64,000 nucleotides of DNA, from assembly GCF_030811555.1 (NCBI RefSeq), contig NZ_JAUSQZ010000001.1, positions 4,957,241 to 5,021,240 on the forward strand, written 5' to 3'. Position numbers and translations under genes: made by a program. Numbering within the stretch: position 1 is the stretch's first letter; every line of letters begins with the position of its first letter. Of the stretch, positions 1-64,000 are shown piece after piece. This DNA comes from Kineosporia succinea. Its GTDB lineage: Bacteria; Actinomycetota; Actinomycetes; Actinomycetales; Kineosporiaceae. Below the pieces are notes generated by a model. The model had not been told where the DNA came from. It did not search any database and was given only the letters and a program-made list of their open reading frames with translations.

Positions 1-109
1 GGCCTCGCGCATCGTGGTGCTGTCGCGGGGCCGGGTCACCGGGGAGCTGACCACGGCCGAGGCCACCACCGAGCGCCTGGGCCTGCTGCTCGGGGGCCTG
101 GCGGCGTGA
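1..109 (+). CDS. ABC transporter ATP-binding protein, C-terminal end (partial)
   Basis: Only the last 35 codons lie in the window, read from base 2 and stopping with TGA at 107-109. The residues 'RIVVLSRGRVTGEL' are the usual last beta-strands of an ABC ATPase ('vlyrGrivge'). The stop overlaps the GTG start of the following permease gene in a GTGA junction, and two permeases follow in the same style. I infer that this is the tail of the ATPase (NupO/RbsA-like, two-cassette family) of a nucleoside or simple-sugar importer. The rest of the protein is outside the window, so the family is judged from context. Confidence 0.7.
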   Translation, partial: ASRIVVLSRGRVTGELTTAEATTERLGLLLGGLAA

Positions 110-1125
110 ACGTCACGGGCCTGCGGGGCGGCAGCGTGCCGGCCCTGGCCGGGGTGCTGCTGCTCTCCGCACTGATCGTGCAGGCCACCGGGCACTCACC
201 GGACTCCGCCCTGGAGGCCGTGTTCCGGGGGGCCCTGGCCGACGGACCGGCCCTCACCTCCACCCTGCTCGCCACCGCACCCCTGCTCCTGGTGGCTGTC
301 GGCTCGTGCCTGGCCGCGCGCGCCGGGGTCTTCACCATCGGCCAGGAGGGACAGGTCCTCATCGGTTGCTTCACCGGGGCCTGGTTCGCCCTGCGGCTGG
401 CGATCGACGGACCGCTCCTGCTGGTCGTGACGCTGCTCGGCGCGGCGGCGGGCGGCGCGCTCTGGGCCGGGCTGAGCGCGCTCATGCACCGCTGGCGCGG
501 CGTGAACATCGTGGTCAGCACCCTGCTCATGGTGTTCGTGGCCCAGCAGGTGGTCGCGTTCTCGGTGGGGCAGGCCTGGTTCCTGCAGCAGTCGAAGGGG
601 GACAAGGCGGTGGTGGCGCCGCAGTCGAACCAGCTGCCGTTGCCGGCCCGGCTGCCCTCGTTCGGTGAATACCCCTCGCTGGTGGTCAATCTCGGGCTGG
701 TCCTGGCCCTGGCGCTGACCGTTGTGTCGGCCGTCGTCCTGGCCCGCACCCGCTGGGGGTTCCGGCTCACGCTCACCGGTCTCAGCCCGGCCGCCGCGCG
801 GCACTCCGGGGTCCGCGTCACCCGGGTCACCTCGCTGGCCCTGGTGGTGTCCGGGGCCTTCTCGGGACTCGCGGGGGCACTCATGCTGGCCAGCCCGATC
901 GGCACCTACCGGTTGCAGCCCGGGATGTCGGCGGGCGTCGGCTGGGACGGCCTGCTCGTGGCCCTGGTCGCCCGCGGCAACCCCTGGACGTGCGTGCCGG
1001 TGGCGCTCGGGTTCGGCGCGCTGCGGGCGGGCGGCAGCTTCCTGTCCGCCACCGGGGTGCCGTTCTTCCTGGTCGACGTGATCAAGGCGCTGGTGGTGCT
1101 GGCCCTCGTGGTGCGTCAGCCGTGA
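106..1125 (+). CDS. ABC transporter permease, nucleoside/sugar type (NupP/YufP-like)
   Basis: This 339-residue membrane protein has about eight to ten hydrophobic segments. Around residues 68-88 it carries the loop 'AARAGVFTIGQEGQVLIG', the family hallmark of BPD_transp_2 permeases that import ribonucleosides or simple sugars with BmpA-type binding proteins. The start is the GTG at 106, overlapping the preceding ATPase stop by four bases, so translation is probably coupled. A second permease follows with another GTGA overlap, giving the heterodimeric permease typical of NupPQ-type systems. The binding protein gene is not in the window and presumably lies upstream. Substrate specificity cannot be read from the sequence; a nucleoside is the most likely guess from family resemblance. 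Confidence 0.85.
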   Translation: MNVTGLRGGSVPALAGVLLLSALIVQATGHSPDSALEAVFRGALADGPALTSTLLATAPLLLVAVGSCLAARAGVFTIGQEGQVLIGCFTGAWFALRLAIDGPLLLVVTLLGAAAGGALWAGLSALMHRWRGVNIVVSTLLMVFVAQQVVAFSVGQAWFLQQSKGDKAVVAPQSNQLPLPARLPSFGEYPSLVVNLGLVLALALTVVSAVVLARTRWGFRLTLTGLSPAAARHSGVRVTRVTSLALVVSGAFSGLAGALMLASPIGTYRLQPGMSAGVGWDGLLVALVARGNPWTCVPVALGFGALRAGGSFLSATGVPFFLVDVIKALVVLALVVRQP

Positions 1126-2027
1126 ACGACATCGAGATCGTCCTCAGCAGCGGCGTCCGGCTGGCCGCGCCCCTGGCCTTCGCGGCACTGGGGGAGTACG
1201 TGGCCGAACGGGCCGGGTGCCTGAACATCTCCGTCGAGGCGATGATGCTCGGGGCGGCGTTCGCATCGGTCGCGGCCGCGTCGGCCACCGGCAGCGCCAC
1301 GCTCGGGCTGGCGGCCGGGGTGGCCGCCGGCGCCCTGATCGCGCTGGTGCACGGCACGCTGAGCCACCGGGCCCGGGTCAACCCGTTCGTCGTCGGCCTC
1401 GCGCTGAACACCCTCGTCCTCGGCCTGACCAGCTACCTGATCGCCTCGTCGGACTTCGCGTCGCACCAGGTGACGCAGGTCAGCGTGCCGGTGCTGCGTG
1501 ACCTGCCGGTGCTCGGGCCCCCGCTGGCCGTCGAGCGCTGGCCCGTCTACCTGCTCCTCGGCCTGGTGCCGCTGACCTGGTGGCTGGTCTCCCGCAGCCG
1601 CTGGGGCCTGGAACTGCGCTCGGTGGGCGAGAACCCGGAGGCCGCCGACGTCACGGGCATCCACGTGAACCGGCGGCGTCGGCAGGCCATGCTCTGGTGC
1701 GGGGTGATGGCCGGGCTCGGCGGGGCGCACCTGGCCGTGGGCGAGGTGGGGTCGTTCAGCCAGAACATGACCGCCGGACGCGGTTACATCGTGATCGCGG
1801 CGGTGATCTTCGGGGCCTGGCGGCTCGGGCGCACGCTGCTGGGCTGCGCGTTGTTCGGGCTGGCCGACGCGCTGCGCCTGGCGCTGCCCGCCCTCGGGGT
1901 CACGCTGAACTCGCAGCTGCTCGCCGCCGCGCCGTACCTGCTGGCGCTGGTGGCCATGCTGGTGTTCGTCGCCTCGTCGCGGCAGCCCCGGGCCCTGGGA
2001 CAGCCCTTCGAACGGGGGTCTTCGTGA
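1122..2027 (+). CDS. ABC transporter permease, nucleoside/sugar type (NupQ/YufQ-like)
   Basis: This 301-residue permease is the partner of the one before it. Residues 29-45 ('ERAGCLNISVEAMMLGA') carry the conserved 'E(R/K)sGvlNIg.EG.Ml.GA' signature of the nucleoside-type BPD_transp_2 family, here with V-E in place of E-G. The rest is a string of Ala/Leu/Val-rich transmembrane segments. The open frame extends upstream to 990, but the GTG at 1122 overlaps the previous stop (GTGA) and places the signature at the usual distance from the N terminus, so I prefer it. It ends 24 bases before the convergent aldo/keto reductase gene. The ATPase, permease and permease order makes this the end of an importer operon. 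Confidence 0.85.
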   Translation: MNDIEIVLSSGVRLAAPLAFAALGEYVAERAGCLNISVEAMMLGAAFASVAAASATGSATLGLAAGVAAGALIALVHGTLSHRARVNPFVVGLALNTLVLGLTSYLIASSDFASHQVTQVSVPVLRDLPVLGPPLAVERWPVYLLLGLVPLTWWLVSRSRWGLELRSVGENPEAADVTGIHVNRRRRQAMLWCGVMAGLGGAHLAVGEVGSFSQNMTAGRGYIVIAAVIFGAWRLGRTLLGCALFGLADALRLALPALGVTLNSQLLAAAPYLLALVAMLVFVASSRQPRALGQPFERGSS

Positions 2028-2050
2028 AAACCCCGGTTATGGCGGTGAGG

Positions 2051-3079
2051 TCAGCGCCGCCGCAGCGACGGCGTCTCGAGTGCGGGAGGCACGTACCCCA
2101 CGTCGACCGGGTTGATCAGCGTGCCCGGGGCCACCACGTCGTCAATGGCGTCGAGTACGTCGTGGGGCAGGGGCGCCGCCCCCAGCTGGGCGGAGAGCTG
2201 CTCCGGCGTGCGCGGCCCCATGATCGCCGACGTGACCGCCGGGTGACTCAGCACGAATCCCAGCGCCAGCCGGACGAGCGGCAGCCCGGCCTCGTCGGCG
2301 ATCGCCGTGAGTCGTTCCACCGCGGCCAGTTTCTGCTCCCGCACCGGGAAGTCGCCGTAGTCGAAGTGCTCCGGCTCGCGCAGCGCCCGGGAGCCGGCGG
2401 AGGGTTCCTGCCCCGCCCGGTACTTGCCGGTGAGCCAGCCCCCGTTGAGCGGGCTCCAGGCCAGCACGCCCAGATTGAACCGCGCCGCCGTCGGCAGCAC
2501 CGCGGTCTCGCTGTGCCGCGCCAGGATCGAGTACGACACCTGCTCGGTGCCGAAGCGCTCGCGGTGCCGGTCGTGCGCGACCCACTGCGCCTCCACCAGC
2601 GCCTCGGCCGGGAAGCTGGACGTGCCGATCGCCCGGATCTTGCCCGCCCGCACCAGATCGCTGAGCACGCCCAGGGTCTCGTCGATGTCGGTGGACGGGT
2701 CGGGCCGGTGCACCTGGTAGAGGTCGAGGTGATCGGTGCCCAGCCGGCGCAGGCTGGCCTCGACCGCCCGGGTGATCCAGACCCTCGAGTTGCCGCGCCG
2801 GTTGCGGTCGAGCGGGTCGCCGGGCATCTCGTTGTGCCCCTTGGTGGCCAGCACGACGTGGTCGCGGCGCCCGGCCAGCGCCCGCCCGAGAAAGGTCTCG
2901 GACTCGCCGAACGCGTAGACGTCGGCCGTGTCGACGAAGTTCACCCCCGCGTCGAGCGCGATGTCGACCATGCGCCGGCACTGCGCCTCGTCGGGGTTGC
3001 CCCAGGCCCCGAACATCATGGTGCCCAGAGCCAGGGCACTGACCTCGATGCCGGTTCTTCCCAGCGTGCGGTACTCCAC
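2051..3079 (-). CDS. aldo/keto reductase
   Basis: A 342-residue (alpha/beta)8-barrel NADPH-dependent oxidoreductase of the AKR superfamily. The catalytic tetrad is visible as D50, Y55, K80 and H124 ('FVDTADVYAFGESE', 'VVLATKGH', 'LYQVHRPD'). The C-terminal NADPH-binding part 'SAIMGPRTPEQL' is also present. The length and the 'YRTLGRTGIEVS' opening are typical of the YdjG/Tas-like group that reduces aldehydes and ketones of unknown identity. The start is a GTG. The gene is divergent from the VOC gene with only 35 bases between them, so the two probably share a promoter region. It converges on the nucleoside permease gene. Substrate is unknown. Confidence 0.88.
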   Translation of the reverse strand: MEYRTLGRTGIEVSALALGTMMFGAWGNPDEAQCRRMVDIALDAGVNFVDTADVYAFGESETFLGRALAGRRDHVVLATKGHNEMPGDPLDRNRRGNSRVWITRAVEASLRRLGTDHLDLYQVHRPDPSTDIDETLGVLSDLVRAGKIRAIGTSSFPAEALVEAQWVAHDRHRERFGTEQVSYSILARHSETAVLPTAARFNLGVLAWSPLNGGWLTGKYRAGQEPSAGSRALREPEHFDYGDFPVREQKLAAVERLTAIADEAGLPLVRLALGFVLSHPAVTSAIMGPRTPEQLSAQLGAAPLPHDVLDAIDDVVAPGTLINPVDVGYVPPALETPSLRRR

Positions 3080-3114
3080 CCGAGCATCCTTACACGACCG
3101 ACTGGAGATGCGTC

Positions 3115-3570
3115 ATGCCCAACCTGACCTCGCCCCGCTGGACCCACGTCGCGCTGCCCACGGGCAACCTCGACCGGGCCGTCGAGTTCTACACGGAGCT
3201 GACCCCGCTGGTGGTGGTCGAGCGGTTCTCCGACGAGAACGGGGAGAGCGCCTGGCTGTCCAACGCCCAGCAGGTCGAGACCCCGATGGTGCTCGTGCTG
3301 GTCTCGTTCAACCAGGACAGGGGTGGGCAGCTGGGCCTGCTCACCCCGTTCGCGCACATCGGGGTCGAGGTGCCCGAGCGGGCGGACGTGGACGCGATGG
3401 CCGAGCGGGCCCGTGAACTCGGGTGCCTGCACTGGGAACCCCGGGACATGCCCGGCCCGGTCGGCTACATCTGCGCGCTCAAGGACCCGGACGGCAACGT
3501 CATCGAGATCTCGCACAACCAGAAGGTCTTCGAGCTGGTGCAGAAGCTGTGGGGTGATCGGGCTGAGTGA
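3115..3570 (+). CDS. VOC family protein (glyoxalase/dioxygenase superfamily)
   Basis: This 151-residue protein has the paired beta-alpha-beta-beta-beta modules of the vicinal-oxygen-chelate fold. The first module opens with 'WTHVALPTGNLDRAVEFY' (metal-ligand candidate H11). The second has 'AHIGVEV' (H81), and the end motif 'KDPDGNVIEISHN' supplies the usual Glu (E131). This is the metal-ligand pattern of glyoxalase I-like enzymes, although members also include dioxygenases and antibiotic-binding proteins. The ATG at 3115 is preceded by GGAG seven bases upstream. The stop overlaps the start of the NTF2-like gene (GTG at 3554) by 17 bases, so the pair is probably co-translated. Substrate is unknown. 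Confidence 0.85.
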   Translation: MPNLTSPRWTHVALPTGNLDRAVEFYTELTPLVVVERFSDENGESAWLSNAQQVETPMVLVLVSFNQDRGGQLGLLTPFAHIGVEVPERADVDAMAERARELGCLHWEPRDMPGPVGYICALKDPDGNVIEISHNQKVFELVQKLWGDRAE

Positions 3571-3925
3571 GGTCGTGCGGCGCTACCTGAGTGCTCTGAA
3601 CACGGGCACGGTGGACGCGGCGGTCGCCTGTGTGAGCGAGGGTTTCGTCAACGAGCACACGAGCCGGGGAGGGGTGACGCGCCGGGGCCGGGCCGCGTAC
3701 GCGGCGGCGCTGCCGGGTTTCCTGGCCGACTTCGCCGGGCTTCGTTACGAGCCGGAGTGTTTCATCGAAGACGGGGCGAGGGTCGCCGTTCCCTACGTGA
3801 TGACGTTCCGGCCCTCGGCGCGGGTGCGGGGTGTCTTCGTGTTCACCCTGGACCCCGACGGCCTGATCGCCCACCGCGTGGACTACTGGGACTCGGCGGC
3901 CGTCCGGCCCCAGGACAGAGCCTAG
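3554..3925 (+). CDS. NTF2-like / SnoaL-type protein
   Basis: About 123 residues with the cone-shaped NTF2-like pattern: an N-terminal helix 'VVRRYLSALNTGTVDAAVACVSE', a middle strand region, and the C-terminal strands 'FVFTLDPDGLIAHRVDYWDS'. This resembles small nuclear-transport-factor-2/SnoaL proteins, which act as cyclases, isomerases or ligand-binding subunits. The chosen GTG at 3554 overlaps the end of the VOC gene by 17 bases; the frame is open further upstream, but that part is shadow of the VOC gene. The TAG stop is shared on the opposite strand with the dioxygenase stop, because CTAG at 3922-3925 is palindromic. No specific function can be assigned. Confidence 0.7.
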   Translation: MIGLSEVVRRYLSALNTGTVDAAVACVSEGFVNEHTSRGGVTRRGRAAYAAALPGFLADFAGLRYEPECFIEDGARVAVPYVMTFRPSARVRGVFVFTLDPDGLIAHRVDYWDSAAVRPQDRA

Positions 3926-4992
3926 TTCCCCCACGCGAGGTTCGGCAGCACGGCCTCGGCGATGGTGAACCGGCCACCCGGCAGCACCCCACCGGCCGGT
4001 TCGCCCATCGTCACCACGTGCTTGCCGAACTCCGGCACCAGAGGCCGCCCGACGTCCCTCCTCAGCCAGAGCCGCAGCAGATGACGCCGCCGCGAGGGCT
4101 CGGGAAAGTCGGTGTAGGCCGTGCGGGAGTGCAGGGCGGCGTAGTTCAGCAGCCACTGCACGTCGCCGGGCCGGAAGTTCATGTCCAGGGCCAGACCCGG
4201 CTCCTGCGAGATCTCGTCGAACAGGTTCAGCACCTCGACCTGCCCGGGCGTCAGGCGGGGCACCTCGGCGAACCGCTGCGCCGAGAAGACCATCGACATG
4301 CCCGCGTAGACGCTGAAGACCCCGTCGACGTACGAGACGACGGGGGAGGTGTAGGTGTTCGCCGGGGCGTCCGGATCCTGCGCCTTCCAGTCCCAGTGGA
4401 ACGGCTCGAGCAGCAACGGGGCGAGATCCGGGCGCCGGCGCAGCAGTTCGTTGTAGATCGTGGTGCCGCTGACCAGGCTGCTCGCCCCGCCCTCCTTCGA
4501 GCCGCGCAGGCACATCAGCGCGACCACGTCGGAGGAGTCGGAGTGGAACGGCAGACGGTCGCGCACCCGAGAGGGTTTCGCGTCGGCGTCGGCGAGAGTC
4601 TTGTCGGAGGTGGCGATCACGTGGTCGAGCAGGTCGCCCATCTGGTTCTGCCCGATCGGCCGGCCGAGGTGCAGGCCCAGCACGAAGAAGATCGCACCGG
4701 CCAGCACGTCGCCGTAGTCCGGCGTGTCCAGCCCCCGCACCAGCAGGAATCCGCGCCCGGCGTCGAGCTGGCGGGCCGACTCCTGGTTCAGCCGGGTGCA
4801 GGCCGGCAGCGGGTAGTCGGCGGCGGTGACGGTGCGCAGGTCGGGGTCGTCGGCCACGAACCGGCGCCCGGCCGCCTCCAGGTCGGCCCGCTCGGCCGCG
4901 TCGAGCTCGTAGATCCACTCGGTGGAGGCGGCCAGGTCGGACCCCTTCCAGGCGGACGGGCCGGAGATCGCTTCCAGGGCGGTGCTCGTCAT
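3922..4992 (-). CDS. TauD/TfdA-family Fe(II)/2-oxoglutarate-type dioxygenase
   Basis: A 356-residue protein of the TauD/TfdA family. The iron-binding facial triad can be placed at H150, D152 ('PFHSDSSDVVALM') and H288 ('NYAALHSRTAYTD'), with R307 ('RRRHLLRLWL') as the probable 2-oxoglutarate carboxylate ligand. The family hydroxylates or oxidatively cleaves small organic acids, sulfonates, herbicides and amino-acid derivatives. The frame is open far upstream, but the ATG at 4992 gives the normal family length and sits just inside the divergent promoter region shared with the M19 dipeptidase. It ends tail-to-tail with the NTF2-like gene. The upstream region has direct repeats and a motif also found before the peptide-importer operon. 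Substrate is unknown. Confidence 0.85.
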   Translation of the reverse strand: MTSTALEAISGPSAWKGSDLAASTEWIYELDAAERADLEAAGRRFVADDPDLRTVTAADYPLPACTRLNQESARQLDAGRGFLLVRGLDTPDYGDVLAGAIFFVLGLHLGRPIGQNQMGDLLDHVIATSDKTLADADAKPSRVRDRLPFHSDSSDVVALMCLRGSKEGGASSLVSGTTIYNELLRRRPDLAPLLLEPFHWDWKAQDPDAPANTYTSPVVSYVDGVFSVYAGMSMVFSAQRFAEVPRLTPGQVEVLNLFDEISQEPGLALDMNFRPGDVQWLLNYAALHSRTAYTDFPEPSRRRHLLRLWLRRDVGRPLVPEFGKHVVTMGEPAGGVLPGGRFTIAEAVLPNLAWGN

Positions 4993-5020
4993 CGCGCGGG
5001 CTCCCCGGGGTGGAGGTTGG

Positions 5021-5072
5021 CGTCCGGACCAGGCTAGGTATCGCGTCCGGAATGCGTCAATATGCCGTCCGG
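5021..5072. promoter_or_regulatory. Three direct CGTCCGG repeats in the divergent dioxygenase/dipeptidase promoter region
   Basis: Seven-base CGTCCGG repeats start at 5021, 5044 and 5066, in the same orientation and 22-23 bases apart, roughly two helical turns. This is the spacing expected for sites bound cooperatively on one face of DNA. They lie in the 105-base gap between the TauD/TfdA gene (start 4992, minus) and the dipeptidase gene (start 5098, plus). In such GC-rich DNA a seven-base repeat can occur by chance, so the even spacing is the main argument. Confidence 0.4.
5034..5056 (-). promoter_or_regulatory. Candidate operator/promoter element shared with the importer operon
   Basis: On the plus strand this reads CTAGG-T-AT, then CGTCCGGAAT and GCG. 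A very similar block, CTAGG-A-AT, CGT-A-TCCGGAAT and T-GCG, occurs at 18109-18136. Both have the same orientation relative to a downstream minus-strand gene (the dioxygenase here, the binding protein there), 42-64 and 70-97 bases before the start codons. Read on the minus strand, the CCTAG end gives a plausible actinobacterial -10 region (ATACCT). I infer a common promoter or operator; no regulator gene is recognisable nearby. Confidence 0.4.
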
Positions 5073-5097
5073 GAGCAGGATCAGGCATGATCGCGTC

Positions 5098-6198
5098 ATG
5101 GGCGACGTACGTGAGGCACATCCTGAGGTGGACGACGTGGTCGTGGAGGCCCTCGGCCTCTGCGGCGTGATCGACGGGCACAACGACCTGCCCTGGGCGA
5201 GGCGCGAGCGGTTCGGTCACACCACCGACGGGCTCGACGGCGACGTCCCCGGTCTGCACACGGACGCCCCCCGGCTCGCGGCCGGTGGCGTCGGCGGTCA
5301 GTTCTGGTCGGTCTACGTGCCGGTCGATCTCGAGGGCGCCGCCGCGGTCCAGGCGACGCTGGAGCAGATCGACTTCGTGCACCGCCTCACCGACGACCAC
5401 CCCGGGCACTTCGTGTTCGCCCGTACCGCGGCCGATGTCGTGAGGGCCCGCGCCGAGGGCCGGGTCGCCTCGCTGATCGGGGCCGAGGGCGCCCACTCGA
5501 TCAACGATTCCCCGGCCGTGCTGCGGATGTTCGCGCGTCTCGGCGTGCGCTACCTGACCCTGACCCACGTCACCGGCACCAGCTGGGCCGACTCGGCCAC
5601 CGACACCCCCGTGCACGGCGGTCTGAGCGCCCGGGGTGCCGACTACGTCCGGGAGATGAACCGGCTCGGCCTGCTTCTCGACCTCTCGCACGTGTCGCCC
5701 GATACGATGCGGCAGGCTCTCGACCTCACCACCGCACCCGTGATCTTCTCCCACTCCTCGTGCGCGGCGCTCTCCTCGCACCCGCGCAACGTGCCCGACG
5801 ACGTGATCGCCCGGCTGCCCGGGAACGGTGGCGTGCAGATGGTCTCGTTCGTGGCCGGGTTCGTGTCGCAGGAGGTCGCGGACTGGTGGGGCACCTCGGC
5901 CACGATGCCCGAGGGCCCGGGGCCCGTCGCGACGCTCGAGCAGGCGGCCGACCACGTCGAGCACGTCCGCTCGGTCGCGGGGCTCGCCCACGTCGGTCTC
6001 GGTGGCGACTACGACGGCGCGCCCTCGTTCCCGACCGGCCTGGAAGACGTCTCGACCTATCCGCGGCTGCTCGGTGAGCTCGCGCGGCGGGGCTGGACGG
6101 CGCCGGAACTGGCCGATCTGGCCGGCCGCAACGTGTTGCGGGTGCTGGAGGCCACCGACGAGGCCTTCCTGTCCGCGTCCGGAGGCACCTTCCTCTGA
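5098..6198 (+). CDS. membrane-dipeptidase-type peptidase (family M19)
   Basis: A 366-residue zinc dipeptidase of the renal-dipeptidase family. The metal ligands are visible: H28 and D30 ('VIDGHNDLPW'), bridging E130 ('GAEGAHSIND'), H198 ('LDLSHVSPDTM') and H219 ('FSHSSCAAL'). The 'GLGGDYDG' and 'NVLRVLEA' motifs near the end are also typical. Bacterial M19 enzymes hydrolyse small L,L or L,D dipeptides and sometimes beta-lactam-like or N-acyl amino acids. The upstream ATG at 5062 is possible, but the ATG at 5098 is preferred because it lies outside the promoter repeats. The gene is divergent from the dioxygenase and convergent with the last gene of the importer/hydrolase operon, so it probably serves the same catabolic purpose. 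Confidence 0.88.
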   Translation: MGDVREAHPEVDDVVVEALGLCGVIDGHNDLPWARRERFGHTTDGLDGDVPGLHTDAPRLAAGGVGGQFWSVYVPVDLEGAAAVQATLEQIDFVHRLTDDHPGHFVFARTAADVVRARAEGRVASLIGAEGAHSINDSPAVLRMFARLGVRYLTLTHVTGTSWADSATDTPVHGGLSARGADYVREMNRLGLLLDLSHVSPDTMRQALDLTTAPVIFSHSSCAALSSHPRNVPDDVIARLPGNGGVQMVSFVAGFVSQEVADWWGTSATMPEGPGPVATLEQAADHVEHVRSVAGLAHVGLGGDYDGAPSFPTGLEDVSTYPRLLGELARRGWTAPELADLAGRNVLRVLEATDEAFLSASGGTFL

Positions 6199-6212
6199 GG
6201 TCGCAGGAGGCC

Positions 6213-7790
6213 TCAGGTGGACGCCGCCCGGGCGTCGACCACCGTCGCCAGCACCCGGGCCTCCCGCAGCGCATCGTCGTCGCAGGTCAGCGGATCCACG
6301 TCGAGTGCCACCAGGTCGGCCGGCCCGCCCGGGAACAGGTGGCCCGCACGGCCGGTGACCTGGGCGGCGCCGGTGGTGAACAGGGCCAGGGCCTCGGCCG
6401 GGGTGATCGCCTGGGCCTCGCCCAGCGGGGTGTCCCGGCCGCGCACCCGGCGGGTGCGGGCCTGCCACATGCCGAACAGCGGCGGCAGCGGCGGCCCGGG
6501 CCCGTCGCTGCCGCCGCCCACGAGCACGCCGGCGTCGAGCCACGCCCGCAGCGGATTCGCCTGCGCGGCCTCGTCCTCGCCGAGCCGGTCGATGAGGGTG
6601 GTGCCGAACGCCCACTGCAGCGCCGGGTGGGCCGACAGCGCCACGCCGAGTCGCGCGGCCCGGGCCATCGCGGCGCGACCGGGTGAGAGGTAGCCGTGGA
6701 TGATGTGGAAACCCGTTCCGCGGTAGGGACGTTCACCGGCCCAGTTGAGCACCTCGAGTACATCCAGCACGGCGTCGACCGCGGCGTCACCCACCGCGTG
6801 CACCCCGACGCCGCGCCCACGCAGCTCCGCCGTGCAGTGCCGGCGCAGGGTCTCGAGCGTGATCGTGCGGTTGCCGTGGTCGTCGGTGCCCGGCCACGGC
6901 ACCGACCGCCAGGCCGTGCCGAGTGAACCTCCGCCGTCGAGAAAGAGTTTCGTCGGGCCGACCCGCAGCTGCCGCGGGTCGACGCCGGTGATCGCATCGA
7001 CGGCGGCGGTGACGTCGAGCGGGTCGACCTCGTCCGAGCCCAGCGGCATGACGACGGCCCGCTGCCGCAGCCAGCCCTCCTGCGCGGCCCGCGTCCAGGC
7101 GGTCAGGTCGTCGAGCGCGACGGCCGGGTCCATCGCCGTGGTGATGCCGTGCTCCAGCAGCTCGGCCTGGCCCAGCCGGATCCAGCGCATCCGGGTCTCC
7201 AGGTCGGGCCGGGGTTTCCGGGCGAGGGCCACGGCCCGCTCGACGAGCACGCCGGTGGGGGAGCCGGTGCGGTCACGCTGGATGCGGCCGCCGGGCGGAT
7301 CGGGCGTGGTGGCGGAGATCCCGGCCCACCGCAGCACGGACGAACTGACGATCGCGTCGTGCCCCTTGCGGTCGAGCACCACGAAGCGGCCCGGGCAGGC
7401 GCGGTCGAGGTCGTAGCGGTTGGGCAGGCGCCGCTCGGCCAGGTCGACGGGCTCGAACGCGGCGTCGGCCTCGATCCAGCCGTCGTGCGTGTCGGCGTAG
7501 TCGCTGAGCCGTTGCTGCAGGGCCTGGAGCGAACGGACGCCGGTCAGGTCGCAGCGGTCGCGTCGCCTCCCGGCCCACATCACGTGGACGTGGCTGTCGG
7601 TGAAGCCGGGCAGGACCGTTCCGGGCAGGTTGATCTCACGCACGCGGGCGCTGAGCTCGGCCCGCACCCAGCCCGGCGTGCCCCACGACACGATCGCCCC
7701 GTCGCGCACCCCGATCGCGCCGACCCGGGCCGGCAGGGCCCGGTCCGGGGAGAGGGTGTGGATGTCGCCGGTGATGAGGACGTCAGGCAT
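6213..7790 (-). CDS. amidohydrolase family protein (YtcJ-like, amidohydro_3)
   Basis: A 525-residue metal-dependent hydrolase. The sequence shows the 'GFTDSHVHV' HxH motif (H67, H69), the later 'GVHAVGDAAVDAVLDVLE' and 'FHIIHGYLSP' histidine motifs, and the 'GGGSDGPGPPLPP' aspartate loop. This is the order of the YtcJ/N-substituted-formamide-deformylase-like amidohydrolase_3 group, which cleaves exocyclic amides or formamides. The chosen ATG at 7790 has GGGAG about seven bases upstream; an upstream in-frame start at 7823 would reach almost to the previous stop. It is the last gene of the twelve-gene minus-strand operon, 42 bases after the gamma-glutamyltransferase-like gene. The true substrate is unknown. 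Confidence 0.85.
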   Translation of the reverse strand: MPDVLITGDIHTLSPDRALPARVGAIGVRDGAIVSWGTPGWVRAELSARVREINLPGTVLPGFTDSHVHVMWAGRRRDRCDLTGVRSLQALQQRLSDYADTHDGWIEADAAFEPVDLAERRLPNRYDLDRACPGRFVVLDRKGHDAIVSSSVLRWAGISATTPDPPGGRIQRDRTGSPTGVLVERAVALARKPRPDLETRMRWIRLGQAELLEHGITTAMDPAVALDDLTAWTRAAQEGWLRQRAVVMPLGSDEVDPLDVTAAVDAITGVDPRQLRVGPTKLFLDGGGSLGTAWRSVPWPGTDDHGNRTITLETLRRHCTAELRGRGVGVHAVGDAAVDAVLDVLEVLNWAGERPYRGTGFHIIHGYLSPGRAAMARAARLGVALSAHPALQWAFGTTLIDRLGEDEAAQANPLRAWLDAGVLVGGGSDGPGPPLPPLFGMWQARTRRVRGRDTPLGEAQAITPAEALALFTTGAAQVTGRAGHLFPGGPADLVALDVDPLTCDDDALREARVLATVVDARAAST

Positions 7791-7832
7791 GCCCGGGCTC
7801 CCGGAACGAGAGGGCGCCCGCATCGATCCCGC

Positions 7833-9320
7833 TCAGGTCAGGACCTCGCCCCGGCCGTCGGCGCGGGGGTCGGCCGCGGCGGACAGGCCCCCGGCGTCCA
7901 GGCGGCTGACCTGCACGTGACCGGCGTCGTCGCGCTTGCTCCCCGACGTGACCACGGTCAGTCCCAGATCGGTGGCCGCCGCCGCCAGGGCCTCGGCACC
8001 GGGCACCGCGGGCTCGAGCAGCAGCGTGGGCGAGGGCATTCCGAGGTCCCGCGAACCGATCACCCAGCGCGGGCGGTCGAGCACCGCCGACAGGTCGGGG
8101 GCCGTGACCACGTCGCGCGCCACCTGCGACAGGATCCACGCCTGGGCGCGGCCTCCCTGGCAGCCGAGGGCCACGACCGTCTCGCCGGAGACCGCGATCG
8201 CCGGGCACAGCGTGTGCGGTGGGCGGGCCCCGGGCTGGATCCGGCCCGGGTGCGCGGGGTCGAGGCTGAAGGCCGAACCCCGGTTGTGGAAGACGATTCC
8301 GGTGGCCGGGTCGAGGAAACCGGAGCCGAAGGTCTGGAACACGCTCTGGATCAGCGTGACCGCGGTGCCGTCGGCGCCGACGGCCGTGACCGCCACCGTG
8401 TCGCCGGCCGGCTTGGGACCGGTGGGCAGGGCGTCGACCGGGACGGACGACTGGCCCAGCAGGGCGGCCACGTCGACCGGACCCCGCGCCGGGTCGCCCA
8501 GCAGCGCGTCGCGGCGCAGTTCGGCGGCCCGGGCGGCGCCGAGCTCCTGGCCCGGGGCGGCGGACAGCACGGCCAGCAGAGCCGCCCCCTGACTGGGCGG
8601 GGGAGCGACCGACCAGACCACGCCGTCGACCGTCGCCGACAGCGGTTCGCCCACCTCGGCCCGGTGCACCGCCAGGTCGGGCTCCCGCAGGGGGCTGCCG
8701 AAAGCCTCCAGCGCGGAGGCGATCCGGGTGGCCAGCGGGCCGGTGTAGAACGATCGCCAGTCGGCGGCGATCTCGGTCAGGGTGTCCGCGAGAGCCGGCT
8801 GCACCAGAGGTGAGCCGACCGCCCGGGGCGCCGACGCGTCGTCCAGCAGGAGAGCCGACAACCCCGGATCGGAACGGACGACCGCGAGCCGGTCGAGCGT
8901 GCCCCGGGCCAGCCCGGGGCTCACGGCCACCCCCTCGCGGGCGAGCCCGATCGCGGGCGCCAGCAGGTCGGCGAGCGGCAACCGGGCACCCAGCCCGGCG
9001 AGCCGCGCCCAGCCCGCCACCACACCCGGGACCGTGACCGACAGCGGGCCGCCCGGGGGCATCCGGTCGAGCCCGGCCACCGCGGACACGTCGAGACCCT
9101 GGGCCGCGGCCCCGGCCGAGACCACGGCCCGTACCTCGCCCGAGGGCAGGCGGACCAGCGCGATCAGGTCACCGCCGACCGAGCACTGGTGCGGGTAGGC
9201 GACGGTGAGGGCGGCAGCGGCGGCGACCGCGGCGTCCACCGCCCCGCCACCGGCCTCGACCACCGCGCGGGCGGCCGACACCGCGTCGGGATGGGGAGCC
9301 GCGATCGCTACTGCTGCCAT
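7833..9320 (-). CDS. gamma-glutamyltransferase-like Ntn hydrolase
   Basis: About 495 residues resembling the gamma-glutamyltranspeptidase family, which self-cleaves before a Thr that then acts as the N-terminal nucleophile. The N-terminal part 'VVEAGGGAVDAAVAAAAALTVAYPHQCSVGGD' matches the large subunit. T308 in 'GDTVAVTAVGADGTAV' aligns with the catalytic Thr of the family pattern 'TTHxSVVDxDGNA'. The usual second Thr and His of that pattern are missing, so this is a divergent member closer to cephalosporin-acylase/YwrD-like proteins. No signal peptide is visible, which suggests cytoplasmic action. It starts seven bases after the cyclase-like gene in the operon. It may cleave a gamma-glutamyl or other acyl-amide bond of the imported compound; that is inference. 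Confidence 0.8.
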   Translation of the reverse strand: MAAVAIAAPHPDAVSAARAVVEAGGGAVDAAVAAAAALTVAYPHQCSVGGDLIALVRLPSGEVRAVVSAGAAAQGLDVSAVAGLDRMPPGGPLSVTVPGVVAGWARLAGLGARLPLADLLAPAIGLAREGVAVSPGLARGTLDRLAVVRSDPGLSALLLDDASAPRAVGSPLVQPALADTLTEIAADWRSFYTGPLATRIASALEAFGSPLREPDLAVHRAEVGEPLSATVDGVVWSVAPPPSQGAALLAVLSAAPGQELGAARAAELRRDALLGDPARGPVDVAALLGQSSVPVDALPTGPKPAGDTVAVTAVGADGTAVTLIQSVFQTFGSGFLDPATGIVFHNRGSAFSLDPAHPGRIQPGARPPHTLCPAIAVSGETVVALGCQGGRAQAWILSQVARDVVTAPDLSAVLDRPRWVIGSRDLGMPSPTLLLEPAVPGAEALAAAATDLGLTVVTSGSKRDDAGHVQVSRLDAGGLSAAADPRADGRGEVLT

Positions 9321-9327
9321 CGGTGTC

Positions 9328-9960
9328 TCAGTCCCTCGTGATCAGGACGGCCCGGGTGAAGGCGCCGTCGGCATCGACCAGTTTGGCCGGAAGACACACT
9401 AATTCGTACTCGCCCGGCGGCACCTCGTCCAGGTCCGCGTTCTCCAGGATCAGCACCCCGGCGTTCAGGAGGACGTGGTGGGAGTCCCAGGTGTCCGTGC
9501 GGGTGTGGTGCTCGAGGGTCATGTAGTCGGTGCCGATCAGCTCGACGCCGTGATCGACCAGCCACTGCGAGGCGGCCGGCCCGACACCCACCCAGGTCTG
9601 CGCCCGTTCGGGTTCCTTGAGCGGACCGGCCGAGTTCGTGGTCTTCAGCAGGACCCGCCGGTGCCCGGCGACGCCTGCCGCCTCCAGGTGCTCGGGGAGC
9701 ACCTCGCCCTCGACCCCGGTGCAGTCCGCGACGATGGCCGGGCCGATCATCGAGTACAGCGACACCTGGTCGATCGGCGTCGCGCCGTCGACGAAGTGGG
9801 CCGGGGCGTCGACGTGGGTGCCGGTGTGCGCGCCCAGGCGCCAGCGGGTCACGTTGGACGCGTCGCCGTTGGCCAGCGACTCGACCACCTCGACCTCGGG
9901 TTTGCGGCCCCAGTGCAGCATCTTCGGGTGGATGGGGAGGGTGATGTCGTAGATCTTCAT
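9328..9960 (-). CDS. cyclase family protein (KynB/isatin-hydrolase-like)
   Basis: A 210-residue member of the metal-dependent cyclase family (PF04199) that includes bacterial kynurenine formamidase and isatin hydrolase. The family motif HxGTHxDxPxH is complete: H45, H49, D51 and H55 in 'GAHTGTHVDAPAHF'. The enzymes use Zn or Mn to hydrolyse amide bonds in or next to aromatic rings. The ATG at 9960 has GGAAAGG six bases upstream; a GTG two codons earlier overlaps the creatininase stop. It belongs to the minus-strand operon. No tryptophan-catabolism genes are nearby, so a kynurenine role is unlikely and hydrolysis of a cyclic or aryl amide is more plausible. Confidence 0.85.
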   Translation of the reverse strand: MKIYDITLPIHPKMLHWGRKPEVEVVESLANGDASNVTRWRLGAHTGTHVDAPAHFVDGATPIDQVSLYSMIGPAIVADCTGVEGEVLPEHLEAAGVAGHRRVLLKTTNSAGPLKEPERAQTWVGVGPAASQWLVDHGVELIGTDYMTLEHHTRTDTWDSHHVLLNAGVLILENADLDEVPPGEYELVCLPAKLVDADGAFTRAVLITRD

Positions 9961-9962
9961 CG

Positions 9963-10724
9963 TCACGCCTTTCCGGGGCGATGGGTCGGGTCCGGCCAGG
10001 GCTCGGCGACGGCTCCGGCCACCGCCTCGGCGGTGGTCCTCACGCAGCGCTCGAACTCGGCCTTGCCGTGGTCGGCATTGGCCTCGTGCACGTCGCGGCC
10101 CCAGACCCCGGTGTCGCTGACCTGGTCCATGCGGTAGTCCCAGAACGAGTCCACGTCCACGTGCGAGGTGGCGCGGTCCATGTGCACGAGCTCGGGGTGC
10201 AGGTGCAGCATCACCGAGGTCTCGAAGAAGTTGGCGTGCATCAGGCCTCGCCCGTACTGCACCCGGCCGTTGACCTCCGGGCCCGGGTACATGGTGACGT
10301 AGCCCAGCGCCCGCACCCGCGAGTCCGGGTGCCGCACCCGGAGTTTCTCGGCCGTGACGTCGAGCGCGCCGTTGTTCCAGATGTGCCCGTTCAGCAGCAC
10401 GAACTGCCGCACCCCGCTGGCGTGCAGCGAGTCGATCAGATCCTCCATCACCGCGATCAGTGTCTCGGGGCGCAGCGCGACGGTTCCCGGGAAGTCGCCG
10501 TGCGACCCGGACACCCCGTAGGTGACCGGCGGCAGCACCGGCACCCCGGTGCGCGCCGAGACCTGCTCGGCGACCGCCGTGCCGATCAGCGTGTCCACGG
10601 CCAGCGGCAGGTGCGGGCCGTGCTGTTCCACCGCGCCGACCGGAATGATCACCGCGTCGGTGCGTTTCACCGTCTCGCCGGCCTCGGGCCAGGTCTGACG
10701 TTCCCAGTACAGGGGCTTGCTCAC
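9963..10724 (-). CDS. creatininase family protein
   Basis: About 253 residues of the creatininase/creatinine-amidohydrolase fold. The metal-binding signature 'GAVEQHGPHLPLAVDT' gives E33, H35 and D44, and 'YGVSGSHGDFPGTVALRPET' is also characteristic. The family includes creatininase, the deformylase ArfB and the mycofactocin peptidase MftE; all hydrolyse cyclic or small amides. I chose the GTG at 10724 because a strong GGAGG lies five bases upstream; that GGAGG is inside the alternative longer reading that begins at the ATG 10736. It follows the deaminase-like gene by 16 bases in the operon. No creatinase, sarcosine oxidase or mycofactocin genes are present, so the substrate is open. Confidence 0.85.
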   Translation of the reverse strand: MSKPLYWERQTWPEAGETVKRTDAVIIPVGAVEQHGPHLPLAVDTLIGTAVAEQVSARTGVPVLPPVTYGVSGSHGDFPGTVALRPETLIAVMEDLIDSLHASGVRQFVLLNGHIWNNGALDVTAEKLRVRHPDSRVRALGYVTMYPGPEVNGRVQYGRGLMHANFFETSVMLHLHPELVHMDRATSHVDVDSFWDYRMDQVSDTGVWGRDVHEANADHGKAEFERCVRTTAEAVAGAVAEPWPDPTHRPGKA

Positions 10725-10740
10725 ATCGTCCTCCATCGTA

Positions 10741-11157
10741 TTACCAGACCCGGCGCGACTTCTCGGGCAGCAGGTCGAGGGCCTCGTACTCCACGATGTC
10801 CTCGGAGGCTGTCACCCACACCCGGGCGTCCGGGCTGTAGTCGCTGATCAGTTCCCGGCACACCCCGCAGGGGGCGATCACCCGGAACCGGTCGGCCGGC
10901 TTGATCTGCACCGAGACCACGGCCTCGATGTCCAGCACGCCGCCCGCGGCCAGAACCGCACCCATGGCCACCCCCTCGGCGCAGATCGAGCTACGCCGGC
11001 AGGAACCCTCGACATGGACGCCGGTGTGCACCGATCCGTCCCGGGTGCGCAGAGCGGTCGCCACCTCGTGACGGCCCTGTACGTAGACCTTCTCGAGGAG
11101 GTCCTGGGCTCGCTCGAAGAGCTCAGGATCACCGGGGGCCTGCAGACGCAGGATCAC
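10741..11157 (-). CDS. cytidine-deaminase-fold protein, blasticidin-S-deaminase-like
   Basis: A 138-residue zinc deaminase of the tetrameric cytidine deaminase type. The zinc and catalytic residues are C59 and E61 ('SICAEGVAMG') and C97/C100 ('APCGVCREL'). Its small size, the C-A-E motif and the C-terminal 'ALDLLPEKSRRVW' resemble blasticidin-S deaminase more than housekeeping Cdd. The start is the GTG at 11157, overlapping the previous stop in a GTGA junction; the longer open frame upstream is shadow. It lies inside a peptide-importer/hydrolase operon, which fits catabolism of a nucleoside-like or amidine-bearing compound rather than simple pyrimidine salvage. Which substrate is deaminated is unknown. 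Confidence 0.82.
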   Translation of the reverse strand: MILRLQAPGDPELFERAQDLLEKVYVQGRHEVATALRTRDGSVHTGVHVEGSCRRSSICAEGVAMGAVLAAGGVLDIEAVVSVQIKPADRFRVIAPCGVCRELISDYSPDARVWVTASEDIVEYEALDLLPEKSRRVW

Positions 11158-11912
11158 AGGCCCAGGATCTTCGCGAAGTTGCCGCCCTCGACCAGCGCCC
11201 GGTCGGTCTCGTCGGGAATGGCCTTGGCGATCTTGAAGCGCTCGAGATCGAAGTCGGAGCCGGGCCATTCGCTGCCCAGCAGGATCTTCGAGGCGCCCAG
11301 CCGTGCGTAGGCCCGCTTCACGTCGCTCATCAGGGTGGCCGAGGTCTCCAGGAACACGTGCGGCTGGCGCTCGGCCACGATGATCGCCTCGGGCACGTTC
11401 CAGACGGCACCCATGTGCGCGATGATCGTCGGCACTCCCGGGTGGTCCTTGGCGATCTCCTCGATGGCCAGCGGGGCGCAGAACGAGTCGTCGAGGGCGT
11501 TGATCAGCACGGGAAGTCCCAGCGAGGCGCACTTCTCGAAGACCGGGTCGAGCAGCCCGTGATCGGCCACGTGGTAACCGTGCAGGCTCGGGTGCAGCTT
11601 CAGGCCCTTCAGCCCGGCCGCCGCGAACCGCTCGATCTCGTCGAGGGCGTCGTCGGCCTGGGGCATGACCTGGCCGAAACCGATGAACCGGTCGGGGTGC
11701 TTCGACACCATGTCGATGAGGAAGTCGTTCTCGATGCGCTGGGCCAGGGAGCACACCATGGCCATGTCCACGCCGGCCGCGTCCATCCGGGTCAGGATGC
11801 GCTGCGGGTCGAACGGTGTGTGGGGCGGCGGCTTCTCGCCCGGCTTCGCGCCGGTGAGGTAGTCGGAGCGGCCGCGCACGTCCTGGGTGGTGTTGTAGGC
11901 GTCGATGATCAC
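11154..11912 (-). CDS. amidohydrolase-2-like TIM-barrel protein, lacking the N-terminal HxH
   Basis: A 252-residue TIM barrel of the amidohydrolase_2 (ACMSD/dihydroxybenzoate-decarboxylase-like) type. Later motifs are recognisable: '[15 protein letters not shown]', '[13 protein letters not shown]' and '[16 protein letters not shown]', followed by the 'NFAKILGL' end seen in this family. The N terminus reads '[11 protein letters not shown]', where most members have a D-x-H-x-H metal motif, so at least one metal ligand pair is missing. It may be a decarboxylase- or hydrolase-like enzyme with altered metal use, or an inactive member. The GTG start at 11912 overlaps the ATPase stop by four bases, so expression is coupled to the importer. 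Confidence 0.78.
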
Positions 11913-12876
11913 GCGTGCTCCAGAGGTTCGAGAGGGAAATGACAGCGGACGTCGTGGCCGGGCCCGAGTTCCCGGAGCACCGGTTGCTCGGTACGGCAGA
12001 GCTCGGTGGCCGCGGGGCAGCGGGTGGAGAAGAGGCAGCCGGCCGGGGGATCGGCCGGGTCGGGGGGATCGCCCTGGAGCTGAGCAGCTTTCGGCTCAGC
12101 CACCGCCGTGACCCGGGGCACCGAGGCCAGCAGGGCACTGCTGTACGGGTGGGCCGGGCCCGCGAAGAACCGGTCGCGCTCGGCGATCTCGATGATCTGG
12201 CCCAGGTACATCACCGCGACCCGGTCGGCCAGCTGCCGCACCACGCCCAGGTCGTGCGATATGAACAGGCAGGTCAGGTTGCTCGTCTCGGTCAGGTCGG
12301 CGAGCAGGTTCACCACCTGGGCCTGGATCGACACGTCGAGCGCGGAGACCGGCTCGTCGGCCACCACGAACCTCGGCGACGGGGCCAGGGCCCGGGCGAT
12401 CGCGATGCGCTGACGCTGGCCGCCGGAGAACTCCCGGGGCCGGCGCTGCCCGGCGTCGCGGCCGAGGCCGACCTTCTCGAGCAGCTCGCCGGCCCGCTCC
12501 TCGGCCTCCTGGCGCGTCGCGCCCCGGGCCCGCACGACCGGCTCGGCGATGATGTCGACCACCTTGCGGCGCGGGTTCAGCGAGCCGAACGGGTCCTGGA
12601 AGATCATCTGCAGGTCGGCCCAGACCCGGCGCAGGGGCGCACCCTTGAGGTGGGTGATGTCGAGGCCGAGGAAGTCGATGCGCCCGGCCTGTGGCTCGAT
12701 CGCCCGCAGCACGGCCCGGCCGAGACTGGACTTGCCACACCCGGACTCGCCGACCAGGCCCAGCGTCTCACCCTCGGCGATGACCAGGTCGACGTCCCGC
12801 ACGGCCCGGACCTTCTGACCGCCGGGCCGGGAGTACTCGACGCGGAGCCCGGTGAGCTGGAGCAGGGGAACGGGTT

Positions 12877-12880
<4 letters not shown>
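11909..12880 (-). CDS. dppF: dipeptide/oligopeptide ABC transporter ATP-binding protein (DppF/OppF-like)
   Basis: A 323-residue ATPase. Walker A is '[12 protein letters not shown]' (residues 42-52), the signature is '[16 protein letters not shown]' and Walker B is '[13 protein letters not shown]'. The C-terminal oligopeptide-transporter extension '[14 protein letters not shown]' has the cysteine pattern that binds a 4Fe-4S cluster in some Dpp systems. The frame is open upstream to 12979, but the ATG at 12880 overlaps the preceding ATPase stop in an ATGA junction and gives the family length. It forms the ATPase heterodimer with the product of the next upstream gene and powers the importer in the cytoplasm. 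Confidence 0.92.
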
Positions 12881-13829
<949 letters not shown>

Positions 13830-13833
<4 letters not shown>

Positions 13834-14504
13834 GACAGGGCTTCCTCGATCAGGTCGGCCACCCGGCCGGGACTGACCTGGGGCACGAAGTGGCTGCCGT
13901 CGACCTCGGAGGTGACGGCCCGCATCCGGGCGGCCATGTCGCGCTGGGTGTCCACCCGCAGCGTCTTGTCCTGAGCGGCCACGAGATACCAGCTGGGCCG
14001 GGTCTTCCAGGCCGGGACGCCGGACTTCTGCGCGAAGATCTCGTTCGAGCTGGGCCGTCCCTCGGCGGACCACACCTCACGGCGCTCCGGCGGCAGGTCC
14101 CAGGCGATCTCCGCGTAGTACTCGGGCGAGCGCGACGACTGCCACGAACCGTCCGCTCCCCGCACCATGTGCTTGTTCACCGGCGCGACGTCGTACCGGG
14201 CCAGGATGTCCTGGATCGACTCGTCCTGGTCCGGCGCCCACGCCGCCACGTAGACCAGGCCCTTGACCCGCGGATGGTGCCCGGCGCCGGTGATCACTGC
14301 GCCGCCGTACGAGTGCCCGACGAGAAGCACGTCCCCGTCGGTGTTCTCGTCGATCCACGCGGTGGTCGTCGCGATGTCGTCCTCGAGGGAGGTCATCGGA
14401 TTGGTGACCGCCGAGACCACGTGCCCCCGCGCGTGGACCATCGGCAGCACGAACGACCACGTGGTGGGCGTGCCACCGGCGCCGTGCACGAGAACGATGT
14501 TCAT
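13830..14504 (-). CDS. alpha/beta-fold hydrolase embedded in the importer operon
   Basis: A 224-residue small alpha/beta hydrolase. The N-terminal oxyanion segment 'VLVHGAGGTPTTW' and the nucleophile elbow 'VGHSYGGAV' (S65) are clear, and 'DGSHFVPQVSPGRVADLI' near residue 207 supplies the catalytic His in the usual place. The closest general type is the esterase/EstC-like group in which a His-Phe-x-Pro motif ends the protein. No signal peptide is visible, so it acts in the cytoplasm. It is one base from the permease gene on one side and overlaps dppD on the other. That position suggests it works on the compound just after import, perhaps as an esterase or amidase. Confidence 0.87.
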
Positions 14505-14505
14505 C

Positions 14506-15546
14506 TCAACTCTTTCCCAGCCGCGGGTCCAGCACCAGGTACAGGACGTCGACGGCCGCGTTGACCAGTACGAACAGCAGGGCGATCGCCAGCGCGGCGC
14601 CCTGCACCACCGGGTAGTCGCGCTGCAGCACCGCGTCGACGAGCAGCACCCCCACCCCGGGGTAGGAGAAGACGGTCTCGGTGACGGTGGAACCGCCCAG
14701 CAGCGTGCCGAACTGGAGCCCGAGCACGGTGATGATGGGCAGGGACGCGTTGCGCAGCACGTGTTTGCGCACCACCTGCCCCTCGCCGAGGCCCTTCATC
14801 TGGGCGGTGCGCACGAAGTCGTCACCCAGTACCTCCAGCACGGAGGCACGCACGATCCGGGTGATGAAACCGGCCGTGGACAGGGCCAGCGTGGCGGCGG
14901 GCAGGATCAGGTGCTGGATCCAGGGCCAGATCAGCTCGGGCCGGTCCTGCAGGACCGCGTCCAGCAGCACGAAGTTCGTGAGCGGTTCGTACTCCAGCCG
15001 GTTGGGCAGCCGGCCCAGCACGGGCAGCCAGCCCAGCCAGACGCCGAACACCACGATGCCCAGCACACCGAGCGCGAACCAGGGGAGGCTGAACGTGACC
15101 GTGGCGGCCGCCCGGATGCCGGTGTCGACCGGGGTGTCCTTGCGCAGCGCCGCGACCAGGCCGGAGACGCCGCCGATGACGACGGCGGCGAGCATGGCCG
15201 CGACGGTGAGCTCGATGGTGGCGGGCAGGGCGCTCCTCAGCAGCGACAGGACGTCGTTGCCACCGAAGTACGAGGAGCCGAAATCTCCACGGATCAGGTC
15301 ACCGAGGTAGGTCAGGTACTGCACCGGCAAGGGCTGGGACAGACCCAGGCTCTCGCTGATCTGGTCGGCGTTGGCGGTGATCTGCTCGGCCGACTGGTCA
15401 CTCGCGCCGCCCGCCGCCAGAGAGGTGGCGGGGGAGCCGGGCAGGAAGCGCAGGGCCACGAAGACCAGGGTGGCCAGGGCCCACAGCACCAGGGGAACGG
15501 TGAGGAGTCTCAGCGCGATGGTTCGGGTCGCCGGATTGCGGGTCAC
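14506..15546 (-). CDS. dppB: dipeptide-type ABC transporter permease (DppB-like)
   Basis: A 346-residue inner-membrane permease of the BPD_transp_1 class. It starts with a long N-terminal transmembrane helix ('LLTVPLVLWALATLVFVALRF' region), then a periplasm-facing loop and five more helices. The EAA-type coupling loop lies near 'FVRTAQMKGLGEGQVVRKHVLRNASLP'. The sequence 'DFGSSYF' after the first loop is also typical of DppB/GsiC. The GTG at 15546 overlaps the stop of the other permease gene in a GTGA junction. It forms the channel together with DppC. Confidence 0.92.
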   Translation of the reverse strand: MTRNPATRTIALRLLTVPLVLWALATLVFVALRFLPGSPATSLAAGGASDQSAEQITANADQISESLGLSQPLPVQYLTYLGDLIRGDFGSSYFGGNDVLSLLRSALPATIELTVAAMLAAVVIGGVSGLVAALRKDTPVDTGIRAAATVTFSLPWFALGVLGIVVFGVWLGWLPVLGRLPNRLEYEPLTNFVLLDAVLQDRPELIWPWIQHLILPAATLALSTAGFITRIVRASVLEVLGDDFVRTAQMKGLGEGQVVRKHVLRNASLPIITVLGLQFGTLLGGSTVTETVFSYPGVGVLLVDAVLQRDYPVVQGAALAIALLFVLVNAAVDVLYLVLDPRLGKS

Positions 15547-16379
15547 GCGAGTCCCTTCGGGTCGAGCGCGTCCCGCAGGTCGTCACCCGCGAAGTTGCAC
15601 GCCACCACGAAGACCAGCGTGGCCGCCGCGGGCAGCACGGTCAGGGCCGGCGTGGTGAGCACGAACTCCTGCCCGGCCTGCACCATGTTTCCCCAGTCCG
15701 GGGTCGAGGCCGGGATGCCCAGGCCGAGGTACGAGAGCCCGGCCGCGAAACCCGCGGCGACGGAGAGCGTCATGATCACCTGGGCCAGCATCGGCCCGGC
15801 GATGTTCGGCAGGATCTCCCGCAGCATGATCCGCCCGCCCTGGCTGCCACCGAGTTTCGAGGCCAGCACGTAGTCCCGCGCCGCCTCCCGGGCACTGAGG
15901 GCCCGGGCCAGCCGGGCCAGGCCGGGAGCCAGCGAGATGCCGATCCCGATCACCAGGGTGGCCGGTCCGGCGCCGGCCCCGGCGACCAGCAGGATGATGA
16001 GCAGGATCGAGGGGAACGCCAGGGCCAGGTCGACCAGCCGCATCACGACCTGGTCGACCACCCCGCCGAAATACCCGGCGAACAGGCCGATCAGGGTGCC
16101 GATCGTGGTCGCCAGGGTGGTCGCCAGCACGGCCACGAGCAGCAGGGGCCGGGAACCGTGCACCAGCCGGGCCAGTTCGTCGCGGCCGAGGTCGTCGGTG
16201 CCGAGCGGGTGCCCGCCGCTGCCGAGGGGCAGCAGCGGGCTGTTGCTCTGACGCATCGGATCGGCGCTCACCAGGAACGGCCCGACCAGGGCGACCAGCA
16301 CGAAGAACACCAGCACCAGCCAGGACGCGGCCGAGAGCCAGTTGGTGCCGATGCGCCGGTGGCGGAGAAGCTCAGACAC
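15543..16379 (-). CDS. dppC: dipeptide-type ABC transporter permease (DppC-like)
   Basis: A 278-residue permease with the DppC layout: an N-terminal helix, the segment 'HPLGTDDLGRDELARLVHGSR' that precedes the permease core in nearly all DppC/OppC proteins, and five further helices. The coupling loop lies around 'AARDYVLASKLGGSQGGRIMLREILPNIAGP'. The GTG at 16379 lies eight bases inside the end of the binding-protein gene, so translation is coupled. The order binding protein, DppC, DppB is reversed from the usual A-B-C order. Confidence 0.92.
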   Translation of the reverse strand: MSELLRHRRIGTNWLSAASWLVLVFFVLVALVGPFLVSADPMRQSNSPLLPLGSGGHPLGTDDLGRDELARLVHGSRPLLLVAVLATTLATTIGTLIGLFAGYFGGVVDQVVMRLVDLALAFPSILLIILLVAGAGAGPATLVIGIGISLAPGLARLARALSAREAARDYVLASKLGGSQGGRIMLREILPNIAGPMLAQVIMTLSVAAGFAAGLSYLGLGIPASTPDWGNMVQAGQEFVLTTPALTVLPAAATLVFVVACNFAGDDLRDALDPKGLA

Positions 16380-18039
16380 TCGCCTTCTCCAGGAAACAGC
16401 GGTGGTTGCCGAGGGCGTTCGGGTTCAGGCCCTGCACGCTCGCGCCGCTCACCACCGGGTTGGTCGAGTAGGCGAGCATCGACAGCACCATGTACTCCTC
16501 GGCCCAGCGCCGCTGGATCTCGGTGTAGGCCGCGGTGCGCTCGTCGCCGTCGGGCAGGTTCTTGGCCGTGTAGAGGTCGTCCGCGAACCGCTCGGACCCC
16601 TTCAAGGACGCGAACCCGGTGGCGAAGTCGCCGTAGACACCCGAGGGCAGGGCCATCGAGCCGACCATGTTGTCCGGGTCGGGCACGTACGAGTTGCGCT
16701 CCCAGATCATCAGGTCGTGGTATTCGTCGGTCGTGTCGTAGATCCGGTTGAAATACGCTGCCGGGTCCACGGAATCGACCTTCACGGTGAGCCCGAGGTC
16801 GGTCAGGTTCTGCTCCACGATCTGCGCGGCCTTGGGGTGCCAGCTGTCGCTGGCGGCCATCAGGTGCACGGTGCGTCCCTCGGCCCCGGCCTGCTTCAGC
16901 AGTTCCCTGGCCTTCGTGAGGTCCTGCGTGCTGAGGTCTTTCAGGCTCGCGTCGTAGCCGTTCTGCGACGGCGGGATGGCGTAACCGTCGGGTGTCTGCC
17001 CCTTGCCGAAGAAGGCCTGCGAGACGATGGCGTTGCGGTCGATGGCCAGGTTGATGGCCTGCCGCACCTCGAGTTCGGGGATGCGCCGCGCGTCGATCAT
17101 CAGGATCGCGTCGAAGCCGAGCGTGGTGTCGTGCACCGTCACCGCGTCGTTCTTGGCCAGCGAGGCCAGGCTCGAGTACGGCGTGAACTGCGTGGCCGAG
17201 ATGTCGCCCGAGATCAGGGAGTTCACGATGGTGGACGGGTCGGTCACCTGCTGCAGCACGAGGCGGTCGATCGGGGGGCGCCCGAGTCGGAAGTCCTCGA
17301 ACGCCTCCAGCACCACGGACTGGCCGGCCGTGGCCGAGACGAACTTGAACGGGCCGGTGCCGACGAGCGCCTTGCCGATGCCGGAACCCTCCTTCTCCAG
17401 CGCGGCGCTGGAGATGATGCGCCCGCCGATGTCCGACAGGCGTGAGAGCACCATCCGGTCGGGCTTGTTCAGCTTCAGCTCGACGGTGTTGTCGTCGACC
17501 GCCTTCAGCGACTTCACGTTGTCGGCCAGGTTCTTCAGAGGCCGCGACGCGCCCTCGGGCAGGGTCTTGTCCTTGTCGTTCCACTGCCGGTTCAGGCTGG
17601 CCAGCACGTCGGCCGAGGTGAACGTGGTGCCGTCGTGGAAGGTCACACCGGTGCGCAGACGGAAGGTGTAGGTCAGCTGGTCGTCCGAGATCTCCCAGGA
17701 CTCGGCCAGATCCGGCTGCGGCTCGTTGCTCTCGAACGAGATGAAGGTCAGGCCGCGGCAGACGCAGTCGACGGCCATCCAGTCGCCGAGGGTGGTGTAG
17801 AAGGCCGGGTCGTTCACGGCGCTGGTGCCGTCGATGGCCAGGGTGAGCGTGCCGCCGGTGCTCGCGGCGCCGTCGGTGTCGTCGTCGGCGGCCACCCCGC
17901 AGGCCGAGAGCAGGCCACTGAGGCCGAAGGTCATGCCCATGCCGAGCAGTCCGGCGCCGCGCAGCATCGTGCGGCGGGAGACGTCGTTCGTGGGGACGGC
18001 ACTGGTGTCGATGCTGGGGTCGATCGGGGGACGCGGCAT
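16372..18039 (-). CDS. ABC transporter substrate-binding lipoprotein, family 5 (dipeptide/oligopeptide type)
   Basis: A 555-residue family-5 (SBP_bac_5) extracellular binding protein. The N terminus carries a twin-arginine motif (R22-R23 in 'SRRTMLRGAG') and a lipobox 'LLSAC' with lipidated C47, so it is probably exported by Tat and anchored outside the membrane. The mature part has the family pattern 'LAESWEISDDQLTYTFRLRTGVTFHDGTTFTSADV'. The ATG at 18039 has GGAG six bases upstream. It is the first gene of the twelve-gene operon. Family members bind peptides, but also nickel chelates, opines and plant compounds, so the ligand cannot be named. Confidence 0.92.
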   Translation of the reverse strand: MPRPPIDPSIDTSAVPTNDVSRRTMLRGAGLLGMGMTFGLSGLLSACGVAADDDTDGAASTGGTLTLAIDGTSAVNDPAFYTTLGDWMAVDCVCRGLTFISFESNEPQPDLAESWEISDDQLTYTFRLRTGVTFHDGTTFTSADVLASLNRQWNDKDKTLPEGASRPLKNLADNVKSLKAVDDNTVELKLNKPDRMVLSRLSDIGGRIISSAALEKEGSGIGKALVGTGPFKFVSATAGQSVVLEAFEDFRLGRPPIDRLVLQQVTDPSTIVNSLISGDISATQFTPYSSLASLAKNDAVTVHDTTLGFDAILMIDARRIPELEVRQAINLAIDRNAIVSQAFFGKGQTPDGYAIPPSQNGYDASLKDLSTQDLTKARELLKQAGAEGRTVHLMAASDSWHPKAAQIVEQNLTDLGLTVKVDSVDPAAYFNRIYDTTDEYHDLMIWERNSYVPDPDNMVGSMALPSGVYGDFATGFASLKGSERFADDLYTAKNLPDGDERTAAYTEIQRRWAEEYMVLSMLAYSTNPVVSGASVQGLNPNALGNHRCFLEKASV

Positions 18040-18108
18040 GAGGAGCTCCTACGAGACGGGCAGGCAAGCAGGGGGGCCTGGATAGCAATCGACGCAGATT
18101 GGATCCAT

Positions 18109-18136
18109 CTAGGAATGGAACGTATCCGGAATTGCG
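18109..18136 (-). promoter_or_regulatory. Candidate operator/promoter element before the importer operon
   Basis: On the plus strand the block reads CTAGGAAT, GGAA, CGTATCCGGAAT and TGCG. It matches the block at 5034-5056 apart from small insertions, and lies 70-97 bases upstream of the binding-protein start in the same orientation relative to that gene. TCCGGA inside it is palindromic, as is GGATCC just before it. I infer a shared regulator or promoter for the operon and the dioxygenase/dipeptidase pair. Confidence 0.4.
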
Positions 18137-18222
18137 GGTCCCGTCTAGGGTGACCTCATCGACGCACGCCGGTGTTTCGCCTGGGTAAAGGACGGTGGTG
18201 GGCCGTGTTTCGATCGCTGTGA

Positions 18223-18558
18223 GTTCCTGGCTGGGCGATAACAGGCCATTGGACGGGGTACCCGGCTCCGGTCGGGTTCGCCGTCGTCACCCGGCTGGGC
18301 ACGGACGACCAGTCGATCCTCGGGTTCTGGATCGCGCCCGGCGCCCGGCGCGGCGGACCGGGACTCACGACGGCGAGCGCGGTGGTGGCCCGGCACCCCG
18401 GCACGTGGGGAATCCTCTACCGGCCCGGCAACGGCGCGGCGGCGGACTGCTGGGCGAGCGTGGCGCAGCCCTACGGCTTCGCGCGGTTCACCCGCCCGGT
18501 GCCGGGCCGCACCGAGCTCCCGCCCGACGAGGGCGTGCGGTTCACCGTGCCCGGGTGA
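18223..18558 (+). pseudogene. GNAT acetyltransferase remnant (5'-truncated)
   Basis: A frame of about 111 codons is open from a stop at 18220 to TGA at 18556 but has no usable start codon before the conserved part. It reads as the C-terminal two thirds of a GNAT-like acetyltransferase: 'PAPVGFAVVTRL', then an acetyl-CoA-loop-like 'ARRGGPGLTTASAVVARHPG', then 'TWGILYRPGNGAAADCW'. The family normally has about 50 further N-terminal residues. The 3' end overlaps the convergent flavoprotein gene by 17 bases. I infer a decayed gene; a functional protein from a rare start codon is possible but less likely. Confidence 0.5.
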
Positions 18559-19069
18559 TCGCCTCGCGGATCAGCGCCCAGGGCAGCCCGGGTTCCTGGC
18601 GCGGGGCCGTGAGGTCGCGCGAGAGCAGCCGCACCCCGGCCGACTCCAGCGCCGCGACGTGCCCGGCCCAGGCCGGGTGGCGGGTGTGGGCCAGGTTGAT
18701 GCACGGGAAGACCACGACCGGCACGTCCGGGCGGCCGATCATCTCGTTGGCCGCGGTCATCGCCTGGTTGTCGCTGATGCCCAGCGCCAGCTTGGCCACG
18801 GCGTTGGCGGTGGCGGGCACCACCGCGCACACGTCGGGGTCCGGGTGAGGACGCGGCTGCCCGGGGAGGCGGGAGGCCCACCGCACCGGGAGCCCGGTCA
18901 GGGTCTCGAGGGCGCCGGCCTCACCGTCGGCCGACAGCCAGGTGCCGGCGGTCGGGGTCAGGGTGATCGCGACGGTCCACCCCGCGTCGACCAGCGGTGC
19001 CACCAGGCCCGGACGGAGGCCGTCGATACCGCCCGCGCCGCAGGCGATCAGACTGAGGACGCGGCCCAT
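18542..19069 (-). CDS. flavoprotein family protein (PPC-decarboxylase-like fold)
   Basis: A 175-residue Rossmann-type flavoprotein. The start 'VLSLIACGAGGIDGLRPGLVAPLVDAGW' matches the FMN-binding N terminus of the phosphopantothenoylcysteine-decarboxylase/lantibiotic-decarboxylase family. 'VVPATANAVAKLALGISDNQAMTAANE' matches its second conserved segment, although the family usually has a P-A-S/T-x-N-T-x-x-K-x-A-x-G pattern. Members decarboxylate cysteine-containing compounds or act as prenyl-FMN enzymes; here the reaction is unknown. The ATG at 19069 lies seven bases after the ABC-2 permease stop, so it is probably the last gene of the exporter operon. Confidence 0.75.
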   Translation of the reverse strand: MGRVLSLIACGAGGIDGLRPGLVAPLVDAGWTVAITLTPTAGTWLSADGEAGALETLTGLPVRWASRLPGQPRPHPDPDVCAVVPATANAVAKLALGISDNQAMTAANEMIGRPDVPVVVFPCINLAHTRHPAWAGHVAALESAGVRLLSRDLTAPRQEPGLPWALIREAITRAR

Positions 19070-19076
19070 GGCGACG

Positions 19077-19871
19077 TCAGCTGTCCCAGCGGAACCAGCG
19101 CATCGTGGCCGCGGTGCCGGCCGCGGTCCAGACCCCGAGCACGGCCAGGTCGAACCACGGCCACTCGCCGTGGGCCAGCGTGGCCCGCAGCCCGTCGCCG
19201 AGCGCCCCCGACGGCAGCCAGCGCACCACGTCACCCAGAGGGCCGAGCTGGTCGCCGGCCAGCACCACGCCGCCGCCGGCCAGCAGGAGCACCCAGATCA
19301 GGTTCGCCGCCGCGAGAACGGCCTCCGCGCGCAGCGTTCCGGCCAGCAGCAGGCCGAGGCTGACGAAGGCGGCCGAGCCGAGCACCCCCACCAGCAGGGC
19401 GGGCACCAGCCCGGCGGCCGAGGGGTGCCAGCCGAGCGCCAGGCCGACGGCGCCGAGCAGCACGACCTGGATCGCCGAGACCACCGCGACCGCGCCCAGA
19501 CGGCCGGCGATCAGGCCGGAACGGCCCAGGGGGGTGGTGCCGAGCAGGCGCAGCAGGCCCGCGCGGCGGTCGAAGCCGGTGCTGATGGCCTGGCCGGTGA
19601 ACGAGGTGGAGATCAGCGCGAGCGCCAGCACGCCGGGCGTGGCCAGGTCGATGCGGCGCCCGGTGCCGAGGTCGACGACCCCGCTCCGGGCCAGACCGGC
19701 CAGCACGAACAGCGGCAGGATCACGGTGAGCAGCAGCTGCTCGCCGTTGCGGAGCATGGCCATCGCGTCGAACCGGGTCTGGGCCAGCACCCGGCGCCGC
19801 GCGGACGCGGCCCGGTCGGTGCCGTCCGCGCGCGGCGACGCCTCGGGAGCGGTCATCTCGATCGCGCTCAC
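19077..19871 (-). CDS. ABC-2 type transporter permease
   Basis: A 264-residue membrane protein with about six helices: 'LLLTVILPLFVLAGLARSGVV' first, and 'LAAANLIWVLLLAGGGVVLAG' late in the sequence. The segment 'VLALALISTSFTGQAISTGFDRRAGLLRLLGTTPLGRSGLI' is the conserved ABC2_membrane core of daunorubicin-resistance-type exporters. The GTG at 19871 overlaps the ATPase stop in a GTGA junction. In mycobacteria a similar ATPase/permease pair (Rv1458c/Rv1457c) also lies divergent from sufR, so this is probably a conserved neighbour. The exported substrate is unknown. Confidence 0.85.
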   Translation of the reverse strand: MSAIEMTAPEASPRADGTDRAASARRRVLAQTRFDAMAMLRNGEQLLLTVILPLFVLAGLARSGVVDLGTGRRIDLATPGVLALALISTSFTGQAISTGFDRRAGLLRLLGTTPLGRSGLIAGRLGAVAVVSAIQVVLLGAVGLALGWHPSAAGLVPALLVGVLGSAAFVSLGLLLAGTLRAEAVLAAANLIWVLLLAGGGVVLAGDQLGPLGDVVRWLPSGALGDGLRATLAHGEWPWFDLAVLGVWTAAGTAATMRWFRWDS

Positions 19872-20839
19872 GCCCCGATCACCTCGTTCTGACGGGCAGC
19901 GATCTCCAGGAACACGTCTTCCAGACTCCTCCGGCCGAGAACCAGTCCCTCGGGCATGATCCCGAGACGGGCGCACCAGGCGGTGGTGGCGGCCACGTCA
20001 CCGGGCAGCAGGTGCGCCTCGGGGGTGCGGTTGGCCACGACGTAGTGCCCGGGGCGCACCTCGGTGGCGGCGATCCCGGCGGACAGCAGGGGGGCCAGCT
20101 CGGTCAGGTCCAGACCGGCCGGGCCACCGAAGCTCAGGGTGTGGTCGGTGCCGCCGGTGAGCTCGCGGGGCGAACCCGCGGCCACGACCCGGCCGCCGGC
20201 CATCAGCACCACGTGGTCGGCCAGGCGCTCGGCCTCGTCGAGCAGGTGGGTGGTCAGGACCACCGCGACGCCGGAGGCCCGCAGCTCACCGATCAGACCC
20301 CAGACCGCGATCCGGGCCTGCGGGTCGAGACCGGCGGTGGGCTCGTCGAGGAAGACCACGTCGGGGCGGCCGACCAGGGCCACGGCCAGGGCCAGACGCT
20401 GGCGCTCGCCGCCGGACAGGCGCCGCACCGTGGTGCGCAGCCGGGAGCCCAGGTCGAGACGGGCGATCAGGTCGCCGGTGGCCCAGGGCCGGGCGTACAT
20501 CGCGGCGGTCAGGTTGAGCACGTCGCCGGCGCGCGCGCCCTGCGGCATGCCGCCGTCCTGCAGCATCACGCCGACACGGGGGCGCAGCCAGGCACCGTCC
20601 GTGACCGGGTCGTGCCCGAGCACGCGAACCGTCCCGCCGTCGGGCCGGCGCAGTCCCTCGCAGCACTCGACGGTGCTGGTCTTGCCGGCGCCGTTGGGGC
20701 CGAGCACGGCGGTGACGGCGCCCGCGACGGCGGAGAACGAGGCGCCGTCGACGGCGAGCTTCGCTCCGTAACGCTTCATCAGCCCGGTCACCTCGACCGC
20801 GGCGTCACCTGATGCAGTACTGCCTGACTCGACGCGCAC
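19868..20839 (-). CDS. ABC transporter ATP-binding protein (CcmA/DrrA type)
   Basis: A 323-residue ATPase with Walker A 'VLGPNGAGKTS' (about residues 45-55), signature 'RLSGGERQRLALAVAL', Walker B 'VVFLDEPTAGLDPQ' and H-loop 'VVLTTHLLDEAERL'. The C-terminal extension is typical of drug-efflux ABC-2 systems. The start is uncertain. The GTG at 20839 follows a GGAGG only one base away, and the open frame continues upstream to 21019 without conserved sequence. The gene is divergent from sufR across a 221-base region that contains a candidate iron box. Confidence 0.85.
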   Translation of the reverse strand: MRVESGSTASGDAAVEVTGLMKRYGAKLAVDGASFSAVAGAVTAVLGPNGAGKTSTVECCEGLRRPDGGTVRVLGHDPVTDGAWLRPRVGVMLQDGGMPQGARAGDVLNLTAAMYARPWATGDLIARLDLGSRLRTTVRRLSGGERQRLALAVALVGRPDVVFLDEPTAGLDPQARIAVWGLIGELRASGVAVVLTTHLLDEAERLADHVVLMAGGRVVAAGSPRELTGGTDHTLSFGGPAGLDLTELAPLLSAGIAATEVRPGHYVVANRTPEAHLLPGDVAATTAWCARLGIMPEGLVLGRRSLEDVFLEIAARQNEVIGA

Positions 20840-20974
20840 ACCTCCACCATAGGGAAGAAGCGGGGGCGGTTCGGCACGACCCCGCCGTCGAGCGGCCCGC
20901 CCGGCGTGGTTCCCTGGTCCGGCAACCCGCGACAAACGGTGTTCACGACGGCGGAAAACACCCAAGTTAGGTTT

Positions 20975-20993
20975 ACCTTCCGTGACGCACCAG
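20975..20993. promoter_or_regulatory. Candidate DtxR/IdeR-type iron box
   Basis: AGTTAGGTTTACCTTCC lies between the ABC exporter and sufR. It keeps the TTAGGTT half and the central AGGT-TT-ACCT symmetry of the actinobacterial iron box (TTAGGTTAGGCTAACCTAA), but the second half is degenerate. It is about 70 bases before sufR, where an iron-dependent repressor could act on the suf promoter. Control of suf by iron is established in other bacteria; binding here is inference. Confidence 0.4.
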
Positions 20994-21051
20994 ACAGAAC
21001 CCGTGAGGGGCAAGCACACCCTCCCGGCTTGAGGCGGGCGTCGAATAACGT

Positions 21052-21063
21052 CACACTGGTGTG
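21052..21063. promoter_or_regulatory. Candidate SufR operator (CACAC-TG-GTGTG)
   Basis: A 12-base inverted repeat overlaps the sufR start codon, and AATAAC just upstream could be part of a -10 element. In mycobacteria SufR binds an ACACT-N5-TGTGA type palindrome in its own promoter; this repeat has the same half-site letters with a shorter spacer. It would allow autorepression of the whole operon by holo-SufR. Confidence 0.45.
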
Positions 21064-21888
21064 GTGGAAATGACCGAGACCGACTCCGAAGCCGGTCGCA
21101 TGGAGGATCGGGGCACCCGTGACCGGGTGTCGCGCGAGATCCTGCATCACGGTCCGATCACCGCGAGTGACCTGGCGGCCACGCTCGGGCTGACGCCCGC
21201 GGCGGTGCGCCGGCACCTGGACACCCTGACAGACCAGGGTCTCGTCTGCACGTGGGACCCTCCCGAGGGCACCCCCCGGCGGCGGGGCCGTCCGGCCCGG
21301 CTCTTCGTGCTGACCGACGCGGGTCACTCCGTGATGTCGACCGCGTACGACGACCTGGCCGTGCAGCTGCTCGAGTTCCTGGCCGAGACGGCCGGGCCCG
21401 ACGCCGTGCGCGAGTTCGCCGTGGTGCGGGCCGAACGGCTCGCCCAGCGCTACCGTCCCGCCGTCGATGCGGCCGGGGGAGACCCCCACCGCCGGGCCGG
21501 AGCTCTGGCCCAGGCCCTCAGCACGGATGGATACGCGGCCAGCGTGCGTTCACTCGAGGAGCGGGGCCGCGCGCACGAGGAGCAGACCACCCGGCAGACG
21601 GGTAAGCAGCTGTGCCAGGGGCACTGCCCGGTCCAGCAGGTCGCCGCCCAGTTCCCGCAGCTGTGCGAGGCCGAGACGCACGCGTTCTCCAACCTTCTCG
21701 GGGTCCACGTGCAGCGGCTCGCCACGCTCGCCCACGGGGAGCACGTCTGCACCACCCACATTCCCCTGAGCGCGGTCTCGGCCACGCTCGACACACGTAA
21801 CCCGACCGGCCGGCCCGAGTCAGCACCCGGGCCGGATGTCACGTCACAAGAGGAGAAAGCAGCCGATGAGCACCGTGTCGCATCCTGA
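21061..21888 (+). CDS. sufR: SufR-family transcriptional regulator of Fe-S assembly
   Basis: A 275-residue regulator. Residues 20-85 form a winged helix ('[28 protein letters not shown]'), followed by a wing rich in Pro and Arg. The C-terminal half holds cysteines that can ligate an Fe-S cluster: C185 and C189 ('CQGHCPV'), C202 ('QLCEAE') and C230 ('HVCTTH'). SufR proteins sense cluster status and repress suf. The GTG at 21061 is used here, but GTG 21064 or ATG 21070 are possible. The 3' end overlaps sufB by 23 bases. A palindrome lies on its start site. Confidence 0.9.
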
Positions 21889-23278
21889 ACTCGAGGGCCT
21901 CGGGCGGTACGAGTTCGGCTGGGCCGACTCCGACGCCGCCGGCGCGGCCGCCCAGCGTGGCCTGTCCGAGGCTGTCGTGCGCGACATCTCGGCCAAGAAG
22001 AACGAGCCCGAGTGGATGCTGAACCAGCGTCTCAAGGGCCTCAAGCTGTTCGGCAAGAAGCCCATGCCGACCTGGGGCTCCGACCTGTCGGGCATCGACT
22101 TCGACAACATCAAGTACTTCGTGCGCTCCACCGAGAAGCAGGCCACCTCGTGGGACGACCTGCCCGACGACATCAAGAGCACCTACGACCGCCTGGGCAT
22201 CCCGGAGGCCGAGAAGCAGCGACTCGTCGCCGGCGTCGCCGCGCAGTACGAGTCCGAGGTGGTCTACCACCAGATCAACGAGGAACTCGAGAAGCAGGGT
22301 GTCATCTTCGTCGACACCGACACGGGTCTGCGTGACTACCCGGAGCTCTTCCAGGAGTACTTCGGCACGGTCATCCCGGTGGGCGACAACAAGTTCGCCT
22401 CGCTGAACAGCGCCGTGTGGTCGGGTGGCTCGTTCATCTACGTGCCCAAGGGCGTCCACGTCGAGATCCCGCTGCAGGCCTACTTCCGGATCAACACCGA
22501 GAACATGGGCCAGTTCGAGCGCACGCTGATCATCGCCGACGAGGGCTCGTACGTGCACTACGTCGAGGGCTGCACGGCGCCGATCTACAGCTCCGACTCG
22601 CTGCACTCGGCCGTCGTCGAGATCGTCGTGAAGAAGGACGCCCGCGTCCGCTACACGACCATCCAGAACTGGTCGAACAACGTGTACAACCTGGTCACCA
22701 AGCGGGCCACCGCCGCCGAGGGCGCCACCATGGAGTGGGTCGACGGCAACATCGGCTCCAAGGTCACCATGAAGTACCCGGCCATCTACCTGATGGGTGA
22801 GCACGCCAACGGCGAGACGCTGTCGATCGCGTTCGCCGGTGAGGGCCAGCACCAGGACGCCGGCGCCAAGATGGTGCACGCCGCGCCGCACACCAAGTCG
22901 TCCATCGTCTCCAAGTCGGTGGCCCGGGGCGGTGGCCGCACCTCCTACCGCGGTCTGCTGCAGGTGCTCGAGGGCTCGCACCACTCGGCCAGCACGGTGC
23001 GGTGCGACGCGCTGCTGGTCGACACGATCAGCCGGTCCGACACCTACCCCTACGTCGACGTCCGCGAGGACGACGTGACGCTGGGCCACGAGGCCACGGT
23101 CTCCAAGGTGAGCGAGGACCAGCTGTTCTACCTGATGTCCCGCGGCATGACCGAGGAGGAGGCGATGGCGATGATCGTGCGTGGTTTCGTCGAGCCGATC
23201 GCCCGGGAACTGCCGATGGAGTACGCGCTCGAGCTGAACCGCCTGATCGAGCTGCAGATGGAAGGCGCGGTCGGCTAG
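21866..23278 (+). CDS. sufB: Fe-S cluster assembly scaffold protein SufB
   Basis: A 470-residue SufB of the SufBCD scaffold complex, which assembles a cluster from persulfide sulfur in the cytoplasm. Typical segments are present: '[27 protein letters not shown]', '[38 protein letters not shown]', '[22 protein letters not shown]' and the C-terminal '[23 protein letters not shown]'. The ATG at 21866 has AGGAG ten bases upstream and lies within the end of sufR, so translation is coupled. No intein is present, unlike in some mycobacterial SufB proteins. Confidence 0.97.
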
Positions 23279-23324
23279 TCCGCCCACCCGTCCCCGTCAC
23301 CCCAGAATCCGAGAACAGAGAGCC

Positions 23325-24485
23325 ATGACTGAGACTTTCACGATCGAAGGCGGACCGGTCGAGCTGCACCGCTCGAGCTTCGACGTCGCGGACTTCCCGA
23401 TCCCGAACGGGCGCGAGGAGGACTGGCGGTTCACCCCGCTCGACCGCCTCCGCGGCCTGCTCGAGGGCGAGCCCACCGACTCCGCCCTCACCTGGACCAC
23501 CGACCTGCCCGAGGGCGTCGAGCTGACCACGGCCGGCTCCGGCGACCCGCTGCTGCGCGCCGTGCCCAAGTCGGTCGACCGCACCAGCGTCCTCGCGCTC
23601 GAGAACGCCAAGAACGGCGCGGTCGTCGTCAGGGTGAAGCAGAACGCCGAGCCCGACCGGCCCGTCGTGATCAAGCTGCACGGCACCGACGACCAGATCG
23701 TCTGGGGCCACGTCATTCTCGACATCGGCGCCAACGCGCAGGTGACCGTGGTGATCGAGCACAGCGGCACCGCTCGCTACTCGGGTGAGCTGTCGATCCT
23801 GGTGGGCGACGGCGCCAAGCTGAAGTTCGTCAGCGTGCAGGGCTGGGACCGCACCGCGGTGCACGCCCAGCACGTCGGCATCCGCCTCGGCAAGGACGCG
23901 TCGATCAACTCCACCCAGGTCACCCTGGGCGGCGACCTGGTGCGCTTCGTCGAGACCGTGGAGTACGCGGGTCCCGGCGGCGACGCCGAGATGGCCGGCC
24001 TCTACATCGCCGACGCCGGTCAGCACCAGGAGCACCGGCTCTTCGTCGACCACAGCGCTCCCAAGTGCCGCAGCAACGTCACGTACAAGGGCGCGCTGCA
24101 GGGCGAGGGCGCGCACACGGTGTGGGTCGGTGACGTGCTCATCCGCGCCACCGCCGAAGACACCGACACCTACGAGATGAACCGCAACCTGGTGCTGACC
24201 GACGGCACCCGCGCGGACTCGGTGCCGAACCTCGAGATCGAGACCGGCGAGATCGTCGGCGCCGGGCACGCCAGCACCACCGGCCGTTTCGACGACGAGC
24301 AGCTGTTTTACCTGCAGGCCCGGGGCATCACCGAGGAAGAGGCGCGCCGCCTGGTCGTGCGCGGCTTCTTCGCCGAGCTGATCAACAAGCTCGGCCTCCC
24401 CGACCTGCAGGAGCGTCTGCTCGCCGCCATCGAGGCCGAGCTGGGGGGCGAGCCCGAAGCCGCCATCGGCGCGGTGACGGAGTGA
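23325..24485 (+). CDS. sufD: Fe-S cluster assembly protein SufD
   Basis: A 386-residue paralogue of SufB that completes the SufBC2D complex. Visible features are the N-terminal 'PNGREEDWRFTPLDRLRGLL' motif, the beta-helix middle, and the C-terminal 'NLEIETGEIVGAGHASTTGRFDDEQLFYLQARGITEEEARRLVVRGFF'. It follows sufB after 46 bases, and its stop overlaps the GTG start of the Rieske gene (GTGA). Confidence 0.97.
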   Translation: MTETFTIEGGPVELHRSSFDVADFPIPNGREEDWRFTPLDRLRGLLEGEPTDSALTWTTDLPEGVELTTAGSGDPLLRAVPKSVDRTSVLALENAKNGAVVVRVKQNAEPDRPVVIKLHGTDDQIVWGHVILDIGANAQVTVVIEHSGTARYSGELSILVGDGAKLKFVSVQGWDRTAVHAQHVGIRLGKDASINSTQVTLGGDLVRFVETVEYAGPGGDAEMAGLYIADAGQHQEHRLFVDHSAPKCRSNVTYKGALQGEGAHTVWVGDVLIRATAEDTDTYEMNRNLVLTDGTRADSVPNLEIETGEIVGAGHASTTGRFDDEQLFYLQARGITEEEARRLVVRGFFAELINKLGLPDLQERLLAAIEAELGGEPEAAIGAVTE

Positions 24486-24817
24486 GTCGCGAGCGGGTCG
24501 CGTCCCTGGCCGACCTGAAGCCCGGTGAGGCGATCCAGGTGAGCGCGGGCGGCAAGACCGTCGCGCTGGCCCGCGAGAGCAACGGCGACGTGCACGCGGT
24601 CGCCGACCTCTGCACCCACGCGGCCGTCTCGCTGTCGGAGGGCATGGTCGAGGACTGCACCATCGAGTGCTGGCTCCACGGCTCGGCCTTCGACCTGCGC
24701 AGCGGCAAGCCGACGGTGCTGCCCGCCGTCACCCCGGTGGAGGTCTACGAGGTCTCGCTCGAGGGCGACGACGTGTACGTGGACACCGCCGTCATCACCA
24801 ACGCTGCCGCGTCCTGA
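24482..24817 (+). CDS. Rieske 2Fe-2S ferredoxin-like protein in the suf operon
   Basis: A 111-residue stand-alone Rieske domain. The cluster ligands C44/H46 ('LCTHAAVSL') and C63/H66 ('IECWLHGSAFDL') are complete. Such small Rieske proteins are homologous to the ferredoxin subunits of dioxygenases and are a regular member of actinobacterial suf operons between sufD and sufC. It could supply electrons for cluster assembly or be an early recipient of clusters; the role is not established. The GTG at 24482 overlaps the sufD stop. The protein is cytoplasmic, with no membrane segment. Confidence 0.92.
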   Translation: MSRERVASLADLKPGEAIQVSAGGKTVALARESNGDVHAVADLCTHAAVSLSEGMVEDCTIECWLHGSAFDLRSGKPTVLPAVTPVEVYEVSLEGDDVYVDTAVITNAAAS

Positions 24818-24849
24818 ATCCCCAGACCTTCTAGGAGAACTGAACCACC

Positions 24850-25608
24850 ATGGCCACTCTGGAAATCCGCGACCTGCACGTCAGCGTCGAGACCGAGCAG
24901 GGCCCGAAGGAGATCCTGCGCGGGGTCGACCTCACCATCCGCTCCGGTGAGACGCACGCGATCATGGGCCCGAACGGCTCCGGCAAGTCCACCCTGGCCT
25001 ACTCCATCGCCGGGCACCCGAAGTACACGATCACCTCCGGCTCCGTCACGCTCGACGGAGAGGACCTGCTGGAGATGAGCGTCGACGAGCGCGCCCGCGC
25101 CGGCCTCTTCCTGGCCATGCAGTACCCGGTCGAGGTCGCCGGCGTCACGGTGTCCAACTTCCTGCGCACCGCCAAGACCGCGATCGACGGCCAGGCCCCG
25201 GCCCTGCGTCACTGGGTGAAGGACGTCCGCGGCGCGATGGACGCGCTGAAGATGGACCCGGCCTTCGCCGACCGCGACGTCAACGCCGGCTTCTCCGGCG
25301 GAGAGAAGAAGCGCCACGAGATCCTCCAGATGGAGCTCCTCAAGCCGCGTTTCGCGGTGCTCGACGAGACCGACTCGGGTCTCGACGTCGACGCCCTGAA
25401 GATCGTCTCCGAGGGTGTCAACCGGGTGCGCGAGAACAGCGAGGTGGGCGTCCTGCTCATCACGCACTACACGCGCATCCTGCGCTACATCAAGCCCGAC
25501 TTCGTGCACGTGTTCGTCGACGGCAAGGTGGCGGCCGACGGTGGCCCCGAGCTGGCCGACGAGCTCGAGGCCAACGGCTACGACCGCTTCACCAGCGCGT
25601 CGGTCTGA
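24850..25608 (+). CDS. sufC: Fe-S cluster assembly ATPase SufC
   Basis: A 252-residue ABC-type ATPase of the SufBC2D scaffold. It has Walker A 'IMGPNGSGKSTLAY', the signature 'FSGGEKKRHEILQME' that is particular to SufC, Walker B 'VLDETDSGLDVDALK' and the C-terminal 'LITHYTRILRYIKPDFVHV'. SufC powers conformational change in SufB/SufD and does not transport anything. The ATG at 24850 has AGGAG about twelve bases upstream. Nine bases after its stop a perfect 20-bp hairpin separates it from sufS. Confidence 0.97.
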   Translation: MATLEIRDLHVSVETEQGPKEILRGVDLTIRSGETHAIMGPNGSGKSTLAYSIAGHPKYTITSGSVTLDGEDLLEMSVDERARAGLFLAMQYPVEVAGVTVSNFLRTAKTAIDGQAPALRHWVKDVRGAMDALKMDPAFADRDVNAGFSGGEKKRHEILQMELLKPRFAVLDETDSGLDVDALKIVSEGVNRVRENSEVGVLLITHYTRILRYIKPDFVHVFVDGKVAADGGPELADELEANGYDRFTSASV

Positions 25609-25616
25609 TCAACCCG

Positions 25617-25659
25617 ATGGTGGACGTCCGTACGCGACTCGCGTACGGACGTCCACCAT
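25617..25659 (+). terminator. Perfect 20-bp hairpin between sufC and sufS (terminator/attenuator candidate)
   Basis: The arms 25617-25636 and 25640-25659 are exact reverse complements, with a three-base ACT loop. Only a short TT(T) run follows, so full termination is uncertain. It lies within a same-strand operon, so it may act as a partial terminator, processing site or stabiliser that sets sufRBDC above sufSUT expression. Confidence 0.65.
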
Positions 25660-25688
25660 TTCGATCCAACGACGAAGGATCTGATCGC

Positions 25689-26969
25689 GTGACTCTCACG
25701 TCCGCCGCACCCACGACGCTCGGCCCCGACGAGGTCGAGACGATCCGCGCGGACTTCCCGATCCTGCACCGCACCGTCGGTGACGGCGCGCCGCTGGCCT
25801 ACCTCGACTCCGGGGCCACGTCGCAGCGCCCGAAATCCGTGCTGCAGGCGGAGTACGACTTCGCCACCACCTCCTACTCGGCCGTGCACCGCGGCGCCCA
25901 CACCCTCGCCGGCGAGGCCACCGACGCGTTCGAGGCCGCCCGCGAGAGCGTCGCCCGCTTCGTCGGCGTGCCCTACGAGGGCCTGGTCTGGACGCGCAAC
26001 GCCACCGAGGGCCTCAACCTCCTGGCGAGTGCGCTCACCGATCCGGACGCCGGTGCCCACGCGCTGAAACCGGGCGACGAGATCCTGGTGACCGAGCTCG
26101 AGCACCACGCGAACCTGGTGCCGTGGCAGCGCGCCGCCGCCCGCACCGGGGCGAAGCTGCGCTGGATCCCGCTCACCGACGCCGGCCGGCTCGACCTGCG
26201 GAACATCGACGAGCTGATCAACGAGCGGACGAAGGTGGTCGCCCTCGCGCACGCCTCGAACGTGCTCGGCACGGTCAACCCGGTGGCGCTGCTGGCCGAA
26301 AAGGCCCGGAGCGTGGGCGCTCTCACCATTCTCGACGCCTGCCAGTCGGTTCCCCACCTCCCGGTGGACCTGACCGAGCTGGGCGTCGACGCGGCCGTCT
26401 TCTCCGGTCACAAGATGCTCGGCCCGACCGGCATCGGCGCCCTCGCCGCGCGTCCGCAGCTGCTCGAAGCCCTGCCGCCGGTGCAGACCGGTGGCTCCAT
26501 GGTCGAGCTGGTCACGATGGAGACCGCGACGTTCCGTGAGCCCCCGCAGCGGTTCGAGGCCGGCACCCCGCCGGTGGCCCAGGCCGTGGCCCTGCACGCG
26601 GCGGTCGATTACCTCACTGGCGTGGGCATGGACCGGATCGCGGCCCGGGAGCACGAGCTGGCGTCCTTGATGCTGGACGGGCTCGCGGGAGTCGAGGGCG
26701 TGCGGGTGATCGGCCCGGAGGATGCCGAGAACCGCACGGCCACCGTCGCCTTCGCGGTCGAGGGCGTGCATCCGCACGACGTCGGCCAGGTGCTCGACGC
26801 GGCCGGGGTCGCCGTGCGCGTGGGTCACCACTGCGCGCAGCCGGTGCACCGGCGCTTCGGCGTCAACGCGTCCACCCGCGCCAGCGCCTACCTCTACACC
26901 ACCGACGCGGAGATCGAGCGGTTCGTCACGGCCCTCGGCACCGTCCGCGGATTCTTCGGCAGGAGCTGA
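25689..26969 (+). CDS. sufS: cysteine desulfurase SufS
   Basis: A 426-residue PLP enzyme that removes sulfur from cysteine and passes it as persulfide to SufU. The PLP lysine is K242 in 'FSGHKMLGPTG', the cofactor-stacking His lies in 'TELEHHANLVPW', and the active-site cysteine is C382 in 'VRVGHHCAQPVH', the group II (SufS) pattern. The GTG at 25689 has AAGGA a short distance upstream; an upstream start at 25617 would lie inside the hairpin, so it is rejected. The sufU TTG start follows after two bases. Confidence 0.96.
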   Translation: MTLTSAAPTTLGPDEVETIRADFPILHRTVGDGAPLAYLDSGATSQRPKSVLQAEYDFATTSYSAVHRGAHTLAGEATDAFEAARESVARFVGVPYEGLVWTRNATEGLNLLASALTDPDAGAHALKPGDEILVTELEHHANLVPWQRAAARTGAKLRWIPLTDAGRLDLRNIDELINERTKVVALAHASNVLGTVNPVALLAEKARSVGALTILDACQSVPHLPVDLTELGVDAAVFSGHKMLGPTGIGALAARPQLLEALPPVQTGGSMVELVTMETATFREPPQRFEAGTPPVAQAVALHAAVDYLTGVGMDRIAAREHELASLMLDGLAGVEGVRVIGPEDAENRTATVAFAVEGVHPHDVGQVLDAAGVAVRVGHHCAQPVHRRFGVNASTRASAYLYTTDAEIERFVTALGTVRGFFGRS

Positions 26970-26971
26970 CC

Positions 26972-27454
26972 TTGTCCTCTCTCGAAGCTCTCTACCAGCA
27001 GGTGATCCTGGATCACTCCAAGGAGAAGCACGGTCGCGCCGAGCTGACCGGTGACGCCGACCCGGCGAGCGGCACCGCCCGCAGCCACCAGTACAACCCG
27101 CTCTGCGGTGACGAGGTCACCGTGCAGATCACGCTGGGCGATCACGACGTGCGGGTCGTGGAGTGGACCGGCGACGGCTGCTCGATCAGCCAGGCCGCCA
27201 CCTCGGTGATGCACGACCTGATCACCGGCAAGCCCGTCGACGAGGCCCGCGCCATCCTCGCCGACTACCGCACCATGCTCCGCAGCCGTGGCGAGGGCGA
27301 GCCCGACGAAGAGGTGCTCGGCGACGCCGTGGCCTTCGCCGGGGTCAGCCGGCACGCGAATCGCGTGAAGTGCGCGATCCTGGGATGGACGGCGTTCGAG
27401 GACGCGTTGCTGCGTATCGAGGCCGCACGACCGACAGCAAAGGACAATTCATGA
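26972..27454 (+). CDS. sufU: sulfurtransferase/scaffold-like protein SufU
   Basis: A 160-residue SufU. Zinc-site residues are C45 and D47 ('NPLCGDEVTV'), C70 ('GDGCSIS') and C134 ('VKCAILGW'). Actinobacterial and Gram-positive SufU accepts the persulfide from SufS, exchanging a zinc ligand for it. The start is TTG at 26972, which is rare but has AGGAG seven bases upstream, and no ATG or GTG nearby fits. Its TGA overlaps the ATG of sufT (ATGA). Confidence 0.95.
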   Translation: MSSLEALYQQVILDHSKEKHGRAELTGDADPASGTARSHQYNPLCGDEVTVQITLGDHDVRVVEWTGDGCSISQAATSVMHDLITGKPVDEARAILADYRTMLRSRGEGEPDEEVLGDAVAFAGVSRHANRVKCAILGWTAFEDALLRIEAARPTAKDNS

Positions 27455-27798
27455 GCGACCAGGCAGTGGACACCAGCCCGGCCGACGTCCCCGCGGACGT
27501 GGCCGATGTCGAGGAGGCCCTGCGCGACGTCGTCGACCCCGAGCTGGGCATCAACGTCGTCGACCTGGGCCTGGTCTACGGCATCCAGATCGACCAGAAC
27601 AACCACGCCACGATCGACATGACGCTCACGTCGGCGGCCTGCCCGCTGACCGACGTCATCGAGGACCAGGCCCAGGCCGCCCTCGACCCGCTGGTCAAGG
27701 GCATGGCCATCAACTGGGTCTGGATGCCGCCGTGGGGTCCGGACAAGATCACCGACGACGGCCGCGAGCAGCTGCGGGCGCTCGGTTTCAACCTGTAG
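27451..27798 (+). CDS. sufT: SufT / MIP18-type metal-sulfur cluster assembly factor (DUF59)
   Basis: A 115-residue DUF59 protein, with 'VEEALRDVVDPELGINVVDLGLVYGI' and the conserved cysteine in 'TLTSAACPLTDVIEDQ'. SufT proteins help mature Fe-S targets. The ATG at 27451 overlaps the sufU stop in an ATGA junction; the longer open frame upstream is shadow over sufU. It is the last gene of the suf operon and is followed by a strong terminator hairpin. Confidence 0.93.
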   Translation: MSDQAVDTSPADVPADVADVEEALRDVVDPELGINVVDLGLVYGIQIDQNNHATIDMTLTSAACPLTDVIEDQAQAALDPLVKGMAINWVWMPPWGPDKITDDGREQLRALGFNL

Positions 27799-27810
27799 CC
27801 GAACCCGTCC

Positions 27811-27845
27811 GACAGCCCCGGTGCCCCGACCGCACCGGGGCTGTC
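27811..27845 (+). terminator. Terminator hairpin of the suf operon
   Basis: The arms 27811-27824 and 27832-27845 form a perfect 14-bp GC-rich stem with a seven-base loop (CCCGACC). It lies 13 bases after sufT. A T-run is weak, as is common in high-GC actinobacteria. Confidence 0.8.
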
Positions 27846-27916
27846 CTGCGTCCTCCAGCAGGGGCAGGACGCGCCTCACATTCAATGCCGGGCCCCAAAG
27901 GGACGAATAAGGCTGG

Positions 27917-29152
27917 GTGCAGGACATCTGGCGGCTCGTGGCAGCACCCAACCCGGTGCTGGACGACGTCGTCCGGGACGGCCTGCTGGTGCAGTCGGCG
28001 CAGGCCTCCCGGCTGAGCAGCCTGCTCGGGCTGCCGCTGTCGGTGATCGTGCTGGCGGCGATGACGGCCAGCGGCGCCTCGGGGCGTGAGATCGGTACCT
28101 GGACCGCCCTGGTTCTGCTCGTGATGCTCCTGTACGTCGCGGCGGTCGGCCGGTTCGTGGTGCGGGGGCGCGGCGACTACCGCGAGCGCCTGCGGATCTT
28201 CACCGTGGCCCAGACCCTGGGCGGCACCGTCTGGGGCCTGCTCCCGGTTCTGGTGACGCCGGTGGACGACCGCACCGCGATCGTGTCGGTCTCATGTTCC
28301 GTGACCACCCTGGCGGTGGCGGCCAACGTGGTCTTCAGTTCCGCGACCCCGCTGCCCTGGCTGGGTTTCCACCTGGCGGCGCTGACCGTCGGCTCGGCCG
28401 GCCTCCTCCGGCACGGTGAGGGCGCGGTCGCGGCCCTGAACGCGCTGACCGTGCTGGCCGCCTTCCCCCTCGCCCGTTACATGTACCAGCAGGTGGCGCG
28501 CTCGCGGCTGGTGGCGCGGCAGAACGCCCTGCTGGCCGAGGACCTGCGCGCCGAACGGGAGGCCGTGGAGCGGATCAACCTGGAGCTCTCCGAGGCCAAT
28601 ACCGAGCTGCGGCACCAGGCGACCCGCGACCCGCTCACCCGCCTGCCCAACCGCAGCCTGTTCTTCGACCACCTGGTGCGCTCGATGCGGCACGGGCGGC
28701 GCAACGGCACCCCGGTGGCCGTCGTCTACTTCGACCTCGACCGGTTCAAAGCCATCAACGACACCCTCGGGCACGGCGCCGGCGACGACCTGCTGATCCA
28801 GGTCGCCGAGCGCACCAGCGCGGTGCTGCGCAGCCCGGACGTGCTGGCCCGGCTCGGTGGCGACGAGTTCGTGGTGCTGACGCACGACTACGAGTCCGGG
28901 CCCGGCTCGCAGGTGGCGACCGAGGTGGCCGAGCGGATCCGGGAGGTGCTGGCCGTGCCGTTCGACCTGTCCGGCAATCCGGTGACCATCTCGGGCAGCC
29001 TCGGGGTGGCGATCGACGAGACCGGCCTGGGCGCCGAGGACCTGGTCGAACGGGCCGACATGGCGCTGTACCGGGCCAAGCAGCAGGGCCGGAACCGGGT
29101 GGCGCTCTACGCGCCGGAACTCAACTGGCTGCAGCCGGGTGTCGAGTCCTAG
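27917..29152 (+). CDS. membrane-bound diguanylate cyclase (GGDEF), copy 1
   Basis: A 411-residue protein. Residues about 35-190 hold five or six transmembrane helices of no recognised sensor family, followed by a coiled-coil linker ('AEDLRAEREAVERINLELSEANTELRHQ') and a GGDEF domain. The active motif GGDEF is intact (314-318), and the product-inhibition I-site R-S-P-D (305-308) sits exactly five residues before it. It should make cyclic-di-GMP from GTP. The GTG start at 27917 begins 'MQDIW', the same opening as the next gene, and a dozen further residues in the N-terminal region are shared. There is no EAL or other output domain. Confidence 0.9.
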   Translation: MQDIWRLVAAPNPVLDDVVRDGLLVQSAQASRLSSLLGLPLSVIVLAAMTASGASGREIGTWTALVLLVMLLYVAAVGRFVVRGRGDYRERLRIFTVAQTLGGTVWGLLPVLVTPVDDRTAIVSVSCSVTTLAVAANVVFSSATPLPWLGFHLAALTVGSAGLLRHGEGAVAALNALTVLAAFPLARYMYQQVARSRLVARQNALLAEDLRAEREAVERINLELSEANTELRHQATRDPLTRLPNRSLFFDHLVRSMRHGRRNGTPVAVVYFDLDRFKAINDTLGHGAGDDLLIQVAERTSAVLRSPDVLARLGGDEFVVLTHDYESGPGSQVATEVAERIREVLAVPFDLSGNPVTISGSLGVAIDETGLGAEDLVERADMALYRAKQQGRNRVALYAPELNWLQPGVES

Positions 29153-29155
29153 ACC

Positions 29156-30454
29156 GTGCAGGACATCTGGGGGATGCTCCGGGCGCCGGACCCGGACGTG
29201 GACGACGTCGTGCGCAGGGAGCTTCTGGTGCAGTCGGCGGAGGCGGCGCGGCTGAGCAACCTGCTCGGGTACGGGCTGCTCGCGACGGCGGACGGGGTGC
29301 TGTGGGCGACCGGCCTGCGGACGGGCGAGGTCCTGGCCTGGACGCTCGGGCTGCTGGCCTGGCTGGCCGTCTTCCACGTCGTGGTGCCGATCTGGGTCTG
29401 CCGCCCGGCGCGGGCGGGGCGTCCCGTCGATCCGCTGCGGCGTCGCTTCACGGTGATCCAGGGCGTGACCGGCACGCTGTGGGGGAGTGTCTGCGTGTTC
29501 GTGCGGCCCGGCGAGGGCCAGGCCGAGCTGTTCGCCGTGGCGATGGCGACGCTGGTGCTCGCGAACGCCGCGAACCTGCTGTTCTGCTGCGCCACCCCGG
29601 GGGCCTACCTGGCCTATCACGCCGGCATCGTGGTCGCGGGCGTCACCGGGTTCGCCTCGCAGGGCAACTGGGGGCTGGTGGCCCTGGTCGCGTTCGGCGG
29701 GTTCGGGGCGATGCCGCTGACCCGTTACGGCTACCAGCAGGTGGCCGGGGCGCGGCTGCTGGCCCGGCAGAACCACCTGCTGGCCGACGAGCTGCGCACC
29801 GAGCGGGAGGCGGTGGAACGGGCCAACCTGCGCCTGTCCGAGGCCAACGCCGAGCTGGCGCACCAGGCCACCCGCGACCCGCTGACCGGTCTGCCCAACC
29901 GCACGCTGTTCTTCGAGCACCTGACGAGTTCGCTGGCGCTGAGCCGGGAGACCGGGCGGCGCCTGGGCGTCATCTACTTCGACCTCGACCGGTTCAAGAT
30001 CATCAACGACACGCTCGGGCACGGCGCCGGCGACGACCTGCTCGTGCAGGTGGGGGAGCGCGTCACCGCCGTGCTGCGCGGCGCCGACGTGCTGACCCGG
30101 CTCGGCGGCGACGAGTTCGTGGTGCTCACCTCGCAGAACGCCGCCGGGGTGGCCGAGCGGGTGCGCCGGGTGCTGGCCGAGCCGTTCGCGCTCGACGGGC
30201 GCTCGGTGCGGGTCAGCTCGAGCCTGGGCGTGGCGGTCGACGACGGCAGGGCCGACGGCGAGCAGCTCGTCGAGTTCGCCGACGTGGCGCTGTACCGGGC
30301 CAAGGAGGGCGGCCGGAACCGGGTGGCCGTGTTCACCCCGGAGATGCTGGCGACCACGGGCACCGACGACGAGCGGCTGAACCGTCTCCTGGCGGGCAAG
30401 CCGCCGCAGCCGCGCCGGGGCGAGGCGCCCTCGCCTAGAGCCCCATCGAGCTGA
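29156..30454 (+). CDS. membrane-bound diguanylate cyclase (GGDEF), copy 2
   Basis: A 432-residue paralogue of the preceding gene, starting only three bases after it. It has the same plan: 'MQDIWGMLRAPDPDVDDVVRRELL' N terminus, about six helices, a coiled-coil linker ending 'LSEANAELAHQATRDPLTGLPN', then a GGDEF domain with GGDEF at 317-321 and I-site R-G-A-D at 308-311. Catalytic residues are complete. The pair looks like an old tandem duplication with diverged sensor halves, so the two proteins may form heterodimers or read different signals. The 3' end overlaps the convergent metallopeptidase gene by 20 bases. Confidence 0.9.
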   Translation: MQDIWGMLRAPDPDVDDVVRRELLVQSAEAARLSNLLGYGLLATADGVLWATGLRTGEVLAWTLGLLAWLAVFHVVVPIWVCRPARAGRPVDPLRRRFTVIQGVTGTLWGSVCVFVRPGEGQAELFAVAMATLVLANAANLLFCCATPGAYLAYHAGIVVAGVTGFASQGNWGLVALVAFGGFGAMPLTRYGYQQVAGARLLARQNHLLADELRTEREAVERANLRLSEANAELAHQATRDPLTGLPNRTLFFEHLTSSLALSRETGRRLGVIYFDLDRFKIINDTLGHGAGDDLLVQVGERVTAVLRGADVLTRLGGDEFVVLTSQNAAGVAERVRRVLAEPFALDGRSVRVSSSLGVAVDDGRADGEQLVEFADVALYRAKEGGRNRVAVFTPEMLATTGTDDERLNRLLAGKPPQPRRGEAPSPRAPSS

Positions 30455-31343
30455 ACGTGTCGCATTGGTCGATGTCTCCGGCCGAGTAGCCGGTGGTGAA
30501 CCACTTCTTGCGCTGCTCCGCCGAGCCGTGGGTCCAGGAGTCCTGGTCGACCTCGCCCCCGGACCTGCTCTGGATCCGGTCGTCACCCACCGCCTGCGCG
30601 GCCTTCTGCGCCTCGGCGATGTTGGCCTGGGTCAGGTCGATGCCGCTCTTGGCCTGGTCGGCCAGCTTGCTCCAGACGCCGGCGTAACAGTCGGCCTGCA
30701 GCTCCATCGCGACCGAGTACTCGTTCTCCGCCTCGGGGTTGCTCTGCTGGGCCTGGCGCACCTGCTGCTCGGTACCCAGCAGCGTCTGCAGGTGGTGCCC
30801 GTACTCGTGGGCCAGGATGTACGCCTGCGCGAACTCGCCCTCGGCGCCGTACTCCTCCTGGAGCTGGTCGAGGAAGTCCAGGTCGAGGTAGATCTCCTCA
30901 CCGGCCGGGCAGTAGAACGGGCCCACCGCCGAGGAGGCCTGGCCGCAGCCGGTGCTCACCGCGTCGTCGAAGAACACCAGCGTGGGCGCGTGATAGTCGA
31001 GACCGCGCTGCGAGAACTCGTCCTCCCAGGTGGTGTCCGCGATGTCGTAGACCTTGATCAGCCGGCAGTCGGTGTACTGATCGAGCGCCCCGTCGGAGTT
31101 GCAGCGGTCGCTGAGCTCCTGCCGCGACTCCTGCTTGCCGGTGCTGCTGGCGCTGCCCGCGCCCAGCTGGGTGAAGCCACCCCCGCCCGGATCACCGCCG
31201 AGGAAGGTCATGACCAGGTAGATCACCACGCCGATGACTCCCGCACCACCACCGATCGCCAGGCCACCGGTGCCCAGGCCCATCCCGCGGCGGTCGTCCA
31301 CGCCGCCCACGTCCACCCGGTCGTCGTCGAACTCGATACCCAC
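30435..31343 (-). CDS. neutral zinc metallopeptidase (YpfJ-like)
   Basis: A 302-residue membrane-anchored protein. After the acidic start 'GIEFDDDRVDVGGVDDRRG' comes one transmembrane helix (about residues 29-50) and then the peptidase domain. The zinc motif is HEYGHH (H179, E180, H183), and 'SVAMELQADCYAGVW' supplies the third ligand region. This is the YpfJ family (PF04228), of unknown natural substrate. The start is GTG. The catalytic domain is predicted to face outside, since two cysteine pairs ('CNSDGALDQYTDC', 'CGQASSAVGPFYC') could form disulfides. Confidence 0.9.
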   Translation of the reverse strand: MGIEFDDDRVDVGGVDDRRGMGLGTGGLAIGGGAGVIGVVIYLVMTFLGGDPGGGGFTQLGAGSASSTGKQESRQELSDRCNSDGALDQYTDCRLIKVYDIADTTWEDEFSQRGLDYHAPTLVFFDDAVSTGCGQASSAVGPFYCPAGEEIYLDLDFLDQLQEEYGAEGEFAQAYILAHEYGHHLQTLLGTEQQVRQAQQSNPEAENEYSVAMELQADCYAGVWSKLADQAKSGIDLTQANIAEAQKAAQAVGDDRIQSRSGGEVDQDSWTHGSAEQRKKWFTTGYSAGDIDQCDTFSSMGL

Positions 31344-31483
31344 CGCGCACCCCTGTCGTCACCGCTGTGAACGGGCTCGTCCCCGGGCCCGCGTAGAATG
31401 CTGCCACCACCTTTGGTCCGGTTCGACTGCTGCTGCACACCGGGCGCCCAGTCCGAGACATCTCGCAGGAGCGTTACCCACCC

Positions 31484-33082
<1,599 letters not shown>

Positions 33083-33325
33083 CTTTCCTCGCGGGTAATC
33101 CTTCGGATCCTGGGCAAAGGCGCAGGAATTCGCGGTGAAGATCGTTCCCGACGGCGAATCGTGCCACCGTACGGCCGGATTCGGTTACCGGTGGGTGGGC
33201 TTGATCGGGACTGCCCGGCCATGAAAGGAATGCCCGGCGAGTCACTTTGCGTGTCGCGTCGAGTGGCCGGATGCACGACTCGAGATCACCATGGTCGAAG
33301 AACGACACACGTTCGAGGAGGATTC

Positions 33326-33544
33326 GTGGCCGAGAGTGTTAAGAAGGGAGCCCGGATCACGGGCACCGATCGTTCGAAGCTGGCAGGCGAGCTCAAGAAG
33401 AAGTACACGTCAGGCGCGAGTATTCGTGCCCTGGCGGAGGAGACGGGCCGATCCTACGGTTTCGTGCACCGCATCCTCACGGAGAACGAGGTCCAGCTCC
33501 GAGGCCGGGGTGGTGCTACCCGGGGCAAGGCGAAGCAGGCCTGA
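33326..33544 (+). CDS. small helix-turn-helix protein, conserved in actinobacteria
   Basis: A 72-residue basic protein. The central 'LAGELKKKYTSGASIRALAEETGRSYGFVHRILTE' is a clear helix-turn-helix, and it ends in a basic Gly/Arg tail ('RGRGGATRGKAKQA'). It resembles the short HTH proteins found across Streptomyces and relatives, whose role is not known to me. The GTG at 33326 has AGGAGG about five bases upstream, which decides this start over the longer open frame. The 243 bases before it hold no gene I can support. A GC-rich hairpin follows it. Confidence 0.8.
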   Translation: MAESVKKGARITGTDRSKLAGELKKKYTSGASIRALAEETGRSYGFVHRILTENEVQLRGRGGATRGKAKQA

Positions 33545-33596
33545 CCGCCTTCGTCGCCCTGCCATTGGCCGGACTCAGGAGGAGTCCCTAGTGTTG

Positions 33597-33643
33597 CCGA
33601 CGGCCGGGGGTGCGTCGCACCACCTGCGCCCCCGGGCCGTCGG
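33597..33643 (+). terminator. Terminator-like hairpin after the small HTH gene
   Basis: CCGACGGCC-GGGGG at 33597-33610 pairs with a matching CCCCC-GGCCGTCGG run ending at 33643, with one bulge and a loop of about a dozen bases. There is no T-run. A second, weaker inverted repeat (GTGAACC/GGTTCAC with ACCGC/GCGGT) lies at 33664-33709. Confidence 0.5.
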
Positions 33644-33750
33644 CGAGTCCGGCCCGCGAATTCGTGAACCGCACCGCGTGATCAAACGCGGCTTTGGGCG
33701 GTGGTTCACCCGCAACTGGTCATCCCTGCCCACAGGCGTACGGTTGTCGC

Positions 33751-34374
33751 GTGGACAGTGGCGGAAAGCCCCAATCGAAGACGACCGGCGCACCCGAGCC
33801 GGATCGCGCGGGGGAGCGGGCGCCCGGGTCCGCGGGCCCAGAACGCCAGACCTCTCCCTCACGGGCTGACCAGGACACCGACCGGCGTTCCCGCGGCCGC
33901 GAGCCCCAGCCCGTCCACAGCATCACCGGAGCGCTCACGCCGCACTCCGACGATCTCGACATCCGCATCCGCCGGTACCTGATCTCGATGTCCGTGCGCG
34001 TGCTCTGCGTGATCCTGGCGATCGTCGTGCACGCGCGGTGGGGGCACTGGTCCTGGTGGATCTTCGCCATCGGTGCGGTCATCCTTCCCTATGTCGCCGT
34101 CGTCATGGCCAACGCCGTCGACCGGCAGCGCGGCGGCCCGGGGCCGGCCCCGATCACCCCGCAGGCGAAGCGCTCGCTGCCCGCGGCCGAGCCGCCCACC
34201 CGGCTCGACGACGACGTCGAGATCACGATTCATCCGCCGCAGCGCCCCGTTCGAGAAGAAAAGTCCGATTCGGATTATTTTGAGCCGGGTTTCAGGGCGC
34301 CGGGCCCCGACTCCGCGCGTTTCGAGGCGGATTCGGCCCGGCGATTCGAACAGGCGACCGAACGGCCGAAGTGA
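33751..34374 (+). CDS. DUF3099 domain-containing membrane protein
   Basis: A 207-residue protein. A polar, Pro/Arg-rich N-terminal 50 residues precede the DUF3099 core 'VHSITGALTPHSDDLDIRIRRYLISMSVRVLCVILAIVVH', with two transmembrane helices (to 'AIGAVILPYVAVVMANA'). A long acidic C-terminal tail follows ('DDDVEITIHPP', 'EKSDSDYFEPGF'). The family is confined to actinobacteria and has no known function. I use the GTG at 33751; a start at 33694 adds only non-conserved residues. Confidence 0.82.
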   Translation: MDSGGKPQSKTTGAPEPDRAGERAPGSAGPERQTSPSRADQDTDRRSRGREPQPVHSITGALTPHSDDLDIRIRRYLISMSVRVLCVILAIVVHARWGHWSWWIFAIGAVILPYVAVVMANAVDRQRGGPGPAPITPQAKRSLPAAEPPTRLDDDVEITIHPPQRPVREEKSDSDYFEPGFRAPGPDSARFEADSARRFEQATERPK

Positions 34375-34436
34375 GCATCATCCGAATGGCCGTCCTGATT
34401 GGTGGGTCAGACTGACACCGATCCGTGTCATACTTG

Positions 34437-34520
34437 TTGAGCGCGGCCTGCATCCCCCGTCGGGCCGCGCAAATGAACGCCGGGCGGCATCCCCCGTGGC
34501 CGCCCGGCGTTCGCCTTTTG
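34437..34520 (+). ncRNA. 6C-type small RNA
   Basis: Two hairpins stand side by side. In the first, GCGCGGCC at 34441-34448 pairs with GGCCGCGC at 34463-34470. In the second, the arms 34475-34488 and 34499-34512 form a perfect 14-bp stem. Both loops contain the same CATCCCCCGT run, and TTTT follows at 34516-34519, giving a strong terminator. Two adjacent stems with C-rich loops are the definition of the actinobacterial 6C RNA (B11/Mcr-type in mycobacteria, scr3559 in Streptomyces), which base-pairs with mRNAs through the C loops. CATACT at about 34426 could be its -10 box. Exact 5' end is a guess. Confidence 0.78.
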
Positions 34521-34534
34521 GCAGACTGTCCTGC

Positions 34535-34741
34535 GTGACAGAGCGGCAAGACCCCACGTGCAGCGCCCGGGGATGCCGACGGCCCGCGGTCTGGGCCCTG
34601 CGGTGGAACAACCCCAAGCTGCACACGCCGGAGCGGCGCAAGATCTGGGTGGCCTGTGACGACCACCGGGAACACCTTGAGGAGTTCCTCAGCCTGAGGG
34701 GCTTCCTCAAGGACACGGTGAGCACGCAGGAGCTGGGATGA
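34535..34741 (+). CDS. small conserved actinobacterial protein with paired Cys/His
   Basis: A 68-residue protein: 'CSARGCRRPAVWALRWNNPKLHTPERRKIWVACDDHREHLEEFLSLRGFLKDTV'. The C-x4-C, C-D-D-H and H-x-x-x-L arrangement suggests a small zinc site. Near-identical proteins occur throughout actinobacteria and are often mislabelled 'acetone carboxylase'; no real function is known. The GTG at 34535 lies just after the 6C RNA terminator. Its TGA overlaps the SURF1 gene start (ATGA), so the two are co-translated, which hints at a role near cytochrome oxidase or heme biology (inference). Confidence 0.82.
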   Translation: MTERQDPTCSARGCRRPAVWALRWNNPKLHTPERRKIWVACDDHREHLEEFLSLRGFLKDTVSTQELG

Positions 34742-35748
34742 GCGTCGAATCGGCAGCAGGCCCCACCGGGACCGGAGGTTCTGAGGGCACCGGCGATCCC
34801 GAGGACTACGACGGCCCTGACCCCTCAGCGGCCACCGTCACCCGCCGCAGCGCCTGGAGCACCACCAAGGCCGCCCTGGCCCTGCTCCGCGAACGCGGCT
34901 GGCTCCTCGCTCTCGTCGGCATCGTGGTGCTCTCGGTCGTCTTCGTGTTCCTGGGCCGCTGGCAGTTCCACCGCCACGAGGCCCGCTCCGAGCGCAACAA
35001 CGTGGTCAAGGCCAACTACCACGCCGCCCCGGTGCCGCTGGCCGAGCTGATCCCCCCGGCCGAGCAGCAGGCCGGGGCCACCCTGCCGAAAACCCTGGAG
35101 TACCGCCCGGTCACGGTGAAGGGCGAGTACCTGCCCGAGCAGACCGTGCTCATCCGCAACCGCCCGCACGACCAGATCGGCCAGGCCGGTTCGCTCAGCG
35201 CGGGCGGCAGCAACGCCCAGAACGGCTACGAGGTCGTCGTCCCGCTGCGCACCACCGACGGCAGCGTGTTCTTCGTCGACCGCGGCTGGATCCCCGCCGG
35301 CACGAACGACGCGTCCAGACCCGACAGCGTCCCCGCCGCTCCCACCGGCGAGGTCACCGTGGTCTCCCGGCTGCGGCCCAGCGAGCCGCTCTCCAGTCGC
35401 ACCGCGCCCGAGGGCCAGGCCGTGCGGCTGAACGTGGCCGCGCTGGCGACCGCGACCGGCCTGGCCGACGAGCGGGTGGTGGGTGCCTTCGGCGCCCTGG
35501 TGAGCGAGGACCCGGCGGCCGCCGACACCCCGGAGGGCGCCGAGGAGCCCGACCCCGGCATCGGCATCAACCTGTCGTACTCGGTGCAGTGGGACGGATT
35601 CGCGATCGTCGCCTACATCCTCTTCGCCGTCGCCCTGGTGCGGGAGGTGCGCCGTCGTGACGGCGAGGACGGCGACGGCGACGGCGACGGCGAGGACGAC
35701 GAGGAGGACGACGGCCCGGTGACCCTCACCGGAGCCACCTACCGCTGA
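34738..35748 (+). CDS. SURF1 family protein (cytochrome oxidase assembly)
   Basis: A 336-residue protein with the SURF1 layout: an N-terminal polar segment, transmembrane helix about 54-75 ending 'FLGRWQFHRHEARSERN', an extracytoplasmic domain with 'EYRPVTVKGEYLPEQTVLIRNR' and 'VDRGWIPAG', and a second helix at about 285-305. SURF1 helps build the heme a/Cu centres of aa3 oxidase. The C terminus is an unusual Asp/Glu/Gly tract of repeated G-D units. The ATG at 34738 overlaps the preceding stop. The start of the 68-residue gene is the only nearby promoter region, shared with the sRNA terminator. Confidence 0.88.
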   Translation: MSVESAAGPTGTGGSEGTGDPEDYDGPDPSAATVTRRSAWSTTKAALALLRERGWLLALVGIVVLSVVFVFLGRWQFHRHEARSERNNVVKANYHAAPVPLAELIPPAEQQAGATLPKTLEYRPVTVKGEYLPEQTVLIRNRPHDQIGQAGSLSAGGSNAQNGYEVVVPLRTTDGSVFFVDRGWIPAGTNDASRPDSVPAAPTGEVTVVSRLRPSEPLSSRTAPEGQAVRLNVAALATATGLADERVVGAFGALVSEDPAAADTPEGAEEPDPGIGINLSYSVQWDGFAIVAYILFAVALVREVRRRDGEDGDGDGDGEDDEEDDGPVTLTGATYR

Positions 35749-35782
35749 GGCCGAAGGGCTCCCGCCGGAGACGAAGCAGGGC

Positions 35783-36637
35783 CTAGACCCCCGGCCGCTG
35801 CTGCTCGCGGAACGGGCTGGCCCGGTACACCCCGAGCATGCGCACCTCGGCGAAGAAGCTGAGCTCCTCGAACGCCCGCGCCACGTGCGGCTCGTCGGGG
35901 TGCCCGTCGATGTCGGCGAGGAACTGTGTGGCGGTGAACTGCCCACCCACCATGTAGCTCTCCAGCTTCGTCATGTTCACGCCGTTCGTGGCGAAACCGC
36001 CCAGCCCCTTGTAGAGCGCGGCCGGGATGTTGCGCACGCCGAACACGAAGGTCGTCACGATCGGCCCGACTCCGGCCGCCGCGCGCAGGTTCTCGGGCGA
36101 GAGGATGATGAAACGCGTGGTGTTGTGCGCCTCGTCCTCGAAGTCCTCACGCAGGATCTCCAGCCCGTAGACCTCCGCCGCCAGCCGGGAGGCGATCGAG
36201 GCCACGGTCGGGTCGCCCAGCTCGGCGATCTCGCGGGCGCTGCCGGCCGTGTCGGCCGTCACGACCGGCACGATGCCGAGCTCGCGCAGCGCGTTGCGGC
36301 ACTGGTCGAGGGCCTGCGGGTGGCTGCGGGCGCTCTTGATCGCCTCCACCCGGGCACCGGGCACACCGAGCAGCTGGTGGCGCACCGGCAGGAAGTACTC
36401 CCCGACGATGTGCACCTTCGACTGGGGCAGCAGGTAGTGGATGTCCGCCACCCGGCCCGCGGTGGAGTTCTCGACGGGGATCATCGCCAGGTCGGCCGTG
36501 CCGTCCTCGAGCGCGCCGAAGCACTCCTCGAAGGTGCGGAACGGCACCGGGTCGTAGTCGGGATAGACGTCGCGGCAGGCAATGTGCGAGTTCGCGCCCA
36601 GTTCACCCTGGAACGCGATCCGACGGGTACGGGTCAT
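35783..36637 (-). CDS. pheA: prephenate dehydratase
   Basis: A 284-residue enzyme converting prephenate to phenylpyruvate in phenylalanine synthesis. The catalytic PDT domain (about 3-180) has 'RIAFQGELGANSHIAC' and 'MIPVENSTAGRV', and the essential Thr-Arg-Phe motif is present in 'EAHNTTRFIIL'. A C-terminal ACT domain (about 190-275) with 'GGFATNGVNMTKLESYMVGG' replaces the usual ESRP with ESYM, which may alter feedback by phenylalanine. I use the ATG at 36637; the frame extends to 36748 without conserved residues. It converges with SURF1. Confidence 0.93.
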   Translation of the reverse strand: MTRTRRIAFQGELGANSHIACRDVYPDYDPVPFRTFEECFGALEDGTADLAMIPVENSTAGRVADIHYLLPQSKVHIVGEYFLPVRHQLLGVPGARVEAIKSARSHPQALDQCRNALRELGIVPVVTADTAGSAREIAELGDPTVASIASRLAAEVYGLEILREDFEDEAHNTTRFIILSPENLRAAAGVGPIVTTFVFGVRNIPAALYKGLGGFATNGVNMTKLESYMVGGQFTATQFLADIDGHPDEPHVARAFEELSFFAEVRMLGVYRASPFREQQRPGV

Positions 36638-36772
36638 CACCCGCCAAATGATGCCAGGTGAGAGTTCGGTCCGATCGGACGACCCGCGTCGCGGGATTCG
36701 CCCGGCCCCGCGCTCTAGAGTGATCGTCCAGTCACGATGAGTGGTCAACGGGGCGCGAAGAACGGAACAGTG

Positions 36773-37537
36773 ATGGATCTGGGTCTGTCGGACCGGGTGT
36801 ACGTCGTCACGGGGGCGTCGAGGGGACTCGGCCGGGCCTGCGCGGAACTGCTGGCGGCGGAGGGGGCCCGGCTGGTGCTGTGCTCGCGCAACGAGGAGGA
36901 GCTGAAGGCCACGGCCGCCTCGCTGGGCGGGTCCGAACGGGCGATCGCCGTGCCCGGTGACATCGGGGAGCCGGGCATCGAGACCTGCCTGGTCGCCGCC
37001 GCGATCGCGCGCTACGGGCGGCTCGACGGCGGGCTCATCAGTGTCGGCGGTCCGCCCGCCGGCACGGTGATGGACCTCGACGACGGCGCCTGGCGCCTGT
37101 CGTTCGAGGAGACCTTCCTGGGCCCGCTGCGGCTGGCCCGCACGATCGGCAAACTGTCCTCGCGTGAGGGCGGTTCGGTGGTGCTCGTGCTCTCCACCTC
37201 GGTGAAGGAGCCGATCGCCGGGCTGGCGCTGTCGAACGGCCTGCGGCCGGGGCTCGCGATGGCGGCCAAGTCTCTGGCCAACGAGCTGGGCGAGCGCAAC
37301 GTCCGGGTCAACGGCATCCTGCCGGGCCGTATCGACACCGACCGGGTGCGCACGCTCGACGCCGCCGGTGGCCGCCCCGAGGAGGCCCGCCGCCAGCAGG
37401 AGTCCCGCATCCCGCTGGGGCGTTACGGCGAGCCGCTGGAGTTCGCGCGGCCCGCCGTGTTCCTGCTGTCACCCGCCGCGAGTTTCGTCACCGGCACGAT
37501 GCTCTCCGTCGACGGTGGTCTCTCCCACGGGTTGTAG
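36773..37537 (+). CDS. SDR-family oxidoreductase with atypical active site
   Basis: A 254-residue Rossmann protein. The nucleotide loop T-G-A-S-R-G-L-G is at residues 13-20, and the 'SFEETFLGPLRLAR' and 'LSVDGGLSHGL' segments are typical of SDRs. The usual Y-x-x-x-K is not seen; the aligned stretch is 'LALSNGLRPGLAMAAKSL', an S/N..R form found in a subset of SDRs. Activity may therefore differ or be lost. The ATG at 36773 gives the common N-terminal length; a start at 36737 or the GTG at 36770 cannot be excluded. It is divergent from pheA and ends before a bidirectional hairpin. Confidence 0.83.
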   Translation: MDLGLSDRVYVVTGASRGLGRACAELLAAEGARLVLCSRNEEELKATAASLGGSERAIAVPGDIGEPGIETCLVAAAIARYGRLDGGLISVGGPPAGTVMDLDDGAWRLSFEETFLGPLRLARTIGKLSSREGGSVVLVLSTSVKEPIAGLALSNGLRPGLAMAAKSLANELGERNVRVNGILPGRIDTDRVRTLDAAGGRPEEARRQQESRIPLGRYGEPLEFARPAVFLLSPAASFVTGTMLSVDGGLSHGL

Positions 37538-37554
37538 GTCACCGGGGTTCGGGT

Positions 37555-37590
37555 CCACCGCGTCCGAAAGCTCCATGACGGACGCGGTGG
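37555..37590. terminator. Bidirectional terminator between SDR and tldE genes
   Basis: CCACCGCGTCCG at 37555-37566 is the exact reverse complement of 37579-37590, with a 12-base loop. It lies between the convergent SDR and TldE-type genes and could serve both. Confidence 0.6.
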
Positions 37591-37613
37591 TCACCCGACG
37601 GGGTCGGGGCGCG

Positions 37614-38999
37614 TCAGGCGCCCTCGGCCACCGTCGACATGTTGAAGTCCGTGATCCGCAGCGCCGGCATCGCCGTCCGGGTGAACCACTCACCCCACTC
37701 GCGACTCAGGCACACCTCCGTCGCCCCGTACGCCTCGACCCGCGACAGCAGGTCGACCGGGCTCTCGTTGTACCGGAAATTCGTGGTGGCGCCGACGACC
37801 TCGCCGTTCTCCACCACGTAGACGCCGTCGCGGGTGAGCCCGGTCAGCAGCAGGGTCTGCGCCTCGACCTCGCGGATGTACCACATCGAGCTCAGCAGCA
37901 GCCCGTGCTCGACGCCCTCCAGCAGGTCCATCGTCGAGCCGGTGCCGTCGGTCCCGGTCAGCACCAGATTCTCCGCGGCGGGCGTCACCGGCAGGCCGGT
38001 CAGGCTCGCGGTGTGCCGGCTGCTGGGCAGGGCGCTGATCGTGCCGGAGTCCAGCCAGGCCGCCGCGGGGGAGGGCAGGCCGTTGTCGAACACCGAGGCC
38101 ATCGGCGAGGACGACGTGGTGAGAACCCGGTCGGCACAGCCCAGTCCGGGGTGGAAGGGGTCGCTGAGCAGGCTCAGCGGGCTGCCGGTGATCTTCTCGC
38201 CGACCCGGGTGCCGCCGCCCGGTTTCGAGAACACGCTGCGGCCCTCGTGCGCGGTGCGCGCGTCGGCCGACCACAGCAGGTAGATCATCAGGTCGGCCAC
38301 CGAGGTCGGCGGCAGCACGGTGGTGTAGCGGCCCGGCTCGAGCGCCACGGTGCGTTCCTGCCAGCGCAGCCGGGTGGCGATCTCGTCGTCCAGGGCCAGC
38401 ACGTCGACGTCGCTGAAGTCGCGCGTGGCGCCCGCGACGTACGCGGAACGGCTTCGCGCACCGGCCTTTCCGGTGAGCTCGATGGTGCCGCGGGGCTGCT
38501 CGTGCCGGTAGCGCAGGCCGCCGCTGGTGCCCAGCCAGGTGGTGACCACCTCGTGCAGGGCGAACCCGAACGACTCCCGGTTCTGCGCCCGCGAGCGCCC
38601 GAACACCTCGCCGAGGGCCTCGGCGACCCCGCCCAGGGTGGACGCCCCGGTCTCGGCCCCCGGGTCGGCGAACCCCGGCAGTTCGTCACCGGTGGCGAAA
38701 GGGGCCGCGTCCTCGGCCGGTTCGGCCGCCCGGGCGAGCGCCACGGTGTCGGCCACCAGGGTGCGCACCCCGGCGGCGTCCAGCCCGGAACGGCTCAGTA
38801 CCCCGGCGCCGGTGCCGCCGCTGACCGGGGCTCCGACGATCACCGTGACCGTGCGTGCGGAGGTCAGCCCGTTGGTGGTCAGGCCGCTCAGGGCCCAGCG
38901 CAGGTTGACCGTCGAGGTCTCGGAGACCAGCACGGCCGCACCGAGGTCCGCGGGCACGGCGCCCAGGGCGATCTCCACCAGTTCGGATGCAGTGCTCAC
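37614..38999 (-). CDS. tldE: TldE/PmbA-family metallopeptidase subunit
   Basis: A 461-residue protein of the TldD/PmbA (U62) family. It lacks the HExxxH metal site, as expected for the TldE subunit, but keeps the C-terminal 'GVYVVENGEVVGATTNFRYNESPVDLLSRV' and 'TALAR'-type core. TldE pairs with TldD to form a protease that trims RiPP leader peptides or unfolded tails. The GTG at 38999 overlaps the tldD stop (GTGA). The 704-codon open frame further upstream is shadow over tldD. Confidence 0.88.
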   Translation of the reverse strand: MSTASELVEIALGAVPADLGAAVLVSETSTVNLRWALSGLTTNGLTSARTVTVIVGAPVSGGTGAGVLSRSGLDAAGVRTLVADTVALARAAEPAEDAAPFATGDELPGFADPGAETGASTLGGVAEALGEVFGRSRAQNRESFGFALHEVVTTWLGTSGGLRYRHEQPRGTIELTGKAGARSRSAYVAGATRDFSDVDVLALDDEIATRLRWQERTVALEPGRYTTVLPPTSVADLMIYLLWSADARTAHEGRSVFSKPGGGTRVGEKITGSPLSLLSDPFHPGLGCADRVLTTSSSPMASVFDNGLPSPAAAWLDSGTISALPSSRHTASLTGLPVTPAAENLVLTGTDGTGSTMDLLEGVEHGLLLSSMWYIREVEAQTLLLTGLTRDGVYVVENGEVVGATTNFRYNESPVDLLSRVEAYGATEVCLSREWGEWFTRTAMPALRITDFNMSTVAEGA

Positions 39000-40504
39000 C
39001 GGCCCCCCTCGCTTCGCGTGTTCAGCACCTTGACCTGTTCGAAGAGCGTGGCCGGGGCGCCGTGACTGACCCAGGCGGACTGCCCGGGCTGGGCCTTGCC
39101 GCAGTTCGACGCGCCACCCAGGTAGGAGGAGGAAGACCCGCCCAGTCCGGTGAGAGACCCCCAGAACGACGGCGTGGAGCCCTGGTACGCGGCGTCCTTG
39201 ACCTGGCCGGCGAGCCTGCCGCCCCGGATCCGGTAGAAGCGCTGCGCCGTGAACTGGAAGTTGTAGCGCTGCATGTCGATCGACCACGACTTGTCGCCGA
39301 CCACGTAGAGCCCGTCGTCCACGCCGGAGATCAGGTCGTCGGTGGAGACGTCCTGGGAAGAGGCCGCCAGGCTCACGTTCGCCATCCGCTGCACCGGCAC
39401 GTTCAGGGCCGAGTCCGCGTAGGCGCAGCCGTTCGAGGCGGGGAGGCCGCAGCGTGCGGCCATCGCCCGGTCGAGCTGGAACCCGGCCAGCACACCCTTC
39501 GAGACCAGGTCCCACGAGCGGGTGGCCACCCCCTCGTCGTCGAAACCGGTGGTGGCGCCGCCGTGCTCGACCGTGCGGTCGGCCGTGACGTTCATCAGCT
39601 CGCTGCCGTAACGGAACGACCCGACGCCCTCGAGCGTCGCGAAACTGGTGCCGGCGTAGGCCGCCTCGTAGCCCAGCGACCGGTCGAGCTCGGTGGCGTG
39701 GCCGACCGACTCGTGGATCGTCAGCCACAGGTTGGTCGGGTCGATCACCAGGTCGTAGTCGCCCGCGGTGACCGTCGGGGCCGCCACCCGCTCGGCGAGG
39801 AGCCCGGGCAGGGAGGCGATCTCGGTCGTCCAGTCCCAGCCGGTGCCGTTCAGGTACTCCCAGCCGCGCGCCACCGGCGGGGCCAGCGTGCGCATCGACT
39901 CCGGGCCGTCGGCCGCGATCGCCACCACGGTGATCTCCGGCTCGATCAGCACCCGCTGCTGCCGGGTGACCGTGCCCGCCAGATCGGCGTAGAACTTCTG
40001 CTCCTTGGCCAGGTTCACCATCGCGTCACAGTGGTCGACCCCGTCGGCCGCCAGCAGCTGCGACGACCAGGCGGCGAGGTGCCGCGCCCGGTCGGCCACC
40101 GGCACGTCGAAGGGGTCGGTTTCGTACGACGACACCCAGGTCGCCGTGTGCACCGGTTCCGGCGCCAGCTCGACCCGCTCGGCCATCAGCGGCCGGGAGA
40201 TCCGGGCCACCTCGAGCGCCCGCCCGGCCGTGGCCACCGCGGCGGCCGGGGTGAGCTCGTCGGTGGCGGCGAAACCCCAGACCCCGTCGAGCAGCACCCG
40301 CACCGCCAGCCCGGCCGACACCACGTCCGAACTCGACGACAGCCGCGCGTCACGCAGGTGCATCGACCCGGTGCGCATGCGCTGCACCCGCAGGTCGGCG
40401 TGCTGCAGGGCAGCGCCACCGGCCGTGCGGGCGTGCTGCAGAGCGGCGTCGGCGAGTGTCTCCAGCGGCAGAGCCAGGAAATCGGCGTCGATCTGCCCCG
40501 TCAT
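38996..40504 (-). CDS. tldD: TldD-family metallopeptidase subunit
   Basis: A 502-residue catalytic partner of TldE. The zinc motif HESVGH (H264, E265, H269) sits in 'LWLTIHESVGHATELDR'; most TldD proteins have HEGVGH. The C-terminal 'SNCGKAQPGQSAWVSHGAPA' supplies the conserved Cys/Gly region. In E. coli the pair processes microcin B17 and degrades CcdA; in actinobacteria natural substrates are mostly unknown. No RiPP precursor or cyclase gene was recognised nearby. It begins 19 bases after the quinone-oxidoreductase gene stop. Confidence 0.9.
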   Translation of the reverse strand: MTGQIDADFLALPLETLADAALQHARTAGGAALQHADLRVQRMRTGSMHLRDARLSSSSDVVSAGLAVRVLLDGVWGFAATDELTPAAAVATAGRALEVARISRPLMAERVELAPEPVHTATWVSSYETDPFDVPVADRARHLAAWSSQLLAADGVDHCDAMVNLAKEQKFYADLAGTVTRQQRVLIEPEITVVAIAADGPESMRTLAPPVARGWEYLNGTGWDWTTEIASLPGLLAERVAAPTVTAGDYDLVIDPTNLWLTIHESVGHATELDRSLGYEAAYAGTSFATLEGVGSFRYGSELMNVTADRTVEHGGATTGFDDEGVATRSWDLVSKGVLAGFQLDRAMAARCGLPASNGCAYADSALNVPVQRMANVSLAASSQDVSTDDLISGVDDGLYVVGDKSWSIDMQRYNFQFTAQRFYRIRGGRLAGQVKDAAYQGSTPSFWGSLTGLGGSSSSYLGGASNCGKAQPGQSAWVSHGAPATLFEQVKVLNTRSEGGR

Positions 40505-40523
40505 TCAACGACTCCTCGAAGAG

Positions 40524-41519
40524 CTACAGACCTTTTCCGGACACGTCGAGCACGAGCTTGCCGGTGCTGCGGCGACTGCGGAGATCCTCGTGCGCCCGCG
40601 CCGCCTCGGCCAGGGGATACGTCCCACCGACCACCGGCTTGAGCACCCCGGCCCGCACCATCGAGCGCAGCTCCTCGAGCGCGCCCTCGAGCAGACCCGG
40701 CTGGGCCACGGCGTGGGGCAGCCAGAAACCGGTCAGGGTGAGCGACTTCTTCATCAGCTTCTGCACCCGCACCGGCGCCGGGTCGGTCTTCGAGGCCATC
40801 CCGAACACCGCGATCCGGCCCAGGGGGCGCATGGCGGCCAGTGAGCCGTCGAAGACGTGCCCACCGGTCATCTCGAGCACCACGTCGGGACCCTGCCCGC
40901 CGCCCGCGGCGAGCAGCGCGTCCTTCACCTCGTCGGCGCTCGTGAGGCCGGAGATGTCGATGGCCTCGTGCGCGCCCAGCGACCGGGCCAGCTCGAGCTT
41001 GGCCTCGCCGGAGGCGGTCGCGATGATGCGGCCCGCGCCCCAGGCCCGGGCCAGCTGCACGGCCACGCTGCCCACGCCACCGGCGGCCGAGTGCACCACC
41101 ACGGTCTCGCCCGGGTGCAGCTCGGCGCTGCGGCGCAGCAGGTGCCAGGCCGTGGTGCCGTGCACCAGCAGGCCGAGCGCCTGGGCGTCGGTCAGGTCGT
41201 CCTTCAGCGGGAAGGCCAGCTCGGAGCGCACCACGGCCCGCTCGGCGTACCCGCCGCCGCTCATGGTCAGGCCCAGCACACGGGTGCCGGGCTCGAGGCC
41301 GCCACCGCTGACGACCCGGCCGACCACCTCGCTGCCGGGCACGAACGGCAGGGTCTGCCGCACCAGGTAGGAGTCCTCGGTCTGGTGGGTGTCGGCATAG
41401 TTCACACCCGCCGAGTCGACCTCGACCAGCAGTTCGCCCTCGCCCGGCGTGGGCTCGTCGAGGTCGGTCACCCTCAGTACCTCGGGACCACCGAACTCGG
41501 TTATCTGTACAGCTCGCAC
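40524..41519 (-). CDS. NADPH:quinone oxidoreductase-like protein (zinc-independent MDR family)
   Basis: A 331-residue medium-chain dehydrogenase/reductase. The N-terminal GroES-like part begins 'MRAVQITEFGGPEVLRV', the nucleotide loop is 'VVHSAAGGVGSVAVQLARAWG', and the C-terminal 'SLTLTGFWLPH' and 'GKLVLDVSG' are typical of QorA. The zinc-binding cysteines of alcohol dehydrogenases are absent. It reduces quinones or enones with NADPH. The GTG start at 41519 is preceded by 238 bases without a gene, which hold the fabG promoter on the other strand. Probably in one operon with tldD-tldE. Confidence 0.88.
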   Translation of the reverse strand: MRAVQITEFGGPEVLRVTDLDEPTPGEGELLVEVDSAGVNYADTHQTEDSYLVRQTLPFVPGSEVVGRVVSGGGLEPGTRVLGLTMSGGGYAERAVVRSELAFPLKDDLTDAQALGLLVHGTTAWHLLRRSAELHPGETVVVHSAAGGVGSVAVQLARAWGAGRIIATASGEAKLELARSLGAHEAIDISGLTSADEVKDALLAAGGGQGPDVVLEMTGGHVFDGSLAAMRPLGRIAVFGMASKTDPAPVRVQKLMKKSLTLTGFWLPHAVAQPGLLEGALEELRSMVRAGVLKPVVGGTYPLAEAARAHEDLRSRRSTGKLVLDVSGKGL

Positions 41520-41757
41520 GCCGTGAACCTACTCCCTTTCGCAGGTCGTCCGTGAGTCCCGCCACCAAGTACTTGTACGGTTCCGACAGATTTCCCGTCC
41601 GATCTTTGCCACCGGTGCGCTGGTGCGTCGTGGTTCCGGAGTCGGATAACGTCACTCGTCGGATTCCGTCCGGCGACCGGACCAGGCGCTTCCCGAGCGC
41701 GTGCGGGTGACCGGACGACACGGACCGAGAGCTCTGAACACCGATGGAAGGTTGACT

Positions 41758-42462
41758 GTGGCACGCAGCGTGCTGGTGACGGGTGGTAACCGGGGGATCG
41801 GGCTGGCGATCGCCCGCGCGATGGCCGAGGACGGCGACAACGTCACCGTGACCCACCGCAGCGGCGAGCCGCCGGCCGGCCTGAAGGGCGTCATCTGCGA
41901 GATCACCGACGCCGAGTCGGTGAAGAGCGCCGTGGCCCAGGTCGAGGCCGACCAGGGCCCGATCGAGGTGCTCGTCGCCAACGCCGGGGTCACCCGCGAC
42001 ACCCTGCTCATGCGGATGAGCGACGACGACTGGGACACGGTCGTCGATACCAACCTGGGCGGCACGTTCCGCTGTGTGCGGGCCGTCAGCAAGTCGATGA
42101 TCAAGGCCCGCAAGGGCCGCATCATCCTGGTCGGCAGCGTCGTCGGCCTGATGGGCTCACCCGGTCAGGTGAACTACGCGGCCACCAAGTCCGGCCTGGT
42201 CGGCATGGCCCGCGCCATCACCCGTGAGATCGGCGGCCGCGGCATCACCACCAACGTGGTGGCCCCGGGCTTCATCGACACCGACATGACGGCGTCGCTG
42301 CCCGAGAAGCTGCGGGACGAGTATTTGAGCCGCATCCCGGCGGGGCGTTTCGGCAACGTCGACGAGATCGCCGCCACCGTGCGCTTCCTGGCCTCGGAGC
42401 AGGCCGCGTACATCACCGGCGCCGTCATCCCCGTGGATGGCGGCATCGGCATGGGGCACTGA
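41758..42462 (+). CDS. fabG: 3-oxoacyl-ACP reductase (FabG/MabA)
   Basis: A 234-residue SDR. It has the nucleotide motif 'VLVTGGNRGIGLAIA' near residue 5, the catalytic Ser in 'ILVGSVVGLMGS', Tyr and Lys in 'VNYAATKSGLVGMARA', and 'VAPGFIDTDMT'. It reduces 3-oxoacyl-ACP with NADPH in type II fatty-acid synthesis. The GTG at 41758 has GGAAGG six bases upstream, which decides the start. fabI follows after 65 bases, the same order as mycobacterial fabG1-inhA. Confidence 0.95.
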   Translation: MARSVLVTGGNRGIGLAIARAMAEDGDNVTVTHRSGEPPAGLKGVICEITDAESVKSAVAQVEADQGPIEVLVANAGVTRDTLLMRMSDDDWDTVVDTNLGGTFRCVRAVSKSMIKARKGRIILVGSVVGLMGSPGQVNYAATKSGLVGMARAITREIGGRGITTNVVAPGFIDTDMTASLPEKLRDEYLSRIPAGRFGNVDEIAATVRFLASEQAAYITGAVIPVDGGIGMGH

Positions 42463-42527
42463 GCCCCACCAGAAGACTTCCGCCCGCCAACCACGGGTGA
42501 CGTGATGTGAGAGGAACAGGCACGAAA

Positions 42528-43301
42528 ATGGGACTGCTCGAGGGCAAGAAGCTGCTCGTGACGGGTGTGCTGATGGACACGTCCATCGCCTTCCACGCGG
42601 CGAAGGTGGCCCAGGAGGAGGGCGCCGAGGTCGTGCTGAGCTCGTTCGGCCGGCAGATGAAGCTGACCGCGGCCATCGCCAAGCGCCTGCCGAAGACGCC
42701 GCCGGTGATCGAGCTCGACGTCACCAGCACCGAGGACCTGGAGAAGCTGCCGGAGCGCGTGCTCGAGCACGTCGACAGCCTCGACGGGGTGCTGCACTCG
42801 ATCGGGTTCGCGCCGCAGACCGCGATGGGCGGCAACTTCCTCAAGACCGAGTGGGAGGACGTCGCCACCGCCCTGCAGATCTCGGCCTTCAGCTACAAGT
42901 CGCTGGCCGTGGCCGCGCTGCCGCTGATGAAGGAGGGCGGCGCGGTCGTCGGCCTGACCCTCGACGCGCGCATCGCCTGGCCGACCTACGACTGGATGGG
43001 CGTCGCGAAGTCCGCGCTGGAGTCGACCTCCCGCTACCTGGCCCGCGACCTGGGCTCGAAGGGCATCCGCAGCAACATCGTGTCGGCCGGTCCGCTGCGC
43101 ACCACCGCGGCCAAGGCGATCCCGGGCTTCGACGCGTTCGACGAGCTGTTCCAGACCCGCTCGCCGCTCGGCTGGGACGTGCGCAACCCCGTCCCCACCG
43201 CCAAGGCCTGCGTCGCGCTGCTGAGCGACTGGTTCCCGGCGACCACGGGCACGATCGTCTACGTGGACGGCGGCTTCCAGGCCGTCGCCGGTAACGCGTA
43301 G
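42528..43301 (+). CDS. inhA: enoyl-ACP reductase (InhA/FabI)
   Basis: A 257-residue NADH-dependent enoyl-ACP reductase. Typical residues are 'MGLLEGKKLLVTGVLMDTSIAF' at the N terminus, 'GVLHSIGFAP' and the catalytic Tyr-x-x-Met-x-x-x-Lys in 'TYDWMGVAKSALES', and the family C terminus 'GTIVYVDGGFQAV'. It completes each cycle of fatty-acid elongation. The ATG at 42528 is preceded by GAGGAA. The pair ends at a very strong terminator. Confidence 0.95.
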   Translation: MGLLEGKKLLVTGVLMDTSIAFHAAKVAQEEGAEVVLSSFGRQMKLTAAIAKRLPKTPPVIELDVTSTEDLEKLPERVLEHVDSLDGVLHSIGFAPQTAMGGNFLKTEWEDVATALQISAFSYKSLAVAALPLMKEGGAVVGLTLDARIAWPTYDWMGVAKSALESTSRYLARDLGSKGIRSNIVSAGPLRTTAAKAIPGFDAFDELFQTRSPLGWDVRNPVPTAKACVALLSDWFPATTGTIVYVDGGFQAVAGNA

Positions 43302-43308
43302 GTCTCCG

Positions 43309-43363
43309 AAACCCGACGGGGGACGTGGTGGTCGACTCGACCACCACGTCCCCCATCGGGTTT
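43309..43363. terminator. 26-bp bidirectional terminator after fabI
   Basis: The arms 43309-43334 and 43338-43363 pair over 26 bases with one mismatch and a three-base ACT loop. AAA begins it and TTTT ends it, so it can terminate transcription from both fabI and the convergent phosphatase gene. The loop and its flanking CG pairs are the same as in the sufC-sufS hairpin. Confidence 0.9.
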
Positions 43364-43370
43364 TCGGGAC

Positions 43371-43958
43371 TCAGCCGATCGAGCCGCCACCCTCGGCCCG
43401 CGGCACCACGAACTGCTCGAGCCGCCCGTCGCCGGGAGCCAGATCGGCCCACTCCCGCTCGAGCGCGAGCACCGCGATGCCGGCGGTCGGGAAGCCGGAC
43501 TTCACGTGCTTGACGGCCTCGGCGTCGGACTCGGGACCGGCCAGTGCGAGAGTGGCCTCGGACATCGTCGGCTCGTGCCCGACGACCACCACCACCGATG
43601 CGGAACCCGCGCTCCGGCGCACGGTCTCGACGACGTCGGAGACCTCGGCCTGGTAGAGCCCGGGCACGTACTTCACCTCGGGGTGCGCGGCCGCCCCGGC
43701 CCCGAGATCCCCGGTGGTCAGGGCGAGTTCGGCGCTCAGCCCCTCGAGCACCGCGCGCCAGGTCTGGCGGGTGCGGCGGGAGGTCGAGCACAGCACCACG
43801 GAAGGCAGCGCGATCCGGGCCAGTTCGGCCCCTCCGGCCCCGGCGTCGAGCAGGCCGCGCGAGGTCAGTGCGCGGTCCACGTCGGCCTGACCCGGCGCCG
43901 GCTGTTCCGCCTTGGCGTGCCGGACCATGATCAGCCTGCGGGTGGGTGCGGTGCTCAT
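43371..43958 (-). CDS. histidine phosphatase family protein (SixA-like)
   Basis: A 195-residue phosphatase. The N-terminal R13-H14 pair in 'IMVRHAKAEQP' carries the phosphohistidine, and the second His is in 'VVVVGHEPTMSEA'. The 'LTSRGLLDAGAGGAELAR' segment is typical of SixA-type phosphohistidine phosphatases, which dephosphorylate phosphotransfer proteins. Its substrate here is unknown. It converges on fabI and lies downstream of serB with 69 bases between them. Confidence 0.88.
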   Translation of the reverse strand: MSTAPTRRLIMVRHAKAEQPAPGQADVDRALTSRGLLDAGAGGAELARIALPSVVLCSTSRRTRQTWRAVLEGLSAELALTTGDLGAGAAAHPEVKYVPGLYQAEVSDVVETVRRSAGSASVVVVVGHEPTMSEATLALAGPESDAEAVKHVKSGFPTAGIAVLALEREWADLAPGDGRLEQFVVPRAEGGGSIG

Positions 43959-44027
43959 TTCGGTTCCCTCCGAACGCTGTTGCTGGTTCCTCTGGTCAGA
44001 TCTGGTGAGATTCAGGGGTGTTCACGG

Positions 44028-45272
44028 TCAGGACGGCTGCTCGGCGGCGGCGTCAGCGTCCTCGATCTCGGAGCGGGGGATGCCGAGCAGGTACAGGACG
44101 GCGTCGAGATAGGGCACGTTGACCGAGGCGTCGGCCTGCTCGCGCACCACCGGCTTGGCGCAGAACGCGATGCCGAGCCCGGCGGTGGCCAGCATGTCGA
44201 GGTCGTTGGCGCCGTCACCGATCGCCACCGTGCGCGAGAGCGGCAGGCCCTCCAGCTCGGCGAAACGGCGCAGCGACGCGGCTTTCGCGGCCCGGTCGAC
44301 CACCGGCCCGGTCACCCGGCCGGTCAGCCGGCCGTCGGCGATCTCGAGCTTGTTCGCCGCCACGTGGTGGATGCCGAGGTCGCGGGCCAGCGGCTCGACC
44401 ACCTCGATGAACCCGCCCGAGACCACGCCCAGCGTCAGGCCCAGGCGGCGCAGCGTGCGGGTCAGGGTGCGGGCGCCGCGGGTCAGGCGCACCGCGTGGT
44501 AGACGTCGTCGAGCACGCTCTCGGGCAGCCCGGCCAGGCACGCCACCCGCTCGTGCAGGCTGGCCGCGAAGTCGAGCTCGCCGCGCATGGCCCGCTCGGT
44601 CACCTCGGCGACCTTCTTCTCCACCTCCGGCCCGGCGTGGGCCGCCAGGAGCTCGATCACCTCGTCCTGAATCAGCGTGGAGTCGACGTCCATCACCACC
44701 AGGCGCCGCCCGCGCCGCGCCAGCCCGGCCGGGCTGACGGCCAGGTCGGCACCGTGCGCCATCGCCTCGGCGGCCAGCTCGCGGCGCAGCCCTTCGGCGT
44801 CGCCGCCGGAGATGTCGAGTTCGAGCGTGGTGACCGGATATCGCGAGATACGCCGGATCCGGTCGATGTTCGCGCCGTGCGCGGCGATCCGGCCGGTCAC
44901 CCCGGCCACCGCCGAGGGCAGCAGCGGAGCGCCGAGCATGGTCACGGCCAGCCGGTTGCGGCGCCGCCGGGAGTTGTCGCCGGTGCCGGGCTCACCGCTC
45001 ACGGTCAGGCCCAGATCGCTGCCGGTGCGCCGCACCTCGGCGATCATGCCGGGCTCGTCGGCGCCCGCCGTGACCAGCACGGCCAGGGTCAGGTGGCCGC
45101 GGACCACGACCTGCTCGACGTCGAGAACCTCGACGCCGGAACGGGTCAGGACACCGAAGACGGCGGTGGTCACGCCGGGCCGGTCGGGGCCGGTCAGCGT
45201 GAAGAGCACGGTGCGGGCGCCGTCGGAGGGCAGCCGCACGGCCGGGGTCAGAACGTCCTGCTGCGGGGTCAC
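44028..45272 (-). CDS. serB: phosphoserine phosphatase with N-terminal ACT domains
   Basis: A 414-residue SerB. About residues 18-170 hold two ACT-type regulatory domains ('VLFTLTGPDRPGVTTAVFGVL' and 'HGANIDRIRRISRYPVTTLELDISG'). The HAD catalytic part has the nucleophile Asp pair D195/D197 in 'VVMDVDSTLI', then 'LGVVSGGFIEVVEPLA' and 'VAIGDGANDLDMLATAGLGIAF'. It removes phosphate from phosphoserine in serine synthesis. The GTG at 45272 has TAGATT seven bases upstream, so it may be leaderless; ATG 45311 is an alternative. Confidence 0.93.
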   Translation of the reverse strand: MTPQQDVLTPAVRLPSDGARTVLFTLTGPDRPGVTTAVFGVLTRSGVEVLDVEQVVVRGHLTLAVLVTAGADEPGMIAEVRRTGSDLGLTVSGEPGTGDNSRRRRNRLAVTMLGAPLLPSAVAGVTGRIAAHGANIDRIRRISRYPVTTLELDISGGDAEGLRRELAAEAMAHGADLAVSPAGLARRGRRLVVMDVDSTLIQDEVIELLAAHAGPEVEKKVAEVTERAMRGELDFAASLHERVACLAGLPESVLDDVYHAVRLTRGARTLTRTLRRLGLTLGVVSGGFIEVVEPLARDLGIHHVAANKLEIADGRLTGRVTGPVVDRAAKAASLRRFAELEGLPLSRTVAIGDGANDLDMLATAGLGIAFCAKPVVREQADASVNVPYLDAVLYLLGIPRSEIEDADAAAEQPS

Positions 45273-45355
45273 GGCACCGAATCTAGTCGAGCGTTGCCGG
45301 AATGAGACCATTCCGTTGCTGAGGAGTTCATCCCATTGAGCCCGGTCCCTGTGCG

Positions 45356-45961
45356 TCACTCGGCCCGCCGCGGCCGGGCCCGCACGTGCAACCGCTCACC
45401 CTGAGGGCCGAACAGCCCCAGCACCTCGGTGGGCGTGGGGTCCGGATTGCCCATCCAGTGCGGGGTGCGGGTGTCGAACTCGGCCACCTCACCCGCCTCC
45501 AGCACGAAGTCGTGTTCGCCGAGCACGAGCCGCAGCCGCCCGCTCAGCACGTAGATCCAGTCGTAGCCCTCGTGCACCCGCTGCTCGTCGGGGGCGGGCC
45601 CGTGCACCGGGAAGTGCGCCGGGTAGATGATCTTGTAGGCCTGCAGGCCGCCCGGCCGCCGGCTCAGCGGCACGTAGGTCGCGCCGTGCCGCTCGATCTT
45701 GCGTGGCCGGATGCGGGGGTCACCGGTCGGGGGCGCGTCGACCAGCTCGTCGAGCGGCACCTGATGGGCCCGGGCCAGCGGCAGCAGCAGCTCCAGCGTG
45801 GGCCTGCGCTGCCCCGACTCCAGCCGCGACAGCGTGCTGACCGAGATCCCGGTCTCCTCGGCCAGCTCGGCCAGGGTCGATCCGCGTTCCTGCCTCAGCC
45901 TCCGCAGCCGGGGGCCGACCGCTTCCAGGACGTCCTGCCAGTCGTCTTCCTCGTCGCTCAT
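45356..45961 (-). CDS. XRE-family regulator with cupin domain
   Basis: A 201-residue regulator. The HTH at about 16-70 is 'LRRLRQERGSTLAELAEETGISVSTLSRLESGQRRPTLELL', and the C-terminal cupin (about 110-190) is 'VHEGYDWIYVLSGRLRLVLGEHDFVLEAGEVAEFDTRTPHWMGN', which could bind a small ligand through a metal. Such proteins usually repress a neighbouring gene. It is divergent from the FAD oxidoreductase with an 88-base gap that holds a clear inverted repeat, so it probably controls that gene and itself. I use the ATG at 45961. Confidence 0.88.
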   Translation of the reverse strand: MSDEEDDWQDVLEAVGPRLRRLRQERGSTLAELAEETGISVSTLSRLESGQRRPTLELLLPLARAHQVPLDELVDAPPTGDPRIRPRKIERHGATYVPLSRRPGGLQAYKIIYPAHFPVHGPAPDEQRVHEGYDWIYVLSGRLRLVLGEHDFVLEAGEVAEFDTRTPHWMGNPDPTPTEVLGLFGPQGERLHVRARPRRAE

Positions 45962-45969
45962 GGCTCCAT

Positions 45970-45984
45970 TTGCCGTTCTGGCAA
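45970..45984. promoter_or_regulatory. Candidate operator TTGCC-N5-GGCAA
   Basis: An exact 5+5 inverted repeat with a GTTCT spacer lies nine bases before the XRE-cupin start, in the gap shared with the oxidoreductase gene. Its position at the regulator start fits autorepression by a homodimeric HTH protein. Confidence 0.55.
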
Positions 45985-46049
45985 CAAAGATTGTCAAGAG
46001 CGCGAGCGGGGGCGCATCGTGAACGCACCGGACGACGAAGGAGCAGGAC

Positions 46050-47009
46050 ATGCAGACGTACGACGCCGTGGTCATCGGTGGGGGAGCGGCCGGGCTGAGC
46101 GGGGCGGTCGCCCTGGCCCGCTCGCTGCGGTCGGTGCTGGTGGTGGACGCGGGCGACCCGCGCAACGCCCCTGCCGACGCGATGCACAACTACCTGGGCC
46201 GAGAGGGTGCCTCGCCCCTCGACCTGGTGGCCGACGGACGCAAGGAGCTCGCCGGGTACGGCGGCTCGGTGCTGCCGGGCACCGTGGTGTCGGCGACCCG
46301 CACGGACGACGCCTTCGAGGTGACGCTGGAGAGCGGCGAGACCGTTCAGGGGCGCCGTCTGCTGGTCGCGACCGGGCTGCGGGACGAGCTGCCCGAGGTG
46401 GAGGGGCTGGCGCAGCGCTGGGGCCGGGACGTCATCCACTGCCCCTACTGCCACGGCTACGAGCACCGGGGCCAGGCGATCGGGGTGCTCGCGACCGGCC
46501 CGAACTCGCTGCACCAGGCGCTGATGTTCCGTCAGCTCTCCGACGACGTGGTGGTCTTCCAGCACTCCGCGCCCGCGTTCGGCCAGGAGAGCCACGAGCA
46601 GCTGGCGGCCCTCGGGGTGCGGGTGGTCGAGGGAACGGTGGACGCGGTGGTCACCGGCCCGTCCGGTCTGAGCGGGGTGCGGCTCGTCTCGGGCGAGGTG
46701 GTCGAGCGCGAGGTGCTCGTGGTGGCGCCGCGGTTCACGGCGCGGGTGGACGGGCTCGCGGGACTCGGGCTCGAGGTGGACGAGATCGAGATGGGCGGCG
46801 CGGTGGTCGGCAGCTCGGTGAAGGCCGACCCGTTCGGCAAGACCTCGGTGCCGGGGGTGTGGGCGGCGGGCAACGTGGCGTCGATGGCGGCCCAGGTGGT
46901 GATCTCGGCCGGCGCCGGGCTGATGGCCGGGTCGCAGATCAACGCCGACCTGATCCAGGAGGACGTGGCCCGGGCGGTCGCCGCGCGGCGTGCGGGCGAC
47001 GGGCGATGA
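46050..47009 (+). CDS. NAD(P)/FAD-dependent oxidoreductase (thioredoxin-reductase-like)
   Basis: A 319-residue flavoprotein. The FAD loop is 'VVIGGGAAGLSGAVALARSL', the redox cysteines are C131 and C134 in 'IHCPYCHGYEHRGQ', and the C-terminal 'GVWAAGNVASMAAQVVISAGAGLMAG' closes the FAD site. The NADPH part is shorter than in TrxB. Related proteins occur as gliotoxin/holomycin-type dithiol oxidases and as unknown oxidoreductases. The ATG at 46050 has AGGAG upstream. The TGA overlaps the methyltransferase ATG (ATGA); in other actinobacteria the two are one fused protein, so here they probably act together. Confidence 0.88.
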   Translation: MQTYDAVVIGGGAAGLSGAVALARSLRSVLVVDAGDPRNAPADAMHNYLGREGASPLDLVADGRKELAGYGGSVLPGTVVSATRTDDAFEVTLESGETVQGRRLLVATGLRDELPEVEGLAQRWGRDVIHCPYCHGYEHRGQAIGVLATGPNSLHQALMFRQLSDDVVVFQHSAPAFGQESHEQLAALGVRVVEGTVDAVVTGPSGLSGVRLVSGEVVEREVLVVAPRFTARVDGLAGLGLEVDEIEMGGAVVGSSVKADPFGKTSVPGVWAAGNVASMAAQVVISAGAGLMAGSQINADLIQEDVARAVAARRAGDGR

Positions 47010-47647
47010 GCGACGCGGTGGACCACCGGGTCTGGTTCGAGGCCCCGGCCTGGGAGGAGCGGTACGCCGCCGAGGGAACGATCTTCAGCGGCGACGTGAA
47101 CCCCCAGCTGGTGGCCGAGACCGCGGGCCTGACGCCGGGCTCGGCGCTGGACGCCGGCTGCGGCGAGGGCGGCGACGTGTTCTGGCTGGCCGAGCAGGGC
47201 TGGAGGGTGACCGGCGTCGACTTCTCCACACGGGTGCTGGAGAAGAACGCCGAGCGCGCGGCCGGGCTCGGCCTGGGGCACCTGACCGAGTGGGTCCCCG
47301 GCGACCTGCGGGTCTGGACGCCGCCACGAGGCCAGTACGACCTGGTGACCAGCCATTTCGTGCACCAGGCGGGCGACGACGGACGAGCCCTGTTCCGCCG
47401 CCTGGCCTCCGCCGTGGCCCCGGGCGGCCAGCTGCTGATCGTGCTGCACAGCCCCCTCGACCTGGACACCACGATGGGCCGCCCGGACATCCCCGAGGGC
47501 TTCTGGACCGCCGGTGAGATCACCGCCGCCCTCGACCTGACCGGCTGGCAGGTGATCACCGCCGACGCCCGTCCCCGCCGGGCGAAGAACCCGGAGGGTG
47601 AGGAGATCACCATCCACGACACGATCTTCCGCGCCCGGCGCGGCTGA
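47006..47647 (+). CDS. class I SAM-dependent methyltransferase
   Basis: A 213-residue methyltransferase. Motif I is 'ALDAGCGEGGDVFWLAEQGW' (about 45-65), followed by 'VTGVDFSTRVLEKNAERAAGLG' and 'YDLVTSHFVHQAGDDGRALFRRLASAVAPGGQLLIVLHS'. It is homologous to the C-terminal half of bifunctional oxidoreductase/methyltransferases and to small tellurite-type methyltransferases. The ATG at 47006 overlaps the oxidoreductase stop by four bases. A thiol or similar soft nucleophile is a plausible substrate given its CxxC partner, but this is inference. A strong terminator follows. Confidence 0.87.
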   Translation: MSDAVDHRVWFEAPAWEERYAAEGTIFSGDVNPQLVAETAGLTPGSALDAGCGEGGDVFWLAEQGWRVTGVDFSTRVLEKNAERAAGLGLGHLTEWVPGDLRVWTPPRGQYDLVTSHFVHQAGDDGRALFRRLASAVAPGGQLLIVLHSPLDLDTTMGRPDIPEGFWTAGEITAALDLTGWQVITADARPRRAKNPEGEEITIHDTIFRARRG

Positions 47648-47658
47648 CCGCCGGGCCG

Positions 47659-47700
47659 CCGGCCGGATCGGGGACCCGTCCGCCGCCCCGGTCCGGCCGG
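47659..47700. terminator. Bidirectional terminator between methyltransferase and LLM genes
   Basis: CCGGCCGGATCGGGG at 47659-47673 pairs over 15 positions (one G-U) with 47686-47700; the loop is 12 bases. It separates convergent genes. Confidence 0.7.
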
Positions 47701-47707
47701 GACGTGC

Positions 47708-48484
47708 CTAGTTCTGCGCGTCCCGGAACGCCAGCCACTCCTTCACCAGGCCGAAGTCGTACGTCGGGCCGGTCAGGCCGATCGTGAACAGGCCGGCCCC
47801 GGCCGCCACGAGCTCCTCGCCACTCACGTCGGGGGAGTCGCCCACCCCGATCGACCGCTGGATCGCCGACGCCGGCCGGCCTTCGGTGACGCACCACTCG
47901 TCGAGGATCGCGCTCTTGCGCCGCAGCACCTCGACGTCGCCGAAGGTGTGCCAGATGTCGGCGTGCCGGGCCGTGTAGCGCAGCGTCTTCTTCTCGCCGC
48001 CCCCGCCGATGAGGATCGGGATGTCGCGCGTGGGAGCCGGGTTCAGCTTCTTCCAGCGCGCCTCGATGCGGGCCAGCGCCTGCTCCAGGTCGGCCAGCCG
48101 GGTGCCCGGGGTGCCGAAGTCGTAGCCGTACTCGTCGTAGTCGCGCTCGAACCAGCCGGCCCCGATCCCGAGGATGAGCCGGCCGTCCGAGATGTGGTCG
48201 ACGGTGCGGGCCATGTCGGCCAGCAGGTCGGCGTTGCGGTAGCTGTTGCAGGTGACGAGCGCGCCGATCTCGATGCGCGACGTCGCCTCGGCCCAGGCCC
48301 CGAGCATGGTCCAGCACTCGAAGTGCTGACCGTCGGGCTCACCGTAGAGCGGGAAGAAGTGGTCCCAGTTGAACGCGATGTCGACGCCGAGTTCCTCGGC
48401 CTCCGCCACCGCGCGGCGGATGGCCCGGTAGTCCGCGTGCTGGGGCTGGATCTGAACACCGATGCGAATGGTCACGCCTCGCAT
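47708..48484 (-). CDS. LLM-class F420-dependent oxidoreductase
   Basis: A 258-residue luciferase-like TIM barrel. Visible family segments are 'FNWDHFFPLYG', 'IEIGALVTCNSYRNADLLADMARTVDHISDGRLILGIGAGWFERDYDEYGY' and 'DIPILIGGGGEKKTLRYTARHADIWHTFG'. In actinobacteria such proteins mostly use F420 rather than FMN. Substrate is unknown. The first ATG at 48484 is given; the GTG at 48475 is equally possible. It is convergent with the methyltransferase and follows glgC (33-base gap) on the same strand. Confidence 0.87.
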   Translation of the reverse strand: MRGVTIRIGVQIQPQHADYRAIRRAVAEAEELGVDIAFNWDHFFPLYGEPDGQHFECWTMLGAWAEATSRIEIGALVTCNSYRNADLLADMARTVDHISDGRLILGIGAGWFERDYDEYGYDFGTPGTRLADLEQALARIEARWKKLNPAPTRDIPILIGGGGEKKTLRYTARHADIWHTFGDVEVLRRKSAILDEWCVTEGRPASAIQRSIGVGDSPDVSGEELVAAGAGLFTIGLTGPTYDFGLVKEWLAFRDAQN

Positions 48485-48517
48485 CGTAGGCGTGACCGTC
48501 CGCTGTGACCCCGAAGA

Positions 48518-49759
48518 TCAGACCGTGACGCGCTGGCCCTTCCCGATCACCGTGATGCCCGACTCGGTGACCACGAAACCGCGCTCGCGGTCGGCGTCCG
48601 GGTCCATCCCGATGCGGGCGCCCTCGGGCACCACCACGTTCTTGTCGAGGATCGCCCGGCGCACCACCGCGTGCCGGCCGATGTCCACGCCGTCCATCAG
48701 CACGCTCTCGCTGACCGTCGACCACGAGCGCACGTTCACGTTCGGCGAGAGCACCGAGCTCTCCACGAACGCGCCCGAGACCACGGTGCCGGGGGAGACG
48801 ATCGAGTTCACCGCGTGCCCGATGCGCCCCTGCCAGCCGTGCACGAACTTGGCCGGCGGCCACGGGCCCTGGTGGGTGTAGAGCGGCCAGTCGTAGTTGT
48901 AGAGGTTGAACACCGGGTGCACCGACACCAGGTCCATCTGCGCCTCGAAGTAGGCGTCGATGGTGCCGACGTCGCGCCAGTAGTGACGGTCGCGGTCGGT
49001 GGAACCGCGGACGTCGTTCTCCTTGTAGTCGTAGACCGCGGCCTCACCCCGGCCGACGAAGTACGGCACGATGTCGCCGCCCATGTCGTGGCGCGAGCCC
49101 GGGTCGTCGGAGTCGCTGGTGACGGCCTCGATCAGGGCCTTGGCGTCGAACACGTAGTTGCCCATCGACGCCAGCACCTCACCCGGGGAGTCGGGCAGGC
49201 CGACCGGGTTCGTGGGCTTCTCCAGGAAGGCCTCGATGCGGCGCGGGTCTTCGTCGTAGGTCTTGATCACGCCGAACTGGTTGGCCTCCTCGATCGGCGT
49301 GCGGATGCCCGCGACCGTGCAGCCCGCGCCCGACTCGATGTGCTGCTGGACCATGGCGGCGAAGTCCATGCGGTAGACGTGGTCGGCGCCGACCACCACG
49401 ACGATGTCGGGCTTCTCGTCGTTGACCAGGTTGAGGCTCTGGAAGATGGCGTCCGCACTGCCGAGGTACCACCGCTTGCCCACGCGCTGCTGGGCCGGCA
49501 CCGGCGCGATGTAGTTGCCGAGCTGCGTCGACATCCGCCAGGCCTGGGCGATGTGACGGTCGAGCGAATGACTCTTGTACTGGGTCAGCACCACGATGCG
49601 CAGGTAGCCGGAGTTGACCAGATTGCTGAGCGCGAAATCGACGAGGCGGTAGACGCCTCCGAAGGGCACGGCGGGTTTGGCCCGGTCCACCGTCAGTGGC
49701 ATCAACCGCTTGCCTTCCCCACCGGCCAGAACGATCGCCAGAACCCTCGGATTCGCCAT
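48518..49759 (-). CDS. glgC: glucose-1-phosphate adenylyltransferase
   Basis: A 413-residue ADP-glucose pyrophosphorylase. The nucleotidyltransferase N terminus '[41 protein letters not shown]' and the sugar-binding '[18 protein letters not shown]' and '[14 protein letters not shown]' motifs are complete, followed by the left-handed beta-helix. It makes ADP-glucose for alpha-glucan synthesis. It is divergent from the glycosyltransferase gene with 47 bases between starts, the same arrangement as Rv1213/Rv1212c. Confidence 0.96.
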
Positions 49760-49806
49760 GTGCTGACTGTATGGCGTCGGCCTCCGGTCGCACTACGGTG
49801 GTCCTC

Positions 49807-50988
49807 ATGCGCGTCGACGTTCTCACCCGTGAATACCCGCCGGATGTCTATGGAGGGGCGGGTGTTCACGTGCAGAATCTCGTGGAGGTGCTCCGCCGCC
49901 AGATCGACGTCGAGGTACGCACCTTCGGCGAACCCCGCGACGAGCGGTCGGTCACGGCCTACGCCGAGCCCTCGACCCTCAAGGACGCCAACGCCGCCCT
50001 GCGCACCTTCGGTGTCGACCTCGGCATCGCGGCCGACTGCGCCGGGGCCGACGTGGTGCACTCGCACACCTGGTACGCGAACCTCGCCGGGCACCTCGCG
50101 TCGCTGCTGCACGGGGTGCCCCACGTGCTCACGGCGCACAGTCTGGAGCCGCTGAGGCCGTGGAAGGCCGAGCAGCTCGGCGGTGGGTACGCGCTGAGCT
50201 CGTGGGCCGAGAAGACCGCCTACGAGGCCGCGGCCGCCGTCATCGCGGTGAGCGCCGGCATGCGGGACGACATCCTGCGCAGCTATCCGTCGGTCGACCC
50301 GGCGAAGGTCAAGGTCGTGCACAACGGCATCGACCTGTCCGGCTGGCGGCGCATCGACGACGAGTCCACGGTCCGGTCGCTGGGCATCGACCCGGAGCGC
50401 CCGAGTGTGGTTTTCGTGGGCAGGATCACGCGCCAGAAGGGCCTTCCGTACCTGCTGCGCGCCGCCGCGCTGCTGCCGCCCGAGGTCCAGCTGGTGCTGT
50501 GCGCGGGCGCTCCCGACACCCCGGAGATCATGGCCGAGGTCTCCGGGCTGGTCGCCGAGCTGCAGAAGACGCGTGACGGCGTGGTCTGGATCCAGCGCAT
50601 GCTGCCCCGCGACGAGCTGTGCACCGTGCTGTCGGCGGCCACCACGTTCGTCTGCCCGTCGGTCTACGAGCCGCTGGGCATCGTCAACCTCGAGGCGATG
50701 GCCTGCGAGGCGGCCGTGGTCGGCACCGCCACCGGCGGTATCCCGGAGGTCGTGGCCGACGGGGTCACGGGCCGCCTGGTGCCGATCGAGCAGGTCGACG
50801 ACGGCACCGGAACCCCGCTGGATCCGGAGCGGTTCGTGGCCGACCTGGCCGCGGTGCTCACCGACGTCTGCTCCGACCCCGCCCGCGCCCGCGCGTGGGG
50901 CCGCGCCGGCCGGCAGCGTGCCGAGGAGCACTTCTCCTGGGGTGCGATCGCCGACACCACGATCGAGGTCTACCGCTCGGTGCTCTGA
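49807..50988 (+). CDS. glgM: glycogen synthase / maltose-1-phosphate synthase (GT4, GlgA/GlgM type)
   Basis: A 393-residue GT4 glycosyltransferase. The N terminus 'VDVLTREYPPDVYGGAGVHVQNLVEVLRR' and 'DVVHSHTWYANLAGHLASLLHGVPHVLTAHSLEPLRPWK', and the donor-site motif 'VYEPLGIVNLEAMACE' are typical. The mycobacterial homologue Rv1212c uses ADP-glucose and glucose-1-phosphate to make maltose-1-phosphate for the GlgE pathway; whether this one does so or extends glycogen cannot be told from sequence alone. The ATG at 49807 is used. Downstream is a 215-base region with an imperfect repeat. Confidence 0.9.
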   Translation: MRVDVLTREYPPDVYGGAGVHVQNLVEVLRRQIDVEVRTFGEPRDERSVTAYAEPSTLKDANAALRTFGVDLGIAADCAGADVVHSHTWYANLAGHLASLLHGVPHVLTAHSLEPLRPWKAEQLGGGYALSSWAEKTAYEAAAAVIAVSAGMRDDILRSYPSVDPAKVKVVHNGIDLSGWRRIDDESTVRSLGIDPERPSVVFVGRITRQKGLPYLLRAAALLPPEVQLVLCAGAPDTPEIMAEVSGLVAELQKTRDGVVWIQRMLPRDELCTVLSAATTFVCPSVYEPLGIVNLEAMACEAAVVGTATGGIPEVVADGVTGRLVPIEQVDDGTGTPLDPERFVADLAAVLTDVCSDPARARAWGRAGRQRAEEHFSWGAIADTTIEVYRSVL

Positions 50989-51023
50989 GCCGCTGAGGAA
51001 CGACGCGGTCGCCCGATCTTCCC

Positions 51024-51123
51024 GGGCGGCGGCCGGCCCGTGGCTGACGGGGGACGACGTGGTCGCCCCGGGTCGGCCCGGGTCGCCTCGGGCGGCGGCC
51101 GGGTCTCGCGACGAGGGACGACG
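51024..51123. repeat. Imperfect direct repeat downstream of the glycosyltransferase gene
   Basis: GGGCGGCGGCCGG occurs at 51024-51036 and 51090-51102, and GGGACGACG occurs at 51051-51059 and 51115-51123. The offsets are 66 and 64 bases, so a block of about 40-65 bases appears to have been duplicated and drifted. The 215-base gap 50989-51203 holds no gene. Confidence 0.5.
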
Positions 51124-51203
51124 CGACCGGCGTCCTGGCGGACCTCACCTCGGCGGCCGGTGACCGGAGAGGTGTGGACGACCGCGTCGTCCTCAAGCCG
51201 GAC

Positions 51204-52004
51204 TCAGTCGTCGGCGGGCTCTTTCATGCCGTTCACGGCGGCGACCATCGCGCGCCGGGACACCCCGTCGAGCCGCCGCAGCGCCTCGGTGCGGCGCTGG
51301 GCCTCGTGCTGGGTGACGGCGGCGCCGTCGTCCTCACTGGCGAGCTCCACGATCGCCCGCACCCGCGCGGCCCGGGACAGCACCTGCACCACCCGTTTCG
51401 GCGTGGTCGGCGGGATCATGCCGCGCTCCAGACCGCCGTCGCGGATGGCCGCGACCCGCACCGCCGCGTCGTCGCGCCAGCGGGCCACGTCGAGACGGCC
51501 CAGCTCCTCGACCGCCTCGGTCAGCGCCGAGCGCAGCTCCCGGTCGGCGTCCGCGACGCTGCCGATGTCGGTGACCCGGCGCCGGCCGACCGAACGGGCG
51601 CTCCACGCGACCATCGCCCCGGGCTCGTAGACCGACCCGAACTCGGTGATCTCGGCCACGATCCCGATCGCCGGACCGGCGTGGCCGTCGGCCAGCACGC
51701 ACTCCCCGGCCTCCATCGCGGCCTCGTTGAAGGCGGGCGGGCCGGGCAGGCCGAGCACGTCACCGGGAGCGGGCAGAGCCACCTGAAGCGACGGGGTGCC
51801 GTGTCGCAGGAGGCTGGTGAGCAGCTCGAGCAGACCTCCCTCGGGCGGCAGGCCGAGCGTGGCAGAGACCTCGAAGTCGGCTGTGACCTGGTGCGGCTCG
51901 TCGTCACGGGTGACGGCGGCGACCGCCTCGGCCGGGTCCACACCGTCGGCGAGCACGGCTGTGCCCCACGCGGCGAACCGGGCGGACCTGGGCAGGAGAA
52001 GCAT
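51204..52004 (-). CDS. conserved hypothetical protein, actinobacterial
   Basis: A 266-residue protein with no membrane segment or signal peptide. It begins 'MLLLPRSARFAAWGTAVLADGV', contains 'LPAPGDVLGLPGPPAFNEAAMEAGECVLADGH' and 'SVGRRRVTDIGSVADADRELRSALTEAVEELGRLDVARW', and ends with a helical Arg-rich region ('HEAQRRTEALRRLDGVSRRAMVAAVNGM'). Homologues of this type are common in actinobacteria as unknown proteins next to biosynthetic genes. I cannot name a domain. It stands alone between the repeat region and the ABC ATPase gene, with 140 bases to the divergent start. Confidence 0.75.
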   Translation of the reverse strand: MLLLPRSARFAAWGTAVLADGVDPAEAVAAVTRDDEPHQVTADFEVSATLGLPPEGGLLELLTSLLRHGTPSLQVALPAPGDVLGLPGPPAFNEAAMEAGECVLADGHAGPAIGIVAEITEFGSVYEPGAMVAWSARSVGRRRVTDIGSVADADRELRSALTEAVEELGRLDVARWRDDAAVRVAAIRDGGLERGMIPPTTPKRVVQVLSRAARVRAIVELASEDDGAAVTQHEAQRRTEALRRLDGVSRRAMVAAVNGMKEPADD

Positions 52005-52144
52005 CGCAACAGCCTAATCCGTCAGCTGGAGGAGCCGGCCCGGTCGCGGTGTCCCGCCCGGACTGCGCACCGGCCGATGTGATCACGGTCCGCATCCGCC
52101 GGACCCGGCGGCGGAGCGGGTCCCGGGTGCCATAGGGTCCTGTT

Positions 52145-52933
<789 letters not shown>

Positions 52934-52951
52934 TGGAGGGGGCGCCCTCCA
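52934..52951 (+). terminator. Short terminator-like hairpin after the ABC ATPase gene
   Basis: TGGAGGG at 52934-52940 pairs with CCCTCCA at 52945-52951 over a GGCG loop, with TTT a few bases later. It begins directly after the stop codon. Confidence 0.5.
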
Positions 52952-52969
52952 CAGTTTAAGGAGGACGCG

Positions 52970-53446
52970 GTGGACAACTGGGGTGACCACGCCTGGCTGA
53001 TCTGGATCGGTGTGGCCGTGGTGTTCGGCCTGATCGAGATCACGTCGCTCGACTTCTTCTTCCTCATGCTCGCCGGTGGGGCGCTCGCCGCCTCCGCCGC
53101 CGATGCCGTGGGCGCCCCGCTCGCCGTGCAGGTGATCGCGTTCGCGGCCGCCTCCGGTGTGCTGCTCTTCGTCGCCCGCCCGCCGCTCAGGGCGTGGACG
53201 CAGAAGGGCGACCGCACGATCACGGGTACCGCCGCGCTGGTGGGCCACCAGGCCCGCGTCGTCGAGCCGGTCACCGAGACCAGTGGTCTCGTGAAACTGT
53301 CCGGCGAGGTCTGGAGCGCGCGCGTCGAGCCCGGTGCCCTCACGCTCGAGGTCGACAGCCCGGTGCACGTGATCAAGATCGACGGCGCCACCGCCGTGGT
53401 GGCCCCGACGACCCAGCTCCCCGAGATCCCCGAAGGAAGGCAGTAG
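52970..53446 (+). CDS. NfeD family membrane protein (short form)
   Basis: A 158-residue protein. Three hydrophobic segments (about 8-65, with 'WLIWIGVAVVFGLIEITSLDFFFLMLAGGALAAS') precede a soluble OB-fold domain ('GDRTITGTAALVGHQARVVEPVTETSGLVKLSGEVWSARV'). Short NfeD proteins are partners of stomatin/SPFH proteins in membrane microdomains. The GTG at 52970 follows AAGGAGG. It precedes the SPFH gene by two bases, the same pair as mycobacterial Rv1487-Rv1488. Confidence 0.92.
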   Translation: MDNWGDHAWLIWIGVAVVFGLIEITSLDFFFLMLAGGALAASAADAVGAPLAVQVIAFAAASGVLLFVARPPLRAWTQKGDRTITGTAALVGHQARVVEPVTETSGLVKLSGEVWSARVEPGALTLEVDSPVHVIKIDGATAVVAPTTQLPEIPEGRQ

Positions 53447-53448
53447 TC

Positions 53449-54564
53449 ATGGAACCAGGTGATGTCGTGCTCCTCGTCGTACTGGCACTGGTGGTGATCC
53501 TGGTCGGCACCACGATCGCGAAGGCGATCCGCATCGTCCCCCAGGCCACCTCGGTCATCGTCGAGCGGCTCGGGCGCTACTCCCGCACCCTGGAACCCGG
53601 CCTGCACTTCCTGGTTCCGTTCGTCGACCGTCCGCGCGCCGTGGTCGACCTGCGCGAGCAGGTCGTCTCGTTCCCGCCGCAGCCGGTGATCACGTCCGAC
53701 AACCTGGTCGTGAACATCGACACGGTGATCTACTTCCAGCCGACCGACCCCAAGGCCGCGGTCTACGAGATCTACAACTACATCCAGGGCATCGAGCAGC
53801 TCACCGTCACCACGCTCCGCAACGTGATCGGCTCGCTCGACCTGGAGCAGACCCTGACCAGCCGCGACCAGATCAACGGTCAGCTGCGGGGGGTGCTCGA
53901 CGAGGCCACCGGCCGCTGGGGCATCCGGGTGAACCGGGTCGAGCTCAAGGCGATCGACCCGCCGGCCTCGGTGCAGGACTCGATGGAGAAGCAGATGCGC
54001 GCCGAGCGTGACCGGCGCGCGGCCATCCTGAACGCCGAGGGCGTCAAGCAGTCGCAGATCCTCACGGCCGAGGGTGACAAGCAGTCCGCCATCCTGCGGG
54101 CCGAGGGCCAGGCCCAGGCCGCGGTGCTCAAGGCCCAGGGTGAGTCCCGCGCCATCACCCAGGTGTTCGACGCCATCCACCGCGGCGACGCCGACCCCAA
54201 GCTGCTGGCCTACCAGTACCTGCAGATGCTGCCGCAGATCGCGAACGGCACGGCCAGCAAGATGTGGATCGTGCCGACCGAGCTCACCGCGGCCCTGGGC
54301 AGCATCACCAGTGCGCTCGGGGGCGACACCGCCGTGTCCCCGCCGGCGGCGGCTGCGCGGCCCAGCTCCGACGTGGTGGACAACCCGTTCGCCGACACCC
54401 AGCTCGAAGACCCGAACGAGGCGCTGGAGCGGGCCCGTCGGGAGGCCGCCGGGGCCTCCGCCGAGGCCGACGCCGACGCCCGCAAGGTCTCGGGTGCCGG
54501 CCCGGCCGGGTACACGCAGCCGATCCAGCAGCGGGACGACTTCGGTACTCCGCCGCAGCAGTAG
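53449..54564 (+). CDS. SPFH/stomatin-like membrane protein (QmcA type)
   Basis: A 371-residue protein: an N-terminal transmembrane helix (about 5-25), the SPFH domain (about 30-190, 'SVIVERLGRYSRTLEPGLHFLVPFVDR'), then a coiled region with repeated 'ILRAEGQAQAAVLKAQGES'-type units, and a low-complexity C terminus. Stomatin-like proteins form large membrane rings with proteases or NfeD. The ATG at 53449 lies shortly after a GAAGGAAGG stretch; the longer upstream frame is shadow over nfeD. It converges on the transglycosylase gene with five bases between stops. Confidence 0.92.
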   Translation: MEPGDVVLLVVLALVVILVGTTIAKAIRIVPQATSVIVERLGRYSRTLEPGLHFLVPFVDRPRAVVDLREQVVSFPPQPVITSDNLVVNIDTVIYFQPTDPKAAVYEIYNYIQGIEQLTVTTLRNVIGSLDLEQTLTSRDQINGQLRGVLDEATGRWGIRVNRVELKAIDPPASVQDSMEKQMRAERDRRAAILNAEGVKQSQILTAEGDKQSAILRAEGQAQAAVLKAQGESRAITQVFDAIHRGDADPKLLAYQYLQMLPQIANGTASKMWIVPTELTAALGSITSALGGDTAVSPPAAAARPSSDVVDNPFADTQLEDPNEALERARREAAGASAEADADARKVSGAGPAGYTQPIQQRDDFGTPPQQ

Positions 54565-54569
54565 CTGTT

Positions 54570-55685
54570 TCAGGCCGGGCGGGCGATGATCGCCCGCTCG
54601 GTCGTCAGCACCAGGTCGACGTACCAGTCGGCCCGGTTGTACGCGAACAGCGCGGTCCGGTCGCCCTTCCCGTCCCGGATGCCCGACGCGCACAGGTAGT
54701 TCGCGGCCGAGAAGATCGCGTCCTGCGGGTCCCACACGTCGGTCACCCCGTCCAGGTCACCGTCCACGCCGTAGGCCGCGAACGTGGCCGGCATGAACTG
54801 CATCGGCCCCTGCGCCCCGGCCGACGACGGCCCGACGTTGCGCCCGTGCCCGCTCTCCACCTGACCGACCGCCGCGAGCAGCGTCCACCGCAGCCCGGTG
54901 CAGGTACCCGCCGCCGACCGGTAGGCCGCCAGGTAGTCGGCGGGGATCCCCAGCGCCGTGACCGTGCCCGTAGCGCTGCGGCGATCGGCCTGCGCCCGGC
55001 TCTGCGCCTGGGCCAGGCGCTCGCGGGCCTGCTGCGCGGCGCGGGCCTTCCGGGCGGTCCGGTCCAGCCGGGCCAGCGTGACGCGGGCCCGCGTCAGGGC
55101 GGTCCCGGCCTGCTGCGCGTCGGTCTTCAGCTCGGTCATCGCCGCGGCCTGCTCGGCCGCCGCCGCGTCCGCGCGCGCCGCGGCGGCGTCGGCCCGGTTC
55201 GAGGTCAGCCGGGCGCTGCTCAGGGTCTCGTGGTCGGAGTCGAGCAGGTTCTTCATCAGCCGGGTGTTGGTGCTCTGCCGCCACAGCACGTCGCTGGGGG
55301 AGTCGGCGTCGAGCAACGTGGCGGTCAGCCCGGCCGCGCCGCCCGAGGCGTACACCGCGCGGATGTCCCGCTGCCGCTGCTTCTCGGCGGCCAGCTCGAG
55401 CCGGGCGAACCGCTCGGCGTCGTCCCCGGCCGCGTCGGCCGTCGCGAACGCCCGCGTCACCCGCGAAAGCTGCGTGGACACGGCCTTCTCGGCCTGCTCG
55501 TACTGCTCGAGGAGCTTCTCGACGCGCTCCTGCGCCCGGGACGCGCGGGCCTGCGCGTCATCGGCCGCGCCCGCTCGCGGCGGGGACGACCGGGGCGCCG
55601 CGGCTGCGCTCGCCGCCGGTCCGGACAGGACCGCGGCGAGCAGGACGGCGGCGAGCCCGGCCGCGCGCAGCAGGGGCACCGGCAC
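54570..55685 (-). CDS. lytic transglycosylase with coiled-coil N-terminal region
   Basis: A secreted cell-wall enzyme. From the GTG at 55685 it starts with a good signal peptide ('LLRAAGLAAVLLAAVLSGPAASA'), then a long coiled-coil rich in Ala/Arg/Gln (as in RipA/CwlO proteins), and a C-terminal SLT-type domain. The catalytic Glu is in 'AAVGQVESGHGRNVGPSSAGAQGPMQFMPATFAAYGVDGD', and 'DPQDAIFSAANYLC' follows. It cleaves glycan strands of peptidoglycan. The frame is open to 55820, where a GTG would add a Pro-rich stretch of 45 residues ahead of the signal peptide, so I consider that start less likely. Confidence 0.85.
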   Translation of the reverse strand: MPVPLLRAAGLAAVLLAAVLSGPAASAAAAPRSSPPRAGAADDAQARASRAQERVEKLLEQYEQAEKAVSTQLSRVTRAFATADAAGDDAERFARLELAAEKQRQRDIRAVYASGGAAGLTATLLDADSPSDVLWRQSTNTRLMKNLLDSDHETLSSARLTSNRADAAAARADAAAAEQAAAMTELKTDAQQAGTALTRARVTLARLDRTARKARAAQQARERLAQAQSRAQADRRSATGTVTALGIPADYLAAYRSAAGTCTGLRWTLLAAVGQVESGHGRNVGPSSAGAQGPMQFMPATFAAYGVDGDLDGVTDVWDPQDAIFSAANYLCASGIRDGKGDRTALFAYNRADWYVDLVLTTERAIIARPA

Positions 55686-55820
55686 CAGCGTCCGGGTCGG
55701 GGTGGGCGGGTTCCGGGGCACCCCGGGAAGATCGGCGCCCGGACCGGGGGCCTTGACCGGCGGCCGGCTGCCCGTCAGGGGCCGGCTGCCGACCGCGGGG
55801 CCGGGCGTGCACCGGGACAC

Positions 55821-55900
55821 CGGCCCGTCGACCAGCCCCGTCGACCAGCCCCGTCGACCAGCCCCGTCGACCAGCCCCGTCGACCGGCCCGTCGACCGGC
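55821..55900. repeat. 13-base tandem repeat with six GTCGAC sites
   Basis: GTCGAC occurs at 55827, 55840, 55853, 55866, 55879 and 55891. The first four steps are 13 bases and the last is 12, and the unit is CCAGCCCCGTCGA. It lies between the divergent transglycosylase and photolyase genes. Copy number in such arrays often varies between strains. Confidence 0.85.
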
Positions 55901-55955
55901 CGGACGCACGGTTCTCGGGATGCCGATCCGGAGGGGGAGCGGCAGATTACCGATC

Positions 55956-57449
55956 GTGACCGCTACCCGGGGCCGCCGTTGGCTCTTCGCCGACCAGCTG
56001 GGCCCGCACTTCCTCGACTCCGACGACCAGCCGGTGCTGCTCATCGAGTCGCGCCGGGTGTTCGAGCGGCGGCGGTTCCACCGGCGTAAGGCGCACCTGG
56101 TGCTGTCGGCGATGCGCCACCGCGCGGCCGAGCTGGGTGACCGCGCGCACTACCGCAAGGTCGCGACCTACGGCGAGGCACTGACGAAGAACCTCAGCGT
56201 CTGTGCCCCCACCACCTTCGCGGCCCGGCGCCTGATCGAGAAGCACGACGGCATCGAGGTGCTGCCCTCACGGGGCTACGCGATCGGCGAGGAGCAGTTC
56301 GCGCAGTGGGCGCAGCGCCGCCAGGGCCGCAAGCTGGTGATGGAGGACTTCTACCGCGACGTGCGCAAGCACCACCAGCTGCTGCTCGAGGGCGACGGCG
56401 AACCGGTCGGCGGGCGCTGGAACTACGACCAGGACAACCGTGAGCCACCTCCCCGGACCACGACGCTGGCCGAGGCGACCGGCGTCCGTGAGCCCTGGTG
56501 GCCGGAGGAGGACGAGATCGACGAGGAGGTCCGGGCCGACCTGGACCGCTGGGCGGCGCAGGGCGTGGAGTTCGCGGGCGAGGACGGCCCGCGCCGGTTC
56601 GCGGTCACCCGCGACGAGGCGCTGCGGGCGCTGGAGTCGTTCGTGACGACGCGGCTGGAGGACTTCGGGCCCTACGAGGACGCGATCCTCACCGGCGACC
56701 GCTGGATGGCCCACTCGCTGCTGTCGGTGCCGCTGAATCTGGGTCTGCTGCACCCGGTCGAGGTCGCGCGGCGGGCCGAGAAGGCCTACCGGGACGGGGA
56801 CGCCGGTCTCGCGAGCACGGAGGGTTTCATCCGGCAGGTGGTCGGCTGGCGGGACTACGTCTGGCACGTCTACTGGCACTTCGGTGACGACTACCGTCGA
56901 CGCAACCGGCTGAAGGCCCGGCGCCGGATCCCGGCCTGGTTCGCGGATCTCGACCCGGACGGCACGGTGGAGGCCAAGTGCCTCTCGAGCGCCCTGGCCT
57001 CGGTGCGGGAAGACGGCTGGGCGCACCACATCCCGCGGCTGATGGTGCTCGGGAACTGGGCCCTGCAGCGGGGGTACGACCCGGTCGCGATGACCGACTG
57101 GTTCCACACGAACTTCGTCGACGGCTACGACTGGGTCATGGTGCCCAACGTGGTCGGCATGGCCCTGCACGCCGACGGCGGCGCCATGATGACCAAGCCC
57201 TACGCGGCGGGTGGCGCCTACATCAACCGGATGAGCGACCACTGCGGCGGCTGCCGTTACGACCCGAAGAAGCGCCTGGGGGAGGACGCCTGCCCGTTCA
57301 CCGCGGGGTACTGGGCCTTCCTCGACCGTAACCGCGGCGAGTTCGCGAACAACCACCGGATGAGCCGCTCGTACGCGGGGATGGGGCGGCTGAAGGACCT
57401 GGAGGCGGTGCTGGAACAGGAGGCGCACCGGGGTTCGCGGGCCCCCTAA
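55956..57449 (+). CDS. Fe-S photolyase/cryptochrome (FeS-BCP, PhrB-like)
   Basis: A 497-residue member of the iron-sulfur bacterial cryptochrome/photolyase group, which repairs (6-4) photoproducts with FAD and light. Four cysteines that would bind the 4Fe-4S cluster are C342, C430, C433 and C446 ('DHCGGCRYD', 'GEDACPF'); their spacing matches Agrobacterium PhrB exactly (350, 438, 441, 454). FAD-region segments 'FIRQVVGWRDYVWHVYW' and 'HIPRLMVLGNWALQRGYDP' are present. The GTG at 55956 is chosen; an ATG at 55920 would add twelve residues that do not look conserved. Confidence 0.93.
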   Translation: MTATRGRRWLFADQLGPHFLDSDDQPVLLIESRRVFERRRFHRRKAHLVLSAMRHRAAELGDRAHYRKVATYGEALTKNLSVCAPTTFAARRLIEKHDGIEVLPSRGYAIGEEQFAQWAQRRQGRKLVMEDFYRDVRKHHQLLLEGDGEPVGGRWNYDQDNREPPPRTTTLAEATGVREPWWPEEDEIDEEVRADLDRWAAQGVEFAGEDGPRRFAVTRDEALRALESFVTTRLEDFGPYEDAILTGDRWMAHSLLSVPLNLGLLHPVEVARRAEKAYRDGDAGLASTEGFIRQVVGWRDYVWHVYWHFGDDYRRRNRLKARRRIPAWFADLDPDGTVEAKCLSSALASVREDGWAHHIPRLMVLGNWALQRGYDPVAMTDWFHTNFVDGYDWVMVPNVVGMALHADGGAMMTKPYAAGGAYINRMSDHCGGCRYDPKKRLGEDACPFTAGYWAFLDRNRGEFANNHRMSRSYAGMGRLKDLEAVLEQEAHRGSRAP

Positions 57450-57452
57450 AAT
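57447..57452 (+). promoter_or_regulatory. -10 element for a leaderless rRNA/tRNA methyltransferase mRNA
   Basis: TAAAAT lies six bases before the GTG at 57459, at the distance from which transcription would begin at the start codon itself. It overlaps the stop of the photolyase gene. No ribosome binding site is seen before the GTG. Confidence 0.5.
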
Positions 57453-57458
57453 CCTGCG

Positions 57459-58268
57459 GTGACCCTGATCCACCTCGATACTCCCGACGACCCCCGCCTC
57501 GCCGACTACGTGAGCCTGACCGACGTCGTCCTGCGCACCCGGCTCGAACCGGCCGGCGGTCTCTACATGGCCGAGAGCGAGAAGGTGATCCGCCGGGCGA
57601 TGCGGGCCGGGCACCGTCCGCGTTCGATGGTGCTGGCGCAGAACTGGCGTTCCTCGCTCGACGATCTGGTCGCCGACGTGCAGGCGACGGGGGCGCCGGT
57701 GTTCACCGGGCCGATCGAGCTGATCGAGCTGATCACCGGCTTCCACGTGCACCGCGGGGCGATCGCCGCCATGCACCGGCCGGCCCTGCCGCCGGTCGGG
57801 CAGGTGCTCGAGAACGCCCGGCGCGTGGTGGTTCTGGAGAACATCGTCGACCATACCAACGTGGGCGCGATCTTCCGGTCGGTCGCGGGCATCGGCGCCG
57901 ACGCCGTGCTGGTCACCCCGCGCTGCGCCGACCCGTTCTACCGCCGGTCGGTGCGGGTGTCGATGGGCACGGTGTTCCAGGTGCCGTGGACGCGTGTCGA
58001 CCCCTGGCCCGAGGGCATCGGGATGCTGCAGGAGGCCGGCTTCGAGGTCGGGGCGCTGGCCCTGAGCCCCCACGCGGTGAGCCTCGACGAGTTCGCCGCC
58101 CGCGCCCCGGAGAAGGTCGCGCTGATCCTCGGCACCGAGGGCGACGGGCTGAGCCGGGCCACGGTCGAGAACGCCGACCGCACGGTCATGATCCCGATGG
58201 CCGGGGGAGTGGACTCGCTCAACGTCGCGGCCGCGGCCGCCGTGGCGATGTGGGCACTGCGGGTGTGA
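57459..58268 (+). CDS. TrmH-family (SpoU) RNA 2'-O-methyltransferase
   Basis: A 269-residue SPOUT-class enzyme. The C-terminal part has the three SpoU motifs: 'VVVLENIVDHTNVGAIFRSV', 'ALILGTEGDGLSRATVENADRTVMIPM' and 'VDSLNVAAAAAVAMWAL'. The N-terminal 100 residues form the substrate-binding extension ('YMAESEKVIRRAMRAGHRPRSMVLAQ'). It methylates the ribose of a tRNA or rRNA nucleotide; which one is not evident. Likely leaderless from TAAAAT at 57447. A bidirectional terminator follows. Confidence 0.92.
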   Translation: MTLIHLDTPDDPRLADYVSLTDVVLRTRLEPAGGLYMAESEKVIRRAMRAGHRPRSMVLAQNWRSSLDDLVADVQATGAPVFTGPIELIELITGFHVHRGAIAAMHRPALPPVGQVLENARRVVVLENIVDHTNVGAIFRSVAGIGADAVLVTPRCADPFYRRSVRVSMGTVFQVPWTRVDPWPEGIGMLQEAGFEVGALALSPHAVSLDEFAARAPEKVALILGTEGDGLSRATVENADRTVMIPMAGGVDSLNVAAAAAVAMWALRV

Positions 58269-58271
58269 GAT

Positions 58272-58295
58272 CCGCTGATCGGGCCGGATCAGCGG
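58272..58295. terminator. Bidirectional terminator between RNA methyltransferase and EAL genes
   Basis: CCGCTGATC at 58272-58280 is the exact reverse complement of 58287-58295, with a six-base GGGCCG loop. The flanking genes converge here. Confidence 0.7.
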
Positions 58296-58308
58296 GGTCG
58301 GGTGCCGG

Positions 58309-59322
58309 TCAGGACAGCAGCCGCGGCCCGTCGTCGTCGATCGCGCGCGGCGGGGTGCGGTAGCTGTCCAGGTCGATGTAGCGCCCGGTCACCTCGGGCA
58401 CCAGCGGCACCGTCGGGTCGAACGACTCGGCCGACGGCGAGCCGCCCTGCCGCGGGATGAGACCGGGCTGGGTGTTCCAGACCCGCAGCCACTCGCAGAC
58501 CTCCGGCGACGGAGGCGCGAAACCCGGCCGCGCGCGTCCGAACAACCAGCCCGAGGCCAGCCGCACGCCGCAGCCACGCAGCACCGACGCCTCGTCCAGG
58601 CTCTCGACGTCCTCGGCCAGCACCGCCGCGCCGAGGTCCTCGGCCAGGTCCACCACGTTCTCCACCAGCCGGCGTCGCAGCGCGTGCTGGTGCACGTCGC
58701 GCACGAGCTCGGAGGGCACCCGGATCAGGTCGGGCACCAGGTGCTCCAGCGCCAGCAGGTCGTCGAGCCCGCCCGAGCCGACCCCGGCCGCGACCAGCAG
58801 CCCCCGCGCCCGCAGGCTGGAGAGCACGTCGATCGCCGGATGCCCGGGGGTGACGTGCGGCGTGATGAGACTCAGCACCAGGTCACTGATCTCGCCGGCG
58901 CGGTTGAGCACGCCCAGCACGTCACGGTGGCACAGGGCGTCGGCGTCCATCTCGACCGCGAGGAACTTGTCCGACGGCAGCGCGGAGCGTTCGCGCAGGG
59001 CGGCCTGCAGCGCGAGGGCGCCGAGCTGGCCGGAGAGCCCGGCCTGCGCGGCGGCCTCGAAGTAGGGGGCGGCGGAGCGGGCGGCCCAGTCACCGACGCG
59101 CACCGTGGCCTGGTAGCCCAGGCAGGTGCCGTCGGCGAGGGCCACCACGGGCCGGTGGATGCTGCGGATCGTCGCCGGCCGGGACAGCGTCTGGGCGATC
59201 TCCGGTTCCCGCGGCGCGATGACGGCCAGGTCCGAAGAGGCCGCATGGGTGGGCGGATCCTCATGGGGGCGCCCCGGAACGACAGTCGTCACGGCCGACA
59301 CGCTAGGTCCCGCAGGCACCAC
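58309..59322 (-). CDS. degenerate EAL-domain protein
   Basis: A 337-residue protein whose central part (about 55-290) follows the EAL fold but lacks the catalytic motifs. The E-A-L-x-R segment reads 'GYQATVRV'. The D-D-F-G-x-G region reads 'GVGSGGLDDLLALEHLVPDLIRVPSELV', with no Asp pair or Lys-x-Asp. The later E-x-V-E region is 'AEDVESLDEASVL'. Such proteins bind cyclic-di-GMP or act as dead partners, but do not cleave it. The N-terminal 50 residues and the C-terminal tail are not recognised. The GTG at 59322 is tentative; GTG codons at residues 8 and 11 are alternatives. Confidence 0.8.
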   Translation of the reverse strand: MVPAGPSVSAVTTVVPGRPHEDPPTHAASSDLAVIAPREPEIAQTLSRPATIRSIHRPVVALADGTCLGYQATVRVGDWAARSAAPYFEAAAQAGLSGQLGALALQAALRERSALPSDKFLAVEMDADALCHRDVLGVLNRAGEISDLVLSLITPHVTPGHPAIDVLSSLRARGLLVAAGVGSGGLDDLLALEHLVPDLIRVPSELVRDVHQHALRRRLVENVVDLAEDLGAAVLAEDVESLDEASVLRGCGVRLASGWLFGRARPGFAPPSPEVCEWLRVWNTQPGLIPRQGGSPSAESFDPTVPLVPEVTGRYIDLDSYRTPPRAIDDDGPRLLS

Positions 59323-59494
59323 AGTCCATTACTGCGTGTCAATAATTGATAACGCTCTGTCAGAGTGCCGGAATCTGCCCGACTCGCTGGTATTTCGGTG
59401 CCGAGGACGATCGGCGCTGACCGGGCAGATCAGGACCCACGAGCGCGGCGGGGTCGAAAAGCGTCCAAGCACGGACGTTGTGGTCGGGCCTGGG

Positions 59495-59588
59495 GGCTCA
59501 GGCCACCTGGAGCGGTGCCGCCTGTTCGGGGACGGGCCCGACGGCTCAGGCCACCTGGGGCGGTGCCGCCTGTTCGGGGACGGGCCCG
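59495..59588. repeat. 48-base tandem duplication at the marR 3' end
   Basis: Units 59495-59542 and 59543-59588 are identical over their first 46 bases except for A/G at position 17. The stop codon of the MarR gene (TGA, 59546-59548 on the minus strand) lies in the second unit; the first unit repeats the last codons and has its own in-frame TGA. This is a recent slippage or duplication event. Confidence 0.85.
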
Positions 59589-60121
59589 CGCTCGGCGCTG
59601 AACTCCGGGGCGAACTCGTGCTGGCGGGCCGTGCACTCCTGAGCGATCTCGTCGGAACTGTCGCGCAGCCCGGCCACGATTACGTCGGTGATCTGGCCGA
59701 GCTGGAGCATCTGCTCGCGGGTCAGCCGGTCGAACAGGTGCGTGCGCACGCTGCTCACGTGCAGCGGCGCGGCGGTGGAGAGAGCCTCGAAACCCTCGTC
59801 GGTGAGCACGGCGAACGCGCCCCGCCGGTCGGTGGGGCAGCTCTCGCGGCTGACCCAGCCGTTGGCCACGAGCCGGGCCACGGCGTGCGAGAGCCGGCTG
59901 CGCGAGGAGTCGCTGACCTCGGCCAGGTCGCTCATGCGCAGGCGCCGGTCGGGCGATTCGGACAGCCGCACGAGGATCTCGTAGTACGACTGCGGGATGC
60001 CGCTGTCACGCTGCAGTTCGCGGTCGAGCTGGGCGCTGAGCAACCTGGTCGCCGCCAGGTACGAGCGCCAGGTGTGGTGCTCGTCCTGATCAAGCCACCG
60101 TGGTTCCGTCATGTACGTCAT
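59546..60121 (-). CDS. MarR-family transcriptional regulator
   Basis: A 191-residue regulator. The winged helix (about 45-115) contains 'LRMSDLAEVSDSSRSRLSHAVARLVANGWVSRESCPTDRRGAFAVLTDEGFEAL', and the flanking helices 'SYLAATRLLSAQLDRELQRDSGIP' and 'FDRLTREQMLQLGQITDVIV' give the dimer. The ATG at 60121 has GAAAGG five bases upstream. The C-terminal tail (about 15 residues) comes from a 48-base unit that is tandemly duplicated. It is divergent from the lectin fusion gene, and two palindromes lie in or beside the 84-base gap, so it probably regulates that gene or itself. Confidence 0.9.
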   Translation of the reverse strand: MTYMTEPRWLDQDEHHTWRSYLAATRLLSAQLDRELQRDSGIPQSYYEILVRLSESPDRRLRMSDLAEVSDSSRSRLSHAVARLVANGWVSRESCPTDRRGAFAVLTDEGFEALSTAAPLHVSSVRTHLFDRLTREQMLQLGQITDVIVAGLRDSSDEIAQECTARQHEFAPEFSAERGPVPEQAAPPQVA

Positions 60122-60126
60122 CGTAC
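60113..60126. promoter_or_regulatory. Candidate operator GTACG-N4-CGTAC over the marR start
   Basis: A 5+5 inverted repeat spans the start codon of the MarR gene. Autorepression at such a position is common for this family. Confidence 0.4.
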
Positions 60127-60164
60127 CTTTCGGCTCCTCGTTCGTCGCGGGGAAGTTGAGCGCT

Positions 60165-60178
60165 CACCCAATTGGGTG
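60165..60178. promoter_or_regulatory. Perfect 14-base palindrome between marR and the lectin fusion gene
   Basis: CACCCAATTGGGTG is its own reverse complement. It is 27 bases before the GTG of the lectin fusion gene and AT-rich at its centre, as in many MarR operators. Confidence 0.6.
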
Positions 60179-60205
60179 GCCTGAACGGGCGGAACCGGGT
60201 CGACC

Positions 60206-62086
60206 GTGAGTACGGACATGACCATGCCGAACGTCCTGCGCCCGGGCGAGTACCTGTACGCCTCGTCGCTCACCTCACCCTCGGGCCGCTTCACGTTCCA
60301 CAACGCCCTCGGGGCCGGCACCGCCCTGCACGACAACGGCACGGGCGAGACGCTCTGGACCGTGCCCTACGACAACGTCCACGGCCTGAGCACCTTCAGC
60401 TTCGGGCTGGACGGCGACCTGGTGGTCTGGAACCACCACCGCGACCCCGGCTGGCGGGCGGGCACGGCCGGGCGCGGCGCCGTCGAGCTGCGCCTGAGTG
60501 ACGCGGGCGACCTGGAACTGGCCGACGCCACCGGCGCCGTGGTCTGGAGCACGGGCACCGCGCCGGGCCTCGACCCGTTCCCGCCCTACGAGGGGGTGCC
60601 GGGCCTGGGGTCGGTGCTGTCGCGGGGGCAGAGCCTGCGTCACCAGTCGCTGGTCTCGGACGACGGTGACACCGTGCTGGCCCACACCGACTTCGGCGTC
60701 TGCCTGTTCCTGGACGAGGGGGGCGTGCGCTGGCGGCACCCCGTCGAAGAGCCCGGCACCGCCCTGGAACTCGGCACCGACGGCATCCTGCGCCTGCGGG
60801 CGGGCACCGGCACCCGGCACGAGTTCGGCGGTCCGGCCGAGGAACTGCGGGTGCTGCCCGGCCGGGTCGAACTGCGCGACGCGGCCGGGCAGGTGCTCTG
60901 GTCGGCGGGCGGCGATCACCGGCCCGGGGGGACGCCGACCGGTCCGCGCCAGAGCCGGCTGCAGCGCTGGTTCGACTCGCTGGCTCCCGATCACGGCTAC
61001 ACGGTCGCGGTGGTCAGGGACGTCACCCCCGAACAGGCCCTGACCCGCTGGGGAGTGGCCACCCCCGTCCGTGCGACCTGGCAGCAGCACCAGGCCGGGC
61101 GGCACGACGGGGTGGTTCCGGTGGCGGCCGTGCCGATCAGGAACGGCACGCTGCTCCTGGCCGGGGCGCCCGACCTGCCCGGCGACCCGCTGTCGCCCGG
61201 CACCACCGTGCTGCGCGAGAGCCGTACGATCCCGTGCCACGGCTACTCCACCGAGTTCTCGATGCACGCCGACGGGGACACCGTGGCCCACCTGCGCGAG
61301 GCACACCGCAAGATCCGCAAGGGCCTGACCCACCCCGGCCTGGTGCGCGCCGCGAACGAGACCGGCGTCGGTCACCTGCGCGGGAATGTCGACTGGGCAG
61401 CCGCTTTCGCCGGTCTGGAGTTCCTCTTCCGGGCCGCCGGGATCGACGGGATCGACGGGATCGCCAGGGCCGCCAGGGCCGACGGGGTCGACGGGGCCGA
61501 CAAGGTTGACGAGGCCGCCGGGGTCGACGGGGTCGACCTGGCCGACCTGGCGCCGGCCGACCTGCGCGGCGATCTGCTCGGGGGGCTCGTCCCCGCCGGT
61601 CTCGCCCGTCCGTCGGGAACGCCGGAGCCCGTGACCCCGCCCGGCCGGACCCCGCTGCCCGACCGGGACTGCCTCCTGGTGCGCACCGACTTCTCCGACG
61701 ACGCCGCCTGGGAGGCGCTGCTCGGGGCACTCGCCGCCGGCTCCCTGTTCGACGACGCCGAGGTCGACCCGGTGAACGACCCGGCCTGGGCCGGCGCCAC
61801 GCTCGACGAGGTCGTCGACGCCGTCCCCGACCTCGCACGGATCCCCGCCGTCTACATCGCCGACACCGAGGCGATCACCGGCGAGGGGTACCCCGTGCTC
61901 ACGGTCAACGCCGCCATCCCCCGGGAGAGCGAGGACTACGAGCCCGAGCCCGGCAGTCCCCGCAGCATCCGCGTCACCGCCGACGAGCTCTGGGGGGTGC
62001 ACGTGAACCTGGAGATCGCCAACATCGGCTGGGAGGAGATCGTGGAGGTCGCCGACCCCGAGGACGGGGTGTTCCGGGGGTACTGA
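60206..62086 (+). CDS. bulb-type lectin / DUF6461 / DUF6924 fusion protein
   Basis: A 626-residue multidomain protein. Residues about 10-240 are bulb-type (B_lectin) repeats with Gly/Asp turns ('LHDNGTGETLWTV', 'GLDGDLVVWNHH', 'LSDAGDLELADATGAVVWSTG'). About 250-410 resembles DUF6461 ('YTVAVVRDVTPEQALTRWGV', 'STEFSMHADGDTVAHLRE'). A Gly-Ile/Val-Asp linker follows (about 411-455), then a DUF6924-like end ('DCLLVRTDFSDDAAWEALLGAL', 'ANIGWEEIVEVADPEDGVFRGY'). No signal peptide is visible. DUF6461 and DUF6924 proteins are often found as separate actinobacterial genes; fusion with lectin repeats is unusual. Function is unknown. Confidence 0.8.
   Translation: MSTDMTMPNVLRPGEYLYASSLTSPSGRFTFHNALGAGTALHDNGTGETLWTVPYDNVHGLSTFSFGLDGDLVVWNHHRDPGWRAGTAGRGAVELRLSDAGDLELADATGAVVWSTGTAPGLDPFPPYEGVPGLGSVLSRGQSLRHQSLVSDDGDTVLAHTDFGVCLFLDEGGVRWRHPVEEPGTALELGTDGILRLRAGTGTRHEFGGPAEELRVLPGRVELRDAAGQVLWSAGGDHRPGGTPTGPRQSRLQRWFDSLAPDHGYTVAVVRDVTPEQALTRWGVATPVRATWQQHQAGRHDGVVPVAAVPIRNGTLLLAGAPDLPGDPLSPGTTVLRESRTIPCHGYSTEFSMHADGDTVAHLREAHRKIRKGLTHPGLVRAANETGVGHLRGNVDWAAAFAGLEFLFRAAGIDGIDGIARAARADGVDGADKVDEAAGVDGVDLADLAPADLRGDLLGGLVPAGLARPSGTPEPVTPPGRTPLPDRDCLLVRTDFSDDAAWEALLGALAAGSLFDDAEVDPVNDPAWAGATLDEVVDAVPDLARIPAVYIADTEAITGEGYPVLTVNAAIPRESEDYEPEPGSPRSIRVTADELWGVHVNLEIANIGWEEIVEVADPEDGVFRGY
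61435..61541 (+). repeat. Nine-base coding repeat (Gly-Ile/Val-Asp linker)
   Basis: GG(A/G)(A/G)TCGAC-type units recur at 9-base and irregular steps, coding for G-I-D, G-V-D and G-A-D triplets between the DUF6461-like and DUF6924-like parts. It resembles a flexible or calcium-binding-like linker and should be length-variable. Confidence 0.6.
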
Positions 62087-62090
62087 GTCC

Positions 62091-63029
62091 TCAGTGGAAC
62101 AGGGACGACACCGACTCCCCGTTGTGGATCCGCCGGATCGCCTCGGCCATCGCCGGGGCGATCGAGAGCACCTCGAGCTTCGGCACGCGCTTCTCCTTGC
62201 CGATCGGCACCGTGTTCGTGCAGACCACCTCGAGCACGTCGTCCTCCGCCTGCAGCCGGTCGAGGGCGCCCGACGAGAACAGGCCGTGCGTGCAGGCCAC
62301 CCGCACCTGCTTCGCGCCGCGCTCGCGCAGCCGGGTCAGGAGCTCGAAAACGGTGCTGCCCTTGGCGATCTCGTCGTCGAGAATGATCACGTCGCGCCCG
62401 GCCACGTCACCGATGATGTCGGTGATCACCACCTTGTCGTCGGAGAAGCGCTGCTTGGCGCCCGCCGCCACCGGCACGCCGAGGATGCGCGCGAACGCGG
62501 TCGCGGCCTTGGCGTTGCCCAGGTCGGGGGAGACCACCACGGTGTTCGTGAGGTCGTTGTTCTGGAAGTGGGCCGCGAGCTCGCGCAGCGCGTGCAGGTG
62601 GTCGACCGGCACGTCGAAGAACCCGTGCACCTGCGGCGAGTGCAGGGTCATCGTCAGTACCCGCTTGGCGCCGGCGGTGCTGAGCAGGTCGGCCACCAGA
62701 CGGCCACCGATCGAGATGCGCGGCGCGTCCTTCTTGTCCGACCGGGCGTAGGCGTAGTGCGGCATCACCACCGTGGTGCGGGCGGCCGAGGCGCCGCGCG
62801 CGGCGTCGAGCAGCAGGAGCAGCTCGACCAGGTTCTCCTGCACCGGCGGCACCAGCGGCTGGATCAGGTAGACGTCACGCTCGCGGCAGTTGGCCTGCAA
62901 CTGCACCTCTAGGCAGTCGTTCGCGAAACGGGAGGTGCGGGAGGGGAGCAGTGGCACGGAGAGGTACTGGCAGATCTCCTCCGCCAGCTCGACGTGGGCG
63001 CTCCCGGAGAAGATGGCAATGTCTCTCAC
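62091..63029 (-). CDS. prs: ribose-phosphate pyrophosphokinase
   Basis: A 312-residue PRPP synthetase, which makes PRPP from ribose-5-phosphate and ATP for nucleotide, histidine and tryptophan synthesis. The family segments 'IAIFSGSAHVELAEEICQYLSV', 'PHYAYARSDKKDAPRISIGGRLVADLL' and the PRPP-loop 'VIILDDEIAKGSTVFELL' are present; the loop differs from the usual V-D-D-x-x-D-T-G-G-T. Such variants are found as second, non-housekeeping copies in actinobacteria. Start is the GTG at 63029. Confidence 0.9.
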   Translation of the reverse strand: MRDIAIFSGSAHVELAEEICQYLSVPLLPSRTSRFANDCLEVQLQANCRERDVYLIQPLVPPVQENLVELLLLLDAARGASAARTTVVMPHYAYARSDKKDAPRISIGGRLVADLLSTAGAKRVLTMTLHSPQVHGFFDVPVDHLHALRELAAHFQNNDLTNTVVVSPDLGNAKAATAFARILGVPVAAGAKQRFSDDKVVITDIIGDVAGRDVIILDDEIAKGSTVFELLTRLRERGAKQVRVACTHGLFSSGALDRLQAEDDVLEVVCTNTVPIGKEKRVPKLEVLSIAPAMAEAIRRIHNGESVSSLFH

Positions 63030-63067
63030 ATCCTCTGAGCATATCCCGGGCCCGGCCGGAGCCCGGG

Positions 63068-64000
63068 TCAGCGCAGCTGCTGCTTGACCACCTTGCCCAT
63101 GGCGTTGCGGGGGAGCCCGGGCACGAACACCACGTCGCGCGGCCGCTTGTGCACCGACAGCCGGGTGGCCACGTGCTCGATCACCTGCTGCGCGCTCACC
63201 CCGTCGCCGACCACGAAAGCCCGGATGCGCTCGCCCAGGTCGTCGTCGGGAACCCCGACCACCGCGACCTCGCGCACACCCGCCAGGGCGAGCAGAACGT
63301 CCTCGATCTCACCGGCACCGATGCGGTAACCACCACTCTTGATCAGATCGGTGGACGCCCTCCCGACGATGCGGTGACGGCCGCCGGAGTCGATGGTCGC
63401 CACGTCACCGGTGCGGAACCAGCCATCGGGCGTGAACGCCGTGGCATTCGCGTCGGGACGGTTCAGGTACCCGGAGAACACCGTCGGGCCGTGCACCTGG
63501 AGCTCGCCCACCGCCTCGCCGTCGTGAGGCAGGAAGGCGCCCGTGTCGTCCGTCAACCGGGTCCGCGCGCCCTTCACCGGCACCCCGACCAGCCCGGGAA
63601 CGCGCTCGCCGTCGGCGCGGGTGCTCACGGTGATCAGGGTCTCGGTCATGCCGTAGCGCTCCACCGGGCGGTGCCCGCTGAGCTCCTGGAGACGCCCGAA
63701 CACCGGCACCGGCAGGGGGGCGCTGCCCGAGACCAGCAGGCGCGCCGCGCCCAGGGCCCGGGCGGCGTCGGGCTGCGCGGTGATCCGCGACCAGACCGTG
63801 GGCACCCCGAAGAACAGGGATCCGCCCTGCTCAACGGCTTTCGCGTAGGCCTCGGGCCTCGGGCGCACCGTGTGCACGAGGGGCGAGCCGTGCCGCAGCG
63901 GCCCCAGCACTCCCAGCACCAGACCGTGCACGTGAAAGATCGGCAGGCCGTGCACGAGCGTGTCGGCGGGGGTCCAGTCCCAGGCGTCGGCGAGTGCGTC
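63068..64000 (-). CDS. malonyl-CoA/acyl-CoA synthetase, MatB-like (5' end outside window)
   Basis: The C-terminal 311 codons of an AMP-forming acyl-CoA synthetase; the frame is still open at base 64000. The segments 'GLPIFHVHGLVLGVLGPLRHGSPLVHT', 'SLFFGVPTVWSRI', 'RYGMTETLITVSTRADGERVPGLVGVP', 'DGWFRTGDVATID' and 'IKSGGYRIGAGEIEDVLL' are complete, and the C-terminal catalytic Lys is in 'NAMGKVVKQQLR'. The 'HVHGL' and 'FFGVPTVWSR' forms match malonyl-CoA synthetases best. It follows prs in the upstream direction by 38 bases on the same strand. Confidence 0.88.
   Translation of the reverse strand, partial: DALADAWDWTPADTLVHGLPIFHVHGLVLGVLGPLRHGSPLVHTVRPRPEAYAKAVEQGGSLFFGVPTVWSRITAQPDAARALGAARLLVSGSAPLPVPVFGRLQELSGHRPVERYGMTETLITVSTRADGERVPGLVGVPVKGARTRLTDDTGAFLPHDGEAVGELQVHGPTVFSGYLNRPDANATAFTPDGWFRTGDVATIDSGGRHRIVGRASTDLIKSGGYRIGAGEIEDVLLALAGVREVAVVGVPDDDLGERIRAFVVGDGVSAQQVIEHVATRLSVHKRPRDVVFVPGLPRNAMGKVVKQQLR

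Follow-up and report, generated by a model that had tools for sequence, protein, structure and literature searches.

The closest described systems are the Dpp/Opp ABC importers (AgaA, DppA, GsiB); the hydrolases creatinine amidohydrolase (PDB 1q3k, 1j2t), kynurenine formamidase KynB (TIGR03035; PDB 4cog), isatin hydrolase, and the gamma-glutamyltransferase (GGT)-related proteins 2i3o and 2nlz; the pathway of guanidine carboxylase, carboxyguanidine deiminase (UAAP1/2), and allophanate hydrolase; and the aniline- or putrescine-type gamma-glutamylation modules, in which a glutamine synthetase-like protein is combined with a Rieske or FAD oxidase. An upstream guanidine riboswitch is a common, not universal, feature of guanidine carboxylase genes. 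A creatininase-like gene beside a ureide hydrolase has also been described in the MAG of an archaeal nitrifier, where it lies near a biuret hydrolase (PMC12625717); however, that organism is archaeal, and the available portion of the article mentions no importer, CDA, or AH2 with that gene. In the accessible main text of a RidA paper (PMC4433059), there are no words beginning with creatinin, glutamyltrans, amidohydrolase, or dipeptide.

Organization of the operon

The window, a stretch of 64,000 nucleotides from Kineosporia succinea, carries a minus-strand run of 12 genes at positions 6213 to 18039, all with stop-free translations. Open reading frames and Pfam matches bear out an earlier note made from the sequence alone, which had read the run as a complete Dpp-type importer together with seven enzymes. 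The importer comprises an extracellular solute-binding protein of family 5 (SBP, 16372 to 18039; SBP_bac_5, PF00496, 266.6 bits), a DppC-like and a DppB-like permease (15543 to 16379 and 14506 to 15546; BPD_transp_1, PF00528, 94.7 and 147.4 bits), and the DppD-like and DppF-like ATPases (12877 to 13833 and 11909 to 12880), both combining ABC_tran (PF00005) with oligo_HPY (PF08352). The full SBP-DppBCDF set of Dpp/Opp importers is therefore found together, but the SBP falls below every equivalog cutoff; its best PDB sequence match is AgaA (6hlx, E value of 1.7e-44), and because no NCBIfam model reached its cutoff, the ligand is left unpredicted.

The seven enzymes are an alpha/beta hydrolase (ABH, 13830 to 14504; Abhydrolase_6, PF12697, 75.9 bits), an Amidohydro_2 family protein (AH2, 11154 to 11912; PF04909, 112.6 bits), a cytidine deaminase family protein (CDA, 10741 to 11157; dCMP_cyt_deam_1, PF00383, 30.2 bits against a cutoff of 25), a creatininase family hydrolase (9963 to 10736; Creatininase, PF02633, 233.4 bits), a KynB/isatin hydrolase-like cyclase family protein (9328 to 9966; Cyclase, PF04199, 84.7 bits), a GGT-like hydrolase (7833 to 9320; G_glu_transpept, PF01019, 283.4 bits), and a YtcJ-like Amidohydro_3 protein (6213 to 7823; PF07969, 230.2 bits). 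As the earlier note had stated, most junctions are 4-base overlaps (6 of 11); one is an 8-base overlap, and the other four are gaps of 1, 4, 7, and 9 bases. A scan of positions 5000 to 19500 for sigma-70-like promoters, a type of scan that misses part of actinobacterial promoters, found none, and four terminator-like sites were observed in the same interval versus 2.1 (standard deviation, 1.7) in shuffled sequences.

Two neighboring genes are of uncertain membership. An M19 membrane dipeptidase (5128 to 6198, plus strand; PF01244, 354.1 bits on the open reading frame at 5062 to 6198) also adjoins the operon in Kineosporia rhizophila (L010/L019). A TauD family 2-oxoglutarate dioxygenase is encoded at 3922 to 4992 on the minus strand (PF02668, 96.9 bits on the open reading frame at 3922 to 6615); L011 and L012 have a gene of this family after the YtcJ gene and on its strand, and none was seen in L009 or L010.

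Active-site residues of the operon enzymes

The enzyme family memberships given earlier stand by Pfam, but the activities implied by the family names do not. No enzyme of the operon reaches the NCBIfam cutoff for the activity that its name suggests, with CDA and the creatininase-like, KynB-like, and GGT-like proteins all below their equivalog cutoffs; for ABH, no specific model reached its cutoff. The creatininase-like protein scores 148.6 of the 235 bits needed for TIGR04448. It shares with creatinine amidohydrolase the Pfam family, the E-x-H...D and NGH motifs, and a later His, and its E37, H39, D48, and H118 align with creatininase E34, H36, D45, and H120, which, with E122, we take to be the metal ligands. 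However, W120 replaces Glu122, and V147 and R163 replace Trp154 and Trp174, presumably the substrate-stacking residues; Val147, Arg163, and Trp120 are each conserved in 97% or more of 42 sequences. Judged by these columns, the protein is probably not a creatinine amidohydrolase itself.

The KynB-like protein belongs to PF04199 and has HTGTHVD, a motif of the KynB/isatin hydrolase family, but it scores 137.9 of the 223.05 bits needed for TIGR03035 (arylformamidase KynB). The GGT-like protein reaches 188.4 of the 357.85 bits needed for TIGR00066, and its nearest solved sequences are 2i3o and 2nlz, with which it has the NRG...F and HT positions and the Thr region in common. The catalytic Thr of the small subunit is kept: the Thr of GDT aligns with 2i3o and 2nlz and is displaced one column when 2e0w is aligned locally. 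In contrast to classical GGT, it carries HNRGSAF in place of NNQMDDF and HT in place of SS; the Gln/Asp of NNQMDDF and the Ser-Ser pair are presumably the gamma-glutamyl-binding positions, and classical gamma-glutamyl chemistry is disfavored by these replacements.

On strand 1, AH2 reads D-A-Y-N-T in place of D-x-H-x-H, which we assume to be the motif of metal-dependent amidohydrolases. D4, A5, Y6, and N7 are invariant in all 26 aligned sequences; the L087 copy, outside this alignment, reads D-S-Y-N. The closest solved sequences to AH2 include decarboxylases. CDA carries the catalytic C-x-E and P-C-x-x-C of cytidine deaminase and blasticidin-S deaminase, with C59, E61, P96, C97, and C100 each conserved in 97% or more of 77 sequences, and scores below the equivalog cutoffs of NF005314 (113.5 of 131 bits) and TIGR01354 (60.4 of 113.65 bits). 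The Asn and Glu columns of cytidine deaminase, which we take to be its ribose contacts, are occupied by the conserved H48 and, in the window protein, by E50, which is not 97% conserved in the family. The peptidyl nucleoside offered as a substrate in the earlier note is not supported by this comparison, and nucleoside or blasticidin substrates in general appear weakened by these columns.

Conservation and linked genes in other genomes

All 12 genes occur in identical order in four of the five other Kineosporia genomes, so this is not a chance arrangement. An oxidative cluster (module B) that includes a copper amine oxidase, an FAD oxidase, and a Rieske oxygenase lies 0.84 Mb from the operon. 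An orthologue of the copper amine oxidase (at least 88%) is present in all five congeneric genomes carrying the operon, and the congeneric genome without the operon has only a 41% paralogue. In a class sample of 394 genomes, AH2 was found in five and the copper amine oxidase in four, all of them among those five; in five genomes the core is present without the copper amine oxidase. The operon and module B are co-inherited; the view of the run as one conserved unit, most likely catabolic and directed at a nitrogen-rich compound, is retained, but the idea that the 12 genes form the whole set is not supported. An FAD oxidase among the annotated clusters is N-methyltryptophan/sarcosine oxidase-like (237.7 of 257 bits). 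Module B resembles the aniline/putrescine gamma-glutamylation modules in pairing a glutamine synthetase family protein with a Rieske oxygenase, but it is unlinked to the window, and a relative scores 248.7 of 650 bits for gamma-glutamylputrescine synthetase.

Loci in other genomes were collected by AH2 using the DAYN pattern, and the 80 loci kept are therefore biased on this motif. AH2 and CDA form their near-constant core: CDA lies near AH2 in 76 of the 80, and in one of the others (L095) its absence is uninformative because the locus stops 154 bases past AH2. The creatininase-like, KynB-like, GGT-like, and ABH genes are near AH2 in 43, 45, 44, and 47 loci, respectively; CDA, SBP, and the first three of these are found together near AH2 in 31 loci from 11 genera. 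The co-localization that the earlier note had set as a test (creatininase, PF04199, CDA, and YtcJ) is seen near AH2 in 10 of the 80 loci. With these two counts, the condition that the note had named as refuting it, homologues that are never found together in other genomes, does not hold. Pair tests left out the 12 loci shorter than 20 kb; in the 68 full-length loci, the creatininase-like gene and an amidase never occur together (36 and 24 loci have one alone, and 8 have neither), a mutual exclusion that may reflect phylogeny as much as function. DppD and DppF were not used as evidence because single-linkage clustering at 38% identity merges them with other ABC ATPases, and tblastn was used for four loci with poor gene calls (L015, L087, L089, L091). 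No AH2 copy was found on plasmids at an E value of 1e-30; one creatininase relative (33.6% identity) was. The importer type differs among the other AH2 loci; the label "Pot-type" rests on gene content, its SBP having matched no NCBIfam model, and the NitT-like label of L096 and L097 rests on resemblance to L015.

Genes for urea or guanidine breakdown (module C) are linked to some of these loci. Of 18 genomes tested outside Kineosporia, 12 encode allophanate hydrolase (AtzF) no more than 21 kb from AH2, with a carboxylase beside it in 9 of the 12; two of the 12 (G410 and G777) have an internal TGA in AtzF. All four Demequina loci have a urea-type carboxylase immediately upstream of AH2 (the tblastn match ends 12 to 25 bases before it), and allophanate hydrolase lies about 3.5 kb beyond AH2. 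The Demequina carboxylase of L034 scores 1,523 bits against the 1,304 of TIGR02712, and at the one carboxylase column that splits between Asn and Asp, all four Demequina proteins have Asn and all 10 others have Asp. Also over cutoff are the carboxylase, UAAP1, and UAAP2 of L176 (1,735, 275, and 318 bits) and the allophanate hydrolases of L186 and L034 (659 and 592 bits); module C genes of the remaining loci are named by similarity only. Both Demequina genomes searched have the carboxylase and lack urease, and urease is present in all six Kineosporia genomes; neither carboxylase nor urease was found over cutoff in the genomes of L094 and G053.

Linkage to module C is mostly found in lineages without the creatininase-like gene, and most linked genomes have an amidase in its place. 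None of the five creatininase-bearing non-Kineosporia genomes in the AtzF search (L020, L027, L031, L079, L092) has linked AtzF; the exceptions are Demequina and L016, a locus found via a 42% creatininase relative, where the creatininase-like gene has homologues of UAAP1/2, carboxylase, and AtzF as neighbors. Full or partial copies of the guanidine carboxylase pathway are thus linked to some homologous loci, but searches of the window's genome found no allophanate hydrolase (E values up to 1e-80) and no urea carboxylase (up to 1e-200), and this pathway is presumed to be a final module rather than the operon itself. Both genes are present in G005, a genome without the operon, and a urea carboxylase-type permease in module C of L181 indicates that module C could be an independent neighbor. 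No guanidine or TPP riboswitch reached the Rfam gathering score in the 18 sources scanned out of 201 loci plus the window, the one match being a tRNA.

Candidate substrates and a proposed pathway

The SBP of the peptide/opine class with AgaA as its best solved match, the adjoining M19 dipeptidase, the breadth of the GGT-like and YtcJ-like families, and a recurring cluster (c22) nearest, below cutoff, to an Xaa-Pro-dipeptidase-type amidohydrolase are all consistent with a generic scavenging operon, in which a Dpp importer, mixed amidohydrolases, the M19 dipeptidase, and the GGT-like enzyme would serve odd peptides, gamma-glutamyl amides, or opine-like amino acid conjugates. We consider this unlikely: neither AH2 nor CDA belongs to a peptidase family, the importer type varies among loci, the GGT-like protein keeps its catalytic Thr with changed recognition positions, and urea/guanidine genes recur. 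Catabolism of an aminopyrimidine, for example, the formylaminopyrimidine of thiamin breakdown, would leave the guanidine carboxylase with UAAP1/2 unexplained on its own; no thiamin genes were noticed among the clusters annotated, and no TPP or other riboswitch appeared in the 18 sources. Its chemistry would fit KynB-like deformylation, CDA deamination, an amine oxidase acting on the aminomethyl group, AH2 as a decarboxylase (decarboxylases being among its closest solved sequences), and creatininase-like ring opening, and beside AH2, L015 has a TRZ/ATZ-type amidohydrolase, a type also present in L097, and an SBP resembling the SsuA family (46.6 of 163.5 bits); even so, this reading seems improbable.

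Degradation of creatinine or N-methylhydantoin, with CDA as a creatinine deaminase, creatininase-like ring opening, a sarcosine oxidase-like FAD enzyme, and urea as the product, draws on the creatininase family member, an FAD oxidase of the N-methyltryptophan/sarcosine oxidase type, the biuret hydrolase-like isochorismatase in some loci, and the urea genes near relatives. The replaced Trp154, Trp174, and Glu122 columns and the missed TIGR04448 cutoff speak against it, the copper amine oxidase, Rieske, and glutamine synthetase-like genes would be idle, and we hold it to be very improbable; as the main reading, creatinine degradation was rejected over the differing active-site columns. A role in detoxifying an antibiotic, for example a peptidyl nucleoside resembling blasticidin, is held to be just as improbable: CDA matches blasticidin-S deaminase structures at scores similar to those of cytidine deaminases, but the Asn ribose contact is a His in the CDA family, and the importer, long gene set, and linked nitrogen-releasing genes fit nutrition better. 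A hydroimidazolone (Maillard product) substrate, for which no paper joining both terms was found, is kept as a thought only.

Because urea/guanidine genes are linked to relatives, a guanidino or ureido compound is favored. We tentatively read the operon, at somewhat less than an even chance, as module A, the part for uptake and hydrolysis, of a modular pathway by which actinobacteria would break down a guanidino or ureido compound that bears an amine and is probably cyclic. The SBP/DppBCDF importer would bring the compound into the cell, where the ABH, GGT-like, KynB-like, and YtcJ-like hydrolases may remove acyl, formyl, or amide substituents and CDA may take off an exocyclic amidine nitrogen. 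The cyclic amide would be opened by the creatininase-like metalloenzyme, or by an amidase in other lineages, and the ureido or guanidino acid split or rearranged by AH2. Module B (copper amine oxidase, FAD oxidase, class V aminotransferase, aldehyde dehydrogenase, Rieske oxygenase, and glutamine synthetase-like ligase) would act on the carbon portion that bears the amine. The nitrogen core may leave as urea, handled by urease in Kineosporia and by urea carboxylase and allophanate hydrolase in Demequina, or elsewhere as guanidine or carboxyguanidine, handled by guanidine carboxylase, CgdAB, and AtzF. The sequence in which these steps would follow one another is guesswork. The AH2 protein without the canonical metal motif was counted against the reading of the operon as module A, as were the scarcity of module C linkage among creatininase-bearing lineages, the lack of allophanate hydrolase and urea carboxylase in the window's genome and their presence in G005, the genomes of L094 and G053, the internal TGA of two AtzF genes, the L181 permease, the absence of a guanidine riboswitch at the gathering score in 18 sources, and the five genomes that have the core but no copper amine oxidase.

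A broader and more doubtful proposal is an undescribed modular pathway of about 20 genes, with which many soil- and plant-associated actinobacteria would feed on a single class of cyclic guanidino compounds that carry an amine; a CDA family deaminase, a creatininase family enzyme of new specificity, and an AH2 without the classical metal motif would release urea or guanidine, and lineages would exchange the importer and would open the ring with either the creatininase-like enzyme or an amidase. In its smallest form, that of Demequina (importer, AH2, CDA, creatininase-like protein, urea carboxylase, and allophanate hydrolase), the pathway comes down to three uncharacterized reactions and a likely end product. 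If true, the proposal would reveal an unrecognized nitrogen salvage route in actinobacteria and new substrates for several easily misnamed enzyme families, and the pathway may be among the natural origins of free guanidine in bacteria.

Organization and conservation of the operon

The Kineosporia succinea genome is a single contig of 8.07 Mb. The operon runs from 18039 to 6213 on the minus strand of the window and consists of 12 genes that occupy this whole span, in the order SBP (family-5 solute-binding protein), DppC, DppB, ABH (alpha/beta hydrolase), DppD, DppF, AH2 (Amidohydro_2 protein), CDA (cytidine-deaminase-family protein), creatininase-like, KynB-like, GGT-like, and YtcJ-like. Its 11 junctions comprise six 4-base overlaps, one 8-base overlap, and four gaps of 1 to 9 bases, and a sequence scan of the operon found no excess of promoter- or terminator-like sites over the chance level. 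An M19 dipeptidase sits between YtcJ and a TauD-family dioxygenase (3922 to 4992, minus strand); a TauD-family dioxygenase is the same-strand gene after YtcJ in two congeneric loci (L011 and L012), and it may be part of the pathway. A BMP/nucleoside-type importer, in which Pfam identifies a PnrA-like SBP plus two permeases (PF02653) and an ATPase was recognized by eye, lies together with an Amidohydro_1 protein left of the operon (106 to 2027, plus strand) and in locus L105 (15806 to 19850). The region 21866 to 27798 is apparently an ordinary SUF iron-sulfur operon, with the SufB-domain protein as the sole member tested.

The earlier note had read the importer and enzymes as one system whose genes should co-occur in other genomes, and they do: the same 12 genes in identical order are found in all four congeneric genomes with the creatininase-like orthologue. 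Four of the five other genomes from the genus have this orthologue (89 to 91%), and none of the seven others from the family does (E 1e-30); the same operon is found on contigs of Kineosporia mesophila and K. rhizophila. The system is rare, since the creatininase-like protein occurs in just 3 of 396 genomes of a phylum sample, own genome included (E 1e-40).

A pattern-limited AH2 scan of the genome collection yielded 215 relatives, the best 80 of which were retained, and neighbors were counted within about 10 kb of AH2, or less where the contig ends. Among these best 80 of 215, AH2 is accompanied by CDA (76), ABH (47), a GntR regulator (47), KynB-like (45), GGT-like (44), creatininase-like (43), copper amine oxidase (39), FAD oxidase (36), and YtcJ-like (36) genes; CDA, creatininase-like, KynB-like, GGT-like, and SBP genes occur together in 31 loci from 11 genera. 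The importer varies: some loci with AH2 and CDA carry a second Dpp-like importer, and that of further such loci is read as Pot-like. L015 (genome G053) encodes an SsuA-family-like SBP (46.6 of 163.5 bits needed) and, as does L097, a TRZ/ATZ-type amidohydrolase; neither locus gave a CDA match. Proteins of the M24 family (ectoine-hydrolase/peptidase-like), far under the named cut-offs, lie near AH2 in L138 (3306 to 4487) and L095 (6497 to 7678). Across 68 full-length loci, 36 have the creatininase-like gene alone, 24 have an amidase alone (closest to PRK07486 and AtzE, whose cut-offs it does not reach), 8 have neither, and none has both, which suggests that the two do the same job; phylogeny could also explain the exclusion.

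Departures from the named enzyme activities

Judged from their sequences, the family names of the operon enzymes are not their activities. CDA (113.5 of 131 bits), the creatininase-like protein (148.6 of 235), the KynB-like protein (137.9 of 223), and the GGT-like protein (188.4 of 358) miss their NCBIfam equivalog cut-offs, and AH2, ABH, the YtcJ-like protein, and SBP reach none. When aligned with creatininase (1q3k), the creatininase-like protein retains four metal ligands and a later His, whereas the two stacking Trp and one Glu metal ligand are replaced by Val147, Arg163, and Trp120, which are conserved within its family. CDA retains C59-A-E61 and PCxxC; at the two ribose contacts of cytidine deaminase, Asn is replaced by a conserved His, and the window protein has the Glu, which varies across the family. 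The GGT-like protein retains the Thr of classical GGT but has R, A, H, and T at the positions that mediate gamma-glutamyl binding there. At the D-x-H-x-H site of amidohydrolases, AH2 reads D-A-Y-N in 26 of 26 aligned copies, a count biased by a scan pattern favoring D-A-Y-N; the L087 copy, not among the 26, reads D-S-Y-N.

A second, oxidative locus

In Streptomyces, Actinoplanes, Curtobacterium, and Nocardioides, the operon is flanked by genes that are missing from the window and are grouped 0.84 Mb away (C1:4117650-4127145), encoding an aldehyde dehydrogenase, a class-V aminotransferase, an FAD oxidase, a copper amine oxidase, a GntR regulator, a Rieske oxygenase, and a glutamine-synthetase-like protein. 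This locus belongs with the operon. A copper amine oxidase orthologue (at least 88%) accompanies the operon in each of the five congeneric genomes that carry it; the sixth, operon-free genome encodes nothing closer than a 41% paralogue. Of 394 genomes sampled from the class, five have AH2 (E 1e-60) and four have the oxidase (E 1e-170), all among those five; with the own genome excluded, AH2 in 3 of 3 oxidase genomes versus 4 of 393 overall corresponds to about 4e-7 (calculated by hand), where two of the three genomes share one genus and only top candidates per genome were scored. The Rieske and glutamine-synthetase-like genes adjoin the oxidase gene in 10 of 13 oxidase regions (exceptions L146, L148, and L150). 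The oxidase was not found at E 1e-50 in G053 or the genomes of L034, L066, L082, and L094, and a core pathway could therefore run without it. In L070 (13612 to 16083) and other Streptomyces loci (cluster c27, 14 members), the class-V aminotransferase and FAD oxidase form one fusion protein of about 820 residues, both domains being demonstrated in L070.

Linkage to urea and guanidine genes and the proposed pathway

In all four Demequina loci, a urea carboxylase precedes AH2, its tblastn match stopping 12 to 25 bases short of the AH2 start. About 3.5 kb past AH2, on the opposite strand, lies an allophanate hydrolase (1523 of 1304 bits needed for the carboxylase and 592 of 511 for the hydrolase in L034). 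The four loci yielded no UAAP gene. Among 24 genomes searched, allophanate hydrolase lies 9 to 21 kb from AH2, on contigs of matching length, in 12 of the 18 non-Kineosporia genomes; four of these 18 (L043, L053, L049, and L065) were picked with a locus-edge hint already known. In two of the five Kineosporia with the operon, the allophanate hydrolase gene and the copper amine oxidase gene are about 11 kb apart. A carboxylase adjoins 9 and UAAP homologues adjoin 11 of the 12 linked allophanate hydrolases, the carboxylase, UAAP, and allophanate hydrolase models being tested in L176 and L186; two of the 12 genes (G410 and G777) contain an internal TGA. Over all 24 genomes, three allophanate hydrolase matches contain an in-frame internal TGA (L172, L174, and L171; Rathayibacter twice, Promicromonospora once), and the gene caller divides the L184 gene into two separate pieces. 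In L016, reached via a 42% creatininase relative, that gene adjoins UAAP1/2, carboxylase, and allophanate hydrolase homologues. Two Jiangella genomes (L178 and L188) have UAAP homologues and allophanate hydrolase, and no carboxylase was found there at E 1e-200 among the candidates scored, as would be expected if the pathway itself supplied carboxyguanidine; a carboxylase-free source of this compound is thus a possibility.

According to a review (PMC12186494), one active-site position is Asp in guanidine carboxylases and Asn in urea carboxylases. The only fully split Asn/Asp column of our alignment has Asn in all four Demequina proteins and Asp in the nine linked carboxylases and L016, and we infer that it is this position. 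The two Demequina genomes searched have the carboxylase with no urease found, and the Cellulosimicrobium genome (L082) has urease with no carboxylase found. Urease is present in 6 of 6 Kineosporia; neither enzyme was found in G053, and the L094 genome gave no carboxylase and a urease match only below the cut-off. Carboxylase and allophanate hydrolase are both encoded in G005, a genome that does not carry the operon.

The simplest interpretation common to these observations is a pathway that releases urea or guanidine from an amine-bearing guanidino or ureido compound. CDA, the creatininase-like protein (or amidase), and AH2 would dismantle the nitrogen core, the remaining hydrolases would handle substituents, and the oxidative enzymes would handle the amine-bearing carbon part; what was observed are gene associations, from which we infer the substrate, the step order, and the AH2 reaction. 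Against this reading, the linkage to urea/guanidine genes falls largely in lineages that lack the creatininase-like gene and for the most part carry the amidase. It is seen in none of the five creatininase-bearing non-Kineosporia genomes of the 24-genome search; Demequina and L016 are exceptions to this pattern. Moreover, the carboxylase and allophanate hydrolase module was not found in the K. succinea genome, it may be an independent neighbor with its own permease-like gene (L181), and a guanidine riboswitch was not seen.

An archaeal MAG is mentioned in PMC12625717 as having a creatininase-like gene close to that of a biuret hydrolase. Among the literature matches listed, which cover few subscription journals and include portions of PMC4433059, PMC12186494, PMC4617892, and PMC12625717, no description of the operon gene set was found. 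The operon is most likely a catabolic importer-hydrolase system built from known families and serving a pathway that is apparently undescribed.
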